Below are positions 1 through 64,000 of a DNA stretch of 64,000 bases, piece by piece. Within the stretch, counting starts at the first letter, position 1, and each line of letters starts with the position of its first letter. The DNA is from a bacterium. GTDB lineage: Bacteria > Sumerlaeota > Sumerlaeia > SLMS01 > JAHLLQ01. Made by a program: the position numbers and the translations under genes. The notes below the pieces were generated by a model that was not told the DNA's origin, made no database searches, and saw nothing but the letters and a program-made list of their open reading frames with translations. The DNA lies in the NCBI GenBank assembly GCA_020444065.1, contig JAHLLQ010000001.1, forward strand, positions 682,001 to 746,000. The letters are read 5' to 3'.

Positions 1-1087
1 CCGAGGGCTGTGCGATAACAACCGGCGGAACGTAGAAACGCTCGACATCCGGAACTGGCGTGGAGATTACCGGCAACCCACAGGCAAGAAACTCGAGCGT
101 CTTCACCGGATTGATCGCGCGGGCGGCCTCGTTGTCGGCAAACGGCATGATGCCCAGATCGCAATGCTGGTAGAACGCCGGCAGATCGCCGTGCGGTTTC
201 AGACCGATCTCGTGGACATTGTCTGGAAAGCGAGGCGCCCGAAAGGCCGCTCGGCGTGGGCCGACCAAGACGATGGAGGCTTGCGGAAAGCGCCGGGCGG
301 TTGCGTCAATCAGTTCGCCCGAAAGGCGATCGTTGAGCGTCCCGACGTATAGCAAGCGCGGCCGCGGAAGGTCGATCAGCTCGGCGGGCTCCTTCGCGGG
401 GCGAGTCATCTTGTCGAAATCGACGCCGCTGGGAAGGAATTCCAGCCCGGCGATTTGCGGCGCGAATTTCTCCTTAAGCGAATTCGTGCCGGCGAAGGCA
501 AAGTCGTGCGCTTTCAACAATCGCTGCTCGCGTTCGCGCCCATCCGATGGAGCCCAGTCGAAGGCGCAGAAGTCATCGATCAAATCGTACCCGACGTGTT
601 TCGGCCTAAGCGCCGGAACCAGGTAATCGGCGAATGGAGAGTTTGTAAGGAAGTCGACTTCGAGCCCGCCGAGGACTTTCCGCAGGTAGGCGACGAGAAT
701 TCGCCGATTCAGTGCTCGGACGGGGGCAGCGCGGTACTCTCCGGTCAAGATCAGCGGCGACGCGACCAGGAGCTTGCCATCGGCCATCACACGCGACGAT
801 TGCCAACGACCCTGCAGAGGACCGGCGACCTGATGCAATTGGACGGGCGAGCAGAACAGAACGGGCCGGTGCTTCGCGAGGCCGACCGCCATTTCCTGGG
901 GGCGCTGCCAGACGTCATCCCAGGCTACTTGGGAATACAGAAGGAGTGGGCGGGCGGCACTTCTGCTGGCCTCATGGCGCCATTTCGACGCAATTCCGCC
1001 CGAATCCGCAGACGCCAATTGCGCCGCCAGGCGGCCGTGCAGGCCAATCCAACGCAGGAACATGCTGGCTGTAACGTCTTGGGGCAT
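1..1087 (-). CDS. Glycosyltransferase family 4/1-like protein, C-terminus cut by window edge
   Basis: Reading the minus strand gives a continuous frame that runs off the left edge without a stop. It would transfer a sugar from a nucleotide-sugar donor in envelope or exopolysaccharide synthesis. The N-terminal part has the WDDVWQRPQ segment (about residue 56) seen in TuaH-like glycosyltransferases that begin with an RPQ/RPH-type motif. Further on are LLYVGTLNDRL and, near the break, DLGIMPFADNEAARAINPVK followed by TLEFLACGLPVIST. That is the usual donor-binding region of GT-B enzymes. At least 362 residues are visible and little of the enzyme should be missing. I chose the ATG giving MPQDVTASMF; a second ATG lies eight codons downstream. 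It is divergent from the sensor kinase to its right. The family call is firm, the sugar specificity unknown. Confidence 0.8.
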   Translation of the reverse strand, partial: MPQDVTASMFLRWIGLHGRLAAQLASADSGGIASKWRHEASRSAARPLLLYSQVAWDDVWQRPQEMAVGLAKHRPVLFCSPVQLHQVAGPLQGRWQSSRVMADGKLLVASPLILTGEYRAAPVRALNRRILVAYLRKVLGGLEVDFLTNSPFADYLVPALRPKHVGYDLIDDFCAFDWAPSDGREREQRLLKAHDFAFAGTNSLKEKFAPQIAGLEFLPSGVDFDKMTRPAKEPAELIDLPRPRLLYVGTLNDRLSGELIDATARRFPQASIVLVGPRRAAFRAPRFPDNVHEIGLKPHGDLPAFYQHCDLGIMPFADNEAARAINPVKTLEFLACGLPVISTPVPDVERFYVPPVVIAQPS

Positions 1088-1217
1088 CGGTTTCTCGCTG
1101 TCTCGCGGCGTCGACGGCCTGCCGAGCCCGAGTATTGACGAAGATGCGCGGCCGGGTACAAGAGTTGTTATCAGATTGAGGTGAGTAAGGCCTTTCAGAA
1201 GTCCAAGAGCGGCAGCG

Positions 1218-2711
1218 ATGAGCGAGAATCAACAACCCTTCGAGAAGCCCCACGATTCGGCCCCCAAGCGGTTCTGGAATTGGGCGACGGAACTAAACTT
1301 CCGCGTCCAGACGATCCTGCTCACGGCCGCGGCTCTGCTCTTCGCCGGCGCGATCACCGTCGTGCTCTCCGCGCTGGTCGTGAACCAGATGAAGAACGAG
1401 CTGGTCTCGATGGCGGAGGAAAACGCCAAGAACCTGGGTAACGAAGCCCGGCGCGAGATCGAGCGCGCGCTGCGGGCAAAGGACGCTTCTTCGCTGAACG
1501 AGATCCTCCAGGACCCGGAGGTTCGCACCTCATTCCGGCTCATGACGCGCGACGGGGCGGTGGTGCTGGCCGCAATGGTCGACAGCGAAGGCAACTGCAT
1601 CTACCAGCAGTTCGGCGACGAGACTCTCGTTCGCCGCAGCCACACAAACGCCGGTGGAGAGTTGGAAGGTCGCGTCCCGGGGACGGACGATCTGACTTGG
1701 GCCCTGGAAGTCCACGATTACCCGGAGGGCGTGACTCCGGAACGAATCCCCATCGAACACCAGGGCAAGACACTCGGCTTTGTTGAGTATGGAATCTCGG
1801 AAGAAGAAGCGATCGGCAACCTGGAGCGAATCAGTCACCACATCTCCGTCGGCTTGACGTATATGGTCGCGGTGGTCGTGCTGTTCCTCTCCGCCACGGT
1901 GTTCCTGCTCTACCGGGTTGCGAATCGTCACCTCGCTCTCCAGAAGCGCCACGACGATGCACAGCATCTTGCGCAGATCGGTACGATGGCGAGCGGCCTC
2001 GCGCACGAGATTCGGAATCCGCTGCACGCGATGAACCTGCATCTCGAAGCCGCGATGGACGATCTGGAGGCAGGCGGCGATGGGTCAGTCGACCACGCCA
2101 ATCACATCCTCGATGGCGTGAAGAGGCAGATTTCGTCTCTCAGCCACGTGCTGACGAACTTCATGAACTACGCGCTGCCCAGTCGACTCGAAACAGAGCC
2201 GGTGCGGCTGGGGGCGCTGATTACCGAAACAGCCGATCTGCTGGCTCCCGAATTCAGCCGCCGCAACGCAACATTCTATGCCGACGTTCCACAGGATGCG
2301 TGGATCGAGGCGGATCCTTCGACAATGCGGCAGGTCTTTATCAATATCCTGATGAATGCTGCCCAGGCGGTTGAGAACAGCTCGACCCGCGAGATCACTG
2401 TGAAGACCGAATCACGCGGCTCGGATACCTGGCTGGTCAGCATCGAGGACACCGGGGCAGGCTTCCCCCCGGGGCAGGAGGAAGATATCTTCGACGTGTT
2501 CGTGTCGCACCGAAAGGGTGGGTCGGGCTTCGGCCTCGCGATCGCGAAGCGCATCGTCGAGGAGCATGGCGGCAAGATCCTGGCCGAGAATCGCCGCGAA
2601 GGCGGGGCGCGCATCTGGATGCAGTTCCAGGCAACGAAAGAGCCGAGTGGCTACACGGCACGGGCCCAGCGCAATGTCGATGAAAACGGAGTCCCGACGG
2701 TGATCGGCTAA
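1218..2711 (+). CDS. Membrane sensor histidine kinase
   Basis: This 497-residue two-component sensor has two transmembrane segments (about residues 30-55 and 210-234). They enclose a periplasmic sensing domain of roughly 150 residues that I do not recognise. The HisKA helix carries GLAHEIRNPLHAM with the phospho-acceptor histidine near residue 262. The ATPase domain follows, with the N-box NILMNAAQAVE (about 375-385) and the G-boxes DTGAGFPPG and GGSGFGLAIAKRIVEEHGG. There is no obvious HAMP domain: the second membrane helix leads almost straight into HisKA. No response regulator gene is adjacent, so it is an orphan kinase whose partner must lie elsewhere. Its stop codon overlaps by a few bases the 3' end of the convergent MATE transporter gene. 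Domain call is certain; ligand unknown. Confidence 0.9.
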   Translation: MSENQQPFEKPHDSAPKRFWNWATELNFRVQTILLTAAALLFAGAITVVLSALVVNQMKNELVSMAEENAKNLGNEARREIERALRAKDASSLNEILQDPEVRTSFRLMTRDGAVVLAAMVDSEGNCIYQQFGDETLVRRSHTNAGGELEGRVPGTDDLTWALEVHDYPEGVTPERIPIEHQGKTLGFVEYGISEEEAIGNLERISHHISVGLTYMVAVVVLFLSATVFLLYRVANRHLALQKRHDDAQHLAQIGTMASGLAHEIRNPLHAMNLHLEAAMDDLEAGGDGSVDHANHILDGVKRQISSLSHVLTNFMNYALPSRLETEPVRLGALITETADLLAPEFSRRNATFYADVPQDAWIEADPSTMRQVFINILMNAAQAVENSSTREITVKTESRGSDTWLVSIEDTGAGFPPGQEEDIFDVFVSHRKGGSGFGLAIAKRIVEEHGGKILAENRREGGARIWMQFQATKEPSGYTARAQRNVDENGVPTVIG

Positions 2712-4210
2712 CCCGTAGCCATTGCAGCGTCATTGGGCGGTTCATCAAGCGACAGCGGCGGCTCAGTCTCGATCACCTTCATCGATTTCCAGAATCCACT
2801 GCGATAGCGCAGCATCATCCCCGTCCCCATGATGATAATGAACAGCGTGATGAATCCCCACAGCACCGTTGCAGGGGCACCCATCTTCACGGCAACGATA
2901 ATCGGGATGATCATCACAAGCAGCGAGTTGAAGACCGAGAGCTTCAGCACGAAGCGCGTGTCACCCGCGCCCTTGATCGAACCGGAATAGGAAAGCGCAA
3001 ACGCGTCAAAGAGCGAATAGACGGCGACGAAGATCAGGAAGACGCGCGCCATACTCTCCACCGCGGCAAAGCTCGCATCCACCGTCGTCTTGTCGCGGAA
3101 CATGTCGATGTAGATTCCCGGGATCAGCACATACGAGGCCGAGACGACCACCATGTAGAGAAAGCACACAAGGAACCCAACACAGGTGATGCGTTCGGCC
3201 AGATCGACTCGTTCCGCGCCGACGAATTGACCAACAAGGACACTCAGCGCCTGCGCCATTCCGACCATCGGAATGAACAACAGCATGTTGATGTTCATCG
3301 CAATCGTCGTAGCGGTCAGCGCCTCCTGGCTGACTCGACCGACGGCAAGGATGAAGATCGAAAACGCCGACATGTCGATGATGAACTGAAAGCCCTGGGG
3401 CATGCCATAGTGCAGCAGGCGGCGGAACAGATCGGGGCGGAATCGCCACGCGGAAAGTGTCCCGAACTCTCGACGGTTCTGCGGAGTCAGCACACAGGCC
3501 GTGAAGATGACCGTGCCCAACGCCATGCTGAGAATCGTCCCCCAGGCTGCTCCCACAAGGCCGGGCTGGATAAACGGCGCCCAAGACGGCGGATTGAAGA
3601 TCAGCCACTTGTTCAGCCCGATGTTCGCCCCGGCAATGATGAAGCTGATGACCATCACCAAGTTCACTTTGCCGCGGCCGGTGTAGAAGGAACTGAGCGC
3701 CCCGTTCACATGCAGGAAGACGGCGCCCAGGCAGAGCACGCCGAAGTACTCCGCCTCCAGCGCCGGGAGATTCCCGGCATGTCCGGTGAATCGAAAGAAC
3801 GGCCCGGCGAACGGAATCATCGCGATCGCGATCGCTCCGCCCAGGATCGACATGTAGATGCCTTGCCAGACAGACGCGCCGATCCGATGGGGCTGCTTCG
3901 CGCCGTGGTATTGGGCGACGAAGGTACCGACGTATGTCACGATGCCCATAACGAGGGTCTGCGAAGTCCACCAGACCGTGCCGGCGCTCATCGAGGCGGG
4001 CAGGTGTGCATTGCGATCAAAATGTGCCAAAAAGAGACGATCGAAGAACAGGTTCACCGAGGCCGACAGGGCGCTCAGGATCATCGGCAGCGCCACGATC
4101 AACAAGTGACGCAGGCCGGCGTCGCCGCTCCAGCTCGGACGCACCCAAAGCCGCGCCGGTCCCTCCGGAGAAATGTACCGGGACCAATATCCACTAGCGG
4201 ATGATCTCAT
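2708..4210 (-). CDS. MATE family multidrug/toxin efflux transporter
   Basis: A polytopic inner-membrane protein with about twelve hydrophobic helices. The start of the first MATE half reads LRHLLIVALPMILSALSASV, and MSAGTVWWTSQTLVMGIVTY and VGTFVAQYHGAKQ follow in the positions typical of NorM/DinF-like carriers. Such proteins export organic cations or lipid-linked compounds using Na+ or H+ gradients. The second half begins around LLHYGMPQGFQFIIDMSAFS. I chose the ATG giving MRSSASGYW; an upstream TTG would add 18 residues. The gene lies about 100 bases downstream of the small haem-site protein in the same direction and may be the last gene of that operon. Substrate cannot be inferred. Confidence 0.9.
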   Translation of the reverse strand: MRSSASGYWSRYISPEGPARLWVRPSWSGDAGLRHLLIVALPMILSALSASVNLFFDRLFLAHFDRNAHLPASMSAGTVWWTSQTLVMGIVTYVGTFVAQYHGAKQPHRIGASVWQGIYMSILGGAIAIAMIPFAGPFFRFTGHAGNLPALEAEYFGVLCLGAVFLHVNGALSSFYTGRGKVNLVMVISFIIAGANIGLNKWLIFNPPSWAPFIQPGLVGAAWGTILSMALGTVIFTACVLTPQNRREFGTLSAWRFRPDLFRRLLHYGMPQGFQFIIDMSAFSIFILAVGRVSQEALTATTIAMNINMLLFIPMVGMAQALSVLVGQFVGAERVDLAERITCVGFLVCFLYMVVVSASYVLIPGIYIDMFRDKTTVDASFAAVESMARVFLIFVAVYSLFDAFALSYSGSIKGAGDTRFVLKLSVFNSLLVMIIPIIVAVKMGAPATVLWGFITLFIIIMGTGMMLRYRSGFWKSMKVIETEPPLSLDEPPNDAAMATG

Positions 4211-4310
4211 CTGCGTTTTTCTCAGCGCTTGGGCCGATCGTCCGGTCGACCAACGAAAACCCAACTCCAGTCGGGTGAAGCCCAGTGATTGGACGAGTGC
4301 TCGGGTGGGC

Positions 4311-4775
4311 TCAGTGCTCCCGGACAGGGGTTACGGACTGCCAGACGCGTGCCTGTTCGCGCAATGCTTGAGTCGCGATTGCATCGGCCACATCGAACGC
4401 CCTGTCAGAGTTTACGTCCGGGGCCCCGTCTGCCTTCAAGAATGCCTGCACAATGAACTCCGTAGTCGGCGCGGGATCGCCAGCGGAACCGGGCTGCGTA
4501 TTTCCCGCGATCTCCACCGCATTCGTCACCCCGTCATCATCCGAATCCAGGGGCTCGATGATTGCGAAGTCGAAGTAGAACTCGTAGTCTCGCCCATACG
4601 GATTCCGATCTCCTCCGCCGTTCTGGTCGTAGTGGCAGACGCCGCAGGAATACGAGGCCGGCAACGTGGATTCAGGATATTCAGTTTCGAAGCTGGTGAG
4701 GTACCAGGGGCGCGCAAGCAACGTCGTCGTCAGAAGGAGGGCTGGGATCGTGAGGGAAAGCCGGAGTCTTTTCAT
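4311..4775 (-). CDS. Small secreted protein with one CXXCH site and a Ca-binding-like loop
   Basis: A 154-residue protein with a signal peptide (hydrophobic core about residues 7-21). It has a single haem-c-type motif CGVCH at 44-48, followed by DQNGGGDRNPYGRDYE. Around 77-88 is DSDDDGVTNAVE, an EF-hand or thrombospondin-type-3-like acidic loop, and a second acidic stretch DVNSDRAFDVADAI lies near the C-terminus. The arrangement (export signal, CXXCH, Asp-rich loop) suggests a periplasmic or surface monohaem protein. The CXXCH could instead bind metal or be structural. It starts 17 bases after the stop of the large TPR protein, so the two are probably cotranscribed. No family name is recognised. 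Confidence 0.7.
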   Translation of the reverse strand: MKRLRLSLTIPALLLTTTLLARPWYLTSFETEYPESTLPASYSCGVCHYDQNGGGDRNPYGRDYEFYFDFAIIEPLDSDDDGVTNAVEIAGNTQPGSAGDPAPTTEFIVQAFLKADGAPDVNSDRAFDVADAIATQALREQARVWQSVTPVREH

Positions 4776-4792
4776 GACAAGAGTCGACGCTC

Positions 4793-7357
4793 CTACCGCC
4801 GCGTCAGTTTCTCGACGCGCTCGAGGACATCGCTGTAGCCGGCATCGATCTTCATGAGTTGCTTGTAGAGTTTCGTCGCGCGTTCAAAGAGATGAGCTTC
4901 CTCGAGTGTTTGCGCCGTCATGTAGAGCCAGCTCATCAGGTCGCTCAGTTCACCACTGGAGTCGCCGAGCGAGAGCTTCAGTTCCGATAGCGTTTCGCCG
5001 GTCAGATCGTACATGCCCTTCTGGGCGAAGCACCACGCGAGCTTGACAGTGGGGATCCGTGTGGCCCCGCTTTGGCGCGCTGCGCGTTGATAGAAGGCGA
5101 TGGCCTGATTTAGATCCTTCTGCTCACGGCAGATGTCTCCCATTTCCTCGAGCATCTTCGAGTCGCCTTTGCCTTGGTCGACTTCGTTCTTCAGGAAAGC
5201 CAGGCGCTGATCCGACCGGGCGCTGTCGATTTCTTTCTGGAGGCCTTGAGCCGTTTCGCTGGTCGGCGCGATGGCTGTGAGCTTCTCGTGGAACTCGGCC
5301 GCCGTCTCGGCGTGTCCAGCATCGATTGCGAGGCGAATGAAGTTCTCAAGAAGCTCCTGATGCTCTTCTAACTCCTCGCTCTCTTCGAGCAACTTCGGAA
5401 GGAACTTCGCAGCATTCTCGTAATCATCAAGTGAGATGTAGGCGCGCACCAATGCCCGATCGATCTGCGCATCGCCTTCGCCGCCATTGCCGAGATACAA
5501 CGAGTACGAATGCACCATCTCGGTGAACTGTCCATGCTCTTCGTACAATTCGCCGAGCGTCCTTAGCGTATTCAGATGATGCGGGCTTCGCCGCAGGATC
5601 TTCTGCGACCCTTCGCGCATGGCGGACAGCCGATCGAGCGACCTCTCGGCCATTCGTTTGATAGTCGCCAGGGCATCGTCGTACTTGCCCTCGGCCACCT
5701 GCAAGTCCGCCAGGTAGTTGAGCATCGGGAAGCCGCCTTCGATGCGACCCGTGGCTTCGGTGAGCACACGGATGACTTCTGTGCGCGCGTCGGGATGGTG
5801 ATTCAGAATCAAGTCGGCATGGCCAACAGCGCGATCGCTGTGTCCGGCTCCGGCCAGCCGATCCAGCACCCGCAACACCAGCGGCAGGTCTTGCGGGTTC
5901 TCTCGCGATTCCTCGACGAGTTGCGCCAGCTCAGCCGTCAGCGCGGCCCGCTCAACCTGCTTCAGGATGCTCTCCAGCTTCGCGCCCACTTCTTCGTCGG
6001 GCTTTGCCTCAAGACCCTTGGCTGCAATTTCCCGCGCCTCATCGAGACGTTGAAGCTCAAGCAGCGCGCGCGAACGCAGGACGTACAGCATGGGGTCCGT
6101 GCACCCGCGCTCGCCCATCTGGCCCAGGTATTCGGCGGCCTCGTCCAACTTGCCATTCGAGAACAACACATTCGCGTAACGGAGCCCCAGCGCGAAGTCC
6201 GCCGGCTGATCCGCGACCATCTCAGAGAGCATGTCCTCGACCTTTGTGGTCTGGTCCATTGCTTCGTAGAGTTTCAAGAGCTTGCGGCGCACCGCAGGCT
6301 GGCGGCGCTTGATCGAGAGCGACTTTTCCAGCCAGCGCATCTGCTGATCCCGTCGAGCCATCCTCTCCGAATGTGCAGCCAGCAGGTTGACTGCTTCCAG
6401 GTGCTCGGGTGACTTCGCGATAACCTCGCGCAGGACCTTGTCGGAGCGTTGCATCGGAATGCCCTCCAACTCGCCGAGCTTCTCAGCCAGAGAGACGGCC
6501 TCGTCCAGATCGCCCGATTCGGCGAGCAGCGTCGCGTATACGCCCAGGGCTTCCTCGGTCTCGGGAATGCCGTGGCGGCGCATGATTTCGAGGGCTTCAG
6601 CGCGATGGCCTTGAGAAAGCAACTCCTCGCTGTAGGCGCTGCGAAGTTGCTCGTCGTCGGGAAATTGCTCGAACAGATCGCGGAGATAAACCAGGAACTC
6701 CGCGGGCTTCTCTTCCTCATTCGACAACTGGCAGAGTAGTTCCAACAGCTCCGGCGAGCGATCGCCGCCCGCGTGCAAAGCGCGAAGTTCGGTGGCGACT
6801 TCGCCCCTGGATCCGCGGCGGAAGCGCTCCATGGCGACCGACCGAAGCAGTTGCGTCTGGCCAGGGCGCCACAGCAATGCGAGGCGGCTGACGGCCAAAG
6901 CAGCGCCGCCCATGTCCTTGCGATCCAGCGTCTCCATCACACGACCCCACAGCCAGCGATTGAAAAACTCGATCGCGAGCAGAACCAGGACGGACAAAAT
7001 GGCGCCACCCGCGGCTGCCGTGATATACCAGGGAAGCGGTGCCTCGTCCATTTGCACAAAGGTGACCAGCGCTGCTCCGGCTGTGATGCCAGGTGCGAGC
7101 CCACCCACGATCATGGACAGCCAAGGGCGCCCGCGCCGGGCATCCAGCCCCAGGCCGTAGGCGATCAGGGCAACAATCGCCTCGGCACCTGCGACGTAGA
7201 AGAACCGAAGGGCGAACATCTCGTCCTTCCAGGCATACTTGTCCAGGATCAGGTCGTAGAATTCGGGATCGTGGAAATACCGCCAGATGACCCATGCCGC
7301 AGCCACGGAAATGGGAAGCAGAATCCAGAAGAGCAGGTGAGAAATCCAGCGACGCAT
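4793..7357 (-). CDS. Large membrane-anchored TPR protein
   Basis: An 854-residue protein with four N-terminal hydrophobic helices (about residues 4-25, 52-69, 78-100, 109-131). They are followed by some 700 residues of helical tetratricopeptide repeats, recognisable by recurring patterns such as LFSNGKLDEAAEYLGQMGE, ADLQVAEGKYDDALATIKRM and AYISLDDYENAAKFLPKLLE. Such proteins act as assembly scaffolds, often for envelope polysaccharide or secretion machinery. It lies between UDP-glucose dehydrogenase (separated by a strong terminator) and the small CXXCH protein. The start ATG giving MRRWISHLLFW has a GAGG-type ribosome site seven to eight bases upstream. Function beyond scaffolding is not deducible. 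Confidence 0.8.
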   Translation of the reverse strand: MRRWISHLLFWILLPISVAAAWVIWRYFHDPEFYDLILDKYAWKDEMFALRFFYVAGAEAIVALIAYGLGLDARRGRPWLSMIVGGLAPGITAGAALVTFVQMDEAPLPWYITAAAGGAILSVLVLLAIEFFNRWLWGRVMETLDRKDMGGAALAVSRLALLWRPGQTQLLRSVAMERFRRGSRGEVATELRALHAGGDRSPELLELLCQLSNEEEKPAEFLVYLRDLFEQFPDDEQLRSAYSEELLSQGHRAEALEIMRRHGIPETEEALGVYATLLAESGDLDEAVSLAEKLGELEGIPMQRSDKVLREVIAKSPEHLEAVNLLAAHSERMARRDQQMRWLEKSLSIKRRQPAVRRKLLKLYEAMDQTTKVEDMLSEMVADQPADFALGLRYANVLFSNGKLDEAAEYLGQMGERGCTDPMLYVLRSRALLELQRLDEAREIAAKGLEAKPDEEVGAKLESILKQVERAALTAELAQLVEESRENPQDLPLVLRVLDRLAGAGHSDRAVGHADLILNHHPDARTEVIRVLTEATGRIEGGFPMLNYLADLQVAEGKYDDALATIKRMAERSLDRLSAMREGSQKILRRSPHHLNTLRTLGELYEEHGQFTEMVHSYSLYLGNGGEGDAQIDRALVRAYISLDDYENAAKFLPKLLEESEELEEHQELLENFIRLAIDAGHAETAAEFHEKLTAIAPTSETAQGLQKEIDSARSDQRLAFLKNEVDQGKGDSKMLEEMGDICREQKDLNQAIAFYQRAARQSGATRIPTVKLAWCFAQKGMYDLTGETLSELKLSLGDSSGELSDLMSWLYMTAQTLEEAHLFERATKLYKQLMKIDAGYSDVLERVEKLTRR

Positions 7358-7547
7358 GGGACCTCGGTCGTGATGAGGGATGGCGATCGTCTCTCTAGGT
7401 GCGTCCCGCTAGGGATGGGCGCCAGTGAAAACTATGTGTACACCCGTCGCCGGGCGGCAACCGGAACCTGAGGCATAACCGCCGACCGGATGCCCAAAAG
7501 GTTGCCGGAAGATCGGTTAGGGCTGCAATGGCACTTTCGCCACCAGG

Positions 7548-7576
7548 AAAAAAGGCGCCCCCGAGAAGGGGGCGCC
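7548..7576 (-). terminator. Rho-independent terminator after ugd
   Basis: A perfect 9-bp stem GGCGCCCCC / GGGGGCGCC with loop GAGAA. On the minus strand it is followed directly by six T residues. It sits about 30 bases past the UDP-glucose dehydrogenase stop codon. The rest of the gap up to the TPR gene start shows nothing recognisable. Confidence 0.9.
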
Positions 7577-7607
7577 TTGGATTGTCTTCGAAATGGCCGA
7601 TCCAGGA

Positions 7608-8936
7608 TCAGGCGCCTTCGCGTAGCGAGGTCGGACGACCGATGCTGACGTAGTCGAAGCCCAGGCGCTTCATGCGCTCCAGCGAGTGAATGTTGCGACC
7701 ATCGAAGATCAGCGGACGCTTCATCGTGTCGCGAATGCGCTCCAGATTCAGGAGCTTGAACTCATTCCACTCGGTCATGATGACCAGGGCGTCGGCACCT
7801 TCGGCGGCGGCGTAGGCATTGTCGACGTATTCGATGTCAGCGGGCAGCGGCGGCTGGGCCTCTTCCTTGGCCTTTTCCATCGCAATCGGATCGTAGGTCA
7901 CGATCTTGGCGCCGTCCTTGTGCAGTGCGTGGATGACTTCAACACTCTTGGCTTCGCGCATGTCATCGGTGTTCGGCTTGAAGGCCAGGCCGAGCACGGC
8001 GACGCGCTTGCCGGCAACTTCGCCCATCGTCTCCTTGATGCGGGCGATGAACCGCGGGGTACGCAGTTCATTGACGTGCGTGACGGCATCGAACAGACCC
8101 AGGTCTTCGCCCAGTTCCTTCGCCTTGTGATTCAGCGAATCGACGTCCTTCGGGAAGCAGGAGCCGCCGTAGCCGAGACCGGCGTTCAGGAACTCGAGGC
8201 CGATTCGGTGGTCGTAGCCCATGCCCTTCGCGACGAGGGTCACGTCGGCGCCGGTGCGTTCGCAGATGTTGGCGATCTGGTTGATGAAGGAGATCTTTGT
8301 GGCCAGGAATGCATTGCTTGCGTACTTGATCAACTCGGCGCTCGGGACGTCGGTGATCAGCATCGGGCGCTCGAGCGGTGCGTAGAGCTCAAGCAGCGCC
8401 ATGGCAACGTTCTGGGTCGGTGCGCCGATCACGATACGGTCCGGCTCGAGGCTGTCGCTGATGGCGTCGCCTTCTTTAAGGAACTCGGGATTCGAGACCA
8501 CGTCGAACGGGATGCCATTTGCGTTCGTGGACTCGATCACGCGGCGGACCAGGTTGCCGGTTCCAACGGGGACGGTGGACTTGTTGACGATGATCTTGTA
8601 CTCGTCCATGGACTTGGCGATCTCGGCGGCCACGCCCTCGACCTGGGAGAGATCGGTGGAACCATCGGCGGCGGGCGGCGTGCCCACGGCGATGAAGATC
8701 ACCTTCGACTTCTTGACGCCTTCCTCGATGTCGGTGGTGAAGTTGAGCCGGCCGTCTTCCTGGTTCTTGCGCACCATTTCCTCGAGGCCCGGTTCGTAGA
8801 TGGGCATCTGGTTGCGGCGCAGCATGTCGACTTTCTTCTGGATCTTGTCGACGCAGATTACGTCGTTGCCAAGGTCGGCGAAGACCGCCCCGGTCACGAG
8901 ACCGACGTAGCCGGTTCCAATCACGCAAACATTCAT
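7608..8936 (-). CDS. ugd: UDP-glucose 6-dehydrogenase
   Basis: Oxidises UDP-glucose to UDP-glucuronate with two NAD+, supplying precursors for exopolysaccharide or lipopolysaccharide. The 442-residue protein begins MNVCVIGTGYVGLVTGAVFA, with the NAD-binding GxGYVG loop at 7-12. It has the family segment NPEFLKEGDAI, the catalytic-cysteine motif GGSCFPKDVDSL (Cys about 259) and the C-terminal UDP-binding domain with LGLAFKPNTDDMREA. The ATG chosen is preceded by an AGGAG ribosome site 11 bases upstream; a longer in-frame extension lacks family similarity. Length matches the family. Nearby sugar genes (a glycosyltransferase and rfbB) fit envelope glycan synthesis, but they are not in one operon. 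Confidence 0.97.
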   Translation of the reverse strand: MNVCVIGTGYVGLVTGAVFADLGNDVICVDKIQKKVDMLRRNQMPIYEPGLEEMVRKNQEDGRLNFTTDIEEGVKKSKVIFIAVGTPPAADGSTDLSQVEGVAAEIAKSMDEYKIIVNKSTVPVGTGNLVRRVIESTNANGIPFDVVSNPEFLKEGDAISDSLEPDRIVIGAPTQNVAMALLELYAPLERPMLITDVPSAELIKYASNAFLATKISFINQIANICERTGADVTLVAKGMGYDHRIGLEFLNAGLGYGGSCFPKDVDSLNHKAKELGEDLGLFDAVTHVNELRTPRFIARIKETMGEVAGKRVAVLGLAFKPNTDDMREAKSVEVIHALHKDGAKIVTYDPIAMEKAKEEAQPPLPADIEYVDNAYAAAEGADALVIMTEWNEFKLLNLERIRDTMKRPLIFDGRNIHSLERMKRLGFDYVSIGRPTSLREGA

Positions 8937-9255
8937 GGGTCCAATGTTCTCCTTATGAAGACTTCGCAATCCCTTGTGAGGGCGAAGGAAAAATGACGAG
9001 TGTTTCTTCTGGCGGGCCGATGTGGATCGGAAAACAGCGAGAATCCTCCCAAATCCGAAGAATTCCGGCCCCCACCAGGGCTCTGCTGTCAAACGGCCTA
9101 TTGGCAAAACCGCGGGCGGGAGTGTCGAGCCAAAAAACCCGAATCGCCGAATCTTGCAGGAAAAAAACGATCAATGACAACCTCTGGGCTGGACGGCGAG
9201 CGGACAGGTGGGTACGGCTCCTAGCAACGACTTGCCGGAGGTGACCGCGCAACCC
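8937..9255. other. Divergent intergenic region between ugd and proB
   Basis: About 320 bases between two divergently transcribed genes. It must carry both promoters, but I see no convincing -35/-10 pair. The only clear signals are the AGGAG site for ugd at its left end and a strong GGAGGTGA ribosome site (9237-9244) for proB at its right end. No ORF or RNA gene is recognised. Confidence 0.5.
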
Positions 9256-10416
9256 ATGACTCATGCTCCCCAGACTATCGCCGAAGCCTGGCCTTTTACG
9301 GAACGCCCGCGGCGACTCGTGGTTAAACTGGGGTCAAACATCCTCTCGACGCCGGAAGGGACTCTCGACGCGACCCGTATCGAGACCCTGGCTGCCGCCG
9401 TCGGGCGACTGCACGAGTCCGGTGCACAGGTGATTATCGTCTCCTCCGGAGCCGTGGCAGCCGGCATGGGACGCCTCGGGCTGAAGGAACGCCCCCGACA
9501 ACTCCCACGCCTGCAGGCGCTCGCCTCGGTCGGCCAAAGCCGGCTGATGCGGACCTACAGCGACGCTTTCCATCAGTATGGGGTCCCGACGGCGCAGATC
9601 CTCCTTACGCGGGGGGACCTGGAAGACAGGCGGCGCTACCTGAATGCGCACGAGACGATCGAAGCGCTCCTCGAGATGGGAGCCGTTCCGGTCATCAACG
9701 AAAACGACACGGTGACGACGGACGAGTTGACTTTTGGCGACAACGATCTCCTGTCCGCCTTCATCGCCGTGAAGAGTTCTGCCGAATTGCTGGTACTCTT
9801 GACGGACATCGATGGACTCTACTCCGCCAACCCGCAGAAGTCGCCCGACGCGCACTTGATCGAGGTTGTTCAGAAAGTGACGTCGGAGATCGAGGCCCTC
9901 GGTGCCGGACCGGGATCCCGACTCGGGCGCGGCGGGATGGCGTCTAAGCTGTCCGCCGCTCGCCACGCGACGCGGTTCGGCATCCCAACGGTTATCGCGA
10001 ACGGGCGTTGCGACTCGATCCTGGACGAAGTGGCCTCCGGTCAGTTCCGCGGGACATTGTTCCTCGCACAGTCCACCCGCAGAGGAAAAGGCCGGGCTCG
10101 GCTGCATTGGATTTCGACGCACCGCCCGCGTGGGTCGGTGCAGGTCGATGACGGTGCGGCGAAGATGCTCCTCACGGCGGGGAAAAGCCTCCTGCCGGTC
10201 GGCGTTGTGGCTGTAGAAGGAGATTTCGAGCGCGGCGACGTCATCTCCATCCGAGATGGTCAGGAGCAGGAGATCGCACGCGGCATCACGAATTACAATA
10301 CGGCGGAGGTCAGGCGCCTGATGGGCTGCAGAGTCCGAGAACTCCGCGACGAATCCGGCGCGCCTCCGCCGTATGAAGAACTTGTCCATCGAGACAATCT
10401 GCACGTCCGGCGGTAG
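9256..10416 (+). CDS. proB: Glutamate 5-kinase
   Basis: Phosphorylates glutamate to gamma-glutamyl phosphate, the first step of proline synthesis in the cytoplasm. It has the amino-acid-kinase start RLVVKLGSNILSTPEG, then VIIVSSGAVAAGMGRLG, PVINENDTVTTDEL and LLTDIDGLYSANP. A C-terminal PUA domain includes GSVQVDDGAAKML and ITNYNTAEVRRLMG. The product is 386 residues from the ATG chosen, which follows a perfect GGAGGTGA site at 11 bases. A GTG 48 bases upstream is possible but lies before that site. No proA is adjacent. The convergent glutamate dehydrogenase gene to the right shares the same metabolite. Confidence 0.96.
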   Translation: MTHAPQTIAEAWPFTERPRRLVVKLGSNILSTPEGTLDATRIETLAAAVGRLHESGAQVIIVSSGAVAAGMGRLGLKERPRQLPRLQALASVGQSRLMRTYSDAFHQYGVPTAQILLTRGDLEDRRRYLNAHETIEALLEMGAVPVINENDTVTTDELTFGDNDLLSAFIAVKSSAELLVLLTDIDGLYSANPQKSPDAHLIEVVQKVTSEIEALGAGPGSRLGRGGMASKLSAARHATRFGIPTVIANGRCDSILDEVASGQFRGTLFLAQSTRRGKGRARLHWISTHRPRGSVQVDDGAAKMLLTAGKSLLPVGVVAVEGDFERGDVISIRDGQEQEIARGITNYNTAEVRRLMGCRVRELRDESGAPPPYEELVHRDNLHVRR

Positions 10417-10445
10417 ATGCCGCAGGACCCAGCCCTCGTCTCGAA

Positions 10446-11699
10446 TCAGGGATAGAGTCCCCGAACCTGCTTTTCTATGGCCACTTCGCGAATGCCGAGC
10501 GTCAGTGCGGCAGTACGCATCGAGACGTTGTTGTTCCTTGCATAGTGGTGGCATCCAATGAACGCGCGCCGGATCAATTGCTGCAGGCGGCTGTCGACTT
10601 CCTGCGCCGACCAGAAGAACATCTGGATGTCCTGAACCCACTCGAAGTACGACACAATCACGCCGCCGGAGTTGCACAGAATGTCCGGGATCATCAGGAT
10701 ATCCGGATTCTCCGCCAGCACTTCGTCAGCCTCGTTGGTAGTCGGGCCGTTGGCGCCTTCAGCGATGATGCGGCACTTCAGGTTCTTGGCGATCTTCTCG
10801 TCGATCTGGCGTTCCATGGCGGCAGGCACCACGATTTCCGCAGGCGTCGCAAAGAACTCTTCCTTCGTAACGCGATCGATTCCGGGATAGCCTTCGAGCG
10901 TCTTATTGGCTTCGCAGTAGGTCGTCAGATCGACGGGGTCGAAGCCTTCCTCGCGGACGTAGTGGCCGCTGACGTCGGCGACGCCTTTGATCTTCACGCC
11001 GCGCATGGCCAACTCGATGGCTGCGACGGAACCCACGTTGCCGAAGCCCTGCACGATCGCGGACGATTCGGAGAGGTTGATTCCCTGCACTCGGGCGGCT
11101 TCTTCAATGCAGTAGACTGTGCCGCGGCCAGTGGCCTCGCGACGTCCCAGGGTTCCATAGAGGGCCGTGCTCTTGCCGGTGACGATCTGCGGACAGTTCG
11201 TGCCCGTGTGGGCCGAGTACGTGTCGTAGATCCACGCCATCACCTGCTCTCCGGTACCCATATCCGGCGCCATGACATCGGTATTCGGGCCGATGAAGGG
11301 TAGGATTTCCTGTGTGAAACGGCGCGTGATACGTTCCATTTCCCCGGTGCTGAGTTTGCTCGGATCGCAGTTGATGCCGCCCTTGGCGCCGCCAAAGGGC
11401 AAGTTTGTCAGACCGCACTTCCAGGACATCATCATGGCCAGAGCGGCGACTTCGCCCAGGTTCACTTCGGGGCTGAAACGCAGACCGCCTTTGCCCGGGC
11501 CGGCAGTCAGCGAGTGCTGAACGCGGTAGCCGTGAAAGACCTTGGTCTCCCCGCTATCCATGCGGACGGGGACGGTCACCACAATGCTGCGCTTGGGATA
11601 CTTCAGGCGATCGATGATGCCTTTCTCGACGCCAACTCGATCGGCGACCGATTCCAACTGGCGGAGCGACTGTTGATAAAATGGAGAGTCTTCGAACAC
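10446..11699 (-). CDS. gdhA: Glu/Leu/Phe/Val dehydrogenase (probable glutamate dehydrogenase)
   Basis: Interconverts glutamate and 2-oxoglutarate plus ammonia with NAD(P). The 417-residue protein shows the catalytic-lysine segment LPFGGAKGGINCDPSKLS, the substrate segment GPNTDVMAPDMGTGEQVM and the nucleotide-binding GFGNVGSVAAIELA. The C-terminal ILCNSGGVIVSYFEWVQ is also typical of hexameric GDHs. The start is GTG (MFEDSPFYQQ) with a GAGG ribosome site. It is convergent with proB, with a 29-base gap. Leucine or phenylalanine dehydrogenase belongs to the same superfamily, but length and motifs favour glutamate. Confidence 0.92.
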   Translation of the reverse strand: MFEDSPFYQQSLRQLESVADRVGVEKGIIDRLKYPKRSIVVTVPVRMDSGETKVFHGYRVQHSLTAGPGKGGLRFSPEVNLGEVAALAMMMSWKCGLTNLPFGGAKGGINCDPSKLSTGEMERITRRFTQEILPFIGPNTDVMAPDMGTGEQVMAWIYDTYSAHTGTNCPQIVTGKSTALYGTLGRREATGRGTVYCIEEAARVQGINLSESSAIVQGFGNVGSVAAIELAMRGVKIKGVADVSGHYVREEGFDPVDLTTYCEANKTLEGYPGIDRVTKEEFFATPAEIVVPAAMERQIDEKIAKNLKCRIIAEGANGPTTNEADEVLAENPDILMIPDILCNSGGVIVSYFEWVQDIQMFFWSAQEVDSRLQQLIRRAFIGCHHYARNNNVSMRTAALTLGIREVAIEKQVRGLYP

Positions 11700-11822
11700 G
11701 GCTTGTAACCTCGGTGGAAGAAATGCCGTTCGCTTATGACGAACAATCCGTGATGCTAGGTAGGATTGAGGCTGGGTGGCAAGAAGGAAGATGGATTTCT
11801 GAGTGCTGGGGAACCAACAGGA

Positions 11823-11844
11823 AGGGCCCGCCGGAGCGGGCCCT
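11823..11844 (-). terminator. Intergenic GC-rich hairpin, probable terminator
   Basis: A perfect 9-bp stem AGGGCCCGC / GCGGGCCCT with a four-base loop. It lies downstream of the secreted His/Tyr-rich gene in its direction of transcription, with only a weak T-rich tail. The remaining gap towards gdhA shows nothing else. Confidence 0.65.
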
Positions 11845-11929
11845 CGGGTATGCGGCGGGGCGCCTTAAGGGGCGCTTAGGTTCATCGGCCAGATCAACCA
11901 CCGGCGCACAAATCAGTACTGCAACATGG

Positions 11930-12868
11930 TCAGAACTCGATCGTCCGGACGGAGCGACTGCCCACGCCGGCGGGTTGGATCGCCGGGATCACTCGCATCT
12001 GCGGCGAGTTCATCTCTTCGCGGGGGTTCTGGCCAAACCGAACCGCCTGAATCCGGCTCGTGGACTTGCTTTCCTGCTGTCCCTGCGGAACCTGGACGTT
12101 CACCATGCGATTCCTGAAGTACGAAGGCACGGCGACGGTGCGAGTCGGGATGGTGGCGCGGGGCGAGACCGTCGAGGTCTGCTGGGCCTCCGTCTCGGCC
12201 GCCTTCTCCTGCTCCTTCTCTTCCTGTTGCTGCGGCTGCTCGGGCCGGTAACGCAACCGTCCGTCGCGCGTGTAATTGGTCCCGGGCTGAAGCTCGTCGC
12301 CTGATGGCCGGCGATCATCCACGTAGGTCTCGGAGCGCAACAGCTTGTCGCCCTTGTAGACGGCGCGCTGCTGGATGGTCCGATCATCTTGATTCGATTG
12401 GTGCTCATAAACCGTGCGGCCGCGGGGGGCGCGGTACTGCGAATCGTAGTAATCGCCCTCGTCGATCTGCCGGGTCTGCAACGGGTAATCTTCGGCGTAA
12501 TAGGTCGGAGTTACGCGCGAACGATTGTACCAGAAGTAGTCGTGGGGGAACGTCGTAGAGATCCCGATGCTACCGTGGCTGCCCCAGTAACCCAGACCGA
12601 TCCGGACACGGCTGTAGGACGGATAGCACGAGCGATAGCGTGGGTAGTAGTGGCGGACCGTCGGGCGGTAGTACACGGGCCTCCAGTGATGCCGCGGGGA
12701 ACGATTCCAATGTGACGAGTGCGGGCGATGGTGGTCGCGATCGCGGCTGCTGTAGTAGGCGCCGATACCGGGAGAACTGACGGAGATTCCCCAATCCCCC
12801 GCCGAAACCGGCGGGGCAACAAACGCGAGACCAACCAGGATTGTGAACAAGAGTGCAAACTTACGCAT
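11930..12868 (-). CDS. Secreted His/Tyr/Arg-rich protein of unknown function
   Basis: A 312-residue protein with a clear signal peptide (MRKFALLFTILVGLAFVAPP, cleavage near VSAG). A segment rich in His, Tyr, Arg and Ser follows (about residues 40-85, with repeated YYRP/HYYPRY/YPSY patterns). Next are GLGYWGSHGSIGISTTF, a Gln/Glu-rich stretch (about 215-235) and a TP/VPS-containing C-terminal part. The composition resembles structural or metal-binding envelope proteins, but I recognise no family. The ATG chosen has GGAGGG about nine bases upstream; a longer frame adds 21 unconvincing residues. It is monocistronic, with a hairpin terminator downstream. Confidence 0.65.
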   Translation of the reverse strand: MRKFALLFTILVGLAFVAPPVSAGDWGISVSSPGIGAYYSSRDRDHHRPHSSHWNRSPRHHWRPVYYRPTVRHYYPRYRSCYPSYSRVRIGLGYWGSHGSIGISTTFPHDYFWYNRSRVTPTYYAEDYPLQTRQIDEGDYYDSQYRAPRGRTVYEHQSNQDDRTIQQRAVYKGDKLLRSETYVDDRRPSGDELQPGTNYTRDGRLRYRPEQPQQQEEKEQEKAAETEAQQTSTVSPRATIPTRTVAVPSYFRNRMVNVQVPQGQQESKSTSRIQAVRFGQNPREEMNSPQMRVIPAIQPAGVGSRSVRTIEF

Positions 12869-13161
12869 TTTCAAAGCCCTCCATGGGGCGATATCGATGG
12901 AAGTATGTACCCGTTCCCTTCCATTTGACAAGACCCATTCGCAATGCTGCAGGTTTGGCAGAAGGTCTTTCGGGGCTGACTGTACCGTTGGTCGGGTAGG
13001 AGCCCCATCGTACTCATGCTCCAGTGGTCAAGAAACTAGATTACACCGAGCGGGCACGACTGGTTGTTCTGGGGGTGCAGAGGTTTGGCAGAGGGAATGG
13101 CTTGCCCTTCAGCAGTTTGACGAGGCAGAAGGTGGCCGAACATTCCCCTGGAGGCTCCTCC

Positions 13162-13341
13162 ATGAACAAGATCCTGATGATCATCGTCGCTATCGTCATT
13201 CCGCCCGTTGCCGTCGCTCTGACCAAGGGGTTCGGTCTTCACTTCTGGCTGAATATCATCCTGTGCTTGCTCTTTTGGCTTCCCGCATCGATTCATGCGG
13301 TGCTGGTGGTCCTGATGAAGGACGGCACCATCAAGATCTGA
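13162..13341 (+). CDS. YqaE/Pmp3-like small membrane protein
   Basis: A 59-residue protein made almost entirely of two hydrophobic helices (MILMIIVAIVIPPVAVAL-like first helix, then NIILCLLFWLPASIHAVLVV). It has the family's central PP and the LPASIHA-VL pattern of UPF0057/Pmp3 proteins. These are stress-induced inner-membrane proteolipids thought to affect membrane potential. The start MNKILMII follows a GGAGG site eight bases away, so a longer in-frame start is rejected. Twenty bases downstream comes rfbB in the same direction, so the two may share a transcript. The roughly 290 bases before it, shared with the divergent secreted-protein gene, show no further gene. Confidence 0.85.
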   Translation: MNKILMIIVAIVIPPVAVALTKGFGLHFWLNIILCLLFWLPASIHAVLVVLMKDGTIKI

Positions 13342-13361
13342 GTGAGGAGTAGTCATCCGAC

Positions 13362-14417
13362 ATGAATATCCTCGTCACGGGTGGCGCCGGATTCATCGGT
13401 TCCAATCTCGTCCGACACCTGGTACAGACCTATCCCAACAACCGGATCGTGAATCTGGATGCGCTGACTTATGCGGGCAACCTGACGTCGCTGGCGGATA
13501 TCGAAAACGCTCCGAATTACCGCTTCGTCGCCGGCGATATCTGCGACGGAAAACTGCTGGCGGCGTTGTTCGAAGAAGAACAACTCGACGGAATCATTCA
13601 CCTGGCGGCGGAGTCCCACGTGGATCGTTCGATCCTGGGGCCGAAGGAGTTCATTCGCACAAACGTCACGGGCACGTTCGAGTTGCTGGAAGCGGCTCGC
13701 GCTGCGTGGTCTGGTGGGCGCAAAGGACGCTTCCATCACGTCTCGACCGACGAGGTGTACGGTTCTCTCGGCGAGACGGGCGCGTTCACGGAAACAACCG
13801 CCTACGCACCAAACTCGCCCTACAGCGCCAGCAAGGCCGGCAGCGACATGCTCGTGCGAGCCTACCACCACACGTACGGAATGAACGTCGTTACGACGAA
13901 TTGCTCGAACAACTACGGCCCATACCAGTTCCCGGAAAAGCTGATCCCGCTGATTATCTTGAACGCGCGCGGCGGCGAGCCGCTGCCTGTCTATGGCGAT
14001 GGTGCGAACGTGCGAGATTGGCTCTACGTCCAGGACCATGTCGAAGCGCTGGACCTGGTTTTCCGCCAGGGCGTTGCCGGCGAGACATACAACGTTGGAG
14101 GCAACAACGAGTGGAAGAATCTGGATGTCGTCGAGAAGATCTGCGACCTGGTCGATGAGGCCCTCGGCTTGGACGCGGAAGGTGCTCGCCGGCGCCTGAT
14201 CACGTTTGTCAAGGATCGCCCCGGGCACGATCGCCGGTACGCAATCGATGCTTCGAAAATCGCCCGGGAATTGAATTGGGAGCCGCGCTTCACGTTCGAA
14301 GAAGGACTGCGTTCGACGATTCGCTGGTACCTGGATCACTCCGAATGGTTGGAGGCCTGCGTTACAGGCGCCTATCGGGATTACTACGAGCGAAACTACG
14401 CCGACAAGATGAGCTGA
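13362..14417 (+). CDS. rfbB: dTDP-glucose 4,6-dehydratase
   Basis: Converts dTDP-glucose to dTDP-4-keto-6-deoxyglucose in the dTDP-rhamnose/deoxysugar pathway. The 351-residue short-chain dehydrogenase-fold enzyme starts [20 protein letters not shown] (NAD-binding GGxGFIG). It has [11 protein letters not shown], the catalytic YSASKAGSD (Tyr-x3-Lys), [14 protein letters not shown], and [15 protein letters not shown] near the substrate site, all diagnostic of RmlB. No rmlA, rmlC or rmlD neighbours are present, which is unusual. The start codon follows a GAGGAG-like sequence (gtgaggagtagtc). Confidence 0.96.
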
Positions 14418-14534
14418 AATCGCGTTTTTTTCCGTCCAAATTGGGTTGCCGAGCAGATTGAAGTTGTGTCATAAACCCAGCGGTCCCATCCGGCGATCCC
14501 GGGGGGCCGCAATTTCATTTTGGGGTGGCACACA

Positions 14535-15746
14535 ATGCTCGCTCATGCCTGTTCGTCGGACATTATCGCGAAAGCGGAGAAATTCAGCGCACACAATTAC
14601 CATCCTCTGCCGGTCGTGTTGACCCGCGGCGAAGGAGTGTGGGTTTGGGATATTGAGGGAAAGAAGTACCTGGATTGCCTGGCGGCTTACTCCGCCGTGA
14701 ACCAGGGACATCGCCACCCGCAGATCATTGCTGCGCTGCTGGCCCAGGCCGAGCAGATCACGCTGACTTCGCGCGCGTTCCACAACGATCAGATGGGCGA
14801 GTTCATCGAGGAGCTTTGTAACGCCACCGGCTACGAAAAAGCGCTGCCGATGAATACCGGCGCGGAGGCCGTGGAGACCGCAATCAAGACTGCCCGGAAG
14901 TGGGGCTACAAAATCAAGGGAGTGCCCGAGGGCCAAGCCGAGATCATCGTGGCGGCAAACAACTTCCACGGCCGCACGACAACGATTGTTGGGTTCTCAA
15001 CCGAGCACCAATACCGCGACGGATTCGGTCCGTTCACTCCGGGTTTCAACGTCGTTCCCTACGGCGATGCAGAAGCTTTGGCGGCTGCAATTACACCGAA
15101 CACGGTCGCGTTTCTCGTGGAGCCGATCCAAGGCGAGGGCGGCGTGGTGATTCCTCCGCGCGGTTACCTGCGGGCGTGCTACGATGCCTGTCGCGAGAAC
15201 AACGTCTTGTTCGTTGCAGATGAAATCCAGACCGGTTTTGGTCGCACGGGAGCGATGTTCTGCTGTGACCACGAGAACGTAAAGGCGGACCTTGTCGTCA
15301 TCGGCAAAGCCCTCGGCGGCGGCGTCTACCCGGTCAGCGCAGTACTCGGTTCGAACGAGTACCTCGGTGTGTTCAATCCGGGCGATCACGGCTCGACGTT
15401 CGGCGGAAATCCGCTCGGCTCGGCGGTGGGCCTGGCATCGTTGCGCGTTGTGATCGAGGAAGACCTGCCGGGGCAGTCACTCCTCCTCGGGAACTACTTC
15501 CAGGAACGCCTGCTGGCGATCGATTCGCCGCACGTCAGAGAAGTGCGCGGCAAGGGCCTGATGATTGGCGTAGAAATCAAGCGCGAGTCCGGCACGGCAC
15601 GACCCTTCTGCGAGGCGCTGATGGAACTCGGCATTCTGGCGAAGGAAACGCACGCGCAAACAATCCGCTTTGCTCCCCCGCTGGTGATCGACCGCGAGAC
15701 GATCGACTGGGCACTGGAACGGATCGAGAAGGTTCTGACGCGCTGA
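14535..15746 (+). CDS. rocD: Ornithine-oxo-acid aminotransferase
   Basis: A PLP-dependent class III aminotransferase that converts ornithine to glutamate semialdehyde, linking arginine and proline metabolism. The 403-residue protein shows [20 protein letters not shown] and [17 protein letters not shown] (ornithine aminotransferase N-terminus). It also has [20 protein letters not shown], the [14 protein letters not shown] aspartate motif and the PLP lysine in [17 protein letters not shown]. These match ornithine aminotransferase more closely than acetylornithine or GABA enzymes. ATG chosen; an in-frame TTG 15 bases upstream is less likely. No rocA is adjacent. With proB earlier in the window it could form glutamate semialdehyde for proline. 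Confidence 0.93.
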
Positions 15747-15770
15747 GGTCGAAGTGGTTCCGAAGAAGAT

Positions 15771-15799
15771 GGGCCCGCGGCTGAGATGTCCGCGGGCCC
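15771..15799. terminator. Convergent terminator between rocD and the DUF547 gene
   Basis: A perfect 10-bp stem GGGCCCGCGG / CCGCGGGCCC with a nine-base loop, followed on the plus strand by a T-rich stretch (gtttcgttt). It lies between two convergent genes and may serve both. Confidence 0.75.
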
Positions 15800-15806
15800 G
15801 TTTCGT

Positions 15807-16793
15807 TTACTGCGCTGCGTTCAGGGCCCAATCGTAGTCCAGCCACTGGATCGTGAAGTCACCGTTGCGAAGAGCTTCGGCTGTCGCGTCGTCAGCGACG
15901 TAGTCGGCGAAGAACCTGCCGAGAGCCTGCTCTTTCGTCGCGTCCGTGTAAAGCAGTTGGAAGTCTTCGCCGTACCAGTCGAGCAACTGGCTGAGATACA
16001 GAGTGCCATCTTCAAAGCGGAACTTCGACGGCGTCTGTACGAAGCGGCGTGTTGCCTTATCGAGTTGCGTTTCGAGTTTGCCGGCCTCGAAAGGCGCCGG
16101 CGCAAGATCCGGGCACCCGACGCTGGCGCAATTCAGCGCAAAGTGGATCCGCGGATCGACGAAGGCGCGCCGTTTTGCCTCGGGCTCATCCCGCAAACGC
16201 AGCACGTCGTGCTCGATTTCGTTCAGTGTCATCGGTTGGCCGGCCACGATCATCGACGTGTCCCAGGCCTTTTCGATGTCCATGATGCTGTCGATGGGAT
16301 AGTGTCGAACGATCAGATCGATCGTCAGGATGTTGTACGCATTGGCGTACCAGGCCATCTTCGCGGCATCGTCGAGCTTGTCTAACGCGGCCGGATCGGT
16401 GGTCTCGATCGCGCGAATCAGGGCCTTCAATTCGACCGGATCGTCCTTCAATCCGGCGTAGTCGACACGACCATCAGCGAGGTATTTGCTCAACAGGTCG
16501 GCGTAGGTTCGAGTCGGGAAGCCCGCCGGTGCCAGCAATCCAGGTGACTGATGCGCCTTCCGCCGCACGGGCTGATCCGAAGATGTGCGGCTCGTGGGTC
16601 CGCTGGTTGGACCACTGGTCGGCCGGCTCGTCGGACGAGTGGTAGCCTCCGTGATAGTTGTGGCGGGCTCATCCTCTCCCCCGGCGCTGACAGCCTTGGG
16701 GGGCACGAGGAATAGCGCCATACCGGCCATCAGCACGCCGAATGCAGCGATCAGGAACACGGCTTTGTCGTTCGGGCGGGTCAAAATCTTCAT
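15807..16793 (-). CDS. DUF547 domain protein, exported
   Basis: A 328-residue protein with an N-terminal hydrophobic export/anchor helix (about 12-32). A Thr/Pro/Ser/Gly linker follows (RPTS-GPTS-GPTS repeats, about 52-70), then a DUF547 domain. DUF547 hallmarks are WYANAYNILTIDLIVRHYPI, the HFALNCASVGCPDL segment and the LSQLLDWYGEDF C-terminal part. The family is widespread in bacteria and plants and its biochemical role is not established. It ends at a shared convergent terminator and lies 60 bases downstream of hemW's end region in the same orientation. Function is left open. Confidence 0.85.
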   Translation of the reverse strand: MKILTRPNDKAVFLIAAFGVLMAGMALFLVPPKAVSAGGEDEPATTITEATTRPTSRPTSGPTSGPTSRTSSDQPVRRKAHQSPGLLAPAGFPTRTYADLLSKYLADGRVDYAGLKDDPVELKALIRAIETTDPAALDKLDDAAKMAWYANAYNILTIDLIVRHYPIDSIMDIEKAWDTSMIVAGQPMTLNEIEHDVLRLRDEPEAKRRAFVDPRIHFALNCASVGCPDLAPAPFEAGKLETQLDKATRRFVQTPSKFRFEDGTLYLSQLLDWYGEDFQLLYTDATKEQALGRFFADYVADDATAEALRNGDFTIQWLDYDWALNAAQ

Positions 16794-16855
16794 AGTCGGG
16801 TACTCTTCCTCTCATCTTCGGAAGATGCTTAGAAAGATTCGCGCCTGAGATGAGC

Positions 16856-18037
16856 TCACCGGCTGCGGGCAAACTCGATCACGCGCAGCAACAGCGCATC
16901 GGAGACAAGCCATCCCTCGCGCGTCAGCCACACGCGTTCGTCATCCCGCGCCACCCAGCCCTCCTCGGCGGCGCCGCGACCGGAACTTGTTTCCAGCCAA
17001 TCCTGAAAAATCTCGTCGGCACTGCCTCGCGCCCCGTTGAGGGCAAATCCCTCCGCCCGGCGCAGGCGGCGGAAGAGTTCCTCCTCGAGTTGGATATCGG
17101 GGGCCAGTTCTTCCGCCTCGCTCCGCGGAAGGCGCCCTTCGTCCACGGCAGCCGCCCATCCATCGAGATCGTCCGGATTGTCCCATCGGAGCGCGCCCAT
17201 CGAGCTGTGCGCTCCCGGCCCCATGCCGACCACATCGCGAGCCGACCAGTAGCGCTGGTTGTGGCGACTGCGGAAGTCGGGACGGGCAAAGTTGCTGATC
17301 TCGTAGTGCTCGAAGCCGTGCGCACAGAGATACGCCGCGCCTTGCAAGTACATCTCGGCCAGTTCGTCATCGGTCGGAAGAATCAATGAACCCCGCTCTG
17401 CATCGTCGAAGAAGGGCGTTCGTTCGTGAATCGTCAGACCGTAGAAGGAGATGTGCTCTGGCTCCAGTTCAACTGCCAGTCTCAGATTCTCCATCCAGTT
17501 CGCCAACGATTGTCCCGGCAGTGCGAACATGAGATCGAGCGAGAGATTCCGGAATCCGGCATCGCGCGAATGGCGAACGGCCTCGTAAATCGTGTCGCGC
17601 TCGTGCAGGCGTTCAAGGCGTTTCAAGTCTTCCTCGGCGAAGGACTGCACACCAATCGAAAGACGGTTGATTCCGGCACCGAACCACTTCTGTGCGCGCC
17701 CGGCGGTCAGGTTCTCCGGATTGGCCTCGAGCGTAACTTCCGGATCCGAGTCGGGATGCCGGGAGCGCAGCCGCCGCACTAACTCCCCAACGGCCGCTGG
17801 AACCAGAACGCTCGGAGTACCGCCGCCGAAGTAGATCGACTCCAGCGGGTGGTCCAGCAATTCAGGATGGACCTCAAGAAGGAGGGCGTGTTCGCGCTCA
17901 ACGCACTCCGGAAAATCGAGCCGAGCACGCGCGGGCCTGTCACGCAGCTCCAACTTGTAGAAGTCGCAGTACGGGCAGGCGTGCTTGCAGAAGGGCACGT
18001 GAATGTAGAGGCCGAGGCTGTCGGGCGGCGTACTCAT
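16856..18037 (-). CDS. hemW: Radical SAM haem chaperone HemW (coproporphyrinogen oxidase-like)
   Basis: A 393-residue radical SAM protein starting MSTPPDSLGLYIHVPFCKHA, with the cluster motif CKHACPYCDF (Cys-x3-Cys-x2-Cys-x-Phe). It also has the FGGGTPS glycine motif, INRLSIGVQSFAEEDLKRL and YEISNFARPDFRSRHNQRYW. The latter and the Cys-Asp-Phe variant place it with HemW rather than true HemN, which has longer sequences and a further Cys. HemW delivers haem to respiratory proteins. Its place at the end of the one-directional multihaem cluster, about 40 bases after the 11-12-haem cytochrome, suggests cotranscription and a supporting role in haem supply. An in-frame GTG/ATG extension of 12 residues is rejected. 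Confidence 0.88.
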   Translation of the reverse strand: MSTPPDSLGLYIHVPFCKHACPYCDFYKLELRDRPARARLDFPECVEREHALLLEVHPELLDHPLESIYFGGGTPSVLVPAAVGELVRRLRSRHPDSDPEVTLEANPENLTAGRAQKWFGAGINRLSIGVQSFAEEDLKRLERLHERDTIYEAVRHSRDAGFRNLSLDLMFALPGQSLANWMENLRLAVELEPEHISFYGLTIHERTPFFDDAERGSLILPTDDELAEMYLQGAAYLCAHGFEHYEISNFARPDFRSRHNQRYWSARDVVGMGPGAHSSMGALRWDNPDDLDGWAAAVDEGRLPRSEAEELAPDIQLEEELFRRLRRAEGFALNGARGSADEIFQDWLETSSGRGAAEEGWVARDDERVWLTREGWLVSDALLLRVIEFARSR

Positions 18038-18076
18038 ACGGTGATGAACACGCAGCGGGCGCGCGCATGTCAATCG

Positions 18077-19774
18077 CTAGGGATACGTCAATCCGACGTG
18101 ATCCTTCTGGTGGCATCGCAGCGTGCACGTTCCGGCGCCGGGGCCGCTCGACTGATACTCCAGCAGCAGCGTCGAGGGCTCCTGGTCCACGGCGTCGACG
18201 TCGAAGTTGATCAGCGCAGCGTTGTTCGTAGCGTTGCCTTCGCCGTAGTCGATACCATGTGGATCGTGGCAAACGGAGCAGGGCGTGCGCTGCTCGACGA
18301 TGTGCTTGTAATGCAGGGAGAAGCTCTCGTTATTCAGGATGCTCGATTCGTCGTGGCACTGATAGCAGAGCGCGTAGGATTGCGGATTGTAAGTGGCCTC
18401 GGTGCCGGTCTGATACTCGCGCACGAGCATAAATTCGTAGCTCGACCCGTGCGGACCGCGAAGCGAACCGGGGCCGGAACCCGGCGTGTCGTTGCCGTGG
18501 CAATCGCTGCAGTAGATCATCGATGCAGGCGTCATCGGCGAGATCAGGCTTGGCACGAAGGCGTTCTTCCCTGTCGTCTCCACGGGATGGAAGGAGGGGC
18601 TGGCCGTTGAGAATTCGCGCGAAAGGTCAGTCGACGGAATCTTGCGTGTGATCGTTCCGAGCGGCGGCGTCACTGTGCCCGTGTGGCACTTGAAACAAAT
18701 CTCGTATTCGTAGGCCGCTTCATCAACGGCCTGGCCGCCGGCGTCGATACCGCTGACGCCTTCGAGCACACCGGAGACGAACGGAGCCTGTGCCGCTCCA
18801 TTGCGGGCCCGGTGAGGATTGTGGCAATCGACGCACTCGACGTGGCTCGACATGTTGAGCGGGTCCTCGCCCGCTTCGTGAACGCCCTTCGTCATCGTCA
18901 CAGGATGGCTGTAGGTCTTGTTGAAGACAGACTCAAGATCGCCGGTCGCAACGCTGCCATTGTGGCAGACGAAGCAGACCTGCTCTTCCTCATCGCTGGT
19001 CACCAGTTCTTCCTGCCCACCGGCGTGATGGGATTGGTGACAGTTCAAGCATGCGTTCGTTGCCACATCGCCGTATTCCGTGTGCGGCCACGGATCGTCG
19101 CCACTGCCGTTCCACGTGCGCGGCGACATCGCATGAGGCGTCTGGTCGAAACCGAACGGCTGATGGCACTGGCGGCAAAGCAGCGACTGGGCATTATCGA
19201 GCACCAGGAAATCGCCCCAATCGTCATGGTGCGGATCGTGGCAAGTGGTGCACTGCAGCATCCCCTGGTCGTCCAGTTCGACGTGCGGATCCCAAGAGCC
19301 GGGCGCGGTCAACTCTCCGCCTGATTGTCCCCACGAATCCATGTAATCGAAGGAAATCGGATGATCGTCGCGAAGATCCGTACCGATCAATCCCCCACCG
19401 GCGGGCATGTTCGTCGTGCCGGACATCGTGATCGGCATGTCCTCCGAAACCAGGTCGCCGAGTGCGATCGTCCCGTCGTGGCAGCTCAGGCAGAGCTTGG
19501 AAGACCCAGTCGGTTGTCCCGGCTGCGCGTTCAGTGTCGGGCTGTCGTAGGGGATGTAGGAAGCGTTCGAATCAAGCCGATTCCAAAGCGGAGCGACGTC
19601 ACGTGCGCCGTGCGGCGTGTGACAGAATACGCAGACGCGATCCTCCGAGACGGCGCGCACGGGTCCGGGGCCGGAGACGGAGAGATTGTGCTTCGTGCCG
19701 ATGATGCTGTGCGACTGGGCAAGCGCCGCGCCGGCCAGCAGACTCAGGGCTGTGATCGCTAGAAACCGTCTCAT
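18077..19774 (-). CDS. Multihaem cytochrome c, 11 CXXCH plus one CX3CH
   Basis: A 565-residue exported protein (signal peptide about 1-19, ending ALA). Haem sites in order are CVFCH, CLSCH, CTTCH, CRQCH, CLNCH, CFVCH, CVDCH, CFKCH, CSDCH, CYQCH, CSVCH and a final CTLRCH of CX3CH type. Several are followed by DPH or NPH, as in doubled-CXXCH cytochromes (HTPHG, HDPHH, HDPHG). The first third resembles the tetrahaem cytochrome of this cluster: CIFCH/CVFCH, then PLWN and LCLSCHDGT. It should transfer electrons in the periplasm or at the outer membrane. Its start codon overlaps the stop of the NHL lipoprotein (ATGA), indicating translational coupling. That suggests a stoichiometric cytochrome-propeller pair. 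Electron partners are inferred only from context. Confidence 0.9.
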   Translation of the reverse strand: MRRFLAITALSLLAGAALAQSHSIIGTKHNLSVSGPGPVRAVSEDRVCVFCHTPHGARDVAPLWNRLDSNASYIPYDSPTLNAQPGQPTGSSKLCLSCHDGTIALGDLVSEDMPITMSGTTNMPAGGGLIGTDLRDDHPISFDYMDSWGQSGGELTAPGSWDPHVELDDQGMLQCTTCHDPHHDDWGDFLVLDNAQSLLCRQCHQPFGFDQTPHAMSPRTWNGSGDDPWPHTEYGDVATNACLNCHQSHHAGGQEELVTSDEEEQVCFVCHNGSVATGDLESVFNKTYSHPVTMTKGVHEAGEDPLNMSSHVECVDCHNPHRARNGAAQAPFVSGVLEGVSGIDAGGQAVDEAAYEYEICFKCHTGTVTPPLGTITRKIPSTDLSREFSTASPSFHPVETTGKNAFVPSLISPMTPASMIYCSDCHGNDTPGSGPGSLRGPHGSSYEFMLVREYQTGTEATYNPQSYALCYQCHDESSILNNESFSLHYKHIVEQRTPCSVCHDPHGIDYGEGNATNNAALINFDVDAVDQEPSTLLLEYQSSGPGAGTCTLRCHQKDHVGLTYP

Positions 19775-20856
19775 TGTTGCGTCGCTTCCTCGCCGGAGAA
19801 GGCCGGCGAACCCGTTTCGAGAAGTCGAAATACCTGCACACGATTGTTGTAGCTGTCGGCCACGAAGAGGAGTCCATCGCTCGCGTCAAATGCCAAACCC
19901 GCGGGCAACCAGAACTCTCCCGGTTCCGGCCCTGGGCCGCCGATGCTCAAAAGCAGGTCTCCGTTGGGACTGAAGAACTGCAGCGCATCGTAAAGGCCTT
20001 CAACGACGATTACGTTCCCGCTGCCGTCGACTGCTACGCCTTTGGGCTTTGAGAACTGGCCCTGCGAATTTCCGATCTCGCCGAACGATTCGAGGTAGTC
20101 GCCGCCAGGAGTGAAGAGTTGCACGCGGAAGTTCATCGAGTCCGTCACCGCTACATTCCCATTCGGCGCGACGGCGATGTGCGTCGGGTAGTTAAATTGT
20201 TCCGGAGCCCCGCCGCGTTCGCCCCAGGTCTGCAGGGTATTCCCTTGCAGGTCCAGGACGTCGACCTGGTGATTAGTAACGTCGACGACATAGACGCGTC
20301 CGCGCTGTGCATCGATGGCAAGCCCGGCCGGTCGCCCAAAGCCATCGGCGAACACACCCTTCCATTCGCCGTCCGGAGCAAACCGTTCAATCGCCTCGAG
20401 GCGTGAGTCGCTGACGAGGATGTCCCCGTTGGGCAACGCCGCAACGCCTACGGGAGACGGCAGCCCACCTTCCAAGTCGTCGCCGATGAACCGATAGTCT
20501 GACTTCGCCCATTCGAAGTAATGCACGCCTTGCCGCGCGGGATCAGTCACGAGCAGGCCGCCATCGGGATGCATTGCGATGGCGTACGGTCGTGCAATCT
20601 GCGAGTCCTTCGCCCCGGCAAGGAAGGTCTTGATGCCGGCGAAACCTGTGGGCGTTTGGTAGAGGTCTTCGTGCGAGCGAATGGACTGCACGTATTCAAC
20701 GCGCGGGGGCAATGGCGCGGGCGGATAGACGAGTTCCGATGCGCCCGCCGGAGGAAAGCCCTCCCAGGGTGCCGATGCGCACGCGCACATCATCATAGCG
20801 CCGGCCAGTAAGCCGACTGCCGCGATGCGTCGAGCGATGTGTGTGGGCGTTCTCAT
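19771..20856 (-). CDS. NHL-repeat beta-propeller lipoprotein
   Basis: A 361-residue predicted lipoprotein: an N-terminal hydrophobic stretch ends in MMMCAC (lipidated Cys 24 or 26). It is followed by ARVEYV-like QSIRSHEDLYQTP and six-bladed-propeller NHL repeats. Blade signatures include GVAALPNGDILVSDSRLEAI, GLAIDAQRGRVYVVDVTNHQ, HIAVAPNGNVAVTDSMNFRV, GVAVDGSGNVIVVEGLYDAL and GLAFDASDGLLFVADSYNNR. Such propellers bind partners or ligands. Here it is coupled by a 4-base overlap to the downstream cytochrome and starts eight bases after the beta-barrel gene. It may dock at the outer membrane with them. A second such protein lies upstream in the same cluster. Confidence 0.88.
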   Translation of the reverse strand: MRTPTHIARRIAAVGLLAGAMMMCACASAPWEGFPPAGASELVYPPAPLPPRVEYVQSIRSHEDLYQTPTGFAGIKTFLAGAKDSQIARPYAIAMHPDGGLLVTDPARQGVHYFEWAKSDYRFIGDDLEGGLPSPVGVAALPNGDILVSDSRLEAIERFAPDGEWKGVFADGFGRPAGLAIDAQRGRVYVVDVTNHQVDVLDLQGNTLQTWGERGGAPEQFNYPTHIAVAPNGNVAVTDSMNFRVQLFTPGGDYLESFGEIGNSQGQFSKPKGVAVDGSGNVIVVEGLYDALQFFSPNGDLLLSIGGPGPEPGEFWLPAGLAFDASDGLLFVADSYNNRVQVFRLLETGSPAFSGEEATQQ

Positions 20857-20864
20857 CGCAGACC

Positions 20865-22928
20865 TCAGAAAATGCGCGCGATCTGAACGTAGACGTGAGT
20901 GCGATCGCGATTGCTGTCGTAGATATCGTACTCTTCGTAACGCGCGCCGGCTTCGAGACGGACCTTGCGCCAGTGCCAACCAAGTCTTGCAACCGCTCCA
21001 TAGATCGTTCGGTCGGTGCGTCCAGATTCGTGCTGCGCGCGACCTTCGAGACTCCAGTAGCCGTTAGACTTGATGCGGCCATCCAGGCCAAGGCCGCCGT
21101 AGTAGAACCGATCCCTGTTGCCGCCTGAATTCGGAATGTTGTCATCGTAATCCGTCAACGTCAGCCCGGCATTCCAGGTGAATCGAAGGTCGGGGCGTAA
21201 GCGATGACTGCCCTCCAGGCGGCTACGGAATTGATCGTAATCCGTGTAGGTGGATCTGTACTTCTGGTACTCTTCGGTCCAGGTCAGGTCCCTCCAACGA
21301 TACTCGAATCCGGCCATCTGATCCGTGTACTCGAGCAGGTTCAAGTTACGATCGCTCGGGACGTTGTAGTTTGTCACGTCGCGCCAATGATAGTAGACGG
21401 CGAGGCCCTTGATGATCTTCTGGAAGTCGTGGCGAATGTGGAAGTTCTGGTCGCTGGTGAGATAATCGAAGTCGCTGTCAAACGTGAACGAGTAATCGAC
21501 CAGAACCGGATCGCCGTCTGCGATCAGACCGCCGGCAAGTACTCGCAGACCTGTTCTATTGCCGGTCTTGATGACGACGTAGTCGAATCCCTCTGTGAAG
21601 GTGGTCGTCCCGGCGGGGTTCGTCACGACGATGGAAGTAGGAATCACATCCGGATTCGACAGATAGGTCGTGACGCCGAGAAAGATATTCATCGGCTCGT
21701 CGATGATGAAGCGCGTTCCAGTTTGTCCAGTGCGCTCGACTCGATCAAGTGTATGCGCGTAGCCGGCAGACAGGAAGCCCCAGCCGGTCTGCTTGCGATA
21801 ATCCAGACGTCCGGTTACACCGTAGACGTCCTCGACGATCGGATCGAAGTCCGTCCGACGCCAGTGCACATCCAGGTGCGACTCCAGACTGCGGTAAAGC
21901 TGATGATCGATTCCCGCTTCGGCTCGGTACGTATCGACCTTGTTGTTGGCGAACTCGTTTCTGTGGAAGCTGGCAAGGTAGTATGAGCGCAGATTATCCG
22001 TGTGCTGCAGTTGCAGGCGCTCCTGCCAGGAGTAGGTGTCCAAATCCTGGGAACCGCGCTGATGGAAGTAGCGGCCGATACTGGTCAGGTTGCTGCGCTT
22101 CGATTCGTTCAAGAAAATCGTGTTTGTGAAGCTGACATCGTGAGACTTGAAGTCCGTCTCGCGGTCGATGTTGGTGATGCCATTGCTCGCGCGGAAGTCT
22201 TGCGTGTAGTCCTGATAGCGATAGCGCAACTCGCTTCGCATCCAGTCGCCGACACGATTGCTGGCATTGTATTCGACGGTATCCATGGTCGTCTCGCTGC
22301 GACTGTCGACGCCCCATTCCTTGAACTTGCTGCGCGTATAGTTCAGGTTCATCGGGACGTAGTCGTTCGCCCAATGAATGCCACCGCCGTATGTCTCCGA
22401 TTGGACCATGTAGCGATCGGTGAAAAGACCAAAGATTGGGCTTTCCTTTCGCGTTGCAAACAGCGTGAAGGACACAGGGTGCTCTTTCAGCAACGTCACG
22501 AACAGATCGTATTCGCTCAGGAAGCTGTCGTCGCTGAAACGGTCCGTATCGCCACCGGAAGAGCGGCGAATGCGCTGTTGCGCGAACCCCATTTTCACTT
22601 TTGCACGATAGTCAAGGAAGCGGGGGTGGTAGATGTAGCCCTTGGCGCGATAGAGGAAGTACTCTTGGAAAGTGTGGTTGCGGAATCGTGAAGGGCTACC
22701 ATTGTCGCGGCGCTGATTCTCGCCCCAGTAGTTGTACTCGACGCCAACCTCGCCGCCGTGCTCAAGAACGCGGATCGGCGCGACGGGATACTCCCGGCGA
22801 ACGCGCTGGGCATATGCGGTCGAGACGAGTCCCAATGCCAGGAAGATCCCACACAGAACGAGCAGTCTCTTATGTCGAGTCGCAGCGACCAATTGGCGAA
22901 TGCCTTCCCGGTTCTTGTGGCGAGGCAA
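20865..22928 (-). CDS. Outer-membrane beta-barrel protein, candidate electron-conduit porin
   Basis: A 687-residue protein with a signal peptide (hydrophobic about 21-38, cleavage near TAYAQ). Many alternating amphipathic strands follow (for example SELRYRYQDYTQDF, SHLDVHWRRTDF, WGFLSAGYAHTLDR, SLEGRAQHESGR, VRLEAGARYEEYDIYD). The C-terminus VYVQIARIF ends in phenylalanine, as outer-membrane barrels do. It has no CXXCH. Size and gene context (multihaem cytochromes on both sides) resemble the porin component of Geobacter-type porin-cytochrome complexes. I cannot show homology by eye, and a general porin is an alternative. It lies between the thioredoxin-fold protein (29-base gap) and the NHL lipoprotein (8-base gap). 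Confidence 0.75.
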   Translation of the reverse strand: MPRHKNREGIRQLVAATRHKRLLVLCGIFLALGLVSTAYAQRVRREYPVAPIRVLEHGGEVGVEYNYWGENQRRDNGSPSRFRNHTFQEYFLYRAKGYIYHPRFLDYRAKVKMGFAQQRIRRSSGGDTDRFSDDSFLSEYDLFVTLLKEHPVSFTLFATRKESPIFGLFTDRYMVQSETYGGGIHWANDYVPMNLNYTRSKFKEWGVDSRSETTMDTVEYNASNRVGDWMRSELRYRYQDYTQDFRASNGITNIDRETDFKSHDVSFTNTIFLNESKRSNLTSIGRYFHQRGSQDLDTYSWQERLQLQHTDNLRSYYLASFHRNEFANNKVDTYRAEAGIDHQLYRSLESHLDVHWRRTDFDPIVEDVYGVTGRLDYRKQTGWGFLSAGYAHTLDRVERTGQTGTRFIIDEPMNIFLGVTTYLSNPDVIPTSIVVTNPAGTTTFTEGFDYVVIKTGNRTGLRVLAGGLIADGDPVLVDYSFTFDSDFDYLTSDQNFHIRHDFQKIIKGLAVYYHWRDVTNYNVPSDRNLNLLEYTDQMAGFEYRWRDLTWTEEYQKYRSTYTDYDQFRSRLEGSHRLRPDLRFTWNAGLTLTDYDDNIPNSGGNRDRFYYGGLGLDGRIKSNGYWSLEGRAQHESGRTDRTIYGAVARLGWHWRKVRLEAGARYEEYDIYDSNRDRTHVYVQIARIF

Positions 22929-22957
22929 GTTCTCCCCCGCCGCCTACTGCTTTGGAG

Positions 22958-23815
22958 CTACCGATTGACTTTCGGTGGCGCCCCGAGTTCCTCTTGCCGC
23001 GGCTCCTGCTTCGTTGCGCGTTGGCGCAATGCGGCGACCTCATCGCTTCCCTTCGCTTCTTCCGGAAGGGCGTCAATGATCGCCAGCGCTTCCGCTTTCT
23101 CTCCCAGTTCCAGGTGAATCCCAGCGAGTTCAATCTGTGCTTCAGTTGACAGCGCCTGCTCCTCGGCCGCCTTCGCGTAGTACTTCGCGGCGCGCTGCCA
23201 CAAACCGCGCTCCGCCATTCGGCGTCCCATCTGCAGCGCCATGTTCGGCCGCTCGGGCTTCTTGGTGACGGCTTCGGGAAGTTGCACATCCAGGACGCCG
23301 GCCAACGACGTCAGCAGCCACTCGGGCATAGAGTGATCGTAGCCCGGTTGGACGGCGGCGATGTGCTGCGTCTCGTCGACGATCACGATCGAAGGCGTCG
23401 CGATGATGTTGTAGTCGTGATAGGCCTTATCATCGATGTCACGATAGACTGGCCAGTCGGGACCCATAGTCTCGGGAATCTCGCTCTTGTTCTCGCGCGT
23501 GAAGCGCGAATAGATCACTGCCCGCCGATATCCTTCTCTCACCATCGGAAACCGTGTGAAGAGGTCCTCGATGGCCTGAACGGTCTGGGCGGCGTAGCGG
23601 TCTTCCGGCTTCAGGAACAGCAACAGCAGGGGGCTGGTAGTCGCCTGATCGCAGAGATCGACCTCGCCGTCAGTTCCTTCAACGAGCAGAGGAGGCGCCT
23701 TCATACCGACCTTGATGAGAGCCAGTGTCTCCGTGCCTGCCGATGCCGATCCGATTCCCAGCAGCACAATTGCCAGGATCAGAATCGGTAGTCTGCTCTT
23801 GCTGCTGAAGTCCAT
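22958..23815 (-). CDS. Exported thioredoxin-fold protein with TPR-like C-terminus, lacking CXXC
   Basis: A 285-residue protein with a signal peptide (about 1-26). A redoxin-like domain (about 35-185) begins VGMKAPPLLVEGTDGEVDL, contains SPLLLLFLKPEDRYAAQTVQ and has the cis-proline segment NIIATPSIVIVDETQH. The catalytic CXXC expected after the first strand is absent: only one cysteine (VDLCDQ) is nearby. It is therefore unlikely to be a dithiol oxidoreductase. Residues about 200-265 are helical repeats (MAERGLWQRAAKYYAKAAEE, ELGEKAEALAIIDALPEE). It sits in the cluster 11 bases after the 13-15-haem cytochrome. A chaperone or assembly role for cytochromes or the barrel is a guess. Confidence 0.75.
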   Translation of the reverse strand: MDFSSKSRLPILILAIVLLGIGSASAGTETLALIKVGMKAPPLLVEGTDGEVDLCDQATTSPLLLLFLKPEDRYAAQTVQAIEDLFTRFPMVREGYRRAVIYSRFTRENKSEIPETMGPDWPVYRDIDDKAYHDYNIIATPSIVIVDETQHIAAVQPGYDHSMPEWLLTSLAGVLDVQLPEAVTKKPERPNMALQMGRRMAERGLWQRAAKYYAKAAEEQALSTEAQIELAGIHLELGEKAEALAIIDALPEEAKGSDEVAALRQRATKQEPRQEELGAPPKVNR

Positions 23816-23826
23816 GGTTGGCCTCT

Positions 23827-25182
23827 TCAGGGAGCGCTTGATTCAGCATTATCGACCGCGTCTTCTCGATCGTAACTATACGGCACGTGGCAGCCCGTGG
23901 CACAGCCGCCGCCCGTATCGGTCATCGTGTATTCCAACTGCATTTCCCAGCGACCGAACGGAACGACGGAACGAATGTGTTTCGGCTGATTGCTGCCGTG
24001 CTCGTGATGGCAAGCGCGGCACGTGCGGCCCTTTTCGCGATTCACGTGCAGGTAGTGCAGGTTGACCTTGCCGTTCCGGAACCCGGTTTCTTCGGACATC
24101 TCGTCCAGCACCAGTCGCTGATCGTGACAATCGAAGCAGAGCTGGTACTTGTCTTCCGAGTAGGAATCGTAGAAGTCCTCCGGGAAGGCCTTGTCGAGAA
24201 TGAACGAATTATCGGAACCGTGCGCATCGTGACAGGCGGAGCAATTGCCCTGGCGAACGGGGCCGTGCAGGTATTCGAAGTTCTCAACCTGCTCGGCGAT
24301 GTTATCGATCATGCCGTGCGGGCCATCGATGGGCTCGTTGTGGCAGTTCAGGCAAAGATCCTCGGACTTCGCAGCGAGCAGTCGCTCCTGGTTCGACGCG
24401 TGGGAGTCATGGCAATTCTGGCAGGCTTCGCCTTCGACCATCGCCTGGTGCGTGAACTTGAAGGTCTCGGTCTCTTTCAGGAAATCGCCGTGGCATTCGT
24501 TGCAGAGCGCGCGGCCTTCATCGACGAGGAAGTACTCGCGGTCGCCGCCGTGAGGAAGGTGACAGCCGGCGCACTGCTCTTCGACGGGCGGGTGAACGGA
24601 CACGGCGCCTTCAATGCGCTGCTCCATGTCGACGTGACAGCCGGTGCAGAGAGCCGTGCGCTGCTCGACCAGGAGTCCTTCGTATTCCGACTGGTGCGGC
24701 GTGTGACAGGCGAGGCATTCGCCGAGCGCCACCGGGCCGTGCAGGTGCGAGAGACCTTCACGAACGTCCGTGTGGCAGCGCATGCAACCTTCGGCACCGG
24801 CGCCGCCGCGAACGAAGTAACGATTATCCGAGCCGTGAGGATCGTGACAAACCGCGCAGTCCGTCTCGAATGGTGCGTGCTGCACCGGCATGGCAGCTTC
24901 CGCATCGTGACAGACCAGGCAAAGGTCGCGGCCTTCGCCGGCGGCCTCGAAGCGGTGCTCGCCATTGATCGGAATGTGGCAAGGCTCGCACTGGTTCATG
25001 TTCACGGGACCGTGATTGAACTCAAATGCCGTCAAGTCCTGGTGGCATTCCGACGCCGAGCAGCTCTTGTCCGCGGGGAGCATCTTCGGCGCATCGGCAG
25101 CAAATGCGCCGACCGCCAGAAGTAGCGCAACAAGCGCCATGACCGGGAATCGAAGAGTGTGGTGTGCAGCAGAGGTTGTCAT
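23827..25182 (-). CDS. Multihaem cytochrome c, 13 CXXCH plus CX4CH and CX3CH
   Basis: A 451-residue exported cytochrome (signal peptide about 1-29). It opens with CSASECH (CX4CH) and then has CEPCH, CLVCH, CAVCH, CMRCH, CLACH, CTGCH, CAGCH, CNECH, CQNCH, CLNCH, CSACH, CFDCH and CRACH. It ends with CATGCH (CX3CH). Motifs recur about every 25-35 residues, often with DPHG, TPHQ or DAHG following, as in NrfB- and DmsE-like decahaem or doubled-CXXCH proteins. It lacks a membrane anchor, so it is probably periplasmic or exported further. It shares the same layout (CX4CH first, CX3CH last, C-terminal PFGRWEMQLEYT-like segment) with the 360-residue cytochrome later in the window. The ATG chosen has a GGGGAGAAAC ribosome site. 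Confidence 0.92.
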   Translation of the reverse strand: MTTSAAHHTLRFPVMALVALLLAVGAFAADAPKMLPADKSCSASECHQDLTAFEFNHGPVNMNQCEPCHIPINGEHRFEAAGEGRDLCLVCHDAEAAMPVQHAPFETDCAVCHDPHGSDNRYFVRGGAGAEGCMRCHTDVREGLSHLHGPVALGECLACHTPHQSEYEGLLVEQRTALCTGCHVDMEQRIEGAVSVHPPVEEQCAGCHLPHGGDREYFLVDEGRALCNECHGDFLKETETFKFTHQAMVEGEACQNCHDSHASNQERLLAAKSEDLCLNCHNEPIDGPHGMIDNIAEQVENFEYLHGPVRQGNCSACHDAHGSDNSFILDKAFPEDFYDSYSEDKYQLCFDCHDQRLVLDEMSEETGFRNGKVNLHYLHVNREKGRTCRACHHEHGSNQPKHIRSVVPFGRWEMQLEYTMTDTGGGCATGCHVPYSYDREDAVDNAESSAP

Positions 25183-25205
25183 TGGTGTTTCTCCCCTGAG
25201 TAGGA

Positions 25206-27329
25206 TCATCCGAAGAACTGTGTAAACTCGGTGCGAATTGCGAGATAGATCAAAACAATACCACTGACGAATGCGATGATGCCGAGGATCGCACCGAGAA
25301 TGCGCCATTTCAGCGCCATCGGCTCGACGATGCGAGACTCGAGTATACCTTCTTTGACAAGCCGGTCGTACTCCTGACCGCGCTCTTCCTTCATTTCTTC
25401 TTCTGACATCTGGCCGGTGAACATCACCATATCGACAGGGAACTTCTCTGGCCGAAGGTGCGTATTGAAGAAGTGCACGAGGAAGATAACCGATGCGGCG
25501 AGCAGAGCTTCGATGCTGTGGACCACCATCGCGCAATTCAGTACCCAGCCGGGCAGCCAACGCGTAAACAGCATCGGGAACCAGAGCATCAGTCCGGTGC
25601 CGCCAATCACGAACACGCCCCAGATTTCACCGAAGTAGTCGAACTTCTCGAAGTAGGTCCAACGATCGAATTTCGGGCGCGGCCCAAGCCAGAAGAACCA
25701 ACGAACCATCGCGATGAAGTCCTTGAGGTCGCGCAAGGAGAAGAGCATTGAATCCGGCCCGATGATATAGCGCCAGATTGGACGCGGACACTTCTTCCAG
25801 AAGAAGTAGACCAGGAAAGCCGCGTGCGTGCCGGCGTACATGAACGTGATGACCGCCAGAACGCGGTGGATCATTCCCATCACGGGGATGCCGCCGAACA
25901 GGTTGGCGAACTGATGCGCCCACTCGGTGTAGCTGTACTTGAGCGGGAAGCCGGTCGCCACCAGGCCCATGAAGCTGATGATGATCAACGCGTGCGTGAA
26001 GCGGTGAATCCAACTGAAGCGCTCGATCATGCGTTCGCCGTTCGACTGGCCATGCGGACCGCGCGGGTTCTTCAGGCGACCGACCAGTGTGCGCTGGAAC
26101 CACAAGAACGTGTGGGGGATGAAGACCGAGAGCGTTCCGAGAAGCAACGTCGTCATCACGACGAACGTCCAGAACACAATCGGGTTCTTCTCGCGATCGG
26201 TGAAGTCGACGTGCGCGATGTACTTGACGAAGTTCGCGTTCACGTTGTCGTGGCACTTACTGCACGTTTCCTGGAGGTTCTCCGCAGCAACATGAGAGCG
26301 GGGATCGTCCGGCGGAAGAATGTCGTGAGCGCCGTGGCAACTCGAACAGACCGCCGCGTTGCCGTAGCCAAGCTCAACGGCCTTGCCGTGATAGCTCAGC
26401 ATGTACGTGCGGCCGAGATCGATGTGGCAGTGCGAACACTCCTGCGCCACATCCATCAGGAACGGCTCGCCGATCGGCTTGATCCCGTGGCTGTGGTGAC
26501 ACTTCGTGCAGGTGGCGGCTTCTTCATCGCCGTCCGCCAGATGCTGGCCGTGGACGCTGGTGTAGTAGACGTCCTCAACACCCTCGTGGCACTTGCCGCA
26601 CGTATCGGGAACATTGAACGCATTCAGCGGGCTCTCGGGATCCTCCGCTGGCAGCATCTCATGGTGACCATGGCAGTCGACGCAGGTCGCTGTCAGTGGG
26701 AGGCCCTTGAGGTAGAGCGCCTCGCCGTGGGCGTTGTCACGATAAGACTCGCCCGGATTGAACGGGTGTATGGCCTCTTCATCGTGGCAGGTCATGCAGT
26801 TTTCGACCGATTGCAAAGCCTCGGTGTACGTTCGAGGATCGGAGAACAGGGTAATCTCGTGCGGATCACCGTGGCAGTCGTTGCAGTTCGGTCGGCGAAG
26901 CCCGTCGTCTACCTTGCTTCCGTGCGGACCGGCGGCCACGGCATCCTGCGTCTCGACGTGACAGTCGGAGCAGTTCAGCGCGGCAAGGCGCTGGCTGTGG
27001 GGAAGCGACTCGATGCCGGAGTGGCAGTCGGTGCAGTTCAGCCCGGCGTGCGCCGAGTGCTTCAGCGATTCGTCGGAGATGTAGAGCGCCGCGATCTCAT
27101 CCTCGGGGCGCATCACGCGGGTTTCACCCTCGCGGATGCGAACCATGCCGGCCAGGCCACTCGGGCTTGTCTGGGCGATCCAACTCTGCCCGTGGCACTT
27201 CATGCACTCCTTGTCCTCGAATCCCGCGGCCCAGCCGGGATGGCTGAGCGCGAGCAAGAGAACAACGGCTACAAGCCGGAGGATGTTTGTCCGATTTTGG
27301 GTCAAGAAGTGTGAGGTGTGTCTTGTCAT
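25206..27329 (-). CDS. CbcL-like fusion: 11-haem c-type domain plus membrane cytochrome b
   Basis: A roughly 707-residue inner-membrane protein. After an N-terminal signal/anchor (about 17-36) come eleven CXXCH sites: CMKCH, CTDCH, CSDCH, CNDCH, CMTCH, CVDCH, CGKCH, CTKCH, CSHCH, CSSCH and CSKCH. A membrane domain of several helices follows with likely haem-b histidines in WIHRFTHALIIISF, GMIHRVLAVITFMYAGTHA and VVHSIEALLAASVIFLVHF. This matches hydrogenase/formate-dehydrogenase-type cytochrome b. The architecture is that of Geobacter CbcL (a nine-haem domain plus HydB-like cytochrome b), a quinol:cytochrome c oxidoreductase used in low-potential Fe(III) reduction. Two extra haem sites are present here. 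ATG preferred; a GTG nine bases earlier is possible. Confidence 0.88.
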   Translation of the reverse strand: MTRHTSHFLTQNRTNILRLVAVVLLLALSHPGWAAGFEDKECMKCHGQSWIAQTSPSGLAGMVRIREGETRVMRPEDEIAALYISDESLKHSAHAGLNCTDCHSGIESLPHSQRLAALNCSDCHVETQDAVAAGPHGSKVDDGLRRPNCNDCHGDPHEITLFSDPRTYTEALQSVENCMTCHDEEAIHPFNPGESYRDNAHGEALYLKGLPLTATCVDCHGHHEMLPAEDPESPLNAFNVPDTCGKCHEGVEDVYYTSVHGQHLADGDEEAATCTKCHHSHGIKPIGEPFLMDVAQECSHCHIDLGRTYMLSYHGKAVELGYGNAAVCSSCHGAHDILPPDDPRSHVAAENLQETCSKCHDNVNANFVKYIAHVDFTDREKNPIVFWTFVVMTTLLLGTLSVFIPHTFLWFQRTLVGRLKNPRGPHGQSNGERMIERFSWIHRFTHALIIISFMGLVATGFPLKYSYTEWAHQFANLFGGIPVMGMIHRVLAVITFMYAGTHAAFLVYFFWKKCPRPIWRYIIGPDSMLFSLRDLKDFIAMVRWFFWLGPRPKFDRWTYFEKFDYFGEIWGVFVIGGTGLMLWFPMLFTRWLPGWVLNCAMVVHSIEALLAASVIFLVHFFNTHLRPEKFPVDMVMFTGQMSEEEMKEERGQEYDRLVKEGILESRIVEPMALKWRILGAILGIIAFVSGIVLIYLAIRTEFTQFFG

Positions 27330-27350
27330 TTCGTTCACTGTGTTTTCCGC

Positions 27351-27947
27351 CTAGTACATCCGGTGGGGGTCGTGACATGCCGTGCAATCGTCCAAATTGG
27401 GCACGTCGTGGTATTCTTCATCATCGGCCAAATCGGCTCGGTGACAATACAGGCACAGATCGGGGATCGGCTCCTGCAGCAGATGCTCGTACTGTGACTG
27501 GTGCGGATTGTGACAGGGAACGCAGGTTCCGATATTGATCGGTCCGTGATCCCATCCCTCCTCGCGGCGCTGATCCTCGTGGCATCGATCGCACAACGAT
27601 GCGTCGCGCGGCATTTCCTCAAAACTCTGGCGCGGGTCGTGGCACTGAATGCACTTATTCTCCGCTACGGGCTGATGGATCGAGAGAAAGACCGGCTGCG
27701 GCGATTCGATCGGGCCCCGTTGCTCGCGCATCGCACGCATCGAAACCTCGAATGGCGTCAGCGATGTCGAGGCGTACTCCATATCTCCCGGCCGTCCATT
27801 CTCGACACCTTCGGGCACGGGAACCCCGTCAAAGAAAAAGCTCAACACGCGATATCGCGTTGTAGGCGCACAAGCCACCAACAACACCGAAAGCGACATC
27901 ACAAGACCCGCCAACCAGGCAGACCGCGTGTGAGGCAGCCGAGTCAC
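27351..27947 (-). CDS. Pentahaem cytochrome c lipoprotein
   Basis: A 198-residue protein whose signal sequence ends in the lipobox LLVAC (lipidated Cys 26). It has five CXXCH sites: CIQCH, CDRCH, CVPCH, CLYCH and CTACH, the last followed by DPHRMY at the C-terminus. The GTG start overlaps the stop of the upstream NHL lipoprotein gene and is preceded by a strong AAGGAGG site. The frame upstream of it is only the shadow of the NHL gene. This is the second cytochrome-NHL pair in the cluster joined by a 4-base overlap. It is probably anchored to the outer membrane facing the periplasm or surface. Downstream, the CbcL-like gene follows within about 20 bases. Confidence 0.9.
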   Translation of the reverse strand: MTRLPHTRSAWLAGLVMSLSVLLVACAPTTRYRVLSFFFDGVPVPEGVENGRPGDMEYASTSLTPFEVSMRAMREQRGPIESPQPVFLSIHQPVAENKCIQCHDPRQSFEEMPRDASLCDRCHEDQRREEGWDHGPINIGTCVPCHNPHQSQYEHLLQEPIPDLCLYCHRADLADDEEYHDVPNLDDCTACHDPHRMY

Positions 27948-29071
27948 ATCCCCTCCTTGGTGTCGCGAGCGACCGCGAAGAAGTTGATCAGCGCCTGTCC
28001 GGACTGATTCACGACGATTACGAGCGACTCGGGATCGAATCCCTCTTCCAGGCGCTCGTTCAGCCACGGAATATCCTTGGGCCAGGGCCCGACGCTGACA
28101 CCGGCGGGGAGCTCAATATTCCCGCGATTCGGCCCCGGGCCGCCGAAGAACAGCAACAGGCGACCGAGCGGGTCGAAGATCTGCACGTTCGCAAACCGTG
28201 AGTCCGCCACGTAGATTCTCCCGTGATTATCCAGGGCCATGCCCTTGGGCCATGCGAAGCGGCCAAGTTCCTGACCGTGGCCGCCGAAGACCAGCAGCGG
28301 CTCGCCCGTCGGAGAGAGCTTCTGAACGCGGAAGTTGCCGGTATCCACAACGCACAGGTTGCCGTACTCGTCAGTTTCGACCTGAGTCGGCATGAAGAAC
28401 TGACCCGGCTGGTCGCCGAGTTCACCGATGGTGCGGATCAGAGACCCGTTCTCCTGGTCCCAGACCTCGATTTCGTTCTCGGGGAAATCGCAGACGAAGA
28501 GAACACCGTCCCCGACGGCAACATCGACGGGCTTGACCTCGCCGGGCCGACCGAAGGCGGCCAGGAAGTTCTCGTCCGCATCGTAGACGAGCACGGCGCC
28601 GCGGACTTTGTCCGCGATGTAGAAGCGCCCCTGGCGGTCAATGGTGATGTTGTTGGGCTGGCTGATCTTGCCAACGCCCTGGTCACCGCCGAAGAGCCGA
28701 GCCTCGCCGGTCTTCAAATCATACACCGTGATGGTATTGAGGACCGTGTCGCAGATGTAGAGCCGCGTATCGACCAAGAGAGTTGTGTACGGCTTGACGA
28801 GCGGGAAGTTGGCCGGCTCATCGCCGAGGATGAAGCTGGCGAAACCGCCGCGCTGCTTCGGAATGTCGAGTTGGGAGGAAATCTGCCCGAGGTATTGCAC
28901 GCGGGCGATTTCCGGGGGCGGCGGAAAGAGAACGAGGATCTGTTCCGATTCGTTCTTAGTCGGGGCACAGCCGCTCAAAATCAGCGAGGAAAGCGCAGCC
29001 AGCAAGCAAAGCGCGGCGCGGGCTCGTCCTCGGGTGAAATCTTTGAAAGAACTGTGGTGAAAGTATCTCAT
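27944..29071 (-). CDS. NHL-repeat beta-propeller lipoprotein (second copy)
   Basis: A 375-residue predicted lipoprotein with lipobox LILSGC (Cys 35). PPPPEIARVQYLGQISSQLD follows, a short motif shared in type with the other NHL lipoprotein (PPRVEYVQSI). Five to six NHL blades come next, for example NITIDRQGRFYIADKVRGAV, VAVGDGVLFVCDFPENEIEV, QVETDEYGNLCVVDTGNFRV and GMALDNHGRIYVADSRFANV. It starts a transcription block after the terminator at 29.1 kb, although readthrough is possible. Its 3' end is fused by a GTGA overlap to the pentahaem lipoprotein. A role as docking propeller for a cytochrome is inferred from that coupling. An in-frame upstream extension of 27 residues lacks a signal and is rejected. 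Confidence 0.88.
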   Translation of the reverse strand: MRYFHHSSFKDFTRGRARAALCLLAALSSLILSGCAPTKNESEQILVLFPPPPEIARVQYLGQISSQLDIPKQRGGFASFILGDEPANFPLVKPYTTLLVDTRLYICDTVLNTITVYDLKTGEARLFGGDQGVGKISQPNNITIDRQGRFYIADKVRGAVLVYDADENFLAAFGRPGEVKPVDVAVGDGVLFVCDFPENEIEVWDQENGSLIRTIGELGDQPGQFFMPTQVETDEYGNLCVVDTGNFRVQKLSPTGEPLLVFGGHGQELGRFAWPKGMALDNHGRIYVADSRFANVQIFDPLGRLLLFFGGPGPNRGNIELPAGVSVGPWPKDIPWLNERLEEGFDPESLVIVVNQSGQALINFFAVARDTKEGM

Positions 29072-29143
29072 CGCCAAGTGTGCCCCCCGAGAGCATTCGG
29101 TCCTCGTATTGAAAGGATCATGCCCGACGGGGGCAAAAAGAAT

Positions 29144-29186
29144 CGGGGGCAAACCCGGAGCCAGTAAACTCCCGGGTTTGCCCCCG
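29144..29186 (-). terminator. Strong terminator after the tetrahaem cytochrome gene
   Basis: A perfect 15-bp stem CGGGGGCAAACCCGG / CCGGGTTTGCCCCCG with a 13-base loop. On the minus strand it is followed by ATTCTTTTT. It separates the giant/tetrahaem cytochrome block from the NHL-CbcL-barrel block. Confidence 0.85.
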
Positions 29187-29257
29187 TTTTCTGGCGAAAC
29201 AGCACGTCTTTCGACGCTCCCCTGTCTCCACCTGCTTCGCCAGGCGGACGGTCAATC

Positions 29258-29932
29258 TTACTTATTGTGACAGGTCAGGCACAGTTGGCTGTTTGTCCGG
29301 GTGATTACCAGCAGGCTGTCATTGACGGCGGCAGCGGCAGGGCCGTTGTGCACGTCGTGGCAGGAGCTGCATTCCAACTGGTCGTTGAACAACAAGTCGT
29401 CGGCGATCGTGCTGCCGAGGCCGGATGCGCTGGAACTTGGCATAAACAACTCGCCGTCCTGGGTCGCCAGGGGGTCGTCGTAGGTGAATGCGATCGGGTG
29501 ATCGTTGGTCAATTCATCTGCGCCGATGGCCGATGGAAGGCCGATCGTGATGATGCCGGTGTCGCCGCCGTAGCTGTCCACGGCCACAGTACCATCGTGA
29601 CAGCTGAGGCACAGTCGAGACTGGCCGTTGGGCTGCGAAGTGGTGGCATCCATGGTCGGGCTGTTGTAGAGTTGATAGGTCTTGTTGGTCAGTGCGTGGT
29701 TCCACAGTGGAGCATCGGTGACGGTGGTATCGGCACCGTGCGTGGTGTGGCAGAAGATGCAGATCTGGCCGGTTGCGTCGAGCGTCGAGAAGTCGTGAGC
29801 CGACCCCTGAATCGTTGCATTTGTTGTCGTTGTCATCGCCAGGAAGCCGGCGACGGCGCCAATGGCCGCTGCACCTAACCAGGGGCGAATGCCCAGAAGT
29901 CTGCGGATAACATTGCGTGAAGATTGAATCAT
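29258..29932 (-). CDS. Tetrahaem cytochrome c, exported
   Basis: A 224-residue protein with a long N-terminal export signal (hydrophobic about 17-35) and four CXXCH sites: CIFCH, CLSCH, CSSCH and CLTCH. The spacing and the surrounding text (CIFCHTTHG, then PLWN, LCLSCHDGTVAVD, DHPIAFTY, then CSSCHDVHNGP) closely mirror the first four sites of the 565-residue cytochrome in this cluster. They may derive from one module. It is a probable periplasmic electron carrier. The ATG giving MIQSSRNVIRR has a GGAG-type site; a longer frame starts with unconvincing residues. A strong terminator follows. Confidence 0.9.
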   Translation of the reverse strand: MIQSSRNVIRRLLGIRPWLGAAAIGAVAGFLAMTTTTNATIQGSAHDFSTLDATGQICIFCHTTHGADTTVTDAPLWNHALTNKTYQLYNSPTMDATTSQPNGQSRLCLSCHDGTVAVDSYGGDTGIITIGLPSAIGADELTNDHPIAFTYDDPLATQDGELFMPSSSASGLGSTIADDLLFNDQLECSSCHDVHNGPAAAAVNDSLLVITRTNSQLCLTCHNK

Positions 29933-30001
29933 GGGGTCCACCTCACTCCTTGCTTTATAGTAGGAATTTCTATCCATTTCGTATATCGGGACATGCCCGA
30001 A

Positions 30002-30403
30002 TCAGACTGAACTCTGACGATTCTTGAGCAAGCTCTCTGCCACTTCGCAAAACTCGCTCTGGCAGAAATCCCTTGCGAAGTAGTACCGGACACCCTCTGA
30101 GACAATCTTGACACCGAACTCGCGAGAGAAGTCGCAGGTGAAGACCACGATTGGCATGCGGAAGCGTGCCTTTCGAATTCGCCGAATCGCCCGAAGGCCA
30201 CCGTCCAGATCGCTCCCAACATCGAGAACTACAAGGCCCGGGACTTCCGGCCGAGGAGACCAGAACCGCTCAGTCATGAGCTGCTCGGGATTTACCTCGG
30301 TCACAGAATCGGCGAGGGGACGGAGGAGCGGCTCGATCATCTGAACCAGGTCGTTATCCTGGCTGACAATCCAGACCGTTCCACCGTCCCCACCGATCAT
30401 CAT
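30002..30403 (-). CDS. Degenerate CheY-like receiver domain protein
   Basis: A 133-residue stand-alone receiver-like protein. The central strand has LVVLDVGSDLDGG, with an aspartate in the phospho-acceptor position, then MPIVVFTCDFSREFG at the conserved Thr/Ser strand. The usual Lys-Pro of the last conserved strand is replaced by FARDF, and the N-terminal acidic pocket is only partly kept (SQDND). Phosphorylation may be weak or absent. A GGAGG site lies nine bases before the ATG chosen. It is placed between the giant cytochrome and the tetrahaem cytochrome genes in the same direction, so it is probably cotranscribed with them. It has no output domain and is a possible adaptor. Confidence 0.7.
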   Translation of the reverse strand: MMIGGDGGTVWIVSQDNDLVQMIEPLLRPLADSVTEVNPEQLMTERFWSPRPEVPGLVVLDVGSDLDGGLRAIRRIRKARFRMPIVVFTCDFSREFGVKIVSEGVRYYFARDFCQSEFCEVAESLLKNRQSSV

Positions 30404-30476
30404 CTTGCGCAACCTCCGCGTGCACGTTGTTGCTATCGTGGAGGGTTTGCTATCCTCCGTTTACCGTTCCTGGTGC

Positions 30477-33400
30477 TTAGCGCACCAACCACGTCTCCGT
30501 GATCACACCACCGAAGCCGTCCTGAACCGGACCGCGAAGGTCCATGCTCGGGAAGTCGTTGGTGATGACGTTTCCAGTGAGCGGATAGTAAGCCCGCTGC
30601 AGGGACTGGACGGTGAAGGAGGTGTTATGGACGCCGAAGCTTCCGTCCTGGGCGGCCAGGTTATAGTTCCACAGAACTGCCTTCTGTGTATCGGTCAGAG
30701 CGTTGAAGTCCGGCGCGTGAAGCGGTCCGTACTCCTCATCGTAGGTCGTGCCTGGCACGTCCGCGATGAACTCGTCGCGAAGGATCAGCATCAGGCCACG
30801 AACTTCGGTCTGTGTTCCCTCCACGAGACCGTTGCCGTCGTAGTCGCCGTGGGACGGATAGTCGAGAGACTGGATGTCCAGGTGGCAACGCTTACAGGCG
30901 TTCTCGTGGTTGGTAACGTCGTCGCTGAGGTCCTCGGTACCCATCGTGTCACGAAGACTGAAGGTGTGAGAGCCAACAAGCGGCGGTGTGGTGACGCCCG
31001 GGCCTGACTCAGACGGCGGGGCCATGTGGCAGGCAACGCAGGTGTCTTCAACGGCCACGTAGTGCGGTGAGCTGGGAGCCCAATCAAGGCCGAAGGAGAC
31101 TGCGGACGTTCCAATGAGGACTTCGCCCTGCGGTCCGCGGTGCGGGCCGTGAGACTCTGTCGGATAAACGTCATCGGCATCGCCGCGACGCGAGTTGTGG
31201 CAGCGCATGCACAGACCGCCCAGGCCGACGCCGTAGGTGTCGGTCCCGTTCGGGAGTTCCAGGTCGCCTTCGAGACGCAGCTGATGCGGAATGTCGCTGA
31301 AGTGCGGATCGTGGCAGGTCGAGCAGGTCTGGCCGATCGGATTATCGATCGGGTTGGCGGGAAGTCCCTTGACCTGGACGTCGACGAAGCCGTCGCCAGA
31401 GTGGCACTTGATACAGCCGCTACCGGTGGACGCATGGCCCGGGGTAGCCGCACTGTGACCGCTGTTCTCCCACTGCCAGACGAGCTGCTGGTAGCCATTG
31501 TTCGAGTCGTGGCAGCGCGCGCACTGCTCGACGTTCAGGTTCACGCCATCAACACCCTTTTCGTTTCCAGCACGGAGCACGTAGGGGTGAATCTCGCCGG
31601 GACCGTGGCAGTTTTCGCACTGGATCGAGGCGTGGCTCTTGAGTTCTTCGGGCAGATTGTCAAACTGCGGGATGCCCGATGTGACGGCATCATGAACCAT
31701 CTGCGGGATCTGATTGAGGTCGAACTTGATGTCTTCGGCGATGTCGTCGAAGCCATTGTTGTCAGCCAGCGGATTCTGGTCGAAGCCGACACTGTGGCAC
31801 TCGAGGCAGGACACGTCGTAGTGCGAGCCGTATTCGCCATTGAGGTGCTTCTGTAGCTTCTGTGCGTGGTTAGACTGCACCCAGTCGCTCGCAACCTTCA
31901 GGCGATCCTGGCCAGCGCTGTCGCCGTGGCAGAAGCCAGTGGCGCACTCGGGCAGGTGAGCGCCGTCGTCTTCGAAGACGCCTGCGCCCTGCCAGTTGGC
32001 GGCGTAGATGACCTGCTCATAGAGCGTCTCGGACAGGCCCTCGCGGACGTCCGTGTGGATCTCGAGGTGGATCTTGTAAGTGCCCTTCTTGTCTGGACGG
32101 AACGTCACGAAGGTGTTGTCGATCTCGGTCAGTGTGGCAACCGAGTCAGCGGGCGCTTCAGCGATGCTCCACGTGTAGCCGGTGATGGCGCGGTGGACGG
32201 TGCCACCAGCCTCCACGGCGTGCATGTAGATCAGGTTGCCGATACCAACTGTATCGAGGCCAGAAGAGGCTTCGGTGTAGTTGCCGCTCTGATCCAGAGC
32301 GAGGTCACGCGGGGACACACCTTCGATAACGATGTGGGCCAGCGATTCGGGCGCCGGAGTTGGGGTCGCAGTCGGAGTCGGGCTCGGAGTCGGAGTCGGG
32401 GTCGGAGGCAGCGTCGTGGGCTGCACCGGGCCGCGAAGGTCCATCTCGGGATAGTCGTCAGTGATCGGGCGGTTGAAGATGCCGAAGTAGGCACGCTGCA
32501 GTGACTGGACAGCGTAAGACGTGTTGTGAATACCACGGCTGCCGTCGTCGACGACGTAGTTGTAGTTGTAGCGAGCGTACTTGAGACCGTCGGGAAGCGT
32601 GGCGAAGTCGCCTTGGCTGATGCCAATGGTGCCGTCGCTGCCCAGGGAGAACTTCGAACCATGGGTCGGGTCGTTCAACAGACCGTCGGCGATGATCTCG
32701 AGCAGGCCTTCGACTTCGGACTGAATGCCTTCGACCGTGCCGTCGCCATCGTAATCGCCACGAGCTTCACGGTCATAGGTGGTCGCGAGTTCGGAGTGGC
32801 ACTCGCCGCAGGCGTTCACGACGTTGAGCGTGTCGTCGCCTTCGTCGGCTGTGCCATTGGTGTCACGCATCGAGTAGGTGTGCTCACCCACAAGCGGCGG
32901 TGTCAGGCCGCTGCCCACGCCGTCCGCCATGTGGCAGGCAACGCAGGTGTCTTCGACGATCGTCGTGTGGGCCGAGTTTCCAACGAAGTCCAGCCCGAAG
33001 TCCGCGGCGTTCTTGCCGAGCAGCATGTCAGCCTGCGGGCCGTGGTGGGCACCACGGAAGCTGCCGAGCGCCGTCGCGTCCACGTCTTCGACGCGCGAGT
33101 TGTGGCAACGGCCGCAAAGGCCGCCCAGGCCCGGATCTTCGAACGTATCGCCGGAGGGCAGATCGAAGTCGCCGGCCAGGCGAAGCTGATGCGGGTTGTC
33201 CGAGTTATGGGGATCGTGGCAGCCGGTACAGGTCACGCCAAGAGCACCGTGCAGATCGACCGGCGCATCGCCGTCGACCTGGATGTTCTTGAAGCCTTCG
33301 GCTGTGTGACAGGCCGTGCAACTGCCGGTCTCGCCGGCGTGTCCGCCCGCGGCTTCGGCAGAAATCATGTGAGCCGAAGTGCCCCACTGATAGAAGCCCT

Positions 33401-34340
33401 GCTGGTGGCCGGAAGCGGAATCGTGGCACTGTGCGCACTGGCCGAGACCGAAGTCCACGCCGGCGATGCCCGAGTCATCTTCACGGATGTTGCCGAGGTG
33501 CTGAGAACCCGGACCGTGGCAGTTCTCGCACTGAATCGAGCCATGGCCCTGAAGTTCGGCGGGAAGGTCGGCCCAGTGGGGATCGTTGTTGTTGTAGGCA
33601 TCGTTGACCAGGTCCGGAATGTTCGACAGCGGATAGCTGAGCATGTCCGCGATGTCGTCGAAGCCGTTGTTCACGGCCGCCGGGTTCAGATTGAAGCCGA
33701 CGGTGTGACACTCGAGGCACGATTCCGAATAATGGTTGGTTGTCTCGCCGTTCAGGTCCCGCTGGAACTTGACGGCGTGTCCCGATGTGATCCAATCGCC
33801 CAGCTTGTTCAGCCGATCGTTGGCGTTGTCATCGTGACAGCAACTGGTGCCGCAATTGGGGGGATAAGGTGCCGGGGGTTCCCAAGTGTTAAAAACACCT
33901 GCGCCCATCCACTCGCCCGCCCGAATGAGCACATTGACCGATTCGGTCGGGTTTGCGCTCCCGTCCAACGGGGTCAGGGTCACCGTGAAGTCCCCTCGCA
34001 TGTCGGGACGGAAGGTCACCATATCGCCCGTATTGCTGCTCAGGGCAGCGGACGAGCCGACCATGGAGGGCGTCAGGGCCCACTCATAGCCGGAGATTGT
34101 TGCCCCGGAAGCCGGATCGGCCTCCAGGTAGACTAGCTGCCCGATACCGACGATCGGCAGGCCTGAGTAGACCTCCGTGAACTCGTCATCGGGTGCGGCA
34201 GCGATGTCACGCGGCGAAACCGCCAGCAGTTCAATGTCTGCCAACGGTTGCGCGGGGGCTGCGGAAACCAGCAGGCTGCTCAACAGCCCGGCGGCTCCCG
34301 CGGTTACTAGTGCTTGGAGCAAATTCTTGCGGCTTTTCAC
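30477..34340 (-). CDS. Giant internally duplicated multihaem cytochrome c with Ig/PKD-like domains
   Basis: A 1287-residue exported protein (signal about 1-30) made of two homologous halves joined by a Thr/Pro linker (about 640-672). Each half begins with an Ig/PKD-like domain of about 115 residues (SPRDIAAAP..., SPRDLALDQ...; both contain VTFRPDMRG or VTFRPDKKG). Nine haem-like sites follow: first CX4CH (CGTSCCH, CATGFCH), then CLECH, CENCH, CAQCH/CARCH, CTACH/CIKCH, CTGCH/CSTCH, CGRCH/CMRCH, CVACH and CGECH/CKRCH. Each half closes with an EF-hand-like loop (DYDGDGTVEG, DYDGNGLVEG) and an MDLRGPVQ segment. In total that is 16 CXXCH plus two variants. GTG start with a GGAGGG site. It is probably extracellular or surface-exposed. 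I recognise no named homologue. Confidence 0.9.
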   Translation of the reverse strand: MKSRKNLLQALVTAGAAGLLSSLLVSAAPAQPLADIELLAVSPRDIAAAPDDEFTEVYSGLPIVGIGQLVYLEADPASGATISGYEWALTPSMVGSSAALSSNTGDMVTFRPDMRGDFTVTLTPLDGSANPTESVNVLIRAGEWMGAGVFNTWEPPAPYPPNCGTSCCHDDNANDRLNKLGDWITSGHAVKFQRDLNGETTNHYSESCLECHTVGFNLNPAAVNNGFDDIADMLSYPLSNIPDLVNDAYNNNDPHWADLPAELQGHGSIQCENCHGPGSQHLGNIREDDSGIAGVDFGLGQCAQCHDSASGHQQGFYQWGTSAHMISAEAAGGHAGETGSCTACHTAEGFKNIQVDGDAPVDLHGALGVTCTGCHDPHNSDNPHQLRLAGDFDLPSGDTFEDPGLGGLCGRCHNSRVEDVDATALGSFRGAHHGPQADMLLGKNAADFGLDFVGNSAHTTIVEDTCVACHMADGVGSGLTPPLVGEHTYSMRDTNGTADEGDDTLNVVNACGECHSELATTYDREARGDYDGDGTVEGIQSEVEGLLEIIADGLLNDPTHGSKFSLGSDGTIGISQGDFATLPDGLKYARYNYNYVVDDGSRGIHNTSYAVQSLQRAYFGIFNRPITDDYPEMDLRGPVQPTTLPPTPTPTPSPTPTATPTPAPESLAHIVIEGVSPRDLALDQSGNYTEASSGLDTVGIGNLIYMHAVEAGGTVHRAITGYTWSIAEAPADSVATLTEIDNTFVTFRPDKKGTYKIHLEIHTDVREGLSETLYEQVIYAANWQGAGVFEDDGAHLPECATGFCHGDSAGQDRLKVASDWVQSNHAQKLQKHLNGEYGSHYDVSCLECHSVGFDQNPLADNNGFDDIAEDIKFDLNQIPQMVHDAVTSGIPQFDNLPEELKSHASIQCENCHGPGEIHPYVLRAGNEKGVDGVNLNVEQCARCHDSNNGYQQLVWQWENSGHSAATPGHASTGSGCIKCHSGDGFVDVQVKGLPANPIDNPIGQTCSTCHDPHFSDIPHQLRLEGDLELPNGTDTYGVGLGGLCMRCHNSRRGDADDVYPTESHGPHRGPQGEVLIGTSAVSFGLDWAPSSPHYVAVEDTCVACHMAPPSESGPGVTTPPLVGSHTFSLRDTMGTEDLSDDVTNHENACKRCHLDIQSLDYPSHGDYDGNGLVEGTQTEVRGLMLILRDEFIADVPGTTYDEEYGPLHAPDFNALTDTQKAVLWNYNLAAQDGSFGVHNTSFTVQSLQRAYYPLTGNVITNDFPSMDLRGPVQDGFGGVITETWLVR

Positions 34341-34385
34341 CAGCGCGCCCTCCCACTAAATGGAGTCGTCTTGCAAACTTCAACA

Positions 34386-34412
34386 TCCGTACGAACGGAC
34401 ATTATTTTCCGT
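34386..34412. promoter_or_regulatory. Operator-like alternating half-sites before the giant cytochrome gene
   Basis: Three 5-base arms TCCGT, ACGGA and TCCGT lie in a row (spacers 4 and 8 bases) within the upstream region. The first two form an inverted repeat. On the minus strand an AATAAT (-10-like) lies between two arms, and TTGCTA (-35-like) sits 16 bases upstream of it. A binding site for a dimeric regulator overlapping a sigma-70 promoter is a reasonable reading, unproven. Confidence 0.4.
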
Positions 34413-34434
34413 ATCAAGAATATAGCAAAAAGAA

Positions 34435-34455
34435 ACCCCTCCAGTAGAGAGGGGT
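34435..34455 (-). terminator. Terminator after the NtrC-type regulator gene
   Basis: A stem ACCCCTC / GAGGGGT with a seven-base loop, followed on the minus strand by TTCTTTTT. It isolates the two-component operon from the giant cytochrome gene downstream. Confidence 0.8.
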
Positions 34456-34547
34456 AAGGCTATTACTCTAAGTCGTTTATTTGGAGATTTCTATTATGGC
34501 CGTTGCGGAATAGAAAGAGGCGCAACGCGAGATAAAAGGGTTTCGTG

Positions 34548-34563
34548 CCAAAAAGTGTGACAG
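34548..34563 (+). repeat. CCAAAAAGTGTGACAG motif, left copy
   Basis: A 16-base sequence found again with one mismatch on the other side of the two-component operon. Its reverse complement continues as TTTTTGGCACG, matching the -24 half of a sigma-54 promoter, but the matching -12 GC is absent. Role unknown. Confidence 0.45.
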
Positions 34564-34583
34564 CCCCGTCCCGCGAATACCGC

Positions 34584-36065
34584 CTACTCCCCTGTCTCTG
34601 TGCCCGTCCGGGCTGCTTTGCGCTGCTCCTGAATGACTTCCAGGTCGATATTGTGGCGATGAATCATGCGATAGAGTGTGCGACGGTGACAGCCGGCAGC
34701 CTCGGCCGCCCGCGAGATGTTGAAGTTATTGTCGACCAGCAGCGAGATCAGGTACTCGCGCTCGAAGCTGCCAACCATGCGATCCTTGATGTCGAACATC
34801 GAATCGCTGCCGGGATCCTGAGGCTGTGCCCCCGGGATGCCCTGAATATCGCGGACTTCGAGGGGGAGATCGCCGGGTTGAATCTCCGCCGCGCCGGTCA
34901 GTGTGGCCGCATGCTCGACGACGTTCTGAAGCTCGCGCACATTGCCCGGCCAGCGATAGGCTCGCAGTTTCTCGAGCGATTCGACGGAGATATTGATCGA
35001 TGGCAGATGATTGTCGCGGGTGAACTGGCGCAGGAAGTGGTTGGCCAGCAGCGGGACGTCCTCGATGCGGTCGCGCAGCGGAGGCAGATGCAGTGTCACG
35101 ACGTTCAATCGATAGTAGAGATCGCCGCGGAAGGTCTTCTCGCTCACGGCCTCGACAAGATCGCGATTTGTGGCTGCGATCACGCGAACGTTGACATCGA
35201 TTTCCTCTCGCCCGCCGATGCGCCGGAACCGGCGTTCCTGGAGGACGCGAAGCAGCTTGGATTGCAGCGAAATGGGCATTTCGCCGATCTCGTCGAGGAA
35301 GAGCGTGCCCTTGTGGGCAAACTCAAAGAGGCCTTTCTTCTCCGAAATGGCCCCTGTGAAGGCGCCCTTCGTGTAGCCGAACAGCTCGCTTTCCAGTAGA
35401 TTTTCGGGGAGGCTGGCGCAATCGACGGGGACGAAGATCTCGTTCCGGCGCGCGCTGAGGCGGTGAATGGCACGAGCGATGACTTCCTTGCCAGTGCCGC
35501 TTTCGCCGGTCACCAGCACGTTGACGTCGGTCCGCGAGACCTTGCGAACGAGTTCCAGAACGCGCTCCATGGCCGGACTGATGCCGATGATCCCTTGGCG
35601 CCATCCCTTCGATTCCTCATCCTCGGGAACGGGCGTCGCCGCTTCTTCCTGGCTGAACAGGCGGCGGGACAGCGCCTCCTGGATCTTCGTCATCAACTCG
35701 TTCATCGAGAACGGCTTGGTCAGGTAATCGGCCGCGTGGTGTTTCATGGCCTCGACGGCGCTCTCGATCGATCCAAACGCCGTCACGAGAATGACCGGGA
35801 TGTCCTTGTCGAACCGATGGACGGATTCGAGCACTTCCATCCCCGACCCGTTCGGCATCATCAGGTCGGTGATAACCAGATCGGGCCGGAAGTCCGTCAG
35901 AATCGATTCGATGCGGGTCGGATCGTCGGTCGTGACGCACTCGTGACCAGCGCGGCTCAACAGGCGCCGGTAGTTGTTAAGCATCTCGACTTCGTCATCG
36001 ACCACGAGGATGTGAGTCGCGCCGGCCGCGTTCTTTCCGTTGGTTCGATTGCCGTTCTTGTTCAT
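34584..36065 (-). CDS. Sigma-54-dependent response regulator, NtrC family
   Basis: A 493-residue transcription activator. The receiver domain carries ILVVDDEVEML and the phospho-acceptor in LVITDLMMPNGSG. The AAA+ domain has the Walker A GESGTGKEV (about 185), the sigma-54 contact loop GAFTGA (about 236-241) and the second Walker region GTLFLDEIGEM. The C-terminal Fis-type helix-turn-helix reads NISRAAEAAGCHRRTLYRMI. Its ATG overlaps the stop of the histidine kinase gene (ATGA), so the two form one coupled operon. It would activate sigma-54 promoters. A candidate sigma-54 promoter lies before the 9-11-haem cytochrome gene of this window. Downstream is a terminator, then the giant cytochrome gene. 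Confidence 0.95.
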   Translation of the reverse strand: MNKNGNRTNGKNAAGATHILVVDDEVEMLNNYRRLLSRAGHECVTTDDPTRIESILTDFRPDLVITDLMMPNGSGMEVLESVHRFDKDIPVILVTAFGSIESAVEAMKHHAADYLTKPFSMNELMTKIQEALSRRLFSQEEAATPVPEDEESKGWRQGIIGISPAMERVLELVRKVSRTDVNVLVTGESGTGKEVIARAIHRLSARRNEIFVPVDCASLPENLLESELFGYTKGAFTGAISEKKGLFEFAHKGTLFLDEIGEMPISLQSKLLRVLQERRFRRIGGREEIDVNVRVIAATNRDLVEAVSEKTFRGDLYYRLNVVTLHLPPLRDRIEDVPLLANHFLRQFTRDNHLPSINISVESLEKLRAYRWPGNVRELQNVVEHAATLTGAAEIQPGDLPLEVRDIQGIPGAQPQDPGSDSMFDIKDRMVGSFEREYLISLLVDNNFNISRAAEAAGCHRRTLYRMIHRHNIDLEVIQEQRKAARTGTETGE

Positions 36066-37531
36066 TTCCTGGTCTTCCTCACCGGCAGCCATACGGAGAC
36101 TTCACTCCCCTTGCCCGGCTTGCTTCGGACCTCGATCCGTCCGTCGTGCGCTCGCACAAGGCGCTGGCAGACCGCCAGGCCCAGTCCGGTTCCGCCCTTG
36201 TGGAATTTCGTGGAGAAAAACGGCGAGAAGATGCGGCTGACGTCTTCATCCGACATGCCGCACCCGGTGTCGGAAACGCTGAGCAGGACGCCGTCATTCT
36301 GTTCATACGCCGTGATCGTCAGGGTGCCGCCCTGCTCCATGGCGTCACGCGCGTTGAGCACCAGATTCAGCAGGACCTGCTGCAACTGGATCGAATCGCC
36401 CTGAACGGTAGGAAGATCCTGCAGAATCCGAACTTCGGTCTCTATCTCTTCTCTTTTCAATGCTTTACGGACCATCCCAAGCGTTTCTCGGATGATATCG
36501 GGGATCCGCACCTCGGTACGATTCAGCGGCTGGGGACGCGCCATATTAAGCAGGTGGTCGATGATATGCCGCAGCCGACTGGCCTGCGTGTGGACGACCT
36601 CGAAATCTTCGGTCAGCTCCTCTTCGGAGAGACTGCCGATCTCCATATTTATCAGTTCCAGCCGGCCCGTGATGATCCCCAGCGGGTTCTTGATCTCGTG
36701 CGCGACACTGGCGAGCAACTCGCCGAGCACGGCAAGCTTGTCAGCTTGCTGGACTTGGCGCTGCGCCTCCAGGTTCTCCTGGTACTTGAGTTGCAGCAAA
36801 GAAATCAAACGGTTGAAGTTCTCGGCCACTCGCGTCAGCGGGTCCGGGCAGGCAAGCAGGAAGACTTCACACTTGCTGCAGTAGCGGAACTTCGAAATCG
36901 GATCCTTCTCGTCCGCATGATCGGGGCAGAGGGTATTGGGCAATTCCCAACACCGCAGGCTCTCGCCGTTGAAGGCCGGACATTCGGGCCGGGTGCAGTC
37001 CTTCACGTCCTGACATGGCTTAAGGTTATCGTTCGTCAGTCGAAGCCGAAGGATGTTTCCGTTCGGACCTGTCTCGAGATACTGGATGACCTTGCCGACC
37101 AGGTTCTCGACCTCTCGATCGAGCATCTTCACTGCACCCTGGCATCCCTCGTCCGTAGGGACAGGCTCCATCTCTTCGACGATCAGCAGGCTGTTGTCCT
37201 GGGGGTCGCGCATCGGCCACGCGCGAACATGGAAGAAATTCGCGCCATCGAACTCGTGTGGGGCGCGGTAGAATCGCTGTGCCCGAGAGTGGCCACGCAA
37301 GACCTGGCCGACCGGCCAAACGACCCGCTCGGCTCCGTCCGGTGGCATATCCAGAATCTTCCTGTTCTCATCTCGATAGGCCGGATAGGCTTCCCGGCGG
37401 TCGGGCGTGTTGTCCCAGATGACGTTCAGGCGCACATCGAAGATGCGCACGGCACGAGGCTGCGCGCTCCAATAGGCTTGGAGGAGACCAAAGGAATAGT
37501 TTTCTCTAATCGAGGGGTCGATTGTTGCCAT
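36062..37531 (-). CDS. Soluble sensor histidine kinase with cysteine-rich domain
   Basis: A 489-residue kinase without evident membrane helices. The N-terminal part (about 12-115) is PAS-like (AVRIFDVRLNVIWDN, and FHVRAWPMRDPQDNSLLIVE). Next is a cysteine cluster (about 174-230): CQDVKDCTRPEC, CWELPNTLC, YCSKCEVFLLAC. This resembles the Cys-Trp-containing metal or redox-binding segments of delta-proteobacterial sensors. HisKA follows with SVAHEIKNPLGI, then N-box LLNLVLNARDAME and ATP motifs DTGCGMSDED and GGTGLGLAVCQRLV. The cluster may bind iron-sulfur or another metal and sense redox state. It is coupled to the downstream NtrC-type regulator. ATG chosen over a GTG 33 bases upstream. Confidence 0.92.
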   Translation of the reverse strand: MATIDPSIRENYSFGLLQAYWSAQPRAVRIFDVRLNVIWDNTPDRREAYPAYRDENRKILDMPPDGAERVVWPVGQVLRGHSRAQRFYRAPHEFDGANFFHVRAWPMRDPQDNSLLIVEEMEPVPTDEGCQGAVKMLDREVENLVGKVIQYLETGPNGNILRLRLTNDNLKPCQDVKDCTRPECPAFNGESLRCWELPNTLCPDHADEKDPISKFRYCSKCEVFLLACPDPLTRVAENFNRLISLLQLKYQENLEAQRQVQQADKLAVLGELLASVAHEIKNPLGIITGRLELINMEIGSLSEEELTEDFEVVHTQASRLRHIIDHLLNMARPQPLNRTEVRIPDIIRETLGMVRKALKREEIETEVRILQDLPTVQGDSIQLQQVLLNLVLNARDAMEQGGTLTITAYEQNDGVLLSVSDTGCGMSDEDVSRIFSPFFSTKFHKGGTGLGLAVCQRLVRAHDGRIEVRSKPGKGSEVSVWLPVRKTRK

Positions 37532-37867
37532 CGTTATCCGGGAACCCAGCGCGGGCAGAGCCACCTATGCTTCAGTGCGTATATTACCAAGTAGGCGGCG
37601 AATGCAAGCGCAAGTCAGTGTGACATCGTTGCCTCGCTGTTGCTCCTTGCGCATATCACGATATTTATCCTCCGGATTGTCCGAACTGGAGTCAAGGGAA
37701 GCGTTCCAAAAAGTGGGACAGAGATGTCACTGTAGGCGGAACCGTGGGCGACTCGAATGGCACGGGGTAACGGGAACCTCATCATATACGAAGACGAAAG
37801 GCACTTGCGCTCGGGGGGGGAGTCTTGTCAGCGTGTGGGATTGGATGAGAAAGGAAGAAGACGTAAT
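37532..37867. other. Divergent intergenic region, kinase operon versus CARF gene
   Basis: About 335 bases separating divergent genes. It contains the right copy of the CCAAAAAGTG motif and a run of eight G residues (37813-37820) 48 bases before the CARF gene start. I see no convincing promoter pair. An in-frame GTG extension of the CARF gene reaches into it but has no family similarity. Confidence 0.5.
37706..37721 (+). repeat. CCAAAAAGTGGGACAG motif, right copy
   Basis: It differs by one base from the copy beyond the other end of the kinase-regulator operon. Both lie on the same strand and in non-coding DNA. It could be a regulator site or part of a dispersed short repeat. Confidence 0.45.
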
Positions 37868-39271
37868 ATGGCAAAGAAGCAAACTGGCCGCTCCAAGGCC
37901 GATGGCACAGCCCACCTGGTCTCGATCGGAACCTCTTTCAGCGCACCGCGCGAGGGCGATCTGGTAGATACGCTGATCGCGGATATCAAGTCGATGAAGC
38001 CGGAGCGCCTGGGTGTGCTGGCGACGGCCGATAGCCACGACAATGCGGAGCGCCTGATCAAGGGCGTCGGAATCAATCGTCGGCGAACAGAGATTATTGA
38101 GCTGGAGAGCGCCCAGAGCCTGAACGAGGCATACACGGCGACCAGCGCCTATATTAATCGACTGGAAGAATTGGGCTACGACGCTGGGCACCTCGTTGTG
38201 CATTACACGGCAGGAACAAAGGTCATGGCGTCGGGCATGGTGCTGGCCGCGGCCAGCAGCGGGTGCCAGTCGCTGCGTTACCTGTATTCGCGTGGCCCGG
38301 GGGCGGGTTCGGAGCCGGTGATCACAACTGCAAAGGCCGTTCGCGCCGAGGGCGATCTGCGCATGGCGCGAATGCTGATGCGCGAGTTGCGTTTCCGCGC
38401 CGCCTCGGAGATTCTGCAGCGCTTCGATCCGGAGCTTCTGACGAAGGACGATGCGAATCTCTACCGGGCACTGACCGATCTGGCGCCGGGTTATGCGGCT
38501 TGGGACAACTTCCGCGTTCGCACGTTCCTGCGGCACTATCGCGCGGCTCGGACAAAGGGCCGGGCAGCGGGTGAATTTGAGCTCTCTCAAGAAGCGATTG
38601 GTGCGCTGGACAAGGTCGCTCGAGTAGAACAGTCGGTCGGCGTTTATCCGGTCGAGCTGATTTTCGATCTCTACAATAACGCGATCCGCCGGTTGATGGA
38701 ACGTCGCACTGATGATGCACTGACGCGCCTTTACCGTGCTGCAGAATTGTTCGCCCAGAACGTTCTGCTGGCGCATCACAAGATTCGGACAGACGATGTG
38801 GACATCCGCAAGGTGCCCCCGCGCGACCGCGTGGTCTTCGAGGCTCTGCGCCGAATGGATGACGTAAAGATCAAGCTGGGCTTGCGGAAATCGTACGAAC
38901 TGCTCGCGATCCTGGATAATCCCGTGGGCAACGCATTCATCAAGAATCAGCGTTTGAGCGAGGTGCTGCAGGAGCGACGCCATCTTGTGCTGGCGCACGG
39001 CACGAAGCCTGCTCCCACCAAGGTTGCCCTGGACATGATCGACCAGATGAAGGGGCTGTTGAAGCTGGAGATCAAGGACTTCGACGATCGAGCAGCCTTG
39101 CAGCAGTTCCCCTGGATCGACAATGAAAGCGTTCTGGCTCGCCTGCGCACGACGCGCAACGAGCAGGAACCGGTTCCAAGCGATGTAGAGGAGGCGGGGC
39201 GGCGCCGGGCGAGGCGTGCAGGAGGCCGAAGAGGCTCGGCAAGGGGTCGGAAGTCACCCAAAAGAGGCTAG
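37868..39271 (+). CDS. CARF-HEPN protein, TIGR02710/Csm6-like, without CRISPR neighbours
   Basis: A 467-residue protein. The N-terminal Rossmann-like part starts AHLVSIGTSFSAPREGDLVD and contains HLVVHYTAGTKVMASGMVLA. The latter corresponds to the (D/H)YTGGTK-MS motif of TIGR02710 CARF proteins, which bind cyclic oligoadenylate. The C-terminal helical half has RRHLVLAHGTKPA (about 369-381), the R-x4-6-H pattern of HEPN ribonucleases. A basic tail (about 445-467, many Arg) ends the protein. A cyclic-nucleotide-activated RNase is inferred. No cas gene or repeat array lies in the window. The ATG giving MAKKQTG has an AGGAAGA site. A cupin gene follows in the same direction, 12 bases on. Confidence 0.75.
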   Translation: MAKKQTGRSKADGTAHLVSIGTSFSAPREGDLVDTLIADIKSMKPERLGVLATADSHDNAERLIKGVGINRRRTEIIELESAQSLNEAYTATSAYINRLEELGYDAGHLVVHYTAGTKVMASGMVLAAASSGCQSLRYLYSRGPGAGSEPVITTAKAVRAEGDLRMARMLMRELRFRAASEILQRFDPELLTKDDANLYRALTDLAPGYAAWDNFRVRTFLRHYRAARTKGRAAGEFELSQEAIGALDKVARVEQSVGVYPVELIFDLYNNAIRRLMERRTDDALTRLYRAAELFAQNVLLAHHKIRTDDVDIRKVPPRDRVVFEALRRMDDVKIKLGLRKSYELLAILDNPVGNAFIKNQRLSEVLQERRHLVLAHGTKPAPTKVALDMIDQMKGLLKLEIKDFDDRAALQQFPWIDNESVLARLRTTRNEQEPVPSDVEEAGRRRARRAGGRRGSARGRKSPKRG

Positions 39272-39283
39272 AGACAGGCAAAG

Positions 39284-39793
39284 GTGCTCCGATTGTCAGC
39301 AGAGGAAGTCATCAAGACACTCCAGCTGATCCCGCATCCGGAAGGCGGGTTCTATCGGGAGATCTTTCGTTCCGACGTGCGCGTGCAACACCCGAATGTG
39401 CCGCCGGGCGAGGAACGAGAGCGCGCAGCCAGCACGCTGATCTACTTCCTGCTGGAAGCGAAGGACTTCTCGGCGTTCCATCGAGTGCGGTCTGAGGAGA
39501 CATGGCACCTCTACGGCGGCGGACCATTGGAACTGCACCTGATTCACCAGCATGGTGAATATGAGCAGCGGATCCTGCGTCGGGACCTGGGCGCCGGATT
39601 CTCGCCTCAGACAACAGTCGACGCAAATGTCTGGCAGGCAGCGTGCCCCGCTCCCAATGTGGAGTGGGTTCTGTGCGGCTGCACGGTTGCACCGGGATTT
39701 GAGTTTGCCGATTTCTCGATGGCGAGCCGGAAGGAACTGACGCTCAGCTATCCGGAGTGCCAAGAGATCATCAACCGATTCACGCGGGAATGA
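39284..39793 (+). CDS. Cupin, DUF985 family
   Basis: A 169-residue single-domain cupin. Family signs are IPHPEGGFYREIFRSD at the N-terminus, STLIYFLLEAKDFSAFHRVR, EETWHLYGGGPLELHLI and CTVAPGFEFADFSMASRKEL near the C-terminus. Related structures (yeast YML079w type) have a jelly-roll pocket, but the reaction is unknown. The GTG start lies 12 bases after the CARF-HEPN gene, so the two are probably cotranscribed. Whether that link is functional is unknown. A terminator follows. Confidence 0.88.
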   Translation: MLRLSAEEVIKTLQLIPHPEGGFYREIFRSDVRVQHPNVPPGEERERAASTLIYFLLEAKDFSAFHRVRSEETWHLYGGGPLELHLIHQHGEYEQRILRRDLGAGFSPQTTVDANVWQAACPAPNVEWVLCGCTVAPGFEFADFSMASRKELTLSYPECQEIINRFTRE

Positions 39794-39812
39794 CACCAAT
39801 AGACTAGAACGC

Positions 39813-39845
39813 AACGCGCCCCGTCACTGATCGACGGGGCGCGTT
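39813..39845. terminator. Bidirectional terminator after the cupin gene
   Basis: A perfect 13-bp stem AACGCGCCCCGTC / GACGGGGCGCGTT with a seven-base loop, followed on the plus strand by TTCATTTCC. It lies between the convergent cupin and pseudo-protease genes. Confidence 0.85.
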
Positions 39846-39871
39846 TTCATTTCCTAACTGGCTCACAGGGA

Positions 39872-40729
39872 TTACATGTCGCCGGTATCTTCTTCGGCAG
39901 CCGGTTCGTTCTCCTCCGGTGCGGGAGCGGATTCCTTCGGCGCCTCTTCCGGTGCCTGGGCAGCGACTTCTTCGACGTCGAGAGCAGGAATCACAACCGG
40001 GATCACCGGGTCATCATTGGTGTCGTCCTTTGCGGCTCCCGGCAGAACGTGGAGCAGGACGATGCCAAGCAGATCGCCGTTTTCCCGGAAAACAGGAACG
40101 CCAGGACCGCCGGTCACAATCTCAGAGTCCGTGATGTAGAACTTGCGCGGCTTCTCGATCACGCCCTGAATCTCGCCGGTCATTCCGATGGCGATGCGCT
40201 TGGCCGTTTTTCCCATGCGCGCGATCGTGAAGATGGGTTCCATGACATCGGCTTCGGCATGCTTCGAGAGGTCGATGAAGCTGAATGGCTCGTCCTGCTT
40301 TTCGATCGGTCGCAGGAACGCCATGTCGAGATCGCGATCGCGCAGGACGACCGTTGCATCGATCTCATCGTTGTTCGGCATGATGTACTTGATGGACTTC
40401 ACGGTGCTCGTGTAGCTCATGTCCTCGGTGCGGGAGCCCATCATGCGCTCGTAGGTTGCGCCTGGATCGACCGATGACAGCGACGTGATGACAAGGCCAT
40501 CGTCGCCGATCACGACACCGAACACCTCGTCCTTGTTTTCCTGTTCCTGCTGGTTGCCGCCGTAGCTGTACTTCACGCTCAGGACAACCTCGACCGTAAT
40601 GACTGCGTCCCCCTTTTCCTTCAGGGCCTTGCGCGCCGCGTCGTGAACTTCGGCGGAGGCAACTGAGGTGAGGGTCAGGACTGCAGCCAGCAGCCAGAGA
40701 GCTGTCGTACTTGCCTTGCGAATCATCAT
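39872..40729 (-). CDS. Exported trypsin-fold pseudo-protease
   Basis: A 285-residue protein with a signal peptide (about 1-26). The core resembles an HtrA-type protease: FGVVIGDDGLVITSLSSVDP, RDRDLDMAFLRPI, then IVTGGPGVPVFRENGDLLGI. The catalytic histidine is replaced in the LVITSLSSV strand, where active enzymes have TNxHV. The nucleophile serine is replaced in GGPGVPV, where GNSGGP is expected. The Asp position (DLDMAFL) is kept. The C-terminal tail is Glu/Ala/Pro-rich. It is probably a binding or regulatory partner. It follows the active HtrA-like gene by 54 bases in the same direction, so an adaptor role is plausible. Confidence 0.7.
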   Translation of the reverse strand: MMIRKASTTALWLLAAVLTLTSVASAEVHDAARKALKEKGDAVITVEVVLSVKYSYGGNQQEQENKDEVFGVVIGDDGLVITSLSSVDPGATYERMMGSRTEDMSYTSTVKSIKYIMPNNDEIDATVVLRDRDLDMAFLRPIEKQDEPFSFIDLSKHAEADVMEPIFTIARMGKTAKRIAIGMTGEIQGVIEKPRKFYITDSEIVTGGPGVPVFRENGDLLGIVLLHVLPGAAKDDTNDDPVIPVVIPALDVEEVAAQAPEEAPKESAPAPEENEPAAEEDTGDM

Positions 40730-40783
40730 GGAAAGTCCCTTTCCGGATTTGAGGTGCCGCGGAGTTTCTCCCTCCCCCACGGG

Positions 40784-42853
40784 TTACTTCGATGAGCCGG
40801 CTGTGCGATCCCAACTCGGTTCGATTTCGATGAACGCCTGCTGCGTGCCGCGACGGATTTCGAAGACGACGGAGTTCGGCTCTGTCTCGTGCACACGGTC
40901 CATCTGCTCTTCCACGTCCTTCAGTGTTGTGACCTTGTGGGCGTCAATCGCCAGCAGAACATCGCCCACATGCAGACCAGCCAGTGAGGCCCATCCCCCG
41001 CGCGTAACGGAGTCGACGAGGATGTTCACGTCTGCGTCCCCATTTTGCGGGTCTTGGCGATCATAGTATGTCGTCTCGCGAACGATGAATTCAAAATCCA
41101 AGTCCCGGAAGCGGGCCATCTCGCGAACGGTTTCCGGCGAGGGGCCAAGCTTCCACGTGACATTCATCTTCTCGCCATCGCGCAGCACGGTGAATTCGGC
41201 TTCGGTGCCGATGCGATATTCGCGAATCATCGTGCGGAAAACTTCCGTGTCATGTGCCTGACTGGCTTCGATCACGGTCCCATCCAGTTGCGTGATCACA
41301 TCACCGACTTCGAGCGGGAAGTCCTCTGGAATGTCGCCATAGACGCGCGTGACACGAACGCCCTTCTTGCCTTTCAGGTCGAGCTTCTCGGCAAGGTCTT
41401 TCGTCAGTACCTGCGTCTCGATCGGCAGCCAGGCCTTGCGCACTTCCACGCCAGGATCGTCGAGTTCATCGATGCCGACGTCCACGACGGTGAGGAAGTT
41501 CTCACCCTTGCGTTCGTACTCAACGAGCGTCGGTACTGTCTCTTCCGAATCGCCGACATTTTCCTCCGTCCAGGAAATCAAATCGTCGGCGCTGTTGATT
41601 TCGCGATCGCCGACGCGCACGATCACATCGCCGCCGCGAATTTCGGGTTCGGCCTTCGCAACCGGACCGCCCGGTCGTGTTGAAGTCACGATGACGCCCT
41701 GGCGGCTGTCGCGGGCGAGGGAAAGCTGTGTCCACAAGGACAAGTCGCGTCCAGTCAGACCCCATGCCCGGAATTCCTCCGTTGGAGGAAGCGCCGGCTC
41801 GCGTTCGATCGCAGTCAGATCAATCGTCATCTCGTTTCCATCGCGCAGAATGACAACGGGAACGGCTTTGCCAATTGGCAAGTTTGCGATCACGTTGTTC
41901 AACGTCGGCATGTCTTCGAGGAAGCGCGCCTCAACGGGCTGGCCGGCGATCGACAGCACAATGTCGCCGCTCTGGAATCCGGCTTTCTCGGCGGGGGAAT
42001 CGCTTTGCACGCCGGCGACCAGGACTCCTTCGCGAATCGGTGCGTCTTTCAATTGCGGCTGGAAGTTCAAACCGATGTAGGCGCGACGAACGTATTCGTT
42101 CTCAATCAGTTCAAAGGCGACCTTCTTTGCAAGGTTGCCCGGAATGGCTCCCGCAAGGCCCCAGCTGAGTTCATTCACGCCGATGATCTCGCCGTTCATG
42201 TTCACGAGCGGACCGCCGGAGTTGCCTCCGTAGATCGCGGCGTCGTGACCGATCCAGCGAACGAGTTCGCCGACGTTTTCGCCGTCGAGTCGAAAGGCCG
42301 AGTTGGCGAAGATCGAAGGGATGATCATTTCGGCGTTGCTGATCACGCCGAGCGTCACGGACTGCGAAAGGCCGAGCGGACTGCCGAGCGCCAGCACGCG
42401 GTCGCCGACTTCGAGTTCATCAGAGTTGCCGAATCGCGCGACTGGAAAGGTCTGCGGTGTGTCGGGCTGCAACTTGATGATTGCGATATCCGTCGCGGGA
42501 TCGGTCCCGATCAAAATGGCCGGGACCTCTTCGCGATTCGGCATCGTGCAGAGGAGACGCACGGCGTTTCCTGCGACATGATGATTCGTCATCACGTAGC
42601 CGTCCGGCGTGATGATCGTGCCACTGCCGAATGCGACGCTCTTGAACTCGCGCCCTTCGTAGTAGGCGGGTTCGACAACCTGAATACGAACCAGCGATGG
42701 TTTGACGTGATCGACGGCATTCTCGAGTTGCGCGCGCTCGACGCGGGTCAGCTCTGCCGAGCTGGTTGCGCAACCGACCGCGAAGATTGCCATGCTCAGC
42801 AGCAGTACCCCAATGGCTGCTGCAGGCCTCCAAGCCCTCGGTGAAATCTGCAT
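40784..42853 (-). CDS. HtrA/DegP-like serine protease lipoprotein with several PDZ domains
   Basis: A 689-residue protein with lipobox AVGC (Cys 28). The trypsin-like domain keeps the triad: TNHHV (His 92), ATDIAII (Asp 122) and GGNSGGP (Ser 212). At least three PDZ-like regions follow. The first reads LVAGVQSDSPAEKAGFQSGD, the second VTSTRPGGPVAKAEPEIRGG and the last VTRGGWASLAGLHVGDVLLA. A fourth, VTRVYGDIPEDFPLEVGDVI, lies between. DegP has two PDZ domains, so this is an enlarged version. It would act in the periplasm in envelope protein quality control, useful for a cell exporting many cytochromes. ATG chosen with a GGGAGAG site. The gap up to thrS's end holds only a hairpin. Confidence 0.9.
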   Translation of the reverse strand: MQISPRAWRPAAAIGVLLLSMAIFAVGCATSSAELTRVERAQLENAVDHVKPSLVRIQVVEPAYYEGREFKSVAFGSGTIITPDGYVMTNHHVAGNAVRLLCTMPNREEVPAILIGTDPATDIAIIKLQPDTPQTFPVARFGNSDELEVGDRVLALGSPLGLSQSVTLGVISNAEMIIPSIFANSAFRLDGENVGELVRWIGHDAAIYGGNSGGPLVNMNGEIIGVNELSWGLAGAIPGNLAKKVAFELIENEYVRRAYIGLNFQPQLKDAPIREGVLVAGVQSDSPAEKAGFQSGDIVLSIAGQPVEARFLEDMPTLNNVIANLPIGKAVPVVILRDGNEMTIDLTAIEREPALPPTEEFRAWGLTGRDLSLWTQLSLARDSRQGVIVTSTRPGGPVAKAEPEIRGGDVIVRVGDREINSADDLISWTEENVGDSEETVPTLVEYERKGENFLTVVDVGIDELDDPGVEVRKAWLPIETQVLTKDLAEKLDLKGKKGVRVTRVYGDIPEDFPLEVGDVITQLDGTVIEASQAHDTEVFRTMIREYRIGTEAEFTVLRDGEKMNVTWKLGPSPETVREMARFRDLDFEFIVRETTYYDRQDPQNGDADVNILVDSVTRGGWASLAGLHVGDVLLAIDAHKVTTLKDVEEQMDRVHETEPNSVVFEIRRGTQQAFIEIEPSWDRTAGSSK

Positions 42854-42997
42854 GTTCACTCTCCCAGAATGTGATGGGCGGATCCCGTTGAAGATGGACC
42901 GGATTGGACCGTCTGAAGTTTGGAACCGCCCGATGCTCTGTCCAGAGCGCATTCGCCGTCAGCGGGTGTCAATTGCAACCTCGGAACACCCAGCAAG

Positions 42998-43035
42998 AAC
43001 GAATCGCCCCGGAATGTCCGGAGCGATTCGCGTTC
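42998..43035 (-). terminator. Hairpin after thrS, probable terminator
   Basis: An imperfect long stem (AACGAATCGC...CCGGA paired with TCCGG...GCGATTCGCGTT) with a short loop. It lies about 45 bases past the thrS stop. The T tract is weak. Confidence 0.5.
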
Positions 43036-43079
43036 CAATTGTCGGCTTGTCTTCCGAGGCGATGAAATCGCCTGCGGGA

Positions 43080-45248
43080 TTACTGGGACTCGAAGAGTTT
43101 CTGCTTCTCGCTATTGATGCGATCGAGGAATTCCTGCAACGGCGTGGAGCCTTCGTCGCCTTTGCGTGAACGCACTGCGACGGCGCGATTCGCCTCTTCC
43201 TGCTCCCCGACAATGAGCATGTAGGGCACTTTGTCCATGCGCGCATCGCGGATCTTTGCACCGATCTTGTCATCGCGCCAATCGCCCTGCGCACGAACGC
43301 CTTCCTTCCGCAGGATGTCGTACACTTCACGGCCGTAGTCGAGATACTTCTCGCTGATGGTCAGGACGCGAACCTGTTCCGGTGCCAGCCAGACGGGGAA
43401 CGCGCCGGCGTAGTGCTCGATCATCATTCCCATGAAGCGCTCGAACGAACCGTACAGCGCACGGTGCACGACGACTGGCGTCTTCTCCGAGCCGTCCGCA
43501 GCAGTGTAATGCAGTTCGAAACGCGCCGGCAGTTGGTAATCGAGCTGAATGGTTGCAACCTGGTGTTCGCGGCGAAGAACATCGCGGACAATGAAGTCGA
43601 TCTTCGGGCCATAGAACGCGCCGTCACCTTCGTTGACGGTGTAGTCGAGGCCGTTCGCTTCGATGGCTTCCTTGAGGGCGGCCTCGGCGTGATCCCATTG
43701 CTCCTTGGTGCCCATCGCCTTTTCCGGGCGGGTGGAAAGGAAGACGTGGGCGAACTCCATCTCGAAGGTGCCATAGACGGCGCGCACCATGCCGATGACG
43801 CGCTTGATCTCTTCGGCGATCTGTTCTTCCTCGACGAAGATGTGCGCGTCGTCCTGACAGAACTGACGCACGCGAGTCAGGCCGGAGAGCGTTCCGGAGG
43901 GCTCGTTGCGATGCAGCACGCCCTGGTCGGAGATCCGCAACGGCAGCTCACGATAGCTACGCCGACGGTCGCGGAAGATCAGCATGTGCGATGGGCAGTT
44001 CATTGGCTTCAGGGCGTAGATGTCGCCTTCCTGGCTGCGAAGCGTCACGAAAATGCCGGCGCGCTTCTCGAACAGGTTCCAGTAGCGATCCTTGAAGACG
44101 GCGCTCTTGTCGAGCATCACGGAAAGACGCTCGCCGGGGGCCGACTTGCCCTCAAGATGTGGCTCGATGCGGGCCCAATCCTTCTCGTCCTCGCGCGCTT
44201 CGGCTTCGAGCTTCTCTGCCCACTCGGCGATCTCCGCATCGTCGAGGATGTGATGCTCCTGGCCAGGGACGATGAACATGTCATCGCGGAAGTGCTTCCA
44301 GTGACCGGAACACTCGAAGAGATCCTTGCGGAAAAGCATCGGCGTGAAGACTTCATCGTAGCCTTCGCGGACGTGCAGTTCGGTGCTCATGTTCTTCAGC
44401 ACATCGTAGAGGATCTTCCCCTTCGGAAGCCAGATGGTCTCGCCGGGAGTCCATTCGTGGTGCATGAACAGGCCAAGCTCGCGACCGATTCGCCGGTGGT
44501 CGCGCTTGCGCGCTTCCTCGAGGAAGTTGATGTACTGCTTCAGTTCCTTCTTGTTGGCGAAGGCGGTTCCTCGGATTCGGGTCAACTGATCGTTGCGGGC
44601 GTCGCCCTTCCAGTAGGCGCCGGCGGTCGTGAGAAGCTTGAACGCCTGGAACACTCCGGTGCTCGGGACGTGCGGCCCGCGGCACAGGTCGATGAACTCG
44701 CCCTGCTGGTAGACCGAGATCGTATCGCCCTCGGGGATGGCCTGGAGGATGTGGACTTTGTACTTCTCGCCACGCTTCTGAAAGAGCTCGATGGCCTCTT
44801 CGCGCGACAGCTCGCTGCGCTCGATCGGAAGGTTCTCCTTCACGATCTTCTCCATCTCCGCCTCGATCCGCGGGAAGTCCTCGGTCGTGGCAGGCGGCAG
44901 CATTCGGATATCGTAGAAGTAGCCTTCGTCGGTGGGCGGACCGTCTTCCAGCATCGCATCGGGCCACAGGCGCTTGACCGCCTGAGCCATCAGGTGCGTG
45001 CAGGAGTGACGCAGGACCTCGAGTCCTTCCGGCTGGCGGGCCGTCAGGATGGCGACTTCGGAGTCTTCCGCGATCGGAGCATTGAGATCCCGGGCCTCGC
45101 CGTTGACCTGGATGGCAAGCGCAGCCTTGGCCAGGCCGGGGCCGATGGCCTCGGCGACCTCACGGCCAGTCGGCGCGTGATCGAACTCGATGGTCTTCCC
45201 ATCCGGGAGCGTAATCACCACCTTGGAAAGCGTTTCTTGAGAACTCAT
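43080..45248 (-). CDS. thrS: Threonyl-tRNA synthetase
   Basis: Charges tRNA-Thr with threonine. The 722-residue protein is longer than the usual 640 or so. It has the TGS domain (about 8-70), the second additional domain with HSCTHLMAQAVKRLWPDAM (HxxxH editing motif), motif 1 around GETIWLPKGKILYDVL and the zinc ligand in MNCPSHMLIF. Motif 2 reads YRELPLRISDQGVLHRNEPS, with FCQDDAHIFV after it. The anticodon-binding C-terminus includes VWLAPEQVRVLTISEKYLDY. The start ATG gives MSSQETLSKVVI. The extra length appears to lie in the middle, around the FRDDMFIVPGQEHHILDDAE insertion of about 75 residues. It is monocistronic by its flanking hairpins. Confidence 0.97.
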   Translation of the reverse strand: MSSQETLSKVVITLPDGKTIEFDHAPTGREVAEAIGPGLAKAALAIQVNGEARDLNAPIAEDSEVAILTARQPEGLEVLRHSCTHLMAQAVKRLWPDAMLEDGPPTDEGYFYDIRMLPPATTEDFPRIEAEMEKIVKENLPIERSELSREEAIELFQKRGEKYKVHILQAIPEGDTISVYQQGEFIDLCRGPHVPSTGVFQAFKLLTTAGAYWKGDARNDQLTRIRGTAFANKKELKQYINFLEEARKRDHRRIGRELGLFMHHEWTPGETIWLPKGKILYDVLKNMSTELHVREGYDEVFTPMLFRKDLFECSGHWKHFRDDMFIVPGQEHHILDDAEIAEWAEKLEAEAREDEKDWARIEPHLEGKSAPGERLSVMLDKSAVFKDRYWNLFEKRAGIFVTLRSQEGDIYALKPMNCPSHMLIFRDRRRSYRELPLRISDQGVLHRNEPSGTLSGLTRVRQFCQDDAHIFVEEEQIAEEIKRVIGMVRAVYGTFEMEFAHVFLSTRPEKAMGTKEQWDHAEAALKEAIEANGLDYTVNEGDGAFYGPKIDFIVRDVLRREHQVATIQLDYQLPARFELHYTAADGSEKTPVVVHRALYGSFERFMGMMIEHYAGAFPVWLAPEQVRVLTISEKYLDYGREVYDILRKEGVRAQGDWRDDKIGAKIRDARMDKVPYMLIVGEQEEANRAVAVRSRKGDEGSTPLQEFLDRINSEKQKLFESQ

Positions 45249-45309
45249 TTTTGCGTGTGTCCCCTCTGCGTGTTGGACTGGTCGATTGTTCCCGCCGGAC
45301 CACGAAAAA

Positions 45310-45341
45310 CCCCGCGCCGGGATGAACCCTTTAGCGCGGGG
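45310..45341 (-). terminator. Terminator after the response regulator gene
   Basis: A stem CCCCGCGC / GCGCGGGG with a 16-base loop, followed on the minus strand by TTTTTCG. It separates the small response regulator from thrS. Confidence 0.8.
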
Positions 45342-45378
45342 GAGTTATCGGACCAAGCGGTGTTCCGTCACTCCCCGT

Positions 45379-45771
45379 TCAGGGGAGTGTTGTCTCCGAA
45401 TCGCGTAGTGCAAGTTGCACCTTGGTCAGCAAGTCATTGTAGTCGAAGGGCTTTACGATATAGTACTGGGTTCCCATATCCAAAGCCTTGCGGATCTTCG
45501 ACTTATCCGAGATGCCGGTCAGAAACACGACCGGGACGGCAGCAGTGCGCTCGTTGTTCTTGAGCTCTGCCAGGACCTCGAAGCCGTCCATCTCCGGCAT
45601 CATCATGTCGAGAATGACGAGATCAGGCACATTTTCCTGTGCCTGAGCGAGCGCGTCGGGGCCATTGGTGGCCGTCGAAACGTCGTACTCTTCTTTAAGA
45701 GCCGTTTTGAGAATGAGGAGAACGTCGTTCTCGTCATCCACTGCCAGAATCTTTGGTTTTTCAGGCGCCAT
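45379..45771 (-). CDS. Single-domain response regulator (CheY-like)
   Basis: A 130-residue receiver with all key positions. The acidic pair is in ILAVDDENDVLLIL, the phospho-acceptor in LVILDMMMPEMDGFEV, the threonine in VPVVFLTGISD and the Lys-Pro in YYIVKPFDYNDLL. It has no output domain and must act by protein contact or pass phosphate onward. No kinase gene adjoins. It ends at a strong terminator just before thrS in the same direction. Confidence 0.93.
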   Translation of the reverse strand: MAPEKPKILAVDDENDVLLILKTALKEEYDVSTATNGPDALAQAQENVPDLVILDMMMPEMDGFEVLAELKNNERTAAVPVVFLTGISDKSKIRKALDMGTQYYIVKPFDYNDLLTKVQLALRDSETTLP

Positions 45772-45921
45772 TTGATCCCAATCCTTGCGACTGGCTTTCG
45801 CCTCCTATCCCGCTCCAATCCGGCGGCAGAGGTCAATGGTTTTCCCATTGCTGAGTGGACGCCAAAACATTGACGCCCGGTGATATCGCACGATGGAATA
45901 AGCGCACGGAGGACGTGTCCC

Positions 45922-46425
45922 ATGGGTTTGAGGCAATGGCTTTTCATGCGGCGGTTCAAGGATTGGCCGGAGACACGGCAATGTCCGCTGACGCTGACCG
46001 TATCTCCGCCAAAGGTGAATCGGATGGAATTCGGCTCGCCACTCTCGATGGCGCGGGCTTTTGGCAGGCCCACCGGGGGATTCGCCGCGACGCAGGAAAC
46101 CGAACTCCAGTTCGCCCAACACGGACTGGTTTTGGGATTCGGCCGGGATGGGCTGGAGAGCATCGACCTCTACTTTACGCCCCAGGCGCACATCCCCGAC
46201 ATCTCCCCCGCCGAGGCCATGCTGCAGGTCGGGCCCGAGGAGCTGGCGCTGTCGGCAGCGACGACCTTCGAGCAAGTCACCGATCTTCTGGGGAAACCCG
46301 AAGTCAACGAGGTAATCCATGGCGGCGAGCGCAGCCTGTCGTATTTCCCCGAAGACAAGTATGAACTCGTGATGGAATGGAACTCGGTCGGCGAGTTGGA
46401 GGAAGTGACGCTTTGGGTGAGGTAG
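45922..46425 (+). CDS. Hypothetical protein
   Basis: A 167-residue protein of unknown family starting MGLRQWLFMRRFKDWPETRQ, with a GGAGG site nine bases upstream. It has repeated short segments of mixed beta character (LTLTVSPPKVNRMEFGSPLS, LQFAQHGLVLGFGRDGLESI, YELVMEWNSVGELEEVTLWV) and a helical ATTFEQVTDLLGKPEV stretch. The latter resembles small bacterial proteins that compute with a conserved GxP-type turn. No signal peptide is seen. It is divergent from the response regulator. Function unknown. Confidence 0.7.
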   Translation: MGLRQWLFMRRFKDWPETRQCPLTLTVSPPKVNRMEFGSPLSMARAFGRPTGGFAATQETELQFAQHGLVLGFGRDGLESIDLYFTPQAHIPDISPAEAMLQVGPEELALSAATTFEQVTDLLGKPEVNEVIHGGERSLSYFPEDKYELVMEWNSVGELEEVTLWVR

Positions 46426-46524
46426 GGAGTGGCCTGAACTCGCTACCTCATTCCCCCTCGACGCGAGGCTCGCACTTCGATAGATGAGCGCTACGTTCAA
46501 ATCTGTCGGAGTTTGCGTCCAACC

Positions 46525-47967
46525 ATGCAAAGACGCGATCGGTTGCTTGTTTTGGCAGCCGCTGTTCTTGTGGTGGCGGCCTGGGCCTTTCGGATCTCAC
46601 ACGACATCGTGTGGATCTCGACGGATGGTCTCGTGCGGTTTGTCATGGCACGGGGCATCGTGGCGGGCGACTACATTCTGACCCCGGATACATTCTGGCT
46701 GCCTTTGCCGCTTTTCTGGCAAGCGGCGTTCATGAAGTCGATCCCGTTCGGTGGTCCGGCATTGCAGGCGGTATCTTCACTGGTTGCGATCATCCTGGCG
46801 CTGTTGATTGTGGGGATTCCGTCGAAGTCTCGGGCGGACACATGGGACTGGGGACCGGCGGGGAGTTGCCTTCTTCTGACGATTCCGATGGTGTTTGGAT
46901 TCACGACTTCGTTCCTCGCCGAGCCTCTCTGCCTGCTGTTGCTTTGCGCCGCTCTGCGATTGTTCTTCGCGCTGCTGGAGGAATTCTCTCTCGGACGCGC
47001 CGCACTGCTGCTCGTTGTGCTGGCGGGATTAGAGCTATCCCGCTACGAGTCGTGGATCAGTTCCATCGCGCTGTGGGCGGTGCTCTTCATTCTCCTCTTG
47101 CGGAGAAAACAGGGCAACGTGTTGCCGATCGGAATTGGCGGAATGGTCCTGCTGTTACTCCTGCCATTGGGATGGTTGGCGGTAAATCATTACGCTCAAG
47201 GGTCTTGGCATCATCCGTTTGAGTTGGCTGAGGAACGGGCATTGGCGCTCAGCGTCGCCGATCGGTTGATGCTGGCATTCCGGTCGATTGCCGGCGGAGC
47301 GATGATTCTCCTCCCTCTTGCGATTTGGGGATTTCTGAAGGTGGAAAGAAAGCGTCGATACGTGATGGCGCTGCCCCTGTTGTGTCTATCGCTCCCCTAC
47401 TTGTACATGATGCTCTCCAATCAAGTGGGATGCGTTTATCCGGAGCGCTTCGCATTGCCGATCCTGGTCGCGCTGTTGCCATTTGGGATCGCAGGGTACG
47501 AAGCCATCGGCAAAGCCCTCAGCCGGAGGCGATTGGACGTCTGGTGGTGCGTTCCCGTCGCAGGCGCTGTCCTGGCCATTCTTCTGAGCTCGTTCGATCC
47601 TCCCCCGACCCACGACCGCGAAGCGCATCGCCGGGCAAAGCGAATCGCGGAGGAATTGCGCAAGGGGGAGGCTGCGATGATCTATGATTTTGGCGATTCA
47701 GCCGAGGCGGAGTACGACCTGCAGTTCTTCCGCGCCTGCAACGAGCCGAAGATCACGTTGATGGCCGGGGAATGGTTTGGTGATCGGCTGCGGAAGGAGC
47801 CGGATCTGCGGGAGCATTTGAACTTCCGAGTCGTCCTCTTCAGGAAGGAGGAGAGCCTTGACCTTTCCGGCCTGGACCGGAATGCCTGCCGATTCGTTCC
47901 GTTGCACAATGGATGGCGACTGGCGACAGAGGATTGGGCGCTGGCCGAGGCCCTCTTGGGAGAATAG
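46525..47967 (+). CDS. Polytopic membrane protein, possible GT-C glycosyltransferase
   Basis: A roughly 480-residue protein with about ten hydrophobic helices and a soluble C-terminal part of about 100 residues. The first extracytoplasmic loop has WISTDGLVRFVMARGIVAGD, resembling the DGxxR region of GT-C (family 39/PMT-like) enzymes that use lipid-linked sugars. A further helix pair contains LELSRYESWISSIALW. The soluble end (EGAAMIYDFGD-like segment, then FFRACNEPKITLMAGEWFGD) is not recognised. ATG chosen over a TTG 12 bases upstream. It lies alone between the hypothetical gene and the FHA phosphatase gene, about 80 bases from the latter. GT-C assignment is tentative. Confidence 0.65.
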   Translation: MQRRDRLLVLAAAVLVVAAWAFRISHDIVWISTDGLVRFVMARGIVAGDYILTPDTFWLPLPLFWQAAFMKSIPFGGPALQAVSSLVAIILALLIVGIPSKSRADTWDWGPAGSCLLLTIPMVFGFTTSFLAEPLCLLLLCAALRLFFALLEEFSLGRAALLLVVLAGLELSRYESWISSIALWAVLFILLLRRKQGNVLPIGIGGMVLLLLLPLGWLAVNHYAQGSWHHPFELAEERALALSVADRLMLAFRSIAGGAMILLPLAIWGFLKVERKRRYVMALPLLCLSLPYLYMMLSNQVGCVYPERFALPILVALLPFGIAGYEAIGKALSRRRLDVWWCVPVAGAVLAILLSSFDPPPTHDREAHRRAKRIAEELRKGEAAMIYDFGDSAEAEYDLQFFRACNEPKITLMAGEWFGDRLRKEPDLREHLNFRVVLFRKEESLDLSGLDRNACRFVPLHNGWRLATEDWALAEALLGE

Positions 47968-48047
47968 ACGAGGCAATATCCGGCCTCGACACCTGCTCGG
48001 CTTTTGTGGCAGGTTGATCCCACGCTGACAGAAGCAGGAGCAGTCTG

Positions 48048-49706
48048 ATGCCGAAGCTCATTGTGGAATCGGGGGCGGCTGCCGGGCGGGAGTTTAGTCT
48101 GCGCGCGGATCCGGCGACGATCGGACGCCAGCCGGACAACGCGGTCTTTCTGGACGACCATCACGCGTCTCGCCACCATGCGCGCGTCAGCCCGGAGAAC
48201 GGGCATTTCCTGATCGAAGATCTTGGCAGCAGCAACGGCACGTTCGTGAACGGCGGGCGGATCGAGGCGCCGCGGCGTCTGCTGTCGGGCGATCGAATTG
48301 TCGTCGGGAAGACGATCCTGATTTTCGATCCGCTGAATGCGAGCAACATCGACTTGGTCGCGCGCGACGAAGGCGACGTCCCGTTGTCTCACATGCCGGT
48401 GGGAGATGGCGGAACGCTGGCATCGTTCCGCGTTGAAGAACCGCGGCGCGAGGATCTGACTGATCCGCTGACGCGGCTTCGCGTGATCTATCATTACGCC
48501 GACCAGATGCGGCGGTGCTTCGATCTGCATACGCTGGTGAATCTGACGCTCGATGCCTTGTTCCAGGTGTTCGAGCCGGACCGCGGTGCGGTGCTGTTGC
48601 GCATGGAACGCGAAGGGCCCCTGGAACCCATCGCATCGCGTCTGCTGAATCCACCGGAAGGCGATGAGCGCATTCGCATCAGCGATTCCATTGTTCGACG
48701 TTGTCTGAATGAGCGCGTCTCGCTGACGGTCTTGAACGCGCGGACGGATGCCCGTTTCTCCGACTCGGACAGCATCATCATGAGCGGTATCGTTTCCGCC
48801 GTTTGTTGCCCGCTGGTCAGTGGCGATGATGCATTCGGCGTGGTTTATCTCGATACGATCGGCCGCATGCGTGAGTTCAGTCAGCACGATCTGGAGTTGG
48901 CGACAGGAATCGCGAACCAGGCGGCCATGGCGCTGGCGAATGCATTGCACCACCGCGAGGAATTGGGCCGGCGCGAGATCGAAATGCAGCTCGTGATGGC
49001 GCGACGAATTCACGACCGCCTGTTGCCGGATCAAGGTCTCGAGACGAACCGCCTTTCCGTGTTCGGCTGGAATCGTCCGAGCAGTTCCGTCGGTGGCGAT
49101 TATCTCGGCATTTTCGAGTCGCCGCGCGGACCGATGCTGGCCATCGGCGACAGCACAGGACACGGGATCGGCGCCGCCATGATCATGAGTACCGCTCGCG
49201 CGTACCTTGTCGGAAGCCTCGCCTCTTCGGATCCGCCGCTGGAGTCCCTGATGGGCAGACTCAATTCGTTGCTGGCAGCGGATGTCGAGCCGGGGCTGTT
49301 TGTGACGATGTTGCTGCTGCGCCTGGAAGAGGACGCGCGACGAATGCGCTACGTGGCAGCCGGACACGAGCCGCCGCTGCTGTACCGCAACTCGACGGAC
49401 GAGTTCATCTCGCTGCCGCCGGGTGGAGTGGCTTTGGGGCTGGCGGGAGATTTCGCGTTCTCGGAAACGGCCAGCGTGGATTTGCAGCCCGGTGATCGCA
49501 TCTGCCTGTTCACGGATGGTATTGTGGAGCAGCAGGATTCCTCGGGCGAGGAATTCGGCATTCCGCGTCTCCGCGAAGCCGTGCGCAAATCGGTCGATCT
49601 GCCGCCGAAACGCGCGTGCTCCGAAATCGCCTCGCACGTCGATAAGTGGCGCGCGGCGCTCGATCAGGCGGATGATCTGACGCTGATGATCACGCAAGTG
49701 AAGTGA
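48048..49706 (+). CDS. FHA-GAF-SpoIIE (PP2C) phosphatase
   Basis: A 552-residue signalling protein. The FHA domain (about 1-92) has ATIGRQPDNAVFL, ASRHHARVS and DLGSSNGTFVNG for binding phosphothreonine. The GAF domain (about 165-300) contains LFQVFEPDRGAVLLRMEREG and AVCCPLVSGDDAFGVVYLD. The C-terminal SpoIIE/RsbU phosphatase domain (about 320-552) has the metal-binding GGDYLGIFESPRG, AIGDSTGHGIGAAMIMSTAR, AAGHEPPLLY and LFTDGIVEQ. Such proteins dephosphorylate anti-sigma antagonists in partner-switching stress systems. A GGAG site lies upstream of the ATG. No RsbW/RsbV-like genes adjoin. It is convergent with the DMT transporter, seven bases apart. Confidence 0.95.
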   Translation: MPKLIVESGAAAGREFSLRADPATIGRQPDNAVFLDDHHASRHHARVSPENGHFLIEDLGSSNGTFVNGGRIEAPRRLLSGDRIVVGKTILIFDPLNASNIDLVARDEGDVPLSHMPVGDGGTLASFRVEEPRREDLTDPLTRLRVIYHYADQMRRCFDLHTLVNLTLDALFQVFEPDRGAVLLRMEREGPLEPIASRLLNPPEGDERIRISDSIVRRCLNERVSLTVLNARTDARFSDSDSIIMSGIVSAVCCPLVSGDDAFGVVYLDTIGRMREFSQHDLELATGIANQAAMALANALHHREELGRREIEMQLVMARRIHDRLLPDQGLETNRLSVFGWNRPSSSVGGDYLGIFESPRGPMLAIGDSTGHGIGAAMIMSTARAYLVGSLASSDPPLESLMGRLNSLLAADVEPGLFVTMLLLRLEEDARRMRYVAAGHEPPLLYRNSTDEFISLPPGGVALGLAGDFAFSETASVDLQPGDRICLFTDGIVEQQDSSGEEFGIPRLREAVRKSVDLPPKRACSEIASHVDKWRAALDQADDLTLMITQVK

Positions 49707-49712
49707 CGGAAG

Positions 49713-50633
49713 TTACTTCCTCGGCCAGACACCGACAATGACAGCAGCCAGAACCAGCCCTCCCCCACCGATGGTTGAGAGTGAGGGGATTTCGCCGACG
49801 GCCAGCGCGACCCAGATCGGATTCAGGATGGGCTCGGTGAGTGAGAGGATCGAGGCCTGCACCGCCGGCACATGGCGCACACCTCGTTGGAAGCAGAAGT
49901 AGCCGAAGCCCAGTTGGCCAATTCCCAGCCACACGAGAAGCATGAACGGGATCGCTCCCGAGATCAGGTGAAGGTCTCCCGAGAGCGCAGGCAGACCAAC
50001 GACGGCCGCAATCAGATTGCCGGTGAAGAGCATACGATATGCATCGCCGGGCGAGGCTGTACGGCCCGGCGTCGAGCGATTCATCTTGCGCAACACGATC
50101 ATCTGGGCAGCGAAGGCAATGCCGCTGGAAATCGCCATCAGGTCGCCGAGCGTCTGCTTCGTGAAGAGCGAATCGCCGCGGGGCAGGCTGAGGCCCTGGC
50201 GCATACAGAAGGCGACGCCGATGCCGCCGATCAGAATCGCCACGATGTCCCGCGGACGGGTTCGTTCGCCCAGCAGCACGGGGCTGAACAACATCACCCA
50301 AAGGGGTGCGGTGTCCTGCAGGATAATGGCGTTCGCGGCCGTGGTCCAACGCGTCGAAATAACGAACGTGGTCACGACGTAAGCGTAGGAAAATGCGCCG
50401 AGGAGAAACCAGCGTCTTCCGGCTCGCGGCGGAAGTACACGACCGCGGGCGGCGACAAGGAAAACAAGCGCTGCAAAGATCGAACGGGCCGCGCTGGTCG
50501 CCATGGGCGAGAGTTCGACTGCTTTGACGACGACGCCGCCGGTGCTCCAAAGGCACGCAGCCAGCACGACAAAGAACACGCCTCGGCGATAGGCTCCCGG
50601 CTCCTCGTCATGCGCTGCGATGTTGGGAGTCAT
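49713..50633 (-). CDS. EamA/DMT family transporter
   Basis: A 306-residue inner-membrane protein with ten predicted helices in two EamA halves. The first half starts VFFVVLAACLWSTGGVVVKA and contains RSIFAALVFLVAARGRVLP and IILQDTAPLWVMLFSPVLLG. The second has MLLVWLGIGQLGFGYFCFQR and SILSLTEPILNPIWVALAVG, the family's typical LxEPxxxxxxA segment. Such proteins export metabolites or amino acids; the substrate is unknown. Its ATG overlaps the stop of the TPR protein gene upstream (ATGA). It therefore ends a three-gene run MFS-TPR-DMT. Confidence 0.92.
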   Translation of the reverse strand: MTPNIAAHDEEPGAYRRGVFFVVLAACLWSTGGVVVKAVELSPMATSAARSIFAALVFLVAARGRVLPPRAGRRWFLLGAFSYAYVVTTFVISTRWTTAANAIILQDTAPLWVMLFSPVLLGERTRPRDIVAILIGGIGVAFCMRQGLSLPRGDSLFTKQTLGDLMAISSGIAFAAQMIVLRKMNRSTPGRTASPGDAYRMLFTGNLIAAVVGLPALSGDLHLISGAIPFMLLVWLGIGQLGFGYFCFQRGVRHVPAVQASILSLTEPILNPIWVALAVGEIPSLSTIGGGGLVLAAVIVGVWPRK

Positions 50634-51391
50634 GCGTTGGGTGCTTTCCGCATTCGATCAAGTTCTTCGCGAGCGGTGCGAATCCAGCGGCCTTCGTCGG
50701 CCTTGCGATCTGCGGGGAAGTCTTTGGCGCGGTCGATGGAATCCTCGAGCGTTTCCATCGCGGCGGAGCGCTCTCCGAATTCTTCCAGCAATCGGGCGCG
50801 CCGGACGGCGGCCTCGGGGATGCTGTAGGCGGACAGCACGCGATCGTATTGCTCGGCCGCTTCTTCTTTGCGCCCCAGATCAAGCAGCGCATTCGCGTAG
50901 ACAAGCCGAGCGTGTCCGTAACCTGCGCGAGGATCTTCGCCGAGAACGTACTCGAGATGCGCCAATGCTCCTTCGGGGCGCCCAAGTTCGCGGAAGCAGA
51001 CGCCCGCCAGATGATGGGCGCGCAAGTCCTCGTCGTCATTGGCCAGGGCCTTGTCGAGTTCTTCCAGGGCTTCCTGCCAGCGCTGGCGACGAACGTGGAT
51101 CTCGGCAACTTGCAGATGGAGCGCAGGGATGTTGCTCTCCGCGGCCTGCTGCTGCAGGTCCTTCAACTGCACCGCATCGGCAACATACTCGTCCAGGAGG
51201 CCTTCGCGGCGGTGGCGCTTCAGTTTGAAGTTCGGAATGTAGACGATCGCGGCCAGTGGGCCGAGGCACAGAACAAACAGCACCCAGAACCAGGTTCGAT
51301 GGAAACGCAGGGCGTCCACGAGGCAGTAGACCCACAATCCGAGCAGGATCAGGTACCAGATGGGATGAACGATGAAGAGGAACTCAGTCAT
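50630..51391 (-). CDS. Membrane-anchored TPR protein
   Basis: A 253-residue protein with two N-terminal hydrophobic segments (about 5-25 and 31-52: IWYLILLGLWVYCLVDALRF, then WFWVLFVLCLGPLAAIVYI). This resembles the phospholipase-D-nuclease N-terminal membrane hairpin. A TPR array follows: LQVAEIHVRRQRWQEALEEL, AGVCFRELGRPEGALAHLEY, VYANALLDLGRKEEAAEQYD and RLLEEFGERSAAMETLEDSI. The ATG chosen begins MTEFLFIVHPIW; the longer frame lacks similarity. It starts five bases before the MFS gene ends and overlaps the DMT gene start, so the three genes are likely cotranslated. Role unknown. Confidence 0.85.
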   Translation of the reverse strand: MTEFLFIVHPIWYLILLGLWVYCLVDALRFHRTWFWVLFVLCLGPLAAIVYIPNFKLKRHRREGLLDEYVADAVQLKDLQQQAAESNIPALHLQVAEIHVRRQRWQEALEELDKALANDDEDLRAHHLAGVCFRELGRPEGALAHLEYVLGEDPRAGYGHARLVYANALLDLGRKEEAAEQYDRVLSAYSIPEAAVRRARLLEEFGERSAAMETLEDSIDRAKDFPADRKADEGRWIRTAREELDRMRKAPNA

Positions 51392-51395
51392 GATG

Positions 51396-52661
51396 CTATC
51401 GGACCCAGAAACCGCTGACGTTGTGCTCGCGCTCGTATCCTGTGCGGACGCGGTACCACAATGGCAAGGCCAGGCACGCAACAATCGTGGCAAACGCGTA
51501 CCACCAGCGGATTGAGAGGAATTGGAAGATGATCGAGCCCAACAGGGGCCCCAGGATCATTCCGAAGGAGCCATAGACAATGGCCAGGATCGTCTGGCCA
51601 GAAGAACGGACTTCCGGGGGGACTTCGCGATTCATGAAGACAACGGCCGTCAGGTACATCAGGCCGAATGTGAACATGTGCAAACAGTTCGTCGCGAAGA
51701 TGACCGGCACGGTCGGGAACGTGAAAACAAGCGCCCAGCGAATGATCTGGGCAAGCGCCGCCGCCAGAAGGAGAGGCATCAGGCGGACGCTCGCCAGCAG
51801 TTTTCGACTGAAGATGAAGATGATCATCTCGGCAACGGCACCGATCGAATAGGCGATGGCAACATCGGTCGTGGAACCGCCAACGTCCTTGATGAGGAGG
51901 CCCTGGAATATGAGCGAGATGTGATGCGCCAGTTGGAAGATCAGAACGAAGATCAGGAAGGAGCGCACCACGGGCTTGCGCAGCAGGATGCGCTGAACCT
52001 GGAGAATACTGACACGGCGGTCGGGAGCGACCTTCCGGCCCTGGCCGAGCGGGAAGTCCTTCACGAAGTACATCATCGCTGCCCAGGAGAGGTTTACGAC
52101 CACGAGCATCGGGAAAATGACGCGGATGCCGGGGCCGCCCTCCATGTCGCTCAGTCTGCCCGCAAGGATTGTCGAGAGGACAAAAGCCATCGATCCACAC
52201 AACCGAATTGGGCCGAAGCGCTCCTCGCCCTTGCGATTGGCCAAGACCATCGCGTTGACCATGGGGATTCGCCCGTCGGAGAAGAACGAATTGACGCCCA
52301 TCATGATCAGGAGGGCGCCGAATGTCTCGAATCGCGGGAAGAGGACGGCGGTGACCGATGCGACCAGGCACATCAGCGCGATGACTGTCCGCCGGTTCAG
52401 TTGAACGTCGGTCAGGTAGCCCCAGATTTGGTTGGCCAGGAGGGTGCTGACGCCGGGAACTGCCATCAGGATCGCAATTTGGCTTGGACTCAGACCGATG
52501 CTTCGAAAATAAAGGGGAAACATCGGGAAATAGAGGCCGATCATGGCGAAAGCCAGGGCCATGGATCCCGAAAGAACGAAGACCGAATTGTCGAGTTCGA
52601 CGCGCTCCGGGCGGGGCGCGCCTGATTCTATCGAGGGTGAAGATGACGCCGAAGCGCTCAA
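51396..52661 (-). CDS. Major facilitator superfamily transporter
   Basis: A 421-residue protein with about twelve helices. It resembles the nucleoside:H+ symporter/LacY-like MFS branch: IGLYFPMFPLYFRSIGLSPS, QIAILMAVPGVSTLLANQIW, the RFGPIRLCGSMAFVLSTILA motif and a central cytoplasmic loop. The C-terminal half has MEIIIFIFSRKLL-like AVAEMIIFIFSRKLLASVRL and LLGSIIFQFLSIRWWYAFAT. No ATG precedes the first helix, so a TTG is taken as start. This overlaps by 19 bases the start of the divergent truB gene, an unusual arrangement, and the true start may be misjudged by some codons. Substrate unknown. Confidence 0.85.
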   Translation of the reverse strand: MSASASSSPSIESGAPRPERVELDNSVFVLSGSMALAFAMIGLYFPMFPLYFRSIGLSPSQIAILMAVPGVSTLLANQIWGYLTDVQLNRRTVIALMCLVASVTAVLFPRFETFGALLIMMGVNSFFSDGRIPMVNAMVLANRKGEERFGPIRLCGSMAFVLSTILAGRLSDMEGGPGIRVIFPMLVVVNLSWAAMMYFVKDFPLGQGRKVAPDRRVSILQVQRILLRKPVVRSFLIFVLIFQLAHHISLIFQGLLIKDVGGSTTDVAIAYSIGAVAEMIIFIFSRKLLASVRLMPLLLAAALAQIIRWALVFTFPTVPVIFATNCLHMFTFGLMYLTAVVFMNREVPPEVRSSGQTILAIVYGSFGMILGPLLGSIIFQFLSIRWWYAFATIVACLALPLWYRVRTGYEREHNVSGFWVR

Positions 52662-53629
52662 AGAAGCAGTCCCGTTATCATGGTATTCTGGCGGTCGATA
52701 AGCCCAGCGGCCTGACGTCGCAGGGTGTTGTCGACGTCATTCGCCGGGTCGCGGCCACTCGGCGCGTTGGCCATAGCGGAACGCTCGATCCCCTGGCAAC
52801 CGGCCTTTTGATCGTTCTGCTCGGCGAAGCCACCAAGCTGTCCGAGTACCTTGTCGGTTTCGACAAGACCTACGAAGGCACGATGCGCCTCGGCGTGCAG
52901 TCCGATACGTACGATTCCCAGGGCAACGTGGAATCCGGCCCGGGAGGTGCCGTGCCAGAGACAGCTCGGCTGCAGGAGTTGGCCGCGGAGTTCACGGGGA
53001 CGATTCTCCAGACGCCGCCCCCTTACAGTGCCGTGAAAGTGCGGGGGCGCAAGCTGTACGAGTACGCCCGGGCCGGCGAAAAGGTGGAGGCCAAACCCCG
53101 AGAGGTCAGGGTAGACTCGTTCGACATCCTGGGGAACGGCGATGGGGAACTGCGTTTTCGGATTGCCTGCTCGTCCGGAACCTACGTGCGATCGCTCGTC
53201 CATGAGTTGGGCCAGAAGACCGGCTGTGGGGCGCTTGTGTCGTCGCTGCGGCGTACCAGGGTCGGGGATTTCGATCTGAGCGAGGCCGTGACGTTGGACA
53301 AGCTCGAGGCAGACGGGCACGATGGGATGGAAGAGCATGTCCTGCCGATGGTCGACGGGCTGACGAGTTGGCCGCTGTTCTACCTGAACGCCGGTGCCGA
53401 AGAGTGGATTCATCGCGGCCAGGCGATTCCGGCGCCGATGGTGGAACTGGATGCGGAGTCGCCCTCAGCAAAGGTCGATGACTTGTGCTTCTTGTGTCCG
53501 CCAGGGAAGGATGCCGTCGCGGTCGCGAAGTACATCCCCGCGCCGCCAAGTCGCCCACCGGCAAGCCTGGCCCGGCTGAACGGGCCGTGGCTCCAGCCGG
53601 TCAAGTTGCTGTCAGTTTCCTCTGACTAA
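52643..53629 (+). CDS. truB: tRNA pseudouridine-55 synthase
   Basis: Isomerises U55 in the T loop of tRNAs. The 328-residue protein starts MTPKRSKKQSRYHGILAVDK with the usual PSGLTSQGVVDVIRR. It contains the catalytic-aspartate motif GHSGTLDPLATGLLIVLLGE and the segment PPPYSAVKVRGRKLYEYAR. Next comes CSSGTYVRSLVHELGQKTGC and a C-terminal extension that could be PUA-like (about 245-328). The ATG has a GAGGGTGA site seven bases upstream, which supports this start. The MFS gene runs divergently from an overlapping start. The 3' end overlaps the end of the NapC-like cytochrome gene by four bases. Confidence 0.96.
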   Translation: MTPKRSKKQSRYHGILAVDKPSGLTSQGVVDVIRRVAATRRVGHSGTLDPLATGLLIVLLGEATKLSEYLVGFDKTYEGTMRLGVQSDTYDSQGNVESGPGGAVPETARLQELAAEFTGTILQTPPPYSAVKVRGRKLYEYARAGEKVEAKPREVRVDSFDILGNGDGELRFRIACSSGTYVRSLVHELGQKTGCGALVSSLRRTRVGDFDLSEAVTLDKLEADGHDGMEEHVLPMVDGLTSWPLFYLNAGAEEWIHRGQAIPAPMVELDAESPSAKVDDLCFLCPPGKDAVAVAKYIPAPPSRPPASLARLNGPWLQPVKLLSVSSD

Positions 53630-55221
53630 TTCGCGTCGGCTGTTTCTAGCGCCGGCTCGTCGCCTTCACCCGCCTCGATGCCGTGGCATTCCGTGCAGTT
53701 GTGGCCCTTCCAGATGTCGCCCAGGTTGCGCGGGTGGTTGAACTCGCCGCCGGTGTAGACCGGCTCCTCGTACGCGGCTTCGCCTTCGGCCTGGTCGAGG
53801 AAGTCGTGGCAGTTCTTGCATTCGTGCGAGACCGCAACGTCGTCGCGAGTCTTGTGGTTGCCGTCGTGGCAGCGATAACAGCCCGGCCACTCGAAGTGCC
53901 CGATGTGGTTCGGGTACTCGCGCCAGTCAACCCCCTGCTCGGGGAAGAAATTGCGCTGATAGAGTTCCTGCAACCACTTGATGTTGCGCTCGACGAGTTC
54001 CTTGCGGCGCGGCCCCTGGATGTGATCGGCGTATTCCTTCTTCAAGACTGTCTCGATCGTCTTCAGAGCTTCATCCGTCGACTCGTACTTCCGCTCGAGG
54101 AGATCCGATGCGAAGCGCTTGAAGTAAGGCAACGAGGGGTCGAGCTGACCCGTTGAGAGCGAGAGGTCGATCAGTTGTCGCGGGGAGCGATAGATGTGCG
54201 ACGGCCGGTTGTGGCAATCGATACAATCCATCGTGCGCAGCTCGGCGCCCTCGGGCAGCGGATCGGGGCAATCATCCGTGCGGAAGATCTGCGGTTTGCT
54301 GCCGGAGACGGTCATCTCGACGTACGGAATGTCCAGACGATCTTCGTCGCGTGCCCAATACTTGACTTCGACGTTCTCGTTGATGTGCCAGTGAATCCCC
54401 TGGCCAAGACCGACCTCCGGTTCGCCGCCGCCGACCTTCAGCAGCATGTTGTAGCGCATCGGGGTGTTGGCCTGATCCGGAGAGAAGTGCCAGATCTCCT
54501 TCTCTTTTGAGCCGGAGAACTTCCCGGGCCAGTGGCAGTGCTCGCAGGTTTCACGCGCGGGCCGCAGATTGTGCACTGGGGTTTCGATCGGCGTATGGTA
54601 GGTGTCCGTCGCCACAGCCCAAACCTGGCGAAGGCCGGACATCTTCGACTTCACGTACCAATTGGCTCCTGATCCAATGTGGCACTCGACGCAGGTGACT
54701 CGCGCATGGGGAGAGTACTGATAGGCAGTGTACTCAGGCTCCATCACCATGTGGCAGACCTTGCCGCAGAAGACGGGCGATTCTGTGAAGTGGTAGGCTT
54801 GGTAGGTTCCCACTGCGGACAGCGTGAAGAAAAGGGTGAACAGCACGACGCCGATGAAGATGCGGCGACGCTGCCAGCCTTGATTGAGGTTCACGATTGG
54901 AAGAGTCGGATACTCGTCCGGCTCCAGTTTGTGACGCCGGCGCCACTCTCTCCAGATTCCAAAGAACACAAGCCCCACACCGCCGGTCAGAATGCCGGGC
55001 AGGACCAGGTAGGTGACGACACTATTGTAGGGGTTCTCGTGATGGTAGAACAGATCGTAGATCACAAGGACGACGAGCACGATGAAGACAACCGTCGTGA
55101 CGGCGTACCCGAAGTAGCTGATCACATTGCGGGAGAGCGGTGGTGGAGTCCCCTTGGTGCCGTTCTTCTCGGCCGGTTTCTCGGTGCGCTCGGATTCCGA
55201 ATCAGAGGGTGAAGTCGCCAT
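53626..55221 (-). CDS. NapC/NirT-like membrane multihaem cytochrome, 6 CXXCH plus one CX3CH
   Basis: A 531-residue inner-membrane protein with three helices (about 34-57, 68-90, 120-142). A periplasmic haem domain follows: CGKVCH (CX3CH, 152-157), CVECH, CEHCH, CIDCH, CYRCH, CKNCH and CTECH near the C-terminus. The third helix followed by CGKVCHMVMEPEYTAYQYSP and HARVTCVECHIGSGANWYVK is the NapC/NirT quinol-dehydrogenase arrangement. The two extra N-terminal helices are not typical. It would pass quinol electrons to periplasmic cytochromes. Divergent from the 9-11-haem cytochrome gene with 130 bases between. ATG chosen; upstream frame extension of 65 residues is not convincing. Confidence 0.9.
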   Translation of the reverse strand: MATSPSDSESERTEKPAEKNGTKGTPPPLSRNVISYFGYAVTTVVFIVLVVLVIYDLFYHHENPYNSVVTYLVLPGILTGGVGLVFFGIWREWRRRHKLEPDEYPTLPIVNLNQGWQRRRIFIGVVLFTLFFTLSAVGTYQAYHFTESPVFCGKVCHMVMEPEYTAYQYSPHARVTCVECHIGSGANWYVKSKMSGLRQVWAVATDTYHTPIETPVHNLRPARETCEHCHWPGKFSGSKEKEIWHFSPDQANTPMRYNMLLKVGGGEPEVGLGQGIHWHINENVEVKYWARDEDRLDIPYVEMTVSGSKPQIFRTDDCPDPLPEGAELRTMDCIDCHNRPSHIYRSPRQLIDLSLSTGQLDPSLPYFKRFASDLLERKYESTDEALKTIETVLKKEYADHIQGPRRKELVERNIKWLQELYQRNFFPEQGVDWREYPNHIGHFEWPGCYRCHDGNHKTRDDVAVSHECKNCHDFLDQAEGEAAYEEPVYTGGEFNHPRNLGDIWKGHNCTECHGIEAGEGDEPALETADAN

Positions 55222-55267
55222 GTGGGAAGTCTCTGTTGGCGGGAATGGAGACTGCGTCGTCAGCGTA

Positions 55268-55285
55268 TTGGCAGGAGAACCGCTA
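55268..55285 (+). promoter_or_regulatory. Candidate sigma-54 promoter before the 9-11-haem cytochrome gene
   Basis: The sequence TTGGCAGGAGAACCGCTA fits the -24/-12 consensus TTGGCACG-N4-TTGCTA. GG (55270-55271) is separated by exactly ten bases from GC (55282-55283), and TGGCA is kept; only the two bases before the -12 GC differ. It points towards the cytochrome start about 70 bases away. No upstream activator site was identified. Confidence 0.55.
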
Positions 55286-55351
55286 CAATAAGGACGCTGC
55301 AGTAGTATTCCGATTCGAGCAAGAAGAGTTCCCACGGGAGAAAACGCCGCC

Positions 55352-56434
55352 GTGAAGACAAGCTGGATGACTTCTATGGGCCGAGCAAGTCTGGCCCTCG
55401 CGTTTGCATTTTGCATGAGCTGCGGATCGATCGCCGTGGCCGTTGAACTGAATGCGTCCCTCTCTCCCGATATGGATTCGCACTATAACAAGACGTGTTT
55501 GAACAGCGAATGCCATCCCGTGGAAATCTCCCACAACGTCCTTCAGCATTCGCCCTACCTTGAGGGAGCATGCCTCTCCTGCCACGTCGATCACAGTTCA
55601 TCCGCACCCCAGTTGCTCGACGACCGCGGGAATGGCATGTGCCTCGACTGTCACACTGATGTCTCAACGCTGGAAGGTTCGGAAACGCTGATTCATCCCC
55701 CCGGCGAACAGGCCTGCACGGATTGCCACAATCCTCATGAAAGCCAGGTGCGACACTTCCTGCGCGAGCAAGACGATCTGCATGCGTGCGCAGAATGCCA
55801 TGCGGAGTTTCTGGAAGAAGGGCAGACGGCCCCCTATCGCCACGAATACTTCGACCCGCAAACACAGTGCGGAACGTGCCACTATGCACATCATGGCGAA
55901 CAAAACGTCTATTTGCGGGAGAACGTCGCGGAGACTTGTCTGACCTGTCACGATCTGGCGATCGAGCATCGGGGGAGAAAGCTGGAGAACATTGCACGCA
56001 CAATCGAGAAGGCCAAAGTCGTGCACGATCCGCTGAAGAAGGGATCGTGCCCCACCTGTCACACTCCGCATGGATCGCAGCAGCCGGCCCTCTTAACGGA
56101 GGGCTACCCGGCGGGGACCTATGGGGAGTACGACACAAATAACTATGCCCTTTGTTGGCAATGTCATGATGCCCGACTGGCTGAAAGCTCGAATGGCGTG
56201 GGGCTGACTGAGTTCCGGGATGGGCAGAGGAATCTGCACCGGACGCACACAGTGGAAATGCGAAAGGGCAGAGCGTGCCACCTGTGTCACGCTGCGCACG
56301 GATCGGACCAAGATCACTTGATCCGAAAGAGCTTCATTTACGGTCAATGGGAGGCCCCGCTGGTCTGGAAACCGAGCGAAACCGGCGGAAGCTGCAATAC
56401 TCCCTGTCACGACGAGAAGACCTACAAACGGTAG
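55352..56434 (+). CDS. Multihaem cytochrome c, 9 CXXCH plus CX4CH and CX3CH
   Basis: A 360-residue exported cytochrome (signal about 1-30). Haem sites in order: CLNSECH (CX4CH), CLSCH, CLDCH, CTDCH, CAECH, CGTCH, CLTCH, CPTCH, CWQCH, CHLCH and last CNTPCH (CX3CH). The order of variant sites at both ends and the final part (KGRACHLCHAAHGSDQDHLI, then FIYGQWEAPLVW before CX3CH) match the 451-residue cytochrome at 24-25 kb. The two are probably paralogues of the DmsE/NrfB-like decahaem type. GTG start with a GGGAGAA site; an ATG 15 bases downstream is possible. A candidate sigma-54 promoter lies upstream. Confidence 0.9.
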   Translation: MKTSWMTSMGRASLALAFAFCMSCGSIAVAVELNASLSPDMDSHYNKTCLNSECHPVEISHNVLQHSPYLEGACLSCHVDHSSSAPQLLDDRGNGMCLDCHTDVSTLEGSETLIHPPGEQACTDCHNPHESQVRHFLREQDDLHACAECHAEFLEEGQTAPYRHEYFDPQTQCGTCHYAHHGEQNVYLRENVAETCLTCHDLAIEHRGRKLENIARTIEKAKVVHDPLKKGSCPTCHTPHGSQQPALLTEGYPAGTYGEYDTNNYALCWQCHDARLAESSNGVGLTEFRDGQRNLHRTHTVEMRKGRACHLCHAAHGSDQDHLIRKSFIYGQWEAPLVWKPSETGGSCNTPCHDEKTYKR

Positions 56435-56749
56435 GCATAACCTCTCTATTTTCAGTGCTACAAATCGGATATACCCATACGGGTCGATAATGCCCGGCTG
56501 GATATAATGCGACAAATTAGATAACTCGTGTCGGATTTGTCTTGCCATGCCATGCCAGATGCCCTTGTACTCCCCCTGCGGCGCGGATTCTGGGTGTAGG
56601 ACTTGCTCAAATCCAAGCCCGACGGGGAGAGGAGGCATTACACTGGGAAGGCATGCCTAGTCATGAAGAGCTCGTCCCCTGCATCGGCCCTGAAGGGTCC
56701 GGTTTCGACCGCCAAGGACCGCGAACTCCCACCCGCAAGAAAGGCTACG
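56435..56749. other. Intergenic region before resB
   Basis: About 315 bases. It contains a TATAAT (56503-56508) and a short inverted repeat ACCC-ATAC-GGGT (56473-56484) just upstream, possibly a promoter with an operator. No good -35 is seen. Two upstream in-frame starts of resB (TTG about 56603, ATG 56663) fall here but add only a polar, low-complexity extension. Confidence 0.4.
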
Positions 56750-58363
56750 ATGGCCGTCAAGATTCCGTGGTACAATCGTCCCCCCTTTAAGTACTTCTTC
56801 TCACTCCACATCGGCATTTCCATTCTGATCCTCCTGACGATCGCTTCGATCTATGGAACGTTGATCCCGGAACTGGCTGAGGCGCAGGCAAAGGTCTATT
56901 ACTCGTGGTGGTACAAGGGGCTGCTGCTGGCCCTGGCGCTCAACATGGGATGCGCAACATGCTTGAACATTGTGCAGCGCATTGTTCCCCTGCTGAAGCC
57001 GCGTTTTCAGAAAGCTCCTGGCTTCTACAAGACTGCAAAGACAAGCGCATCTGTCGCCTACGAAGGAAACGCCGAAGGCGTCGCCGCGGCGTTCCGCCGG
57101 AAAGGCTATAAGACATTCGTCGAGGGCAACTTCGGATTTGCGCGGCGCGGCTTCTTTAGCCGCTTCGGCGCGCCGATTTCGCACGCAGGGCTGATCATTG
57201 TCCTGCTGGGCGGTTTCGCTTCAAGCTTCGTGGCGAAGGAAGGGGTCGTTCAGCAGTTCGAGGGCGGCGAAACGAATCAACTCATGCTGACCGTCGGCGG
57301 CGACGAGGAAAATGAGAAGTACGATCTTGGCTTCACCGTTCGCATTGATGATTTCGACACGGACTTCTTCCCACAGACACGGATTCCCTCCCATTTCATT
57401 TCGACGGTGACCTTCCTTGAAGATGGCAAAGCGCCTCGTACGGAGAACGTTGAGGTCAACAACTCGCCGGTGATCGACGGGTGGATCTTCCACCAGACCA
57501 GCTACCAGACTTACGAGCAATACACGCGCTACACGTTGGCTGTTGAGCATCCGGATCTGGCTGAACCCGCGTCCATCGAACTTTCGATGGGCCAGTCGCG
57601 CTCGATCCCGGGGTTGGATGGGATGGAAATCGGCCTGCACACCGGCATGCCACCCAACTGGTACATCACCAAGGGTGGCGAGACAATCGAGACAGGGTCG
57701 CTGGGCGCTGGCAGTTCATCCGGTCACCTGATGGTGACGGCCGAGCAGTTCGAACCGCATTTCGTGATCGGCCCCGACGGGGTTGCGACAAGTCGCTCCG
57801 AAGAGTTGGAGAATCCGGCGCTGAAGGTCACGCTGCGCGATGGAACTCAGGTCATCGCCAGTCAGTGGCTGTTCGGTCGCGAGGACATGAAGGCATTCTC
57901 GCACAGCCAGGGCGGCGCATACGCGATGGATCTGAGCGACATCCACAAAGAAGGCGGGAAGTGGCACTTCAATGTGGCTATCACGCAGAACTCCTCCGGC
58001 GTGCCGCTCGGCACGGTGCACTTCGGCGTTGGAGATACGCGCGCAATCGCCGTCGGCGCGACCTCTTCGGACGAAGAAGAGAAGCCGGCTGACGAATGGA
58101 ATGTAACGCTGGCAGGAACCGGTCCGATGTACGCCACGGTGCTGAGTGTGACACGCAACCCGGCGATTCACCCGATTTACTTCGGCTGCGGGCTGATGAT
58201 GGTTGGGCTGCTGGTGGCCTTCTTCATTCGTCGCAAGGATGTCTGGTTCATGGTGGACCCGAACGCGAAACAACTGAGCGTTGCGGCCGTCTACCGGCAC
58301 CCACGGGAAGAACTGGATCCGCAAACGAACAGCGTTGTGAAACACCTTTCGGTAACTCCCTGA
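56750..58363 (+). CDS. resB: ResB/Ccs1-like cytochrome c biogenesis protein
   Basis: A roughly 537-residue System II component that works with CcsA to attach haem to apocytochromes outside the inner membrane. Helices occur near the N-terminus (PFKYFFSLHIGISILILLTI), at WWYKGLLLALALNMGCATCL and at APISHAGLIIVLLGGFASSF. A large extracytoplasmic domain includes VEVNNSPVIDGWIFHQTSYQ, a ResB hallmark. A final helix reads IYFGCGLMMVGLLVAFFIRR. The ATG giving MAVKIPWYNRPP has AAAGG five bases upstream; a longer start at MKSSSPASA cannot be excluded. ccsA follows about 70 bases downstream. This system serves the many cytochromes of the window. Confidence 0.92.
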   Translation: MAVKIPWYNRPPFKYFFSLHIGISILILLTIASIYGTLIPELAEAQAKVYYSWWYKGLLLALALNMGCATCLNIVQRIVPLLKPRFQKAPGFYKTAKTSASVAYEGNAEGVAAAFRRKGYKTFVEGNFGFARRGFFSRFGAPISHAGLIIVLLGGFASSFVAKEGVVQQFEGGETNQLMLTVGGDEENEKYDLGFTVRIDDFDTDFFPQTRIPSHFISTVTFLEDGKAPRTENVEVNNSPVIDGWIFHQTSYQTYEQYTRYTLAVEHPDLAEPASIELSMGQSRSIPGLDGMEIGLHTGMPPNWYITKGGETIETGSLGAGSSSGHLMVTAEQFEPHFVIGPDGVATSRSEELENPALKVTLRDGTQVIASQWLFGREDMKAFSHSQGGAYAMDLSDIHKEGGKWHFNVAITQNSSGVPLGTVHFGVGDTRAIAVGATSSDEEEKPADEWNVTLAGTGPMYATVLSVTRNPAIHPIYFGCGLMMVGLLVAFFIRRKDVWFMVDPNAKQLSVAAVYRHPREELDPQTNSVVKHLSVTP

Positions 58364-58436
58364 GGATTGGTTGAAGATTCAACGGACGGTCTTTGAAGGC
58401 CGCGGCAAATGCGGCCACTTTGAAAGGATTCGAGAA

Positions 58437-60002
58437 ATGAATGCATGGACGCGAGTGATTCGCCGTAGAGGATGGGAGGACATCCTGGCGATTCTGATCG
58501 TGCTGATCGGATTGGCGAACGTCGCCCCGGCGCAGGAAAAGGACAGCCTGGGCCTGTCGCCGGAGATGCGGGAAGCCATCGCGCCGCTGCGCGGCATGCC
58601 GGTGCAGTACTACGGTTTTATCCGCAGCGCTTTCACGTTTGGCGACAACCAGTTGATGGAGATCTCTCGCAAGAAGTCGTTCGAAGGCGCGGACGCTTTC
58701 GAGACGGTTCTGCAGATCATGGTCTCTCCGGATAAGGTTCGTAACCTTCCGCTGCTGAAGGTTGGCCATCCGGAACTGGCGAAGACGTTTGGCTCGAGCC
58801 GGATCAGTTTGGCCGAATACCGCAAGCCGGAGGTTCGTCCCAAGCTCATCAAGCTGATTCAGCAGGATTCCGACAAGTGGACGAAACCGATCAACGAACT
58901 CGAAAGTAAGGCGCGTCTGCTGGAAGGCCTGGAGTCCGATTTTGCCATCATCCCACAAGAAGGTGGCGAGTGGATGGCGGCGAACACGCCGGCATCGAAG
59001 CTGAACGAGAGCGGCAAGAAGATCGCCGGCGAGTGGAAAGCTCTCAAGACAGCGATGAATGCGAGCGATGCGGAGGCCACCAAGAAGGCGGCTGATGAAC
59101 TGTCTGCTTCCGTGAAGGCGACAGCCGAAGCGGATGGCTATGAATTGCCCAACCTCGGCCTGGACGTGTTCTATCACAACCACGAGCCTTTCAAGAAGTC
59201 AGCCTTCTGGTACGTACTGGCGATGATTGCCTACGCCGCCTCGTACATCCTTGGCCGCCCGAAGGTTGGTTGGGTTGGATTCAGCCTGCTGAGCATCGGA
59301 TTCATCGAACAGATCATCGGCGTGACGGCCCGCTGGATTCTTTCCGGCCGGGCGCCACTGTCGAATATGTTCGAGTCCTTCACATTCGCCATCGGCGGAA
59401 TGGTTCTGGTGGCGTTGGTCTTCGAGGCCATCAATCGAACGCGGCTCTTTGGGCTTGGCGCAGCATTCCTCGGCTTCGTCTTCATGGTGCTGGCTCACAA
59501 GGCACCGATCTTCCACAGCCAGATCCGTCCGTTGATGCCTGCTCTGCAATCGAGTTGGCTGACCTATCACGTCGTTACGATCATGCTCAGCTACTCGGCC
59601 TTCACGCTGTCCTTCTTCGTGTCGGTGATCTACCTGTTGAAGGATCTTCTGTTCCATGGCGATCGGTCGCAGAATGCGCTGATCAAGCGCCTGCCATCGA
59701 TGAATGCGCTAGACGTGTTCAACTACCGCATCATCGCGGTGGGGTTCCCCCTGCTGACGTTGGGCATTGTGCTCGGAGCGGTTTGGGCGGCAACGGCGTG
59801 GGGACGTCCGTGGGGCTTCGACCCGAAGGAAACCTGGTCGGCCATTACGTGGCTGATCTACGCGATTTATCTGCATGTGCGCTATCTGGCAGGATGGAAG
59901 GGACGGCGCGCGGCCGTGCTGGCACTGATCGGCTTTGCTGCCATGCTGTTCACGTACCTGGGTGTGAACTACTTGCTCCCGGGCCTGCACAGCTACGTTT
60001 GA
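58437..60002 (+). CDS. ccsA: CcsA/CcmC-like haem handling protein with long N-terminal extracytoplasmic domain
   Basis: A 521-residue System II partner of ResB. The C-terminal half has about eight helices, including YHVVTIMLSYSAFTLSFFVS (first external histidine region). It also has the tryptophan-rich haem-binding motif WGRPWGFDPKETWSAITW. The N-terminal 250 residues comprise a signal-like helix (about 16-32), then a soluble domain containing PLRGMPVQYYGFIRSAFTFG and a coiled stretch rich in Lys/Ala (about 185-225). This is longer than the usual CcsA of about 280-320 residues. The ATG has an AAAGGA site. hemA follows by 38 bases in the same direction. Confidence 0.93.
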   Translation: MNAWTRVIRRRGWEDILAILIVLIGLANVAPAQEKDSLGLSPEMREAIAPLRGMPVQYYGFIRSAFTFGDNQLMEISRKKSFEGADAFETVLQIMVSPDKVRNLPLLKVGHPELAKTFGSSRISLAEYRKPEVRPKLIKLIQQDSDKWTKPINELESKARLLEGLESDFAIIPQEGGEWMAANTPASKLNESGKKIAGEWKALKTAMNASDAEATKKAADELSASVKATAEADGYELPNLGLDVFYHNHEPFKKSAFWYVLAMIAYAASYILGRPKVGWVGFSLLSIGFIEQIIGVTARWILSGRAPLSNMFESFTFAIGGMVLVALVFEAINRTRLFGLGAAFLGFVFMVLAHKAPIFHSQIRPLMPALQSSWLTYHVVTIMLSYSAFTLSFFVSVIYLLKDLLFHGDRSQNALIKRLPSMNALDVFNYRIIAVGFPLLTLGIVLGAVWAATAWGRPWGFDPKETWSAITWLIYAIYLHVRYLAGWKGRRAAVLALIGFAAMLFTYLGVNYLLPGLHSYV

Positions 60003-60040
60003 TCTAGCCCGACGGAGGATCCCAAGAAGGGGAAACGACG

Positions 60041-61297
60041 ATGAGCGTTCTTTGCTTCGGACTCAGTCATCAATGTGCGCCTCTGGCGTTGATCGAAGCG
60101 GTTAGCTTCGATAGCGAGCAGATGGCGGAGTTCCTGGCATCGCTGTGCAAATCCGACGCCGTTCGCGAAGCAATCGGTGTATCGACGTGCAATCGCACGG
60201 AGTTCTACATCGCGGGCGAACAGCCGGAAGAAGCACGGCGGGAATTGCTCAACTGCCTGGCAGCGACAGCGAATCAGAGCCTGTCGCTGCAGGTGGAACA
60301 CAGCTACACGAAGGTCGGCGCAGCGGCAGCGCGTCACCTGTTTCGCGTCGCCAGCGGCGTGGATTCGTTGGTGATCGGAGAGCGCCAGATTCTCGGCCAG
60401 TTGCGCGGCGCGCTGGACACAGCGCGTACGGCAGGGACTTGCCACCGCGTCTTGAATAAGCTCTTCACGAAGGCGCTGCACGTTGGTCGGCGCGCTCATC
60501 GCGAGACGCAGATTGGCCGGGGAAATATCTCGGTCGCATCGATCGGGGTGAACATCACGCGGAAGGTCTTCAGCGATCTGACGCCCAAGCGTGTCCTGGT
60601 GATTGGCGCCGGTCAAACGGGCAAGCTGGCGGCGATGCACTTCCGAGGACAAGGCGTTCGGTCGATCACGATCGCGAATCGGACGATGTCTCGGGCGGAA
60701 CAACTCGCCGCAGCCGTCGATGGCAAAGCCGTCGCGCTGGACGATTTGAACGGCGCGCTTGCCAATGCCGACATCATCGTGACGGCAACAAATTCCGAGG
60801 AATACCTGCTGACGGCGGAGATGCTAAAGAAGAGCCGAAGCGACTTCCAGGTACTGATCGACCTGTCACTGCCTCGAAACATCGATCCGGCTGTGGGCGA
60901 TTTGCCGATGGTGTTCCTTTACGGAATCGAAGACCTCGAGTCGGTCGCAGATGACAATCGCTCGCAGCGCGAAGCCGAGGTCGCCCGGGTGGAAGAAATC
61001 GTCGAGGAAGAGATTCAGCGCTTCGCCCATTGGCTCGTGAATCAGGACACCGCACGGGCGGTGGACTCGTTGCGACGCCGTGTAGAGACGATCCGTCTCG
61101 AGCACATGGAAAAGCAGGCAAAGCGTGTTTCACCGGATGAAGCGGAATGGCTGGATCGCTACTCGGACAGCCTGCTGCGGTCCGTCCTTCATGATCTGAC
61201 GACGAATCTGCGCAGCATCGATATGCAAAGCGAAACCGGCGCGGAGGAGTTGGAACTCGCGCGCCGGCTGCTGAATATTCCGTCGTCTGTGAAGTGA
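60041..61297 (+). CDS. hemA: Glutamyl-tRNA reductase
   Basis: Reduces glutamyl-tRNA to glutamate-1-semialdehyde, the entry to the C5 haem pathway. The 418-residue protein begins MSVLCFGLSHQCAPLALIEA with the nucleophile cysteine in GVSTCNRTEFY (Cys 50, as in known enzymes). It has the RVASGVDSLVIGERQILGQL segment, the NADPH-binding VLVIGAGQTGKLAA and the C-terminal dimerisation helices. The start has a GGGGAAACGACG-type site. Its position directly behind resB-ccsA ties haem synthesis to cytochrome maturation. It is convergent with pyrR, with a one-base gap. Confidence 0.96.
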   Translation: MSVLCFGLSHQCAPLALIEAVSFDSEQMAEFLASLCKSDAVREAIGVSTCNRTEFYIAGEQPEEARRELLNCLAATANQSLSLQVEHSYTKVGAAAARHLFRVASGVDSLVIGERQILGQLRGALDTARTAGTCHRVLNKLFTKALHVGRRAHRETQIGRGNISVASIGVNITRKVFSDLTPKRVLVIGAGQTGKLAAMHFRGQGVRSITIANRTMSRAEQLAAAVDGKAVALDDLNGALANADIIVTATNSEEYLLTAEMLKKSRSDFQVLIDLSLPRNIDPAVGDLPMVFLYGIEDLESVADDNRSQREAEVARVEEIVEEEIQRFAHWLVNQDTARAVDSLRRRVETIRLEHMEKQAKRVSPDEAEWLDRYSDSLLRSVLHDLTTNLRSIDMQSETGAEELELARRLLNIPSSVK

Positions 61298-61298
61298 T

Positions 61299-61907
61299 TC
61301 AGACTTCGCGTTTCTTCGCTATCACCTCGTCCACATCATCGACTTCTTTCAGATGCACGCGCACGACTTCGTCTTCCGCGACGTCGACTTCCTTGCCAAT
61401 GTAGTCGGCCTGAATGGGATACTCGCGATGGCCTCGATCGACGAGGACGGCAAGGCGAATGACGCTGGGGCGACCGAAGTCGACGATCTCATCCAATGCG
61501 GCGCGGATTGTACGCCCGGTGTAGAGCACGTCGTCGACGAGAACGATGTCTGCGGCGGTGACGTCGAAGGGAATCTCTGACTCGCCGACGACTGGCTGCG
61601 GACCAAGAACCGGAAGATCGTCACGATAAAGCGTGATGTCGAGAATCCCCAATGGGATCGGTCTCTTCATCTGCTTGTCGAGGACTTCCTTCAGCCGCTC
61701 GGCCACCATGATTCCACGCGTGCGAATGCCGAGGAGCATCAAGCTCTCGCTGGTTTCAAACTCGGCGCAGATGTCTTCGGCCATCGCCTTGATCATGGCC
61801 TGCAGATCCCGTGCGCCAACAAGTTTGCGAGCCCTTGCTGCAGCCTTCTTCGTCGCTTTGCGAGCGGGCTTAGCTTTCGACGGTTTTGCTGTCTTGCTCG
61901 GCGTCAT
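61299..61907 (-). CDS. pyrR: PyrR-like bifunctional uracil phosphoribosyltransferase/regulator with basic N-terminal tail
   Basis: A 202-residue protein. The PRTase core shows LGIRTRGIMVAERLKEVLD, the PRPP motif VLVDDVLYTGRTIRAALDEI and IRLAVLVDRGHREYPIQADY with GKEVDVAEDE, all typical of PyrR. PyrR can form UMP and, in Gram-positives, attenuates pyr operons by RNA binding. Here the neighbouring genes are not pyr genes. The first 30 residues are Lys/Ala/Pro-rich (KTAKPSKAKPARKATKKAAA), an extension absent from typical PyrR (about 180 residues). The tail could help bind nucleic acid. The ATG chosen is preceded by a GAGG site; a longer frame is rejected. Confidence 0.88.
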   Translation of the reverse strand: MTPSKTAKPSKAKPARKATKKAAARARKLVGARDLQAMIKAMAEDICAEFETSESLMLLGIRTRGIMVAERLKEVLDKQMKRPIPLGILDITLYRDDLPVLGPQPVVGESEIPFDVTAADIVLVDDVLYTGRTIRAALDEIVDFGRPSVIRLAVLVDRGHREYPIQADYIGKEVDVAEDEVVRVHLKEVDDVDEVIAKKREV

Positions 61908-62004
61908 GGTGCGGCCTCCCGAGAGGTTTGGTCTTCTCTCCCGACACAGTAGAGCGATCATTGCGGATTGCAGGAGCGATTGGCAAACTGAATAGCGACA
62001 AAAT

Positions 62005-62033
62005 GGGCCCGGAGCAGAGTGCGCTCCGGGCCC
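62005..62033 (-). terminator. Terminator after the M16 peptidase-like gene
   Basis: A stem GGGCCCGGAGC / GCTCCGGGCCC with a seven-base loop, followed on the minus strand by ATTTTGTC. It lies about 30 bases past the gene's stop. Its GGGCCC core recalls two other intergenic hairpins of this window. Confidence 0.8.
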
Positions 62034-62061
62034 GTTGCTGCTACTTGTTATGTGCAGGAGG

Positions 62062-64000
62062 TCATTTGACGACGGTGACCGGCGCGATCTTCTCCAGATC
62101 GGCCTTCAGATCATCCGCCGGTCCGACGACGACAATGACAAGCTCATCGTCGTTCATCAGCTTGTTGGCGGCGCTCTTCACATCTTCGGAAGTGGTGGAG
62201 CCGATGCCGGCGAGATAGTTGCGCAGGTAATCGTCGGGCAGATTCTGCGTCTGGATCATCCAGAGATCTCCGACGATCGATTGAGGAGTCTCGCGAGAGA
62301 TCACGAAGTTGCCGGCCAGGTACTTCTTGGCCATATCGAGTTCCTCGTCGGTCGGCGCCTTCGTCTTCATACTGTCCATCTCTTCTAGAATGCCAACGAT
62401 GGCTTCCGCCACGGATTCGTTCTTGCTGAAGGTTGTGACGTAGAACGAACCGGCGAAGCGCTGTGCCCAGAAGCCGCCAAAGACTGCGTAGGTCAGGCCC
62501 TTGTCGACGCGGATGGACTTATTGAGGCGCGAGCCGAATCCACCTCCGAGCACCTGGTTCAGAATGCGCGTCGGGAAGTAGAGTGGATCGCGACGCGTGA
62601 TGCCGCGCTGTGCGATGCGGATCTGAGACTGATCGCCCGACTTGTCCACGAGGTAGATGTGCGTGGGCTGTGACGCGGGGACATCCGGCACAGAAAGCTC
62701 GGGGGCTTCACCCTCGGTAGTCCACTTGGCGAAGTACTTCGTGGCAAGCGCGAAGGCCTTGGCTTTGCTGACGTCGCCGGCGATGTAGAGCGTTGACAGG
62801 TCGGGGCGAGCGTACTCGCCATACCAGGAACGAAGGCCTTCGGCAGTGATATTGTCCAGATCGGCCAGCTCGGGATCGGCGCTGCGCGAGTATGGATGAT
62901 CGCCATACAGGCGGCGACGCACCTCGCGGTCGGCCAGGTAGTCGGGGTTCTTCTCCTCGATCGCCTTGCCGGTGCGCGTCTGGGTGATCAAGTCCTCCAG
63001 TTCCTCTTTCGGGAAGGTCGGCATCATCGCGACTTCCGCCAGGAATTCCATGCCGCGATCAAGTTGATCGGTCACGGCGCCCATGTTGATGTCGGCCGTG
63101 TCCATGCTGGCAGAACCAGCGATGGAGATCGCGTAACGATCAAGTTCATCGGTCAGCTCTTCGTACGTGTGCAGATCGGTGCCGCGCGTCAGCATCTGGT
63201 AGGCAATCGACGCTGCACCGGGCATTTCCGGGGGATCCGTGAAGGCGCCTGCCTGCATCCCAAGAGTTGCGGTGACGTAGGGGACTTCGTGATTCGGAAT
63301 CGCGACAACGCGAAGGCCATTCGGCAGCGTGATCTCGTAGGTTTCGACGTCGAGTTCCGCCTGCAGCATGTCCGCCATCGGCGGCGTGTCCGGCAGGTAG
63401 TCGGGACGAACGAGGCCGGGCTTGCCAACCTGGCCTTCGGAAGTCGTCGAGGTGGCGCTTTCGGTCTCTTCTTCCTCTTCGGGTGCGGTCTTTGAAATCT
63501 GGTTCATCAGGAAGCCCAGCATGCTCGGCTCGATGATAACTTCCATCTGGCGCTCGGGAAGGAGGTATTCCTGGGCGACGCGCTGGATGTCGTCAGTCGT
63601 GACGGCGCGGATCCGATCGAAGCGCCGGTTCACGCCTTCGAGATCATGCTCGACGACGGCGGCACTGCCGAGGACCTGCGCCTTGCTGGAGATTGACATC
63701 TGCGATTTGACGGCGTCGCGAAGGGCGTTGTTCTTGGCCTTCTCGAGTTCTTCCTCAGTCGGGCCTTCAGCGCGCAGGCGCTCGATTTCCTCGCGGAGTG
63801 CGGTGAGAGCGCCATCCTTGTCCGCACCGAATGGGCTCAGGACAGCACCGACGGCTGCGAGGCCATCGATTTCGAGAGAGAACGCAGCGCCCATTGCAAC
63901 AGTGGCGAGTGCATCTTCGGTGACGAGACGACGATAGATGCGGCTGGATTCGTTTCCGCCGAGAATCGTTCCCATCAGCTCGAGCGGAAGCTCGTCTGGG
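62062..64000 (-). CDS. M16 (pitrilysin) family protein, N-terminus beyond window edge
   Basis: The frame is open through the right edge; the first visible residues read PDELPLELMGTILGGNESSR, the middle of the first M16 module. About 645 residues remain. The rest of module one contains YLLPERQMEVIIEPSM. After an acidic linker (EEEEETESATST), a second complete module starts TLPNGLRVVAIPNHEVPYVT. The HxxEH zinc site is absent from this second module (GAASIAYQMLTRGT occupies its place), so it is non-catalytic, as in many two-module M16 proteins. RIAQRGITRRDPLYFPTRIL, then LNQVLGGGFGSRLNKSIRV, marks its C-terminal half. Any catalytic site lies beyond the edge. The protein is probably exported, but the signal is not visible. 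Confidence 0.92.
   Translation of the reverse strand, partial: PDELPLELMGTILGGNESSRIYRRLVTEDALATVAMGAAFSLEIDGLAAVGAVLSPFGADKDGALTALREEIERLRAEGPTEEELEKAKNNALRDAVKSQMSISSKAQVLGSAAVVEHDLEGVNRRFDRIRAVTTDDIQRVAQEYLLPERQMEVIIEPSMLGFLMNQISKTAPEEEEETESATSTTSEGQVGKPGLVRPDYLPDTPPMADMLQAELDVETYEITLPNGLRVVAIPNHEVPYVTATLGMQAGAFTDPPEMPGAASIAYQMLTRGTDLHTYEELTDELDRYAISIAGSASMDTADINMGAVTDQLDRGMEFLAEVAMMPTFPKEELEDLITQTRTGKAIEEKNPDYLADREVRRRLYGDHPYSRSADPELADLDNITAEGLRSWYGEYARPDLSTLYIAGDVSKAKAFALATKYFAKWTTEGEAPELSVPDVPASQPTHIYLVDKSGDQSQIRIAQRGITRRDPLYFPTRILNQVLGGGFGSRLNKSIRVDKGLTYAVFGGFWAQRFAGSFYVTTFSKNESVAEAIVGILEEMDSMKTKAPTDEELDMAKKYLAGNFVISRETPQSIVGDLWMIQTQNLPDDYLRNYLAGIGSTTSEDVKSAANKLMNDDELVIVVVGPADDLKADLEKIAPVTVVK

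Follow-up and report, generated by a model that had tools for sequence, protein, structure and literature searches.

What does a bacterium of the phylum Sumerlaeota do with a protein that carries 18 haem-binding sites on a single chain? The gene lies in the 64,000-nucleotide stretch analysed here (the window; contig JAHLLQ010000001.1, positions 682,001 to 746,000, assembly GCA_020444065.1). An earlier note made from the sequence had seen in it a tandem-duplicated, exported cytochrome that could be a surface wire or a substrate-binding terminal reductase. As argued below, the giant cytochrome probably faces outward and forms the terminal cytochrome of an MtrAB-like (porin-cytochrome) conduit for extracellular electron transfer. 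The features of the locus are collected in Table 1.

Table 1. Features of the giant cytochrome gene and its neighbours (positions are those of the window).
Feature	Position	Strand	Remarks
Histidine kinase with Cys-rich segment	36062..37564	-	upstream partner
NtrC-type sigma-54 response regulator	34584..36092	-	synteny
Giant 18-haem double-module cytochrome	30477..34340	-	1287 aa, GTG start
Sec-type signal peptide, aa 1-31	34248..34340	-	sequence; no lipobox
Module A PKD-type beta-sandwich, aa 31-145	33906..34250	-	AF2 mostly pLDDT >90; PKD/Fn3 matches by fold and profile
Module A haem core, aa 146-515	32796..33905	-	nine haem sites
Module A haem site 1, CX4CH (CGTSCCH), aa 163-169	33834..33854	-	aligns with a CXXCH in distant relatives and with CX3CH in L029
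Module A C-terminal region, aa 516-640	32421..32795	-	DxDGDG loop, helices with D-G-S-x-G-I-H-N, MDLRGPVQ
Thr/Pro linker, aa 641-665	32346..32420	-	low-complexity repeat at DNA level
Module B PKD-type domain, approx. aa 666-784	31989..32345	-	alignment to module A
Module B haem core, approx. aa 785-1153	30882..31988	-	nine haem sites
Module B haem site 1, CX4CH (CATGFCH), aa 799-805	31926..31946	-	
Module B C-terminal region	30480..30881	-	DxDGNG loop, MDLRGPVQ, conserved Trp-containing tail (TETWLVR)
Receiver-like protein (RR)	30002..30412	-	weak Response_reg match below Pfam cut-off; synteny
Tetrahaem cytochrome	29258..29977	-	
NHL beta-propeller lipoprotein	27944..29152	-	
Pentahaem lipoprotein cytochrome	27351..28067	-	
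Multihaem (11 CXXCH) and membrane cytochrome b-like protein	25206..27338	-	cytochrome b character by inspection
MtrA/DmsE-like multihaem cytochrome	23827..25560	-	true start inside ORF
Thioredoxin-like/TPR exported protein	22958..23815	-	TPR matches; thioredoxin-like by inspection only
Large outer-membrane beta-barrel, MtrB-like	20865..22928	-	AF2 about 28-30 strands; best PDB fold match MtrB 6r2q_B
Second NHL-repeat protein	19771..20979	-	
Paired-CXXCH cytochrome	18077..19774	-	11 CXXCH

The tandem duplication withstood the self-alignment that had been set as its check: in BLASTP the two halves align end to end, with 288 of 621 positions identical (46%; 513 bits, E 1e-180), and the identity is 51% for the haem core, 47% for the C-terminal part and 35% for the PKD domain. 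Both halves have the same order of parts (PKD-type beta-sandwich, one CX4CH, eight CXXCH, DxDG[DN]G loop, MDLRGPVQ), and CLECH, CENCH, CVACH, VSPRD, DYDG[DN]G and MDLRGPVQ are each found in both; the Thr/Pro linker between them was also correctly described. An assembly duplication artefact was ruled out because the codon-aligned DNA of the halves is only 56% identical and because the full double ORF is carried by independent metagenome-assembled genomes too. A search of the organism's own genome for a second copy of the giant cytochrome found none, the remaining matches falling at the linker region. We propose that the doubling is an old intragenic duplication or fusion; the A and B modules of the giant cytochrome may group with the A and B modules of its relatives.

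Export of the protein is indicated by a Sec-type signal, and the protein has neither a lipobox nor a type IX tail. Sixteen CXXCH and two CX4CH motifs give the 18 sites that had been put forward as an upper figure; when the protein was shuffled 2000 times, the mean was 0.09 and the maximum 3. In the alignment, CX4CH stands where nine-CXXCH relatives have their first CXXCH, which supports a count of nine haem sites in each half. Within this one family the site-1 motif varies between CXXCH, CX3CH (L029) and CX4CH, and scans restricted to CXXCH would miscount the haem sites of its members. The Ig/PKD-like domains were borne out as well: far from being unstructured, some 112 residues at the start of the mature half fold as a beta-sandwich in the AF2 model, mostly at pLDDT >90, with PKD/Fn3 matches by fold and by profile. 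The term adhesion-like is best limited to this predicted resemblance to PKD/Fn3 folds. The EF-hand-like loop is present in both halves as DxDG[DN]G, but position 12 of the loop does not hold the acidic residue expected there (D-Y-D-G-D-G-T-V-E-G-I-Q); calcium binding by this loop is therefore no more than plausible.

To which cytochromes is the module related? When its profile was compared with solved structures, the best match was OcwA (6i5b, E 6.3e-28), with nine colinear haem sites, of which site 2 falls only in a low-scoring segment of the alignment; 6qvm, NrfA, octahaem nitrite reductase and MccA came next. With a C-terminal profile free of haem motifs, OcwA was the only significant match (E 4.7e-6), and helices corresponding to the C-terminal three-helix bundle of OcwA-type cytochromes, which bears a D-x-S-x-G-x-H-N signature, are seen in the model of the module. 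Foldseek with this good module model returned mainly PKD/Fn3-like matches, with no OcwA or other haem protein among the matches listed, and so gave no independent confirmation of the haem core. It is by sequence that the module falls in with OcwA (PDB 6I5B), a nonahaem protein of Thermincola potens that acts as terminal reductase at the cell surface and is a dimer in the crystal and in solution (PMC6703420). OcwA, however, is a single module in a Gram-positive host, whereas the giant cytochrome has two modules in one chain, a PKD domain per module, CX4CH at site 1, a changed haem-2 HH pocket and an MtrAB-like conduit encoded alongside. In OcwA, haems 2 and 5 are open and each has an HH pair. 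At the position of the haem-5 pocket, module A has HH and module B has HR; the haem-2 pair reads HQ and YQ, respectively. HH is kept at both haems in most distant relatives. Sumerlaeota instead carry [HFY]Q or other residues at the haem-2 position, and at haem 5 the B modules of G000, G001 and G003 have HR or HY.

The other superfamily members are further removed. PDB 6QVM, deposited as 'Multiheme cytochrome cf', is placed by profile (E 5e-22) in the superfamily of the module, with which it has the HH-P-Q pocket motif in common; it is probably OmhA of Carboxydothermus ferrireducens or a close relative. OmhA differs from the giant cytochrome in its 11 haem sites, its Gram-positive host and its description as free of any porin-complex association. 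NrfA, octahaem nitrite reductase and MccA share by profile the C-terminal helical region and several haem sites, but the giant cytochrome has no CXXCK, another haem number and an added PKD domain. Membership of the MtrC/MtrF family, as a Pfam match (PF22113) might suggest, was rejected: the match is local, and the profile search of solved structures listed no MtrC, MtrF or OmcA structure at E<=0.01. Those proteins have ten haems in two pentahaem domains and a lipoprotein anchor, in contrast to the nine sites per module of the giant cytochrome, which has no lipobox.

Single-module homologues, whose search the earlier note had suggested, were found in several other phyla. A Por_Secre_tail (type IX sorting) domain scored over the cut-off in 8 of the 8 FCB-type single-module relatives tested, in one of them marginally. 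In Sumerlaeota, the single and double forms occupy the same position in a conserved operon, which is kept across several families. Neither this homologous family nor the conduit operon figures in the earlier note, and in the literature library searched no paper was found that connects PKD domains or type IX secretion to multiheme cytochromes. We propose that these proteins constitute a widespread, unnamed PKD-nonahaem family, linked here to OcwA by sequence.

The operon comprises sensor/NtrC genes, the giant cytochrome, the tetrahaem cytochrome, an NHL protein, the pentahaem lipoprotein, the multihaem cytochrome b, the MtrA-like cytochrome and the barrel. The multihaem/cytochrome b-like protein is probably a quinol oxidase. 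The MtrA-like cytochrome matches MtrA (6r2q chain A, E 1.2e-9) and, below that model's cut-off, TIGR03508 (E 2e-42). The barrel is confidently predicted, and MtrB (6r2q_B, E 3e-10) ranks above all other barrels as its fold match, at a modest TM of 0.43; no sequence match was found in the libraries searched, MtrB included. The cluster resembles MtrCAB of Shewanella (PDB 6R2Q) in having an MtrA-like cytochrome and a barrel that is MtrB-like by predicted fold, but the terminal cytochrome is not MtrC and the barrel, at about 28-30 strands, looks larger than MtrB. Upstream of the giant cytochrome gene no good sigma-54 consensus was found in the window; relatives have weak, putative GG-N10-GC elements there. 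A terminator-like hairpin precedes the gene (34455-34435), in a scan whose hairpin count is at chance level. Elsewhere in the window, two 722-aa ORFs (40784-45248) proved unrelated to each other.

For the giant cytochrome we infer a surface location, contact with the conduit, and the direction and acceptor of its electrons. The membrane cytochrome b/multihaem protein would take electrons out of the quinone pool, multihaem carriers would bring them across the periplasm, and the MtrA-like cytochrome inside the MtrB-like barrel would pass them through the outer membrane. There, the role of MtrC would fall to two nonahaem heads of OcwA type, tethered to each other, which would hand the electrons to external acceptors; these may be minerals, shuttles, oxyanions or other cells. 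The PKD domains could be spacers or substrate/surface-contact domains. Through the doubling, a terminal reductase with two covalently joined heads may have arisen, perhaps the tethered counterpart of the dimer that OcwA forms.

Of the two earlier proposals, the terminal reductase has fared better, with the OcwA grouping, the type IX tails of the relatives and the MtrA-like and MtrB-like partners in its favour. A conductive wire, in which the 18 haems would make up one continuous chain or the protein would polymerise into a nanowire, appears quite improbable. One chain does hold all the sites, and in OcwA the nine haems lie close together (PMC6703420), but the Pro/Thr linker and a ~115-residue PKD domain sit between the two cores; because these separate the haems, a continuous intramolecular wire is less likely than an outward terminal reductase. 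In addition, the linker varies in length among relatives, being very short in G025, and the profile search of solved structures brought up no nanowire cytochrome (OmcS/OmcE/OmcZ).

It is also improbable that the protein is mainly an exported catalytic reductase of the NrfA/OcwA superfamily, acting on nitrite, hydroxylamine or another oxyanion. Such a role would suit its superfamily neighbours NrfA, octahaem nitrite reductase and MccA, the haem-5 motif retained in module A and the slow reduction of nitrite and hydroxylamine by OcwA (PMC6703420). However, the CXXCK active-site motif of the catalytic haem of NrfA is absent from the giant cytochrome, Sumerlaeota have lost the haem-2 HH pocket, the B modules named above have an altered haem-5 pair, and the operon encodes a transmembrane conduit that a periplasmic enzyme would not need. 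Rather unlikely, too, is the same conduit run inward, so that Fe(II), minerals or partner cells would feed electrons into the respiratory chain. MtrAB-type conduits can work in either direction. Terminal oxidases have been reported in some Sumerlaeota (PMC8092238), but the best relatives with data, OcwA and OmhA, are outward reductases. NtrC-type control is neutral as to inward or outward flow.

With the outward terminal cytochrome as the preferred reading, the chances seem evenly balanced that the locus encodes a hybrid outer-membrane conduit, in which an MtrA-like/MtrB-like pair carries, instead of MtrC, an 18-haem reductase made of two covalently joined OcwA-type modules. This conduit would be part of a wider pattern: in FCB bacteria, Verrucomicrobia, Acidobacteria and Sumerlaeota alike, PKD-bearing cytochromes of the NrfA/OcwA superfamily would be terminal reductases of the cell surface. 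Extracellular electron transfer goes unmentioned in the main genomic study of Sumerlaeota (PMC8092238); a complete candidate electron conduit is proposed here for the uncultured Candidatus Sumerlaeota. If this is true, extracellular respiration would extend to one more phylum and include an 18-haem outer component not seen before, and the duplicated form would be a natural experiment with which to test why surface reductases form dimers.

The giant cytochrome is encoded by a 1287-aa ORF with a GTG start; it carries a Sec-type signal at its N-terminus (MKSRKNLLQALVTAGAAGLLSSLLVSAAPAQ), and inspection of the protein sequence revealed no lipobox. It contains 16 CXXCH and 2 CX4CH haem motifs, whereas 2000 shuffles of the protein average 0.09 motifs, with at most 3. 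The earlier note had proposed that it comprises two copies of one module, each starting with an Ig/PKD-like domain. Indeed, the N-terminal (A) and C-terminal (B) halves match over their full length (288/621 identical, 513 bits, E 1e-180), and each presents, in the same order, a PKD-type domain, CX4CH, eight CXXCH, a DxDG[DN]G loop, C-terminal helices and MDLRGPVQ, the two halves being joined by a Thr/Pro linker. As they share just 56% codon-aligned DNA identity, the duplication is old. In addition, Sumerlaeota proteins ending after the module have a Trp 4–5 residues before the C-terminus (WLVR, WAVH, WRVR, WALYE, WADYR, WLYYE, WTLYE), possibly a sorting or docking tail; that of the giant cytochrome has no counterpart after module A.

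Features of the cytochrome cluster and its surroundings (window positions unless stated)
Feature	Position	Strand	Basis or remark
Giant cytochrome	34340-30477	-	double module, 18 haem sites
Thr/Pro linker	aa 641-665		between halves of giant cytochrome
C-terminal Trp tail	30480-30500	-	giant cytochrome
Histidine kinase	36062-37564	-	Cys-rich segment
MtrA-like cytochrome	23827-25560	-	chain A of 6R2Q, the Mtr complex (the chain's printed molecule name is evidently wrong), E 1.2e-9
Barrel protein	20865-22928	-	AlphaFold-type prediction and MtrB fold match
Second paired-CXXCH cytochrome	18077-19774	-	extended haem motifs
HemN-like radical SAM gene	16856-18073	-	directly after cytochrome cluster
Cas02710/Csm6-type HEPN protein, stand-alone	37757-39271	+	PF09670, E 9e-23; divergent from cytochrome cluster
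Further paired-CXXCH cytochrome	~55352-56434	+
Further paired-CXXCH cytochromes	G000 contig C6, 297-306 kb and 354-356 kb		same genome

In an alignment of 40 modules, the Sumerlaeota CX4CH is aligned with the first CXXCH of relatives from other phyla, with CX3CH at this site in one of the relatives (locus L029); this homology supports nine haem sites per module. Motifs of the CX3CH/CX4CH type (CATGCH, CSASECH, CTLRCH) also occur in the MtrA-like and second paired-CXXCH cytochromes, and extended haem motifs may therefore be common in this genome. The AlphaFold2 model of the module (40-row alignment; mean pLDDT 86.8, pTM 0.83) predicts a beta-sandwich over the first ~112 residues, mostly with pLDDT >90. 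PKD and Fn3-type domains were matched by Foldseek (best E 1.4e-3, none ≤0.001), the profile of the N-terminal region matched the PKD-domain protein KIAA0319L (E 8e-4) and collagenase ColH (E 1.5e-3), and Pfam PKD models matched several family members. From these fold, profile and Pfam matches, the predicted N-terminal domain is PKD-like, as the note had anticipated.

A 40-sequence module profile matched OcwA, the nonahaem protein of Thermincola potens (6i5b), with E 6.3e-28 and all nine haem sites colinear, followed by 6qvm (E 5e-22); NrfA, octahaem nitrite reductase and MccA gave weaker matches. Proteins rich in CXXCH tend to find one another in such searches, and the search was therefore repeated with the C-terminal region, which is free of haem motifs: OcwA was the sole significant match (E 4.7e-6), MccA, 6qvm and octahaem nitrite reductase coming next, below threshold. 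With the full module, no haem protein was among the best 50 Foldseek matches listed, and the OcwA-like core is thus supported at the sequence level. The giant cytochrome also has a Pfam match to MtrC/MtrF domain II/IV; an MtrC assignment was rejected, as the module profile retrieved no MtrC/MtrF/OmcA structure at E≤0.01. The relation to OcwA is not wholly unforeseen, since its place among nonahaems of Gram-negative bacteria has been remarked (PMC7829351).

OcwA is a dimeric surface terminal reductase in which the open sites of haems 2 and 5 each lie beneath an HH pair and haem 9 is His/Met-coordinated (PMC6703420). Like OcwA, most of the distant relatives retain both HH pairs (THH, HHGPQ), whereas Sumerlaeota mostly have [HFY]QQ for the first (in the window, HQ in module A and YQ in B). 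At the second, module A has HH and module B has HR, the B modules of genomes G001 and G003 having HY. Motifs were assigned to OcwA pockets by alignment, manually adjusted for haem 5. This divergence speaks against specialisation as an oxyanion enzyme and suggests non-equivalence of modules A and B.

On the strand of the giant gene, a histidine kinase and an NtrC-type regulator lie upstream. Downstream are, in order, a receiver-like protein, a tetrahaem cytochrome, an NHL lipoprotein, a pentahaem lipoprotein, an 11-haem and membrane cytochrome b protein, the MtrA-like cytochrome, a TPR protein, the barrel, an NHL protein and a further paired-CXXCH cytochrome. G001, G003, G027 and G031 share the conserved stretch that runs from kinase or regulator to MtrA-like cytochrome, and G006, G018 and G021 have part of it. 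The barrel has no significant match in Pfam or PDB sequences; its model (~28–30 long strands, pLDDT 85.3, pTM 0.69) has MtrB (6r2q_B) as top Foldseek match (E 3.1e-10; next barrel, 1.4e-8), and with a TM-score of 0.43 the predicted likeness is only at class level. The model includes a small internal domain near residues 380–430, and the family was found in 12 of the 61 genomes searched, all within the class. The Cys-rich segment of the kinase (DCTRPECPAF...CW...CPDH...CSKCEVFLLACPD) could serve redox or metal sensing. The frames of two of the further paired-CXXCH cytochromes of this genome are very long, at 1179 and 1397 aa.

We propose that quinol would be oxidized at the cytochrome b protein and electrons relayed through the periplasm, across the outer membrane via the MtrA-like cytochrome and barrel, and to two OcwA-type heads outside the cell, acceptor and direction being part of the proposal. 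Its doubling may make the protein a covalently linked equivalent of the OcwA dimer. The giant cytochrome is less likely to form one uninterrupted wire, since its two haem cores are separated by the linker and a PKD domain.

The genome of the window (G000) and G001 belong to the same family of Candidatus Sumerlaeota. A complete double ORF is present in both and in G003, and a near-complete one, with a very short linker and cut by the contig end, in G025. The G006 gene is probably double and split at two contig ends, its fragments grouping with the A and B modules respectively. Single-module genes occupy the operon position of the giant in G027 and G031, and in G018 one lies ahead of the same set of downstream genes. 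Among G001, G003 and G006, the A/B divergence came first and the separation of G001/G003 from G006 later (starred branches). In G021 (L028:4612-8112), a nonahaem module is interrupted by an ethylbenzene-dehydrogenase-type haem-binding domain (PF09459, E 4.5e-24). Outside Sumerlaeota, the full-length module occurs in Fidelibacterota (Marinimicrobia), Bacteroidota, Ignavibacteriota, Calditrichota, Verrucomicrobiota and Acidobacteriota. At loci L045, L055 and L064 two single-module genes adjoin, a possible route to the fused form. The type IX sorting domain Por_Secre_tail exceeded the Pfam cut-off in all eight FCB-type single-module proteins scanned (L044, L045 twice, L048, L055, L060, L075 and, marginally, L029), which supports export of these relatives beyond the outer membrane. 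Por_Secre_tail had no match in the window's genome; seven secretin matches there make a type II-like route possible for the giant cytochrome.

The OcwA-type surface reductase and the MtrAB-type conduit are already known as kinds, and the main Sumerlaeota genome study nowhere mentions extracellular electron transfer (PMC8092238). With respect to the open-licence literature searched, the PKD-fused nonahaem family, its spread across phyla and its doubled form are new, as are the CX3CH/CX4CH variation and the occurrence of this family together with an MtrAB-like pair in Sumerlaeota.
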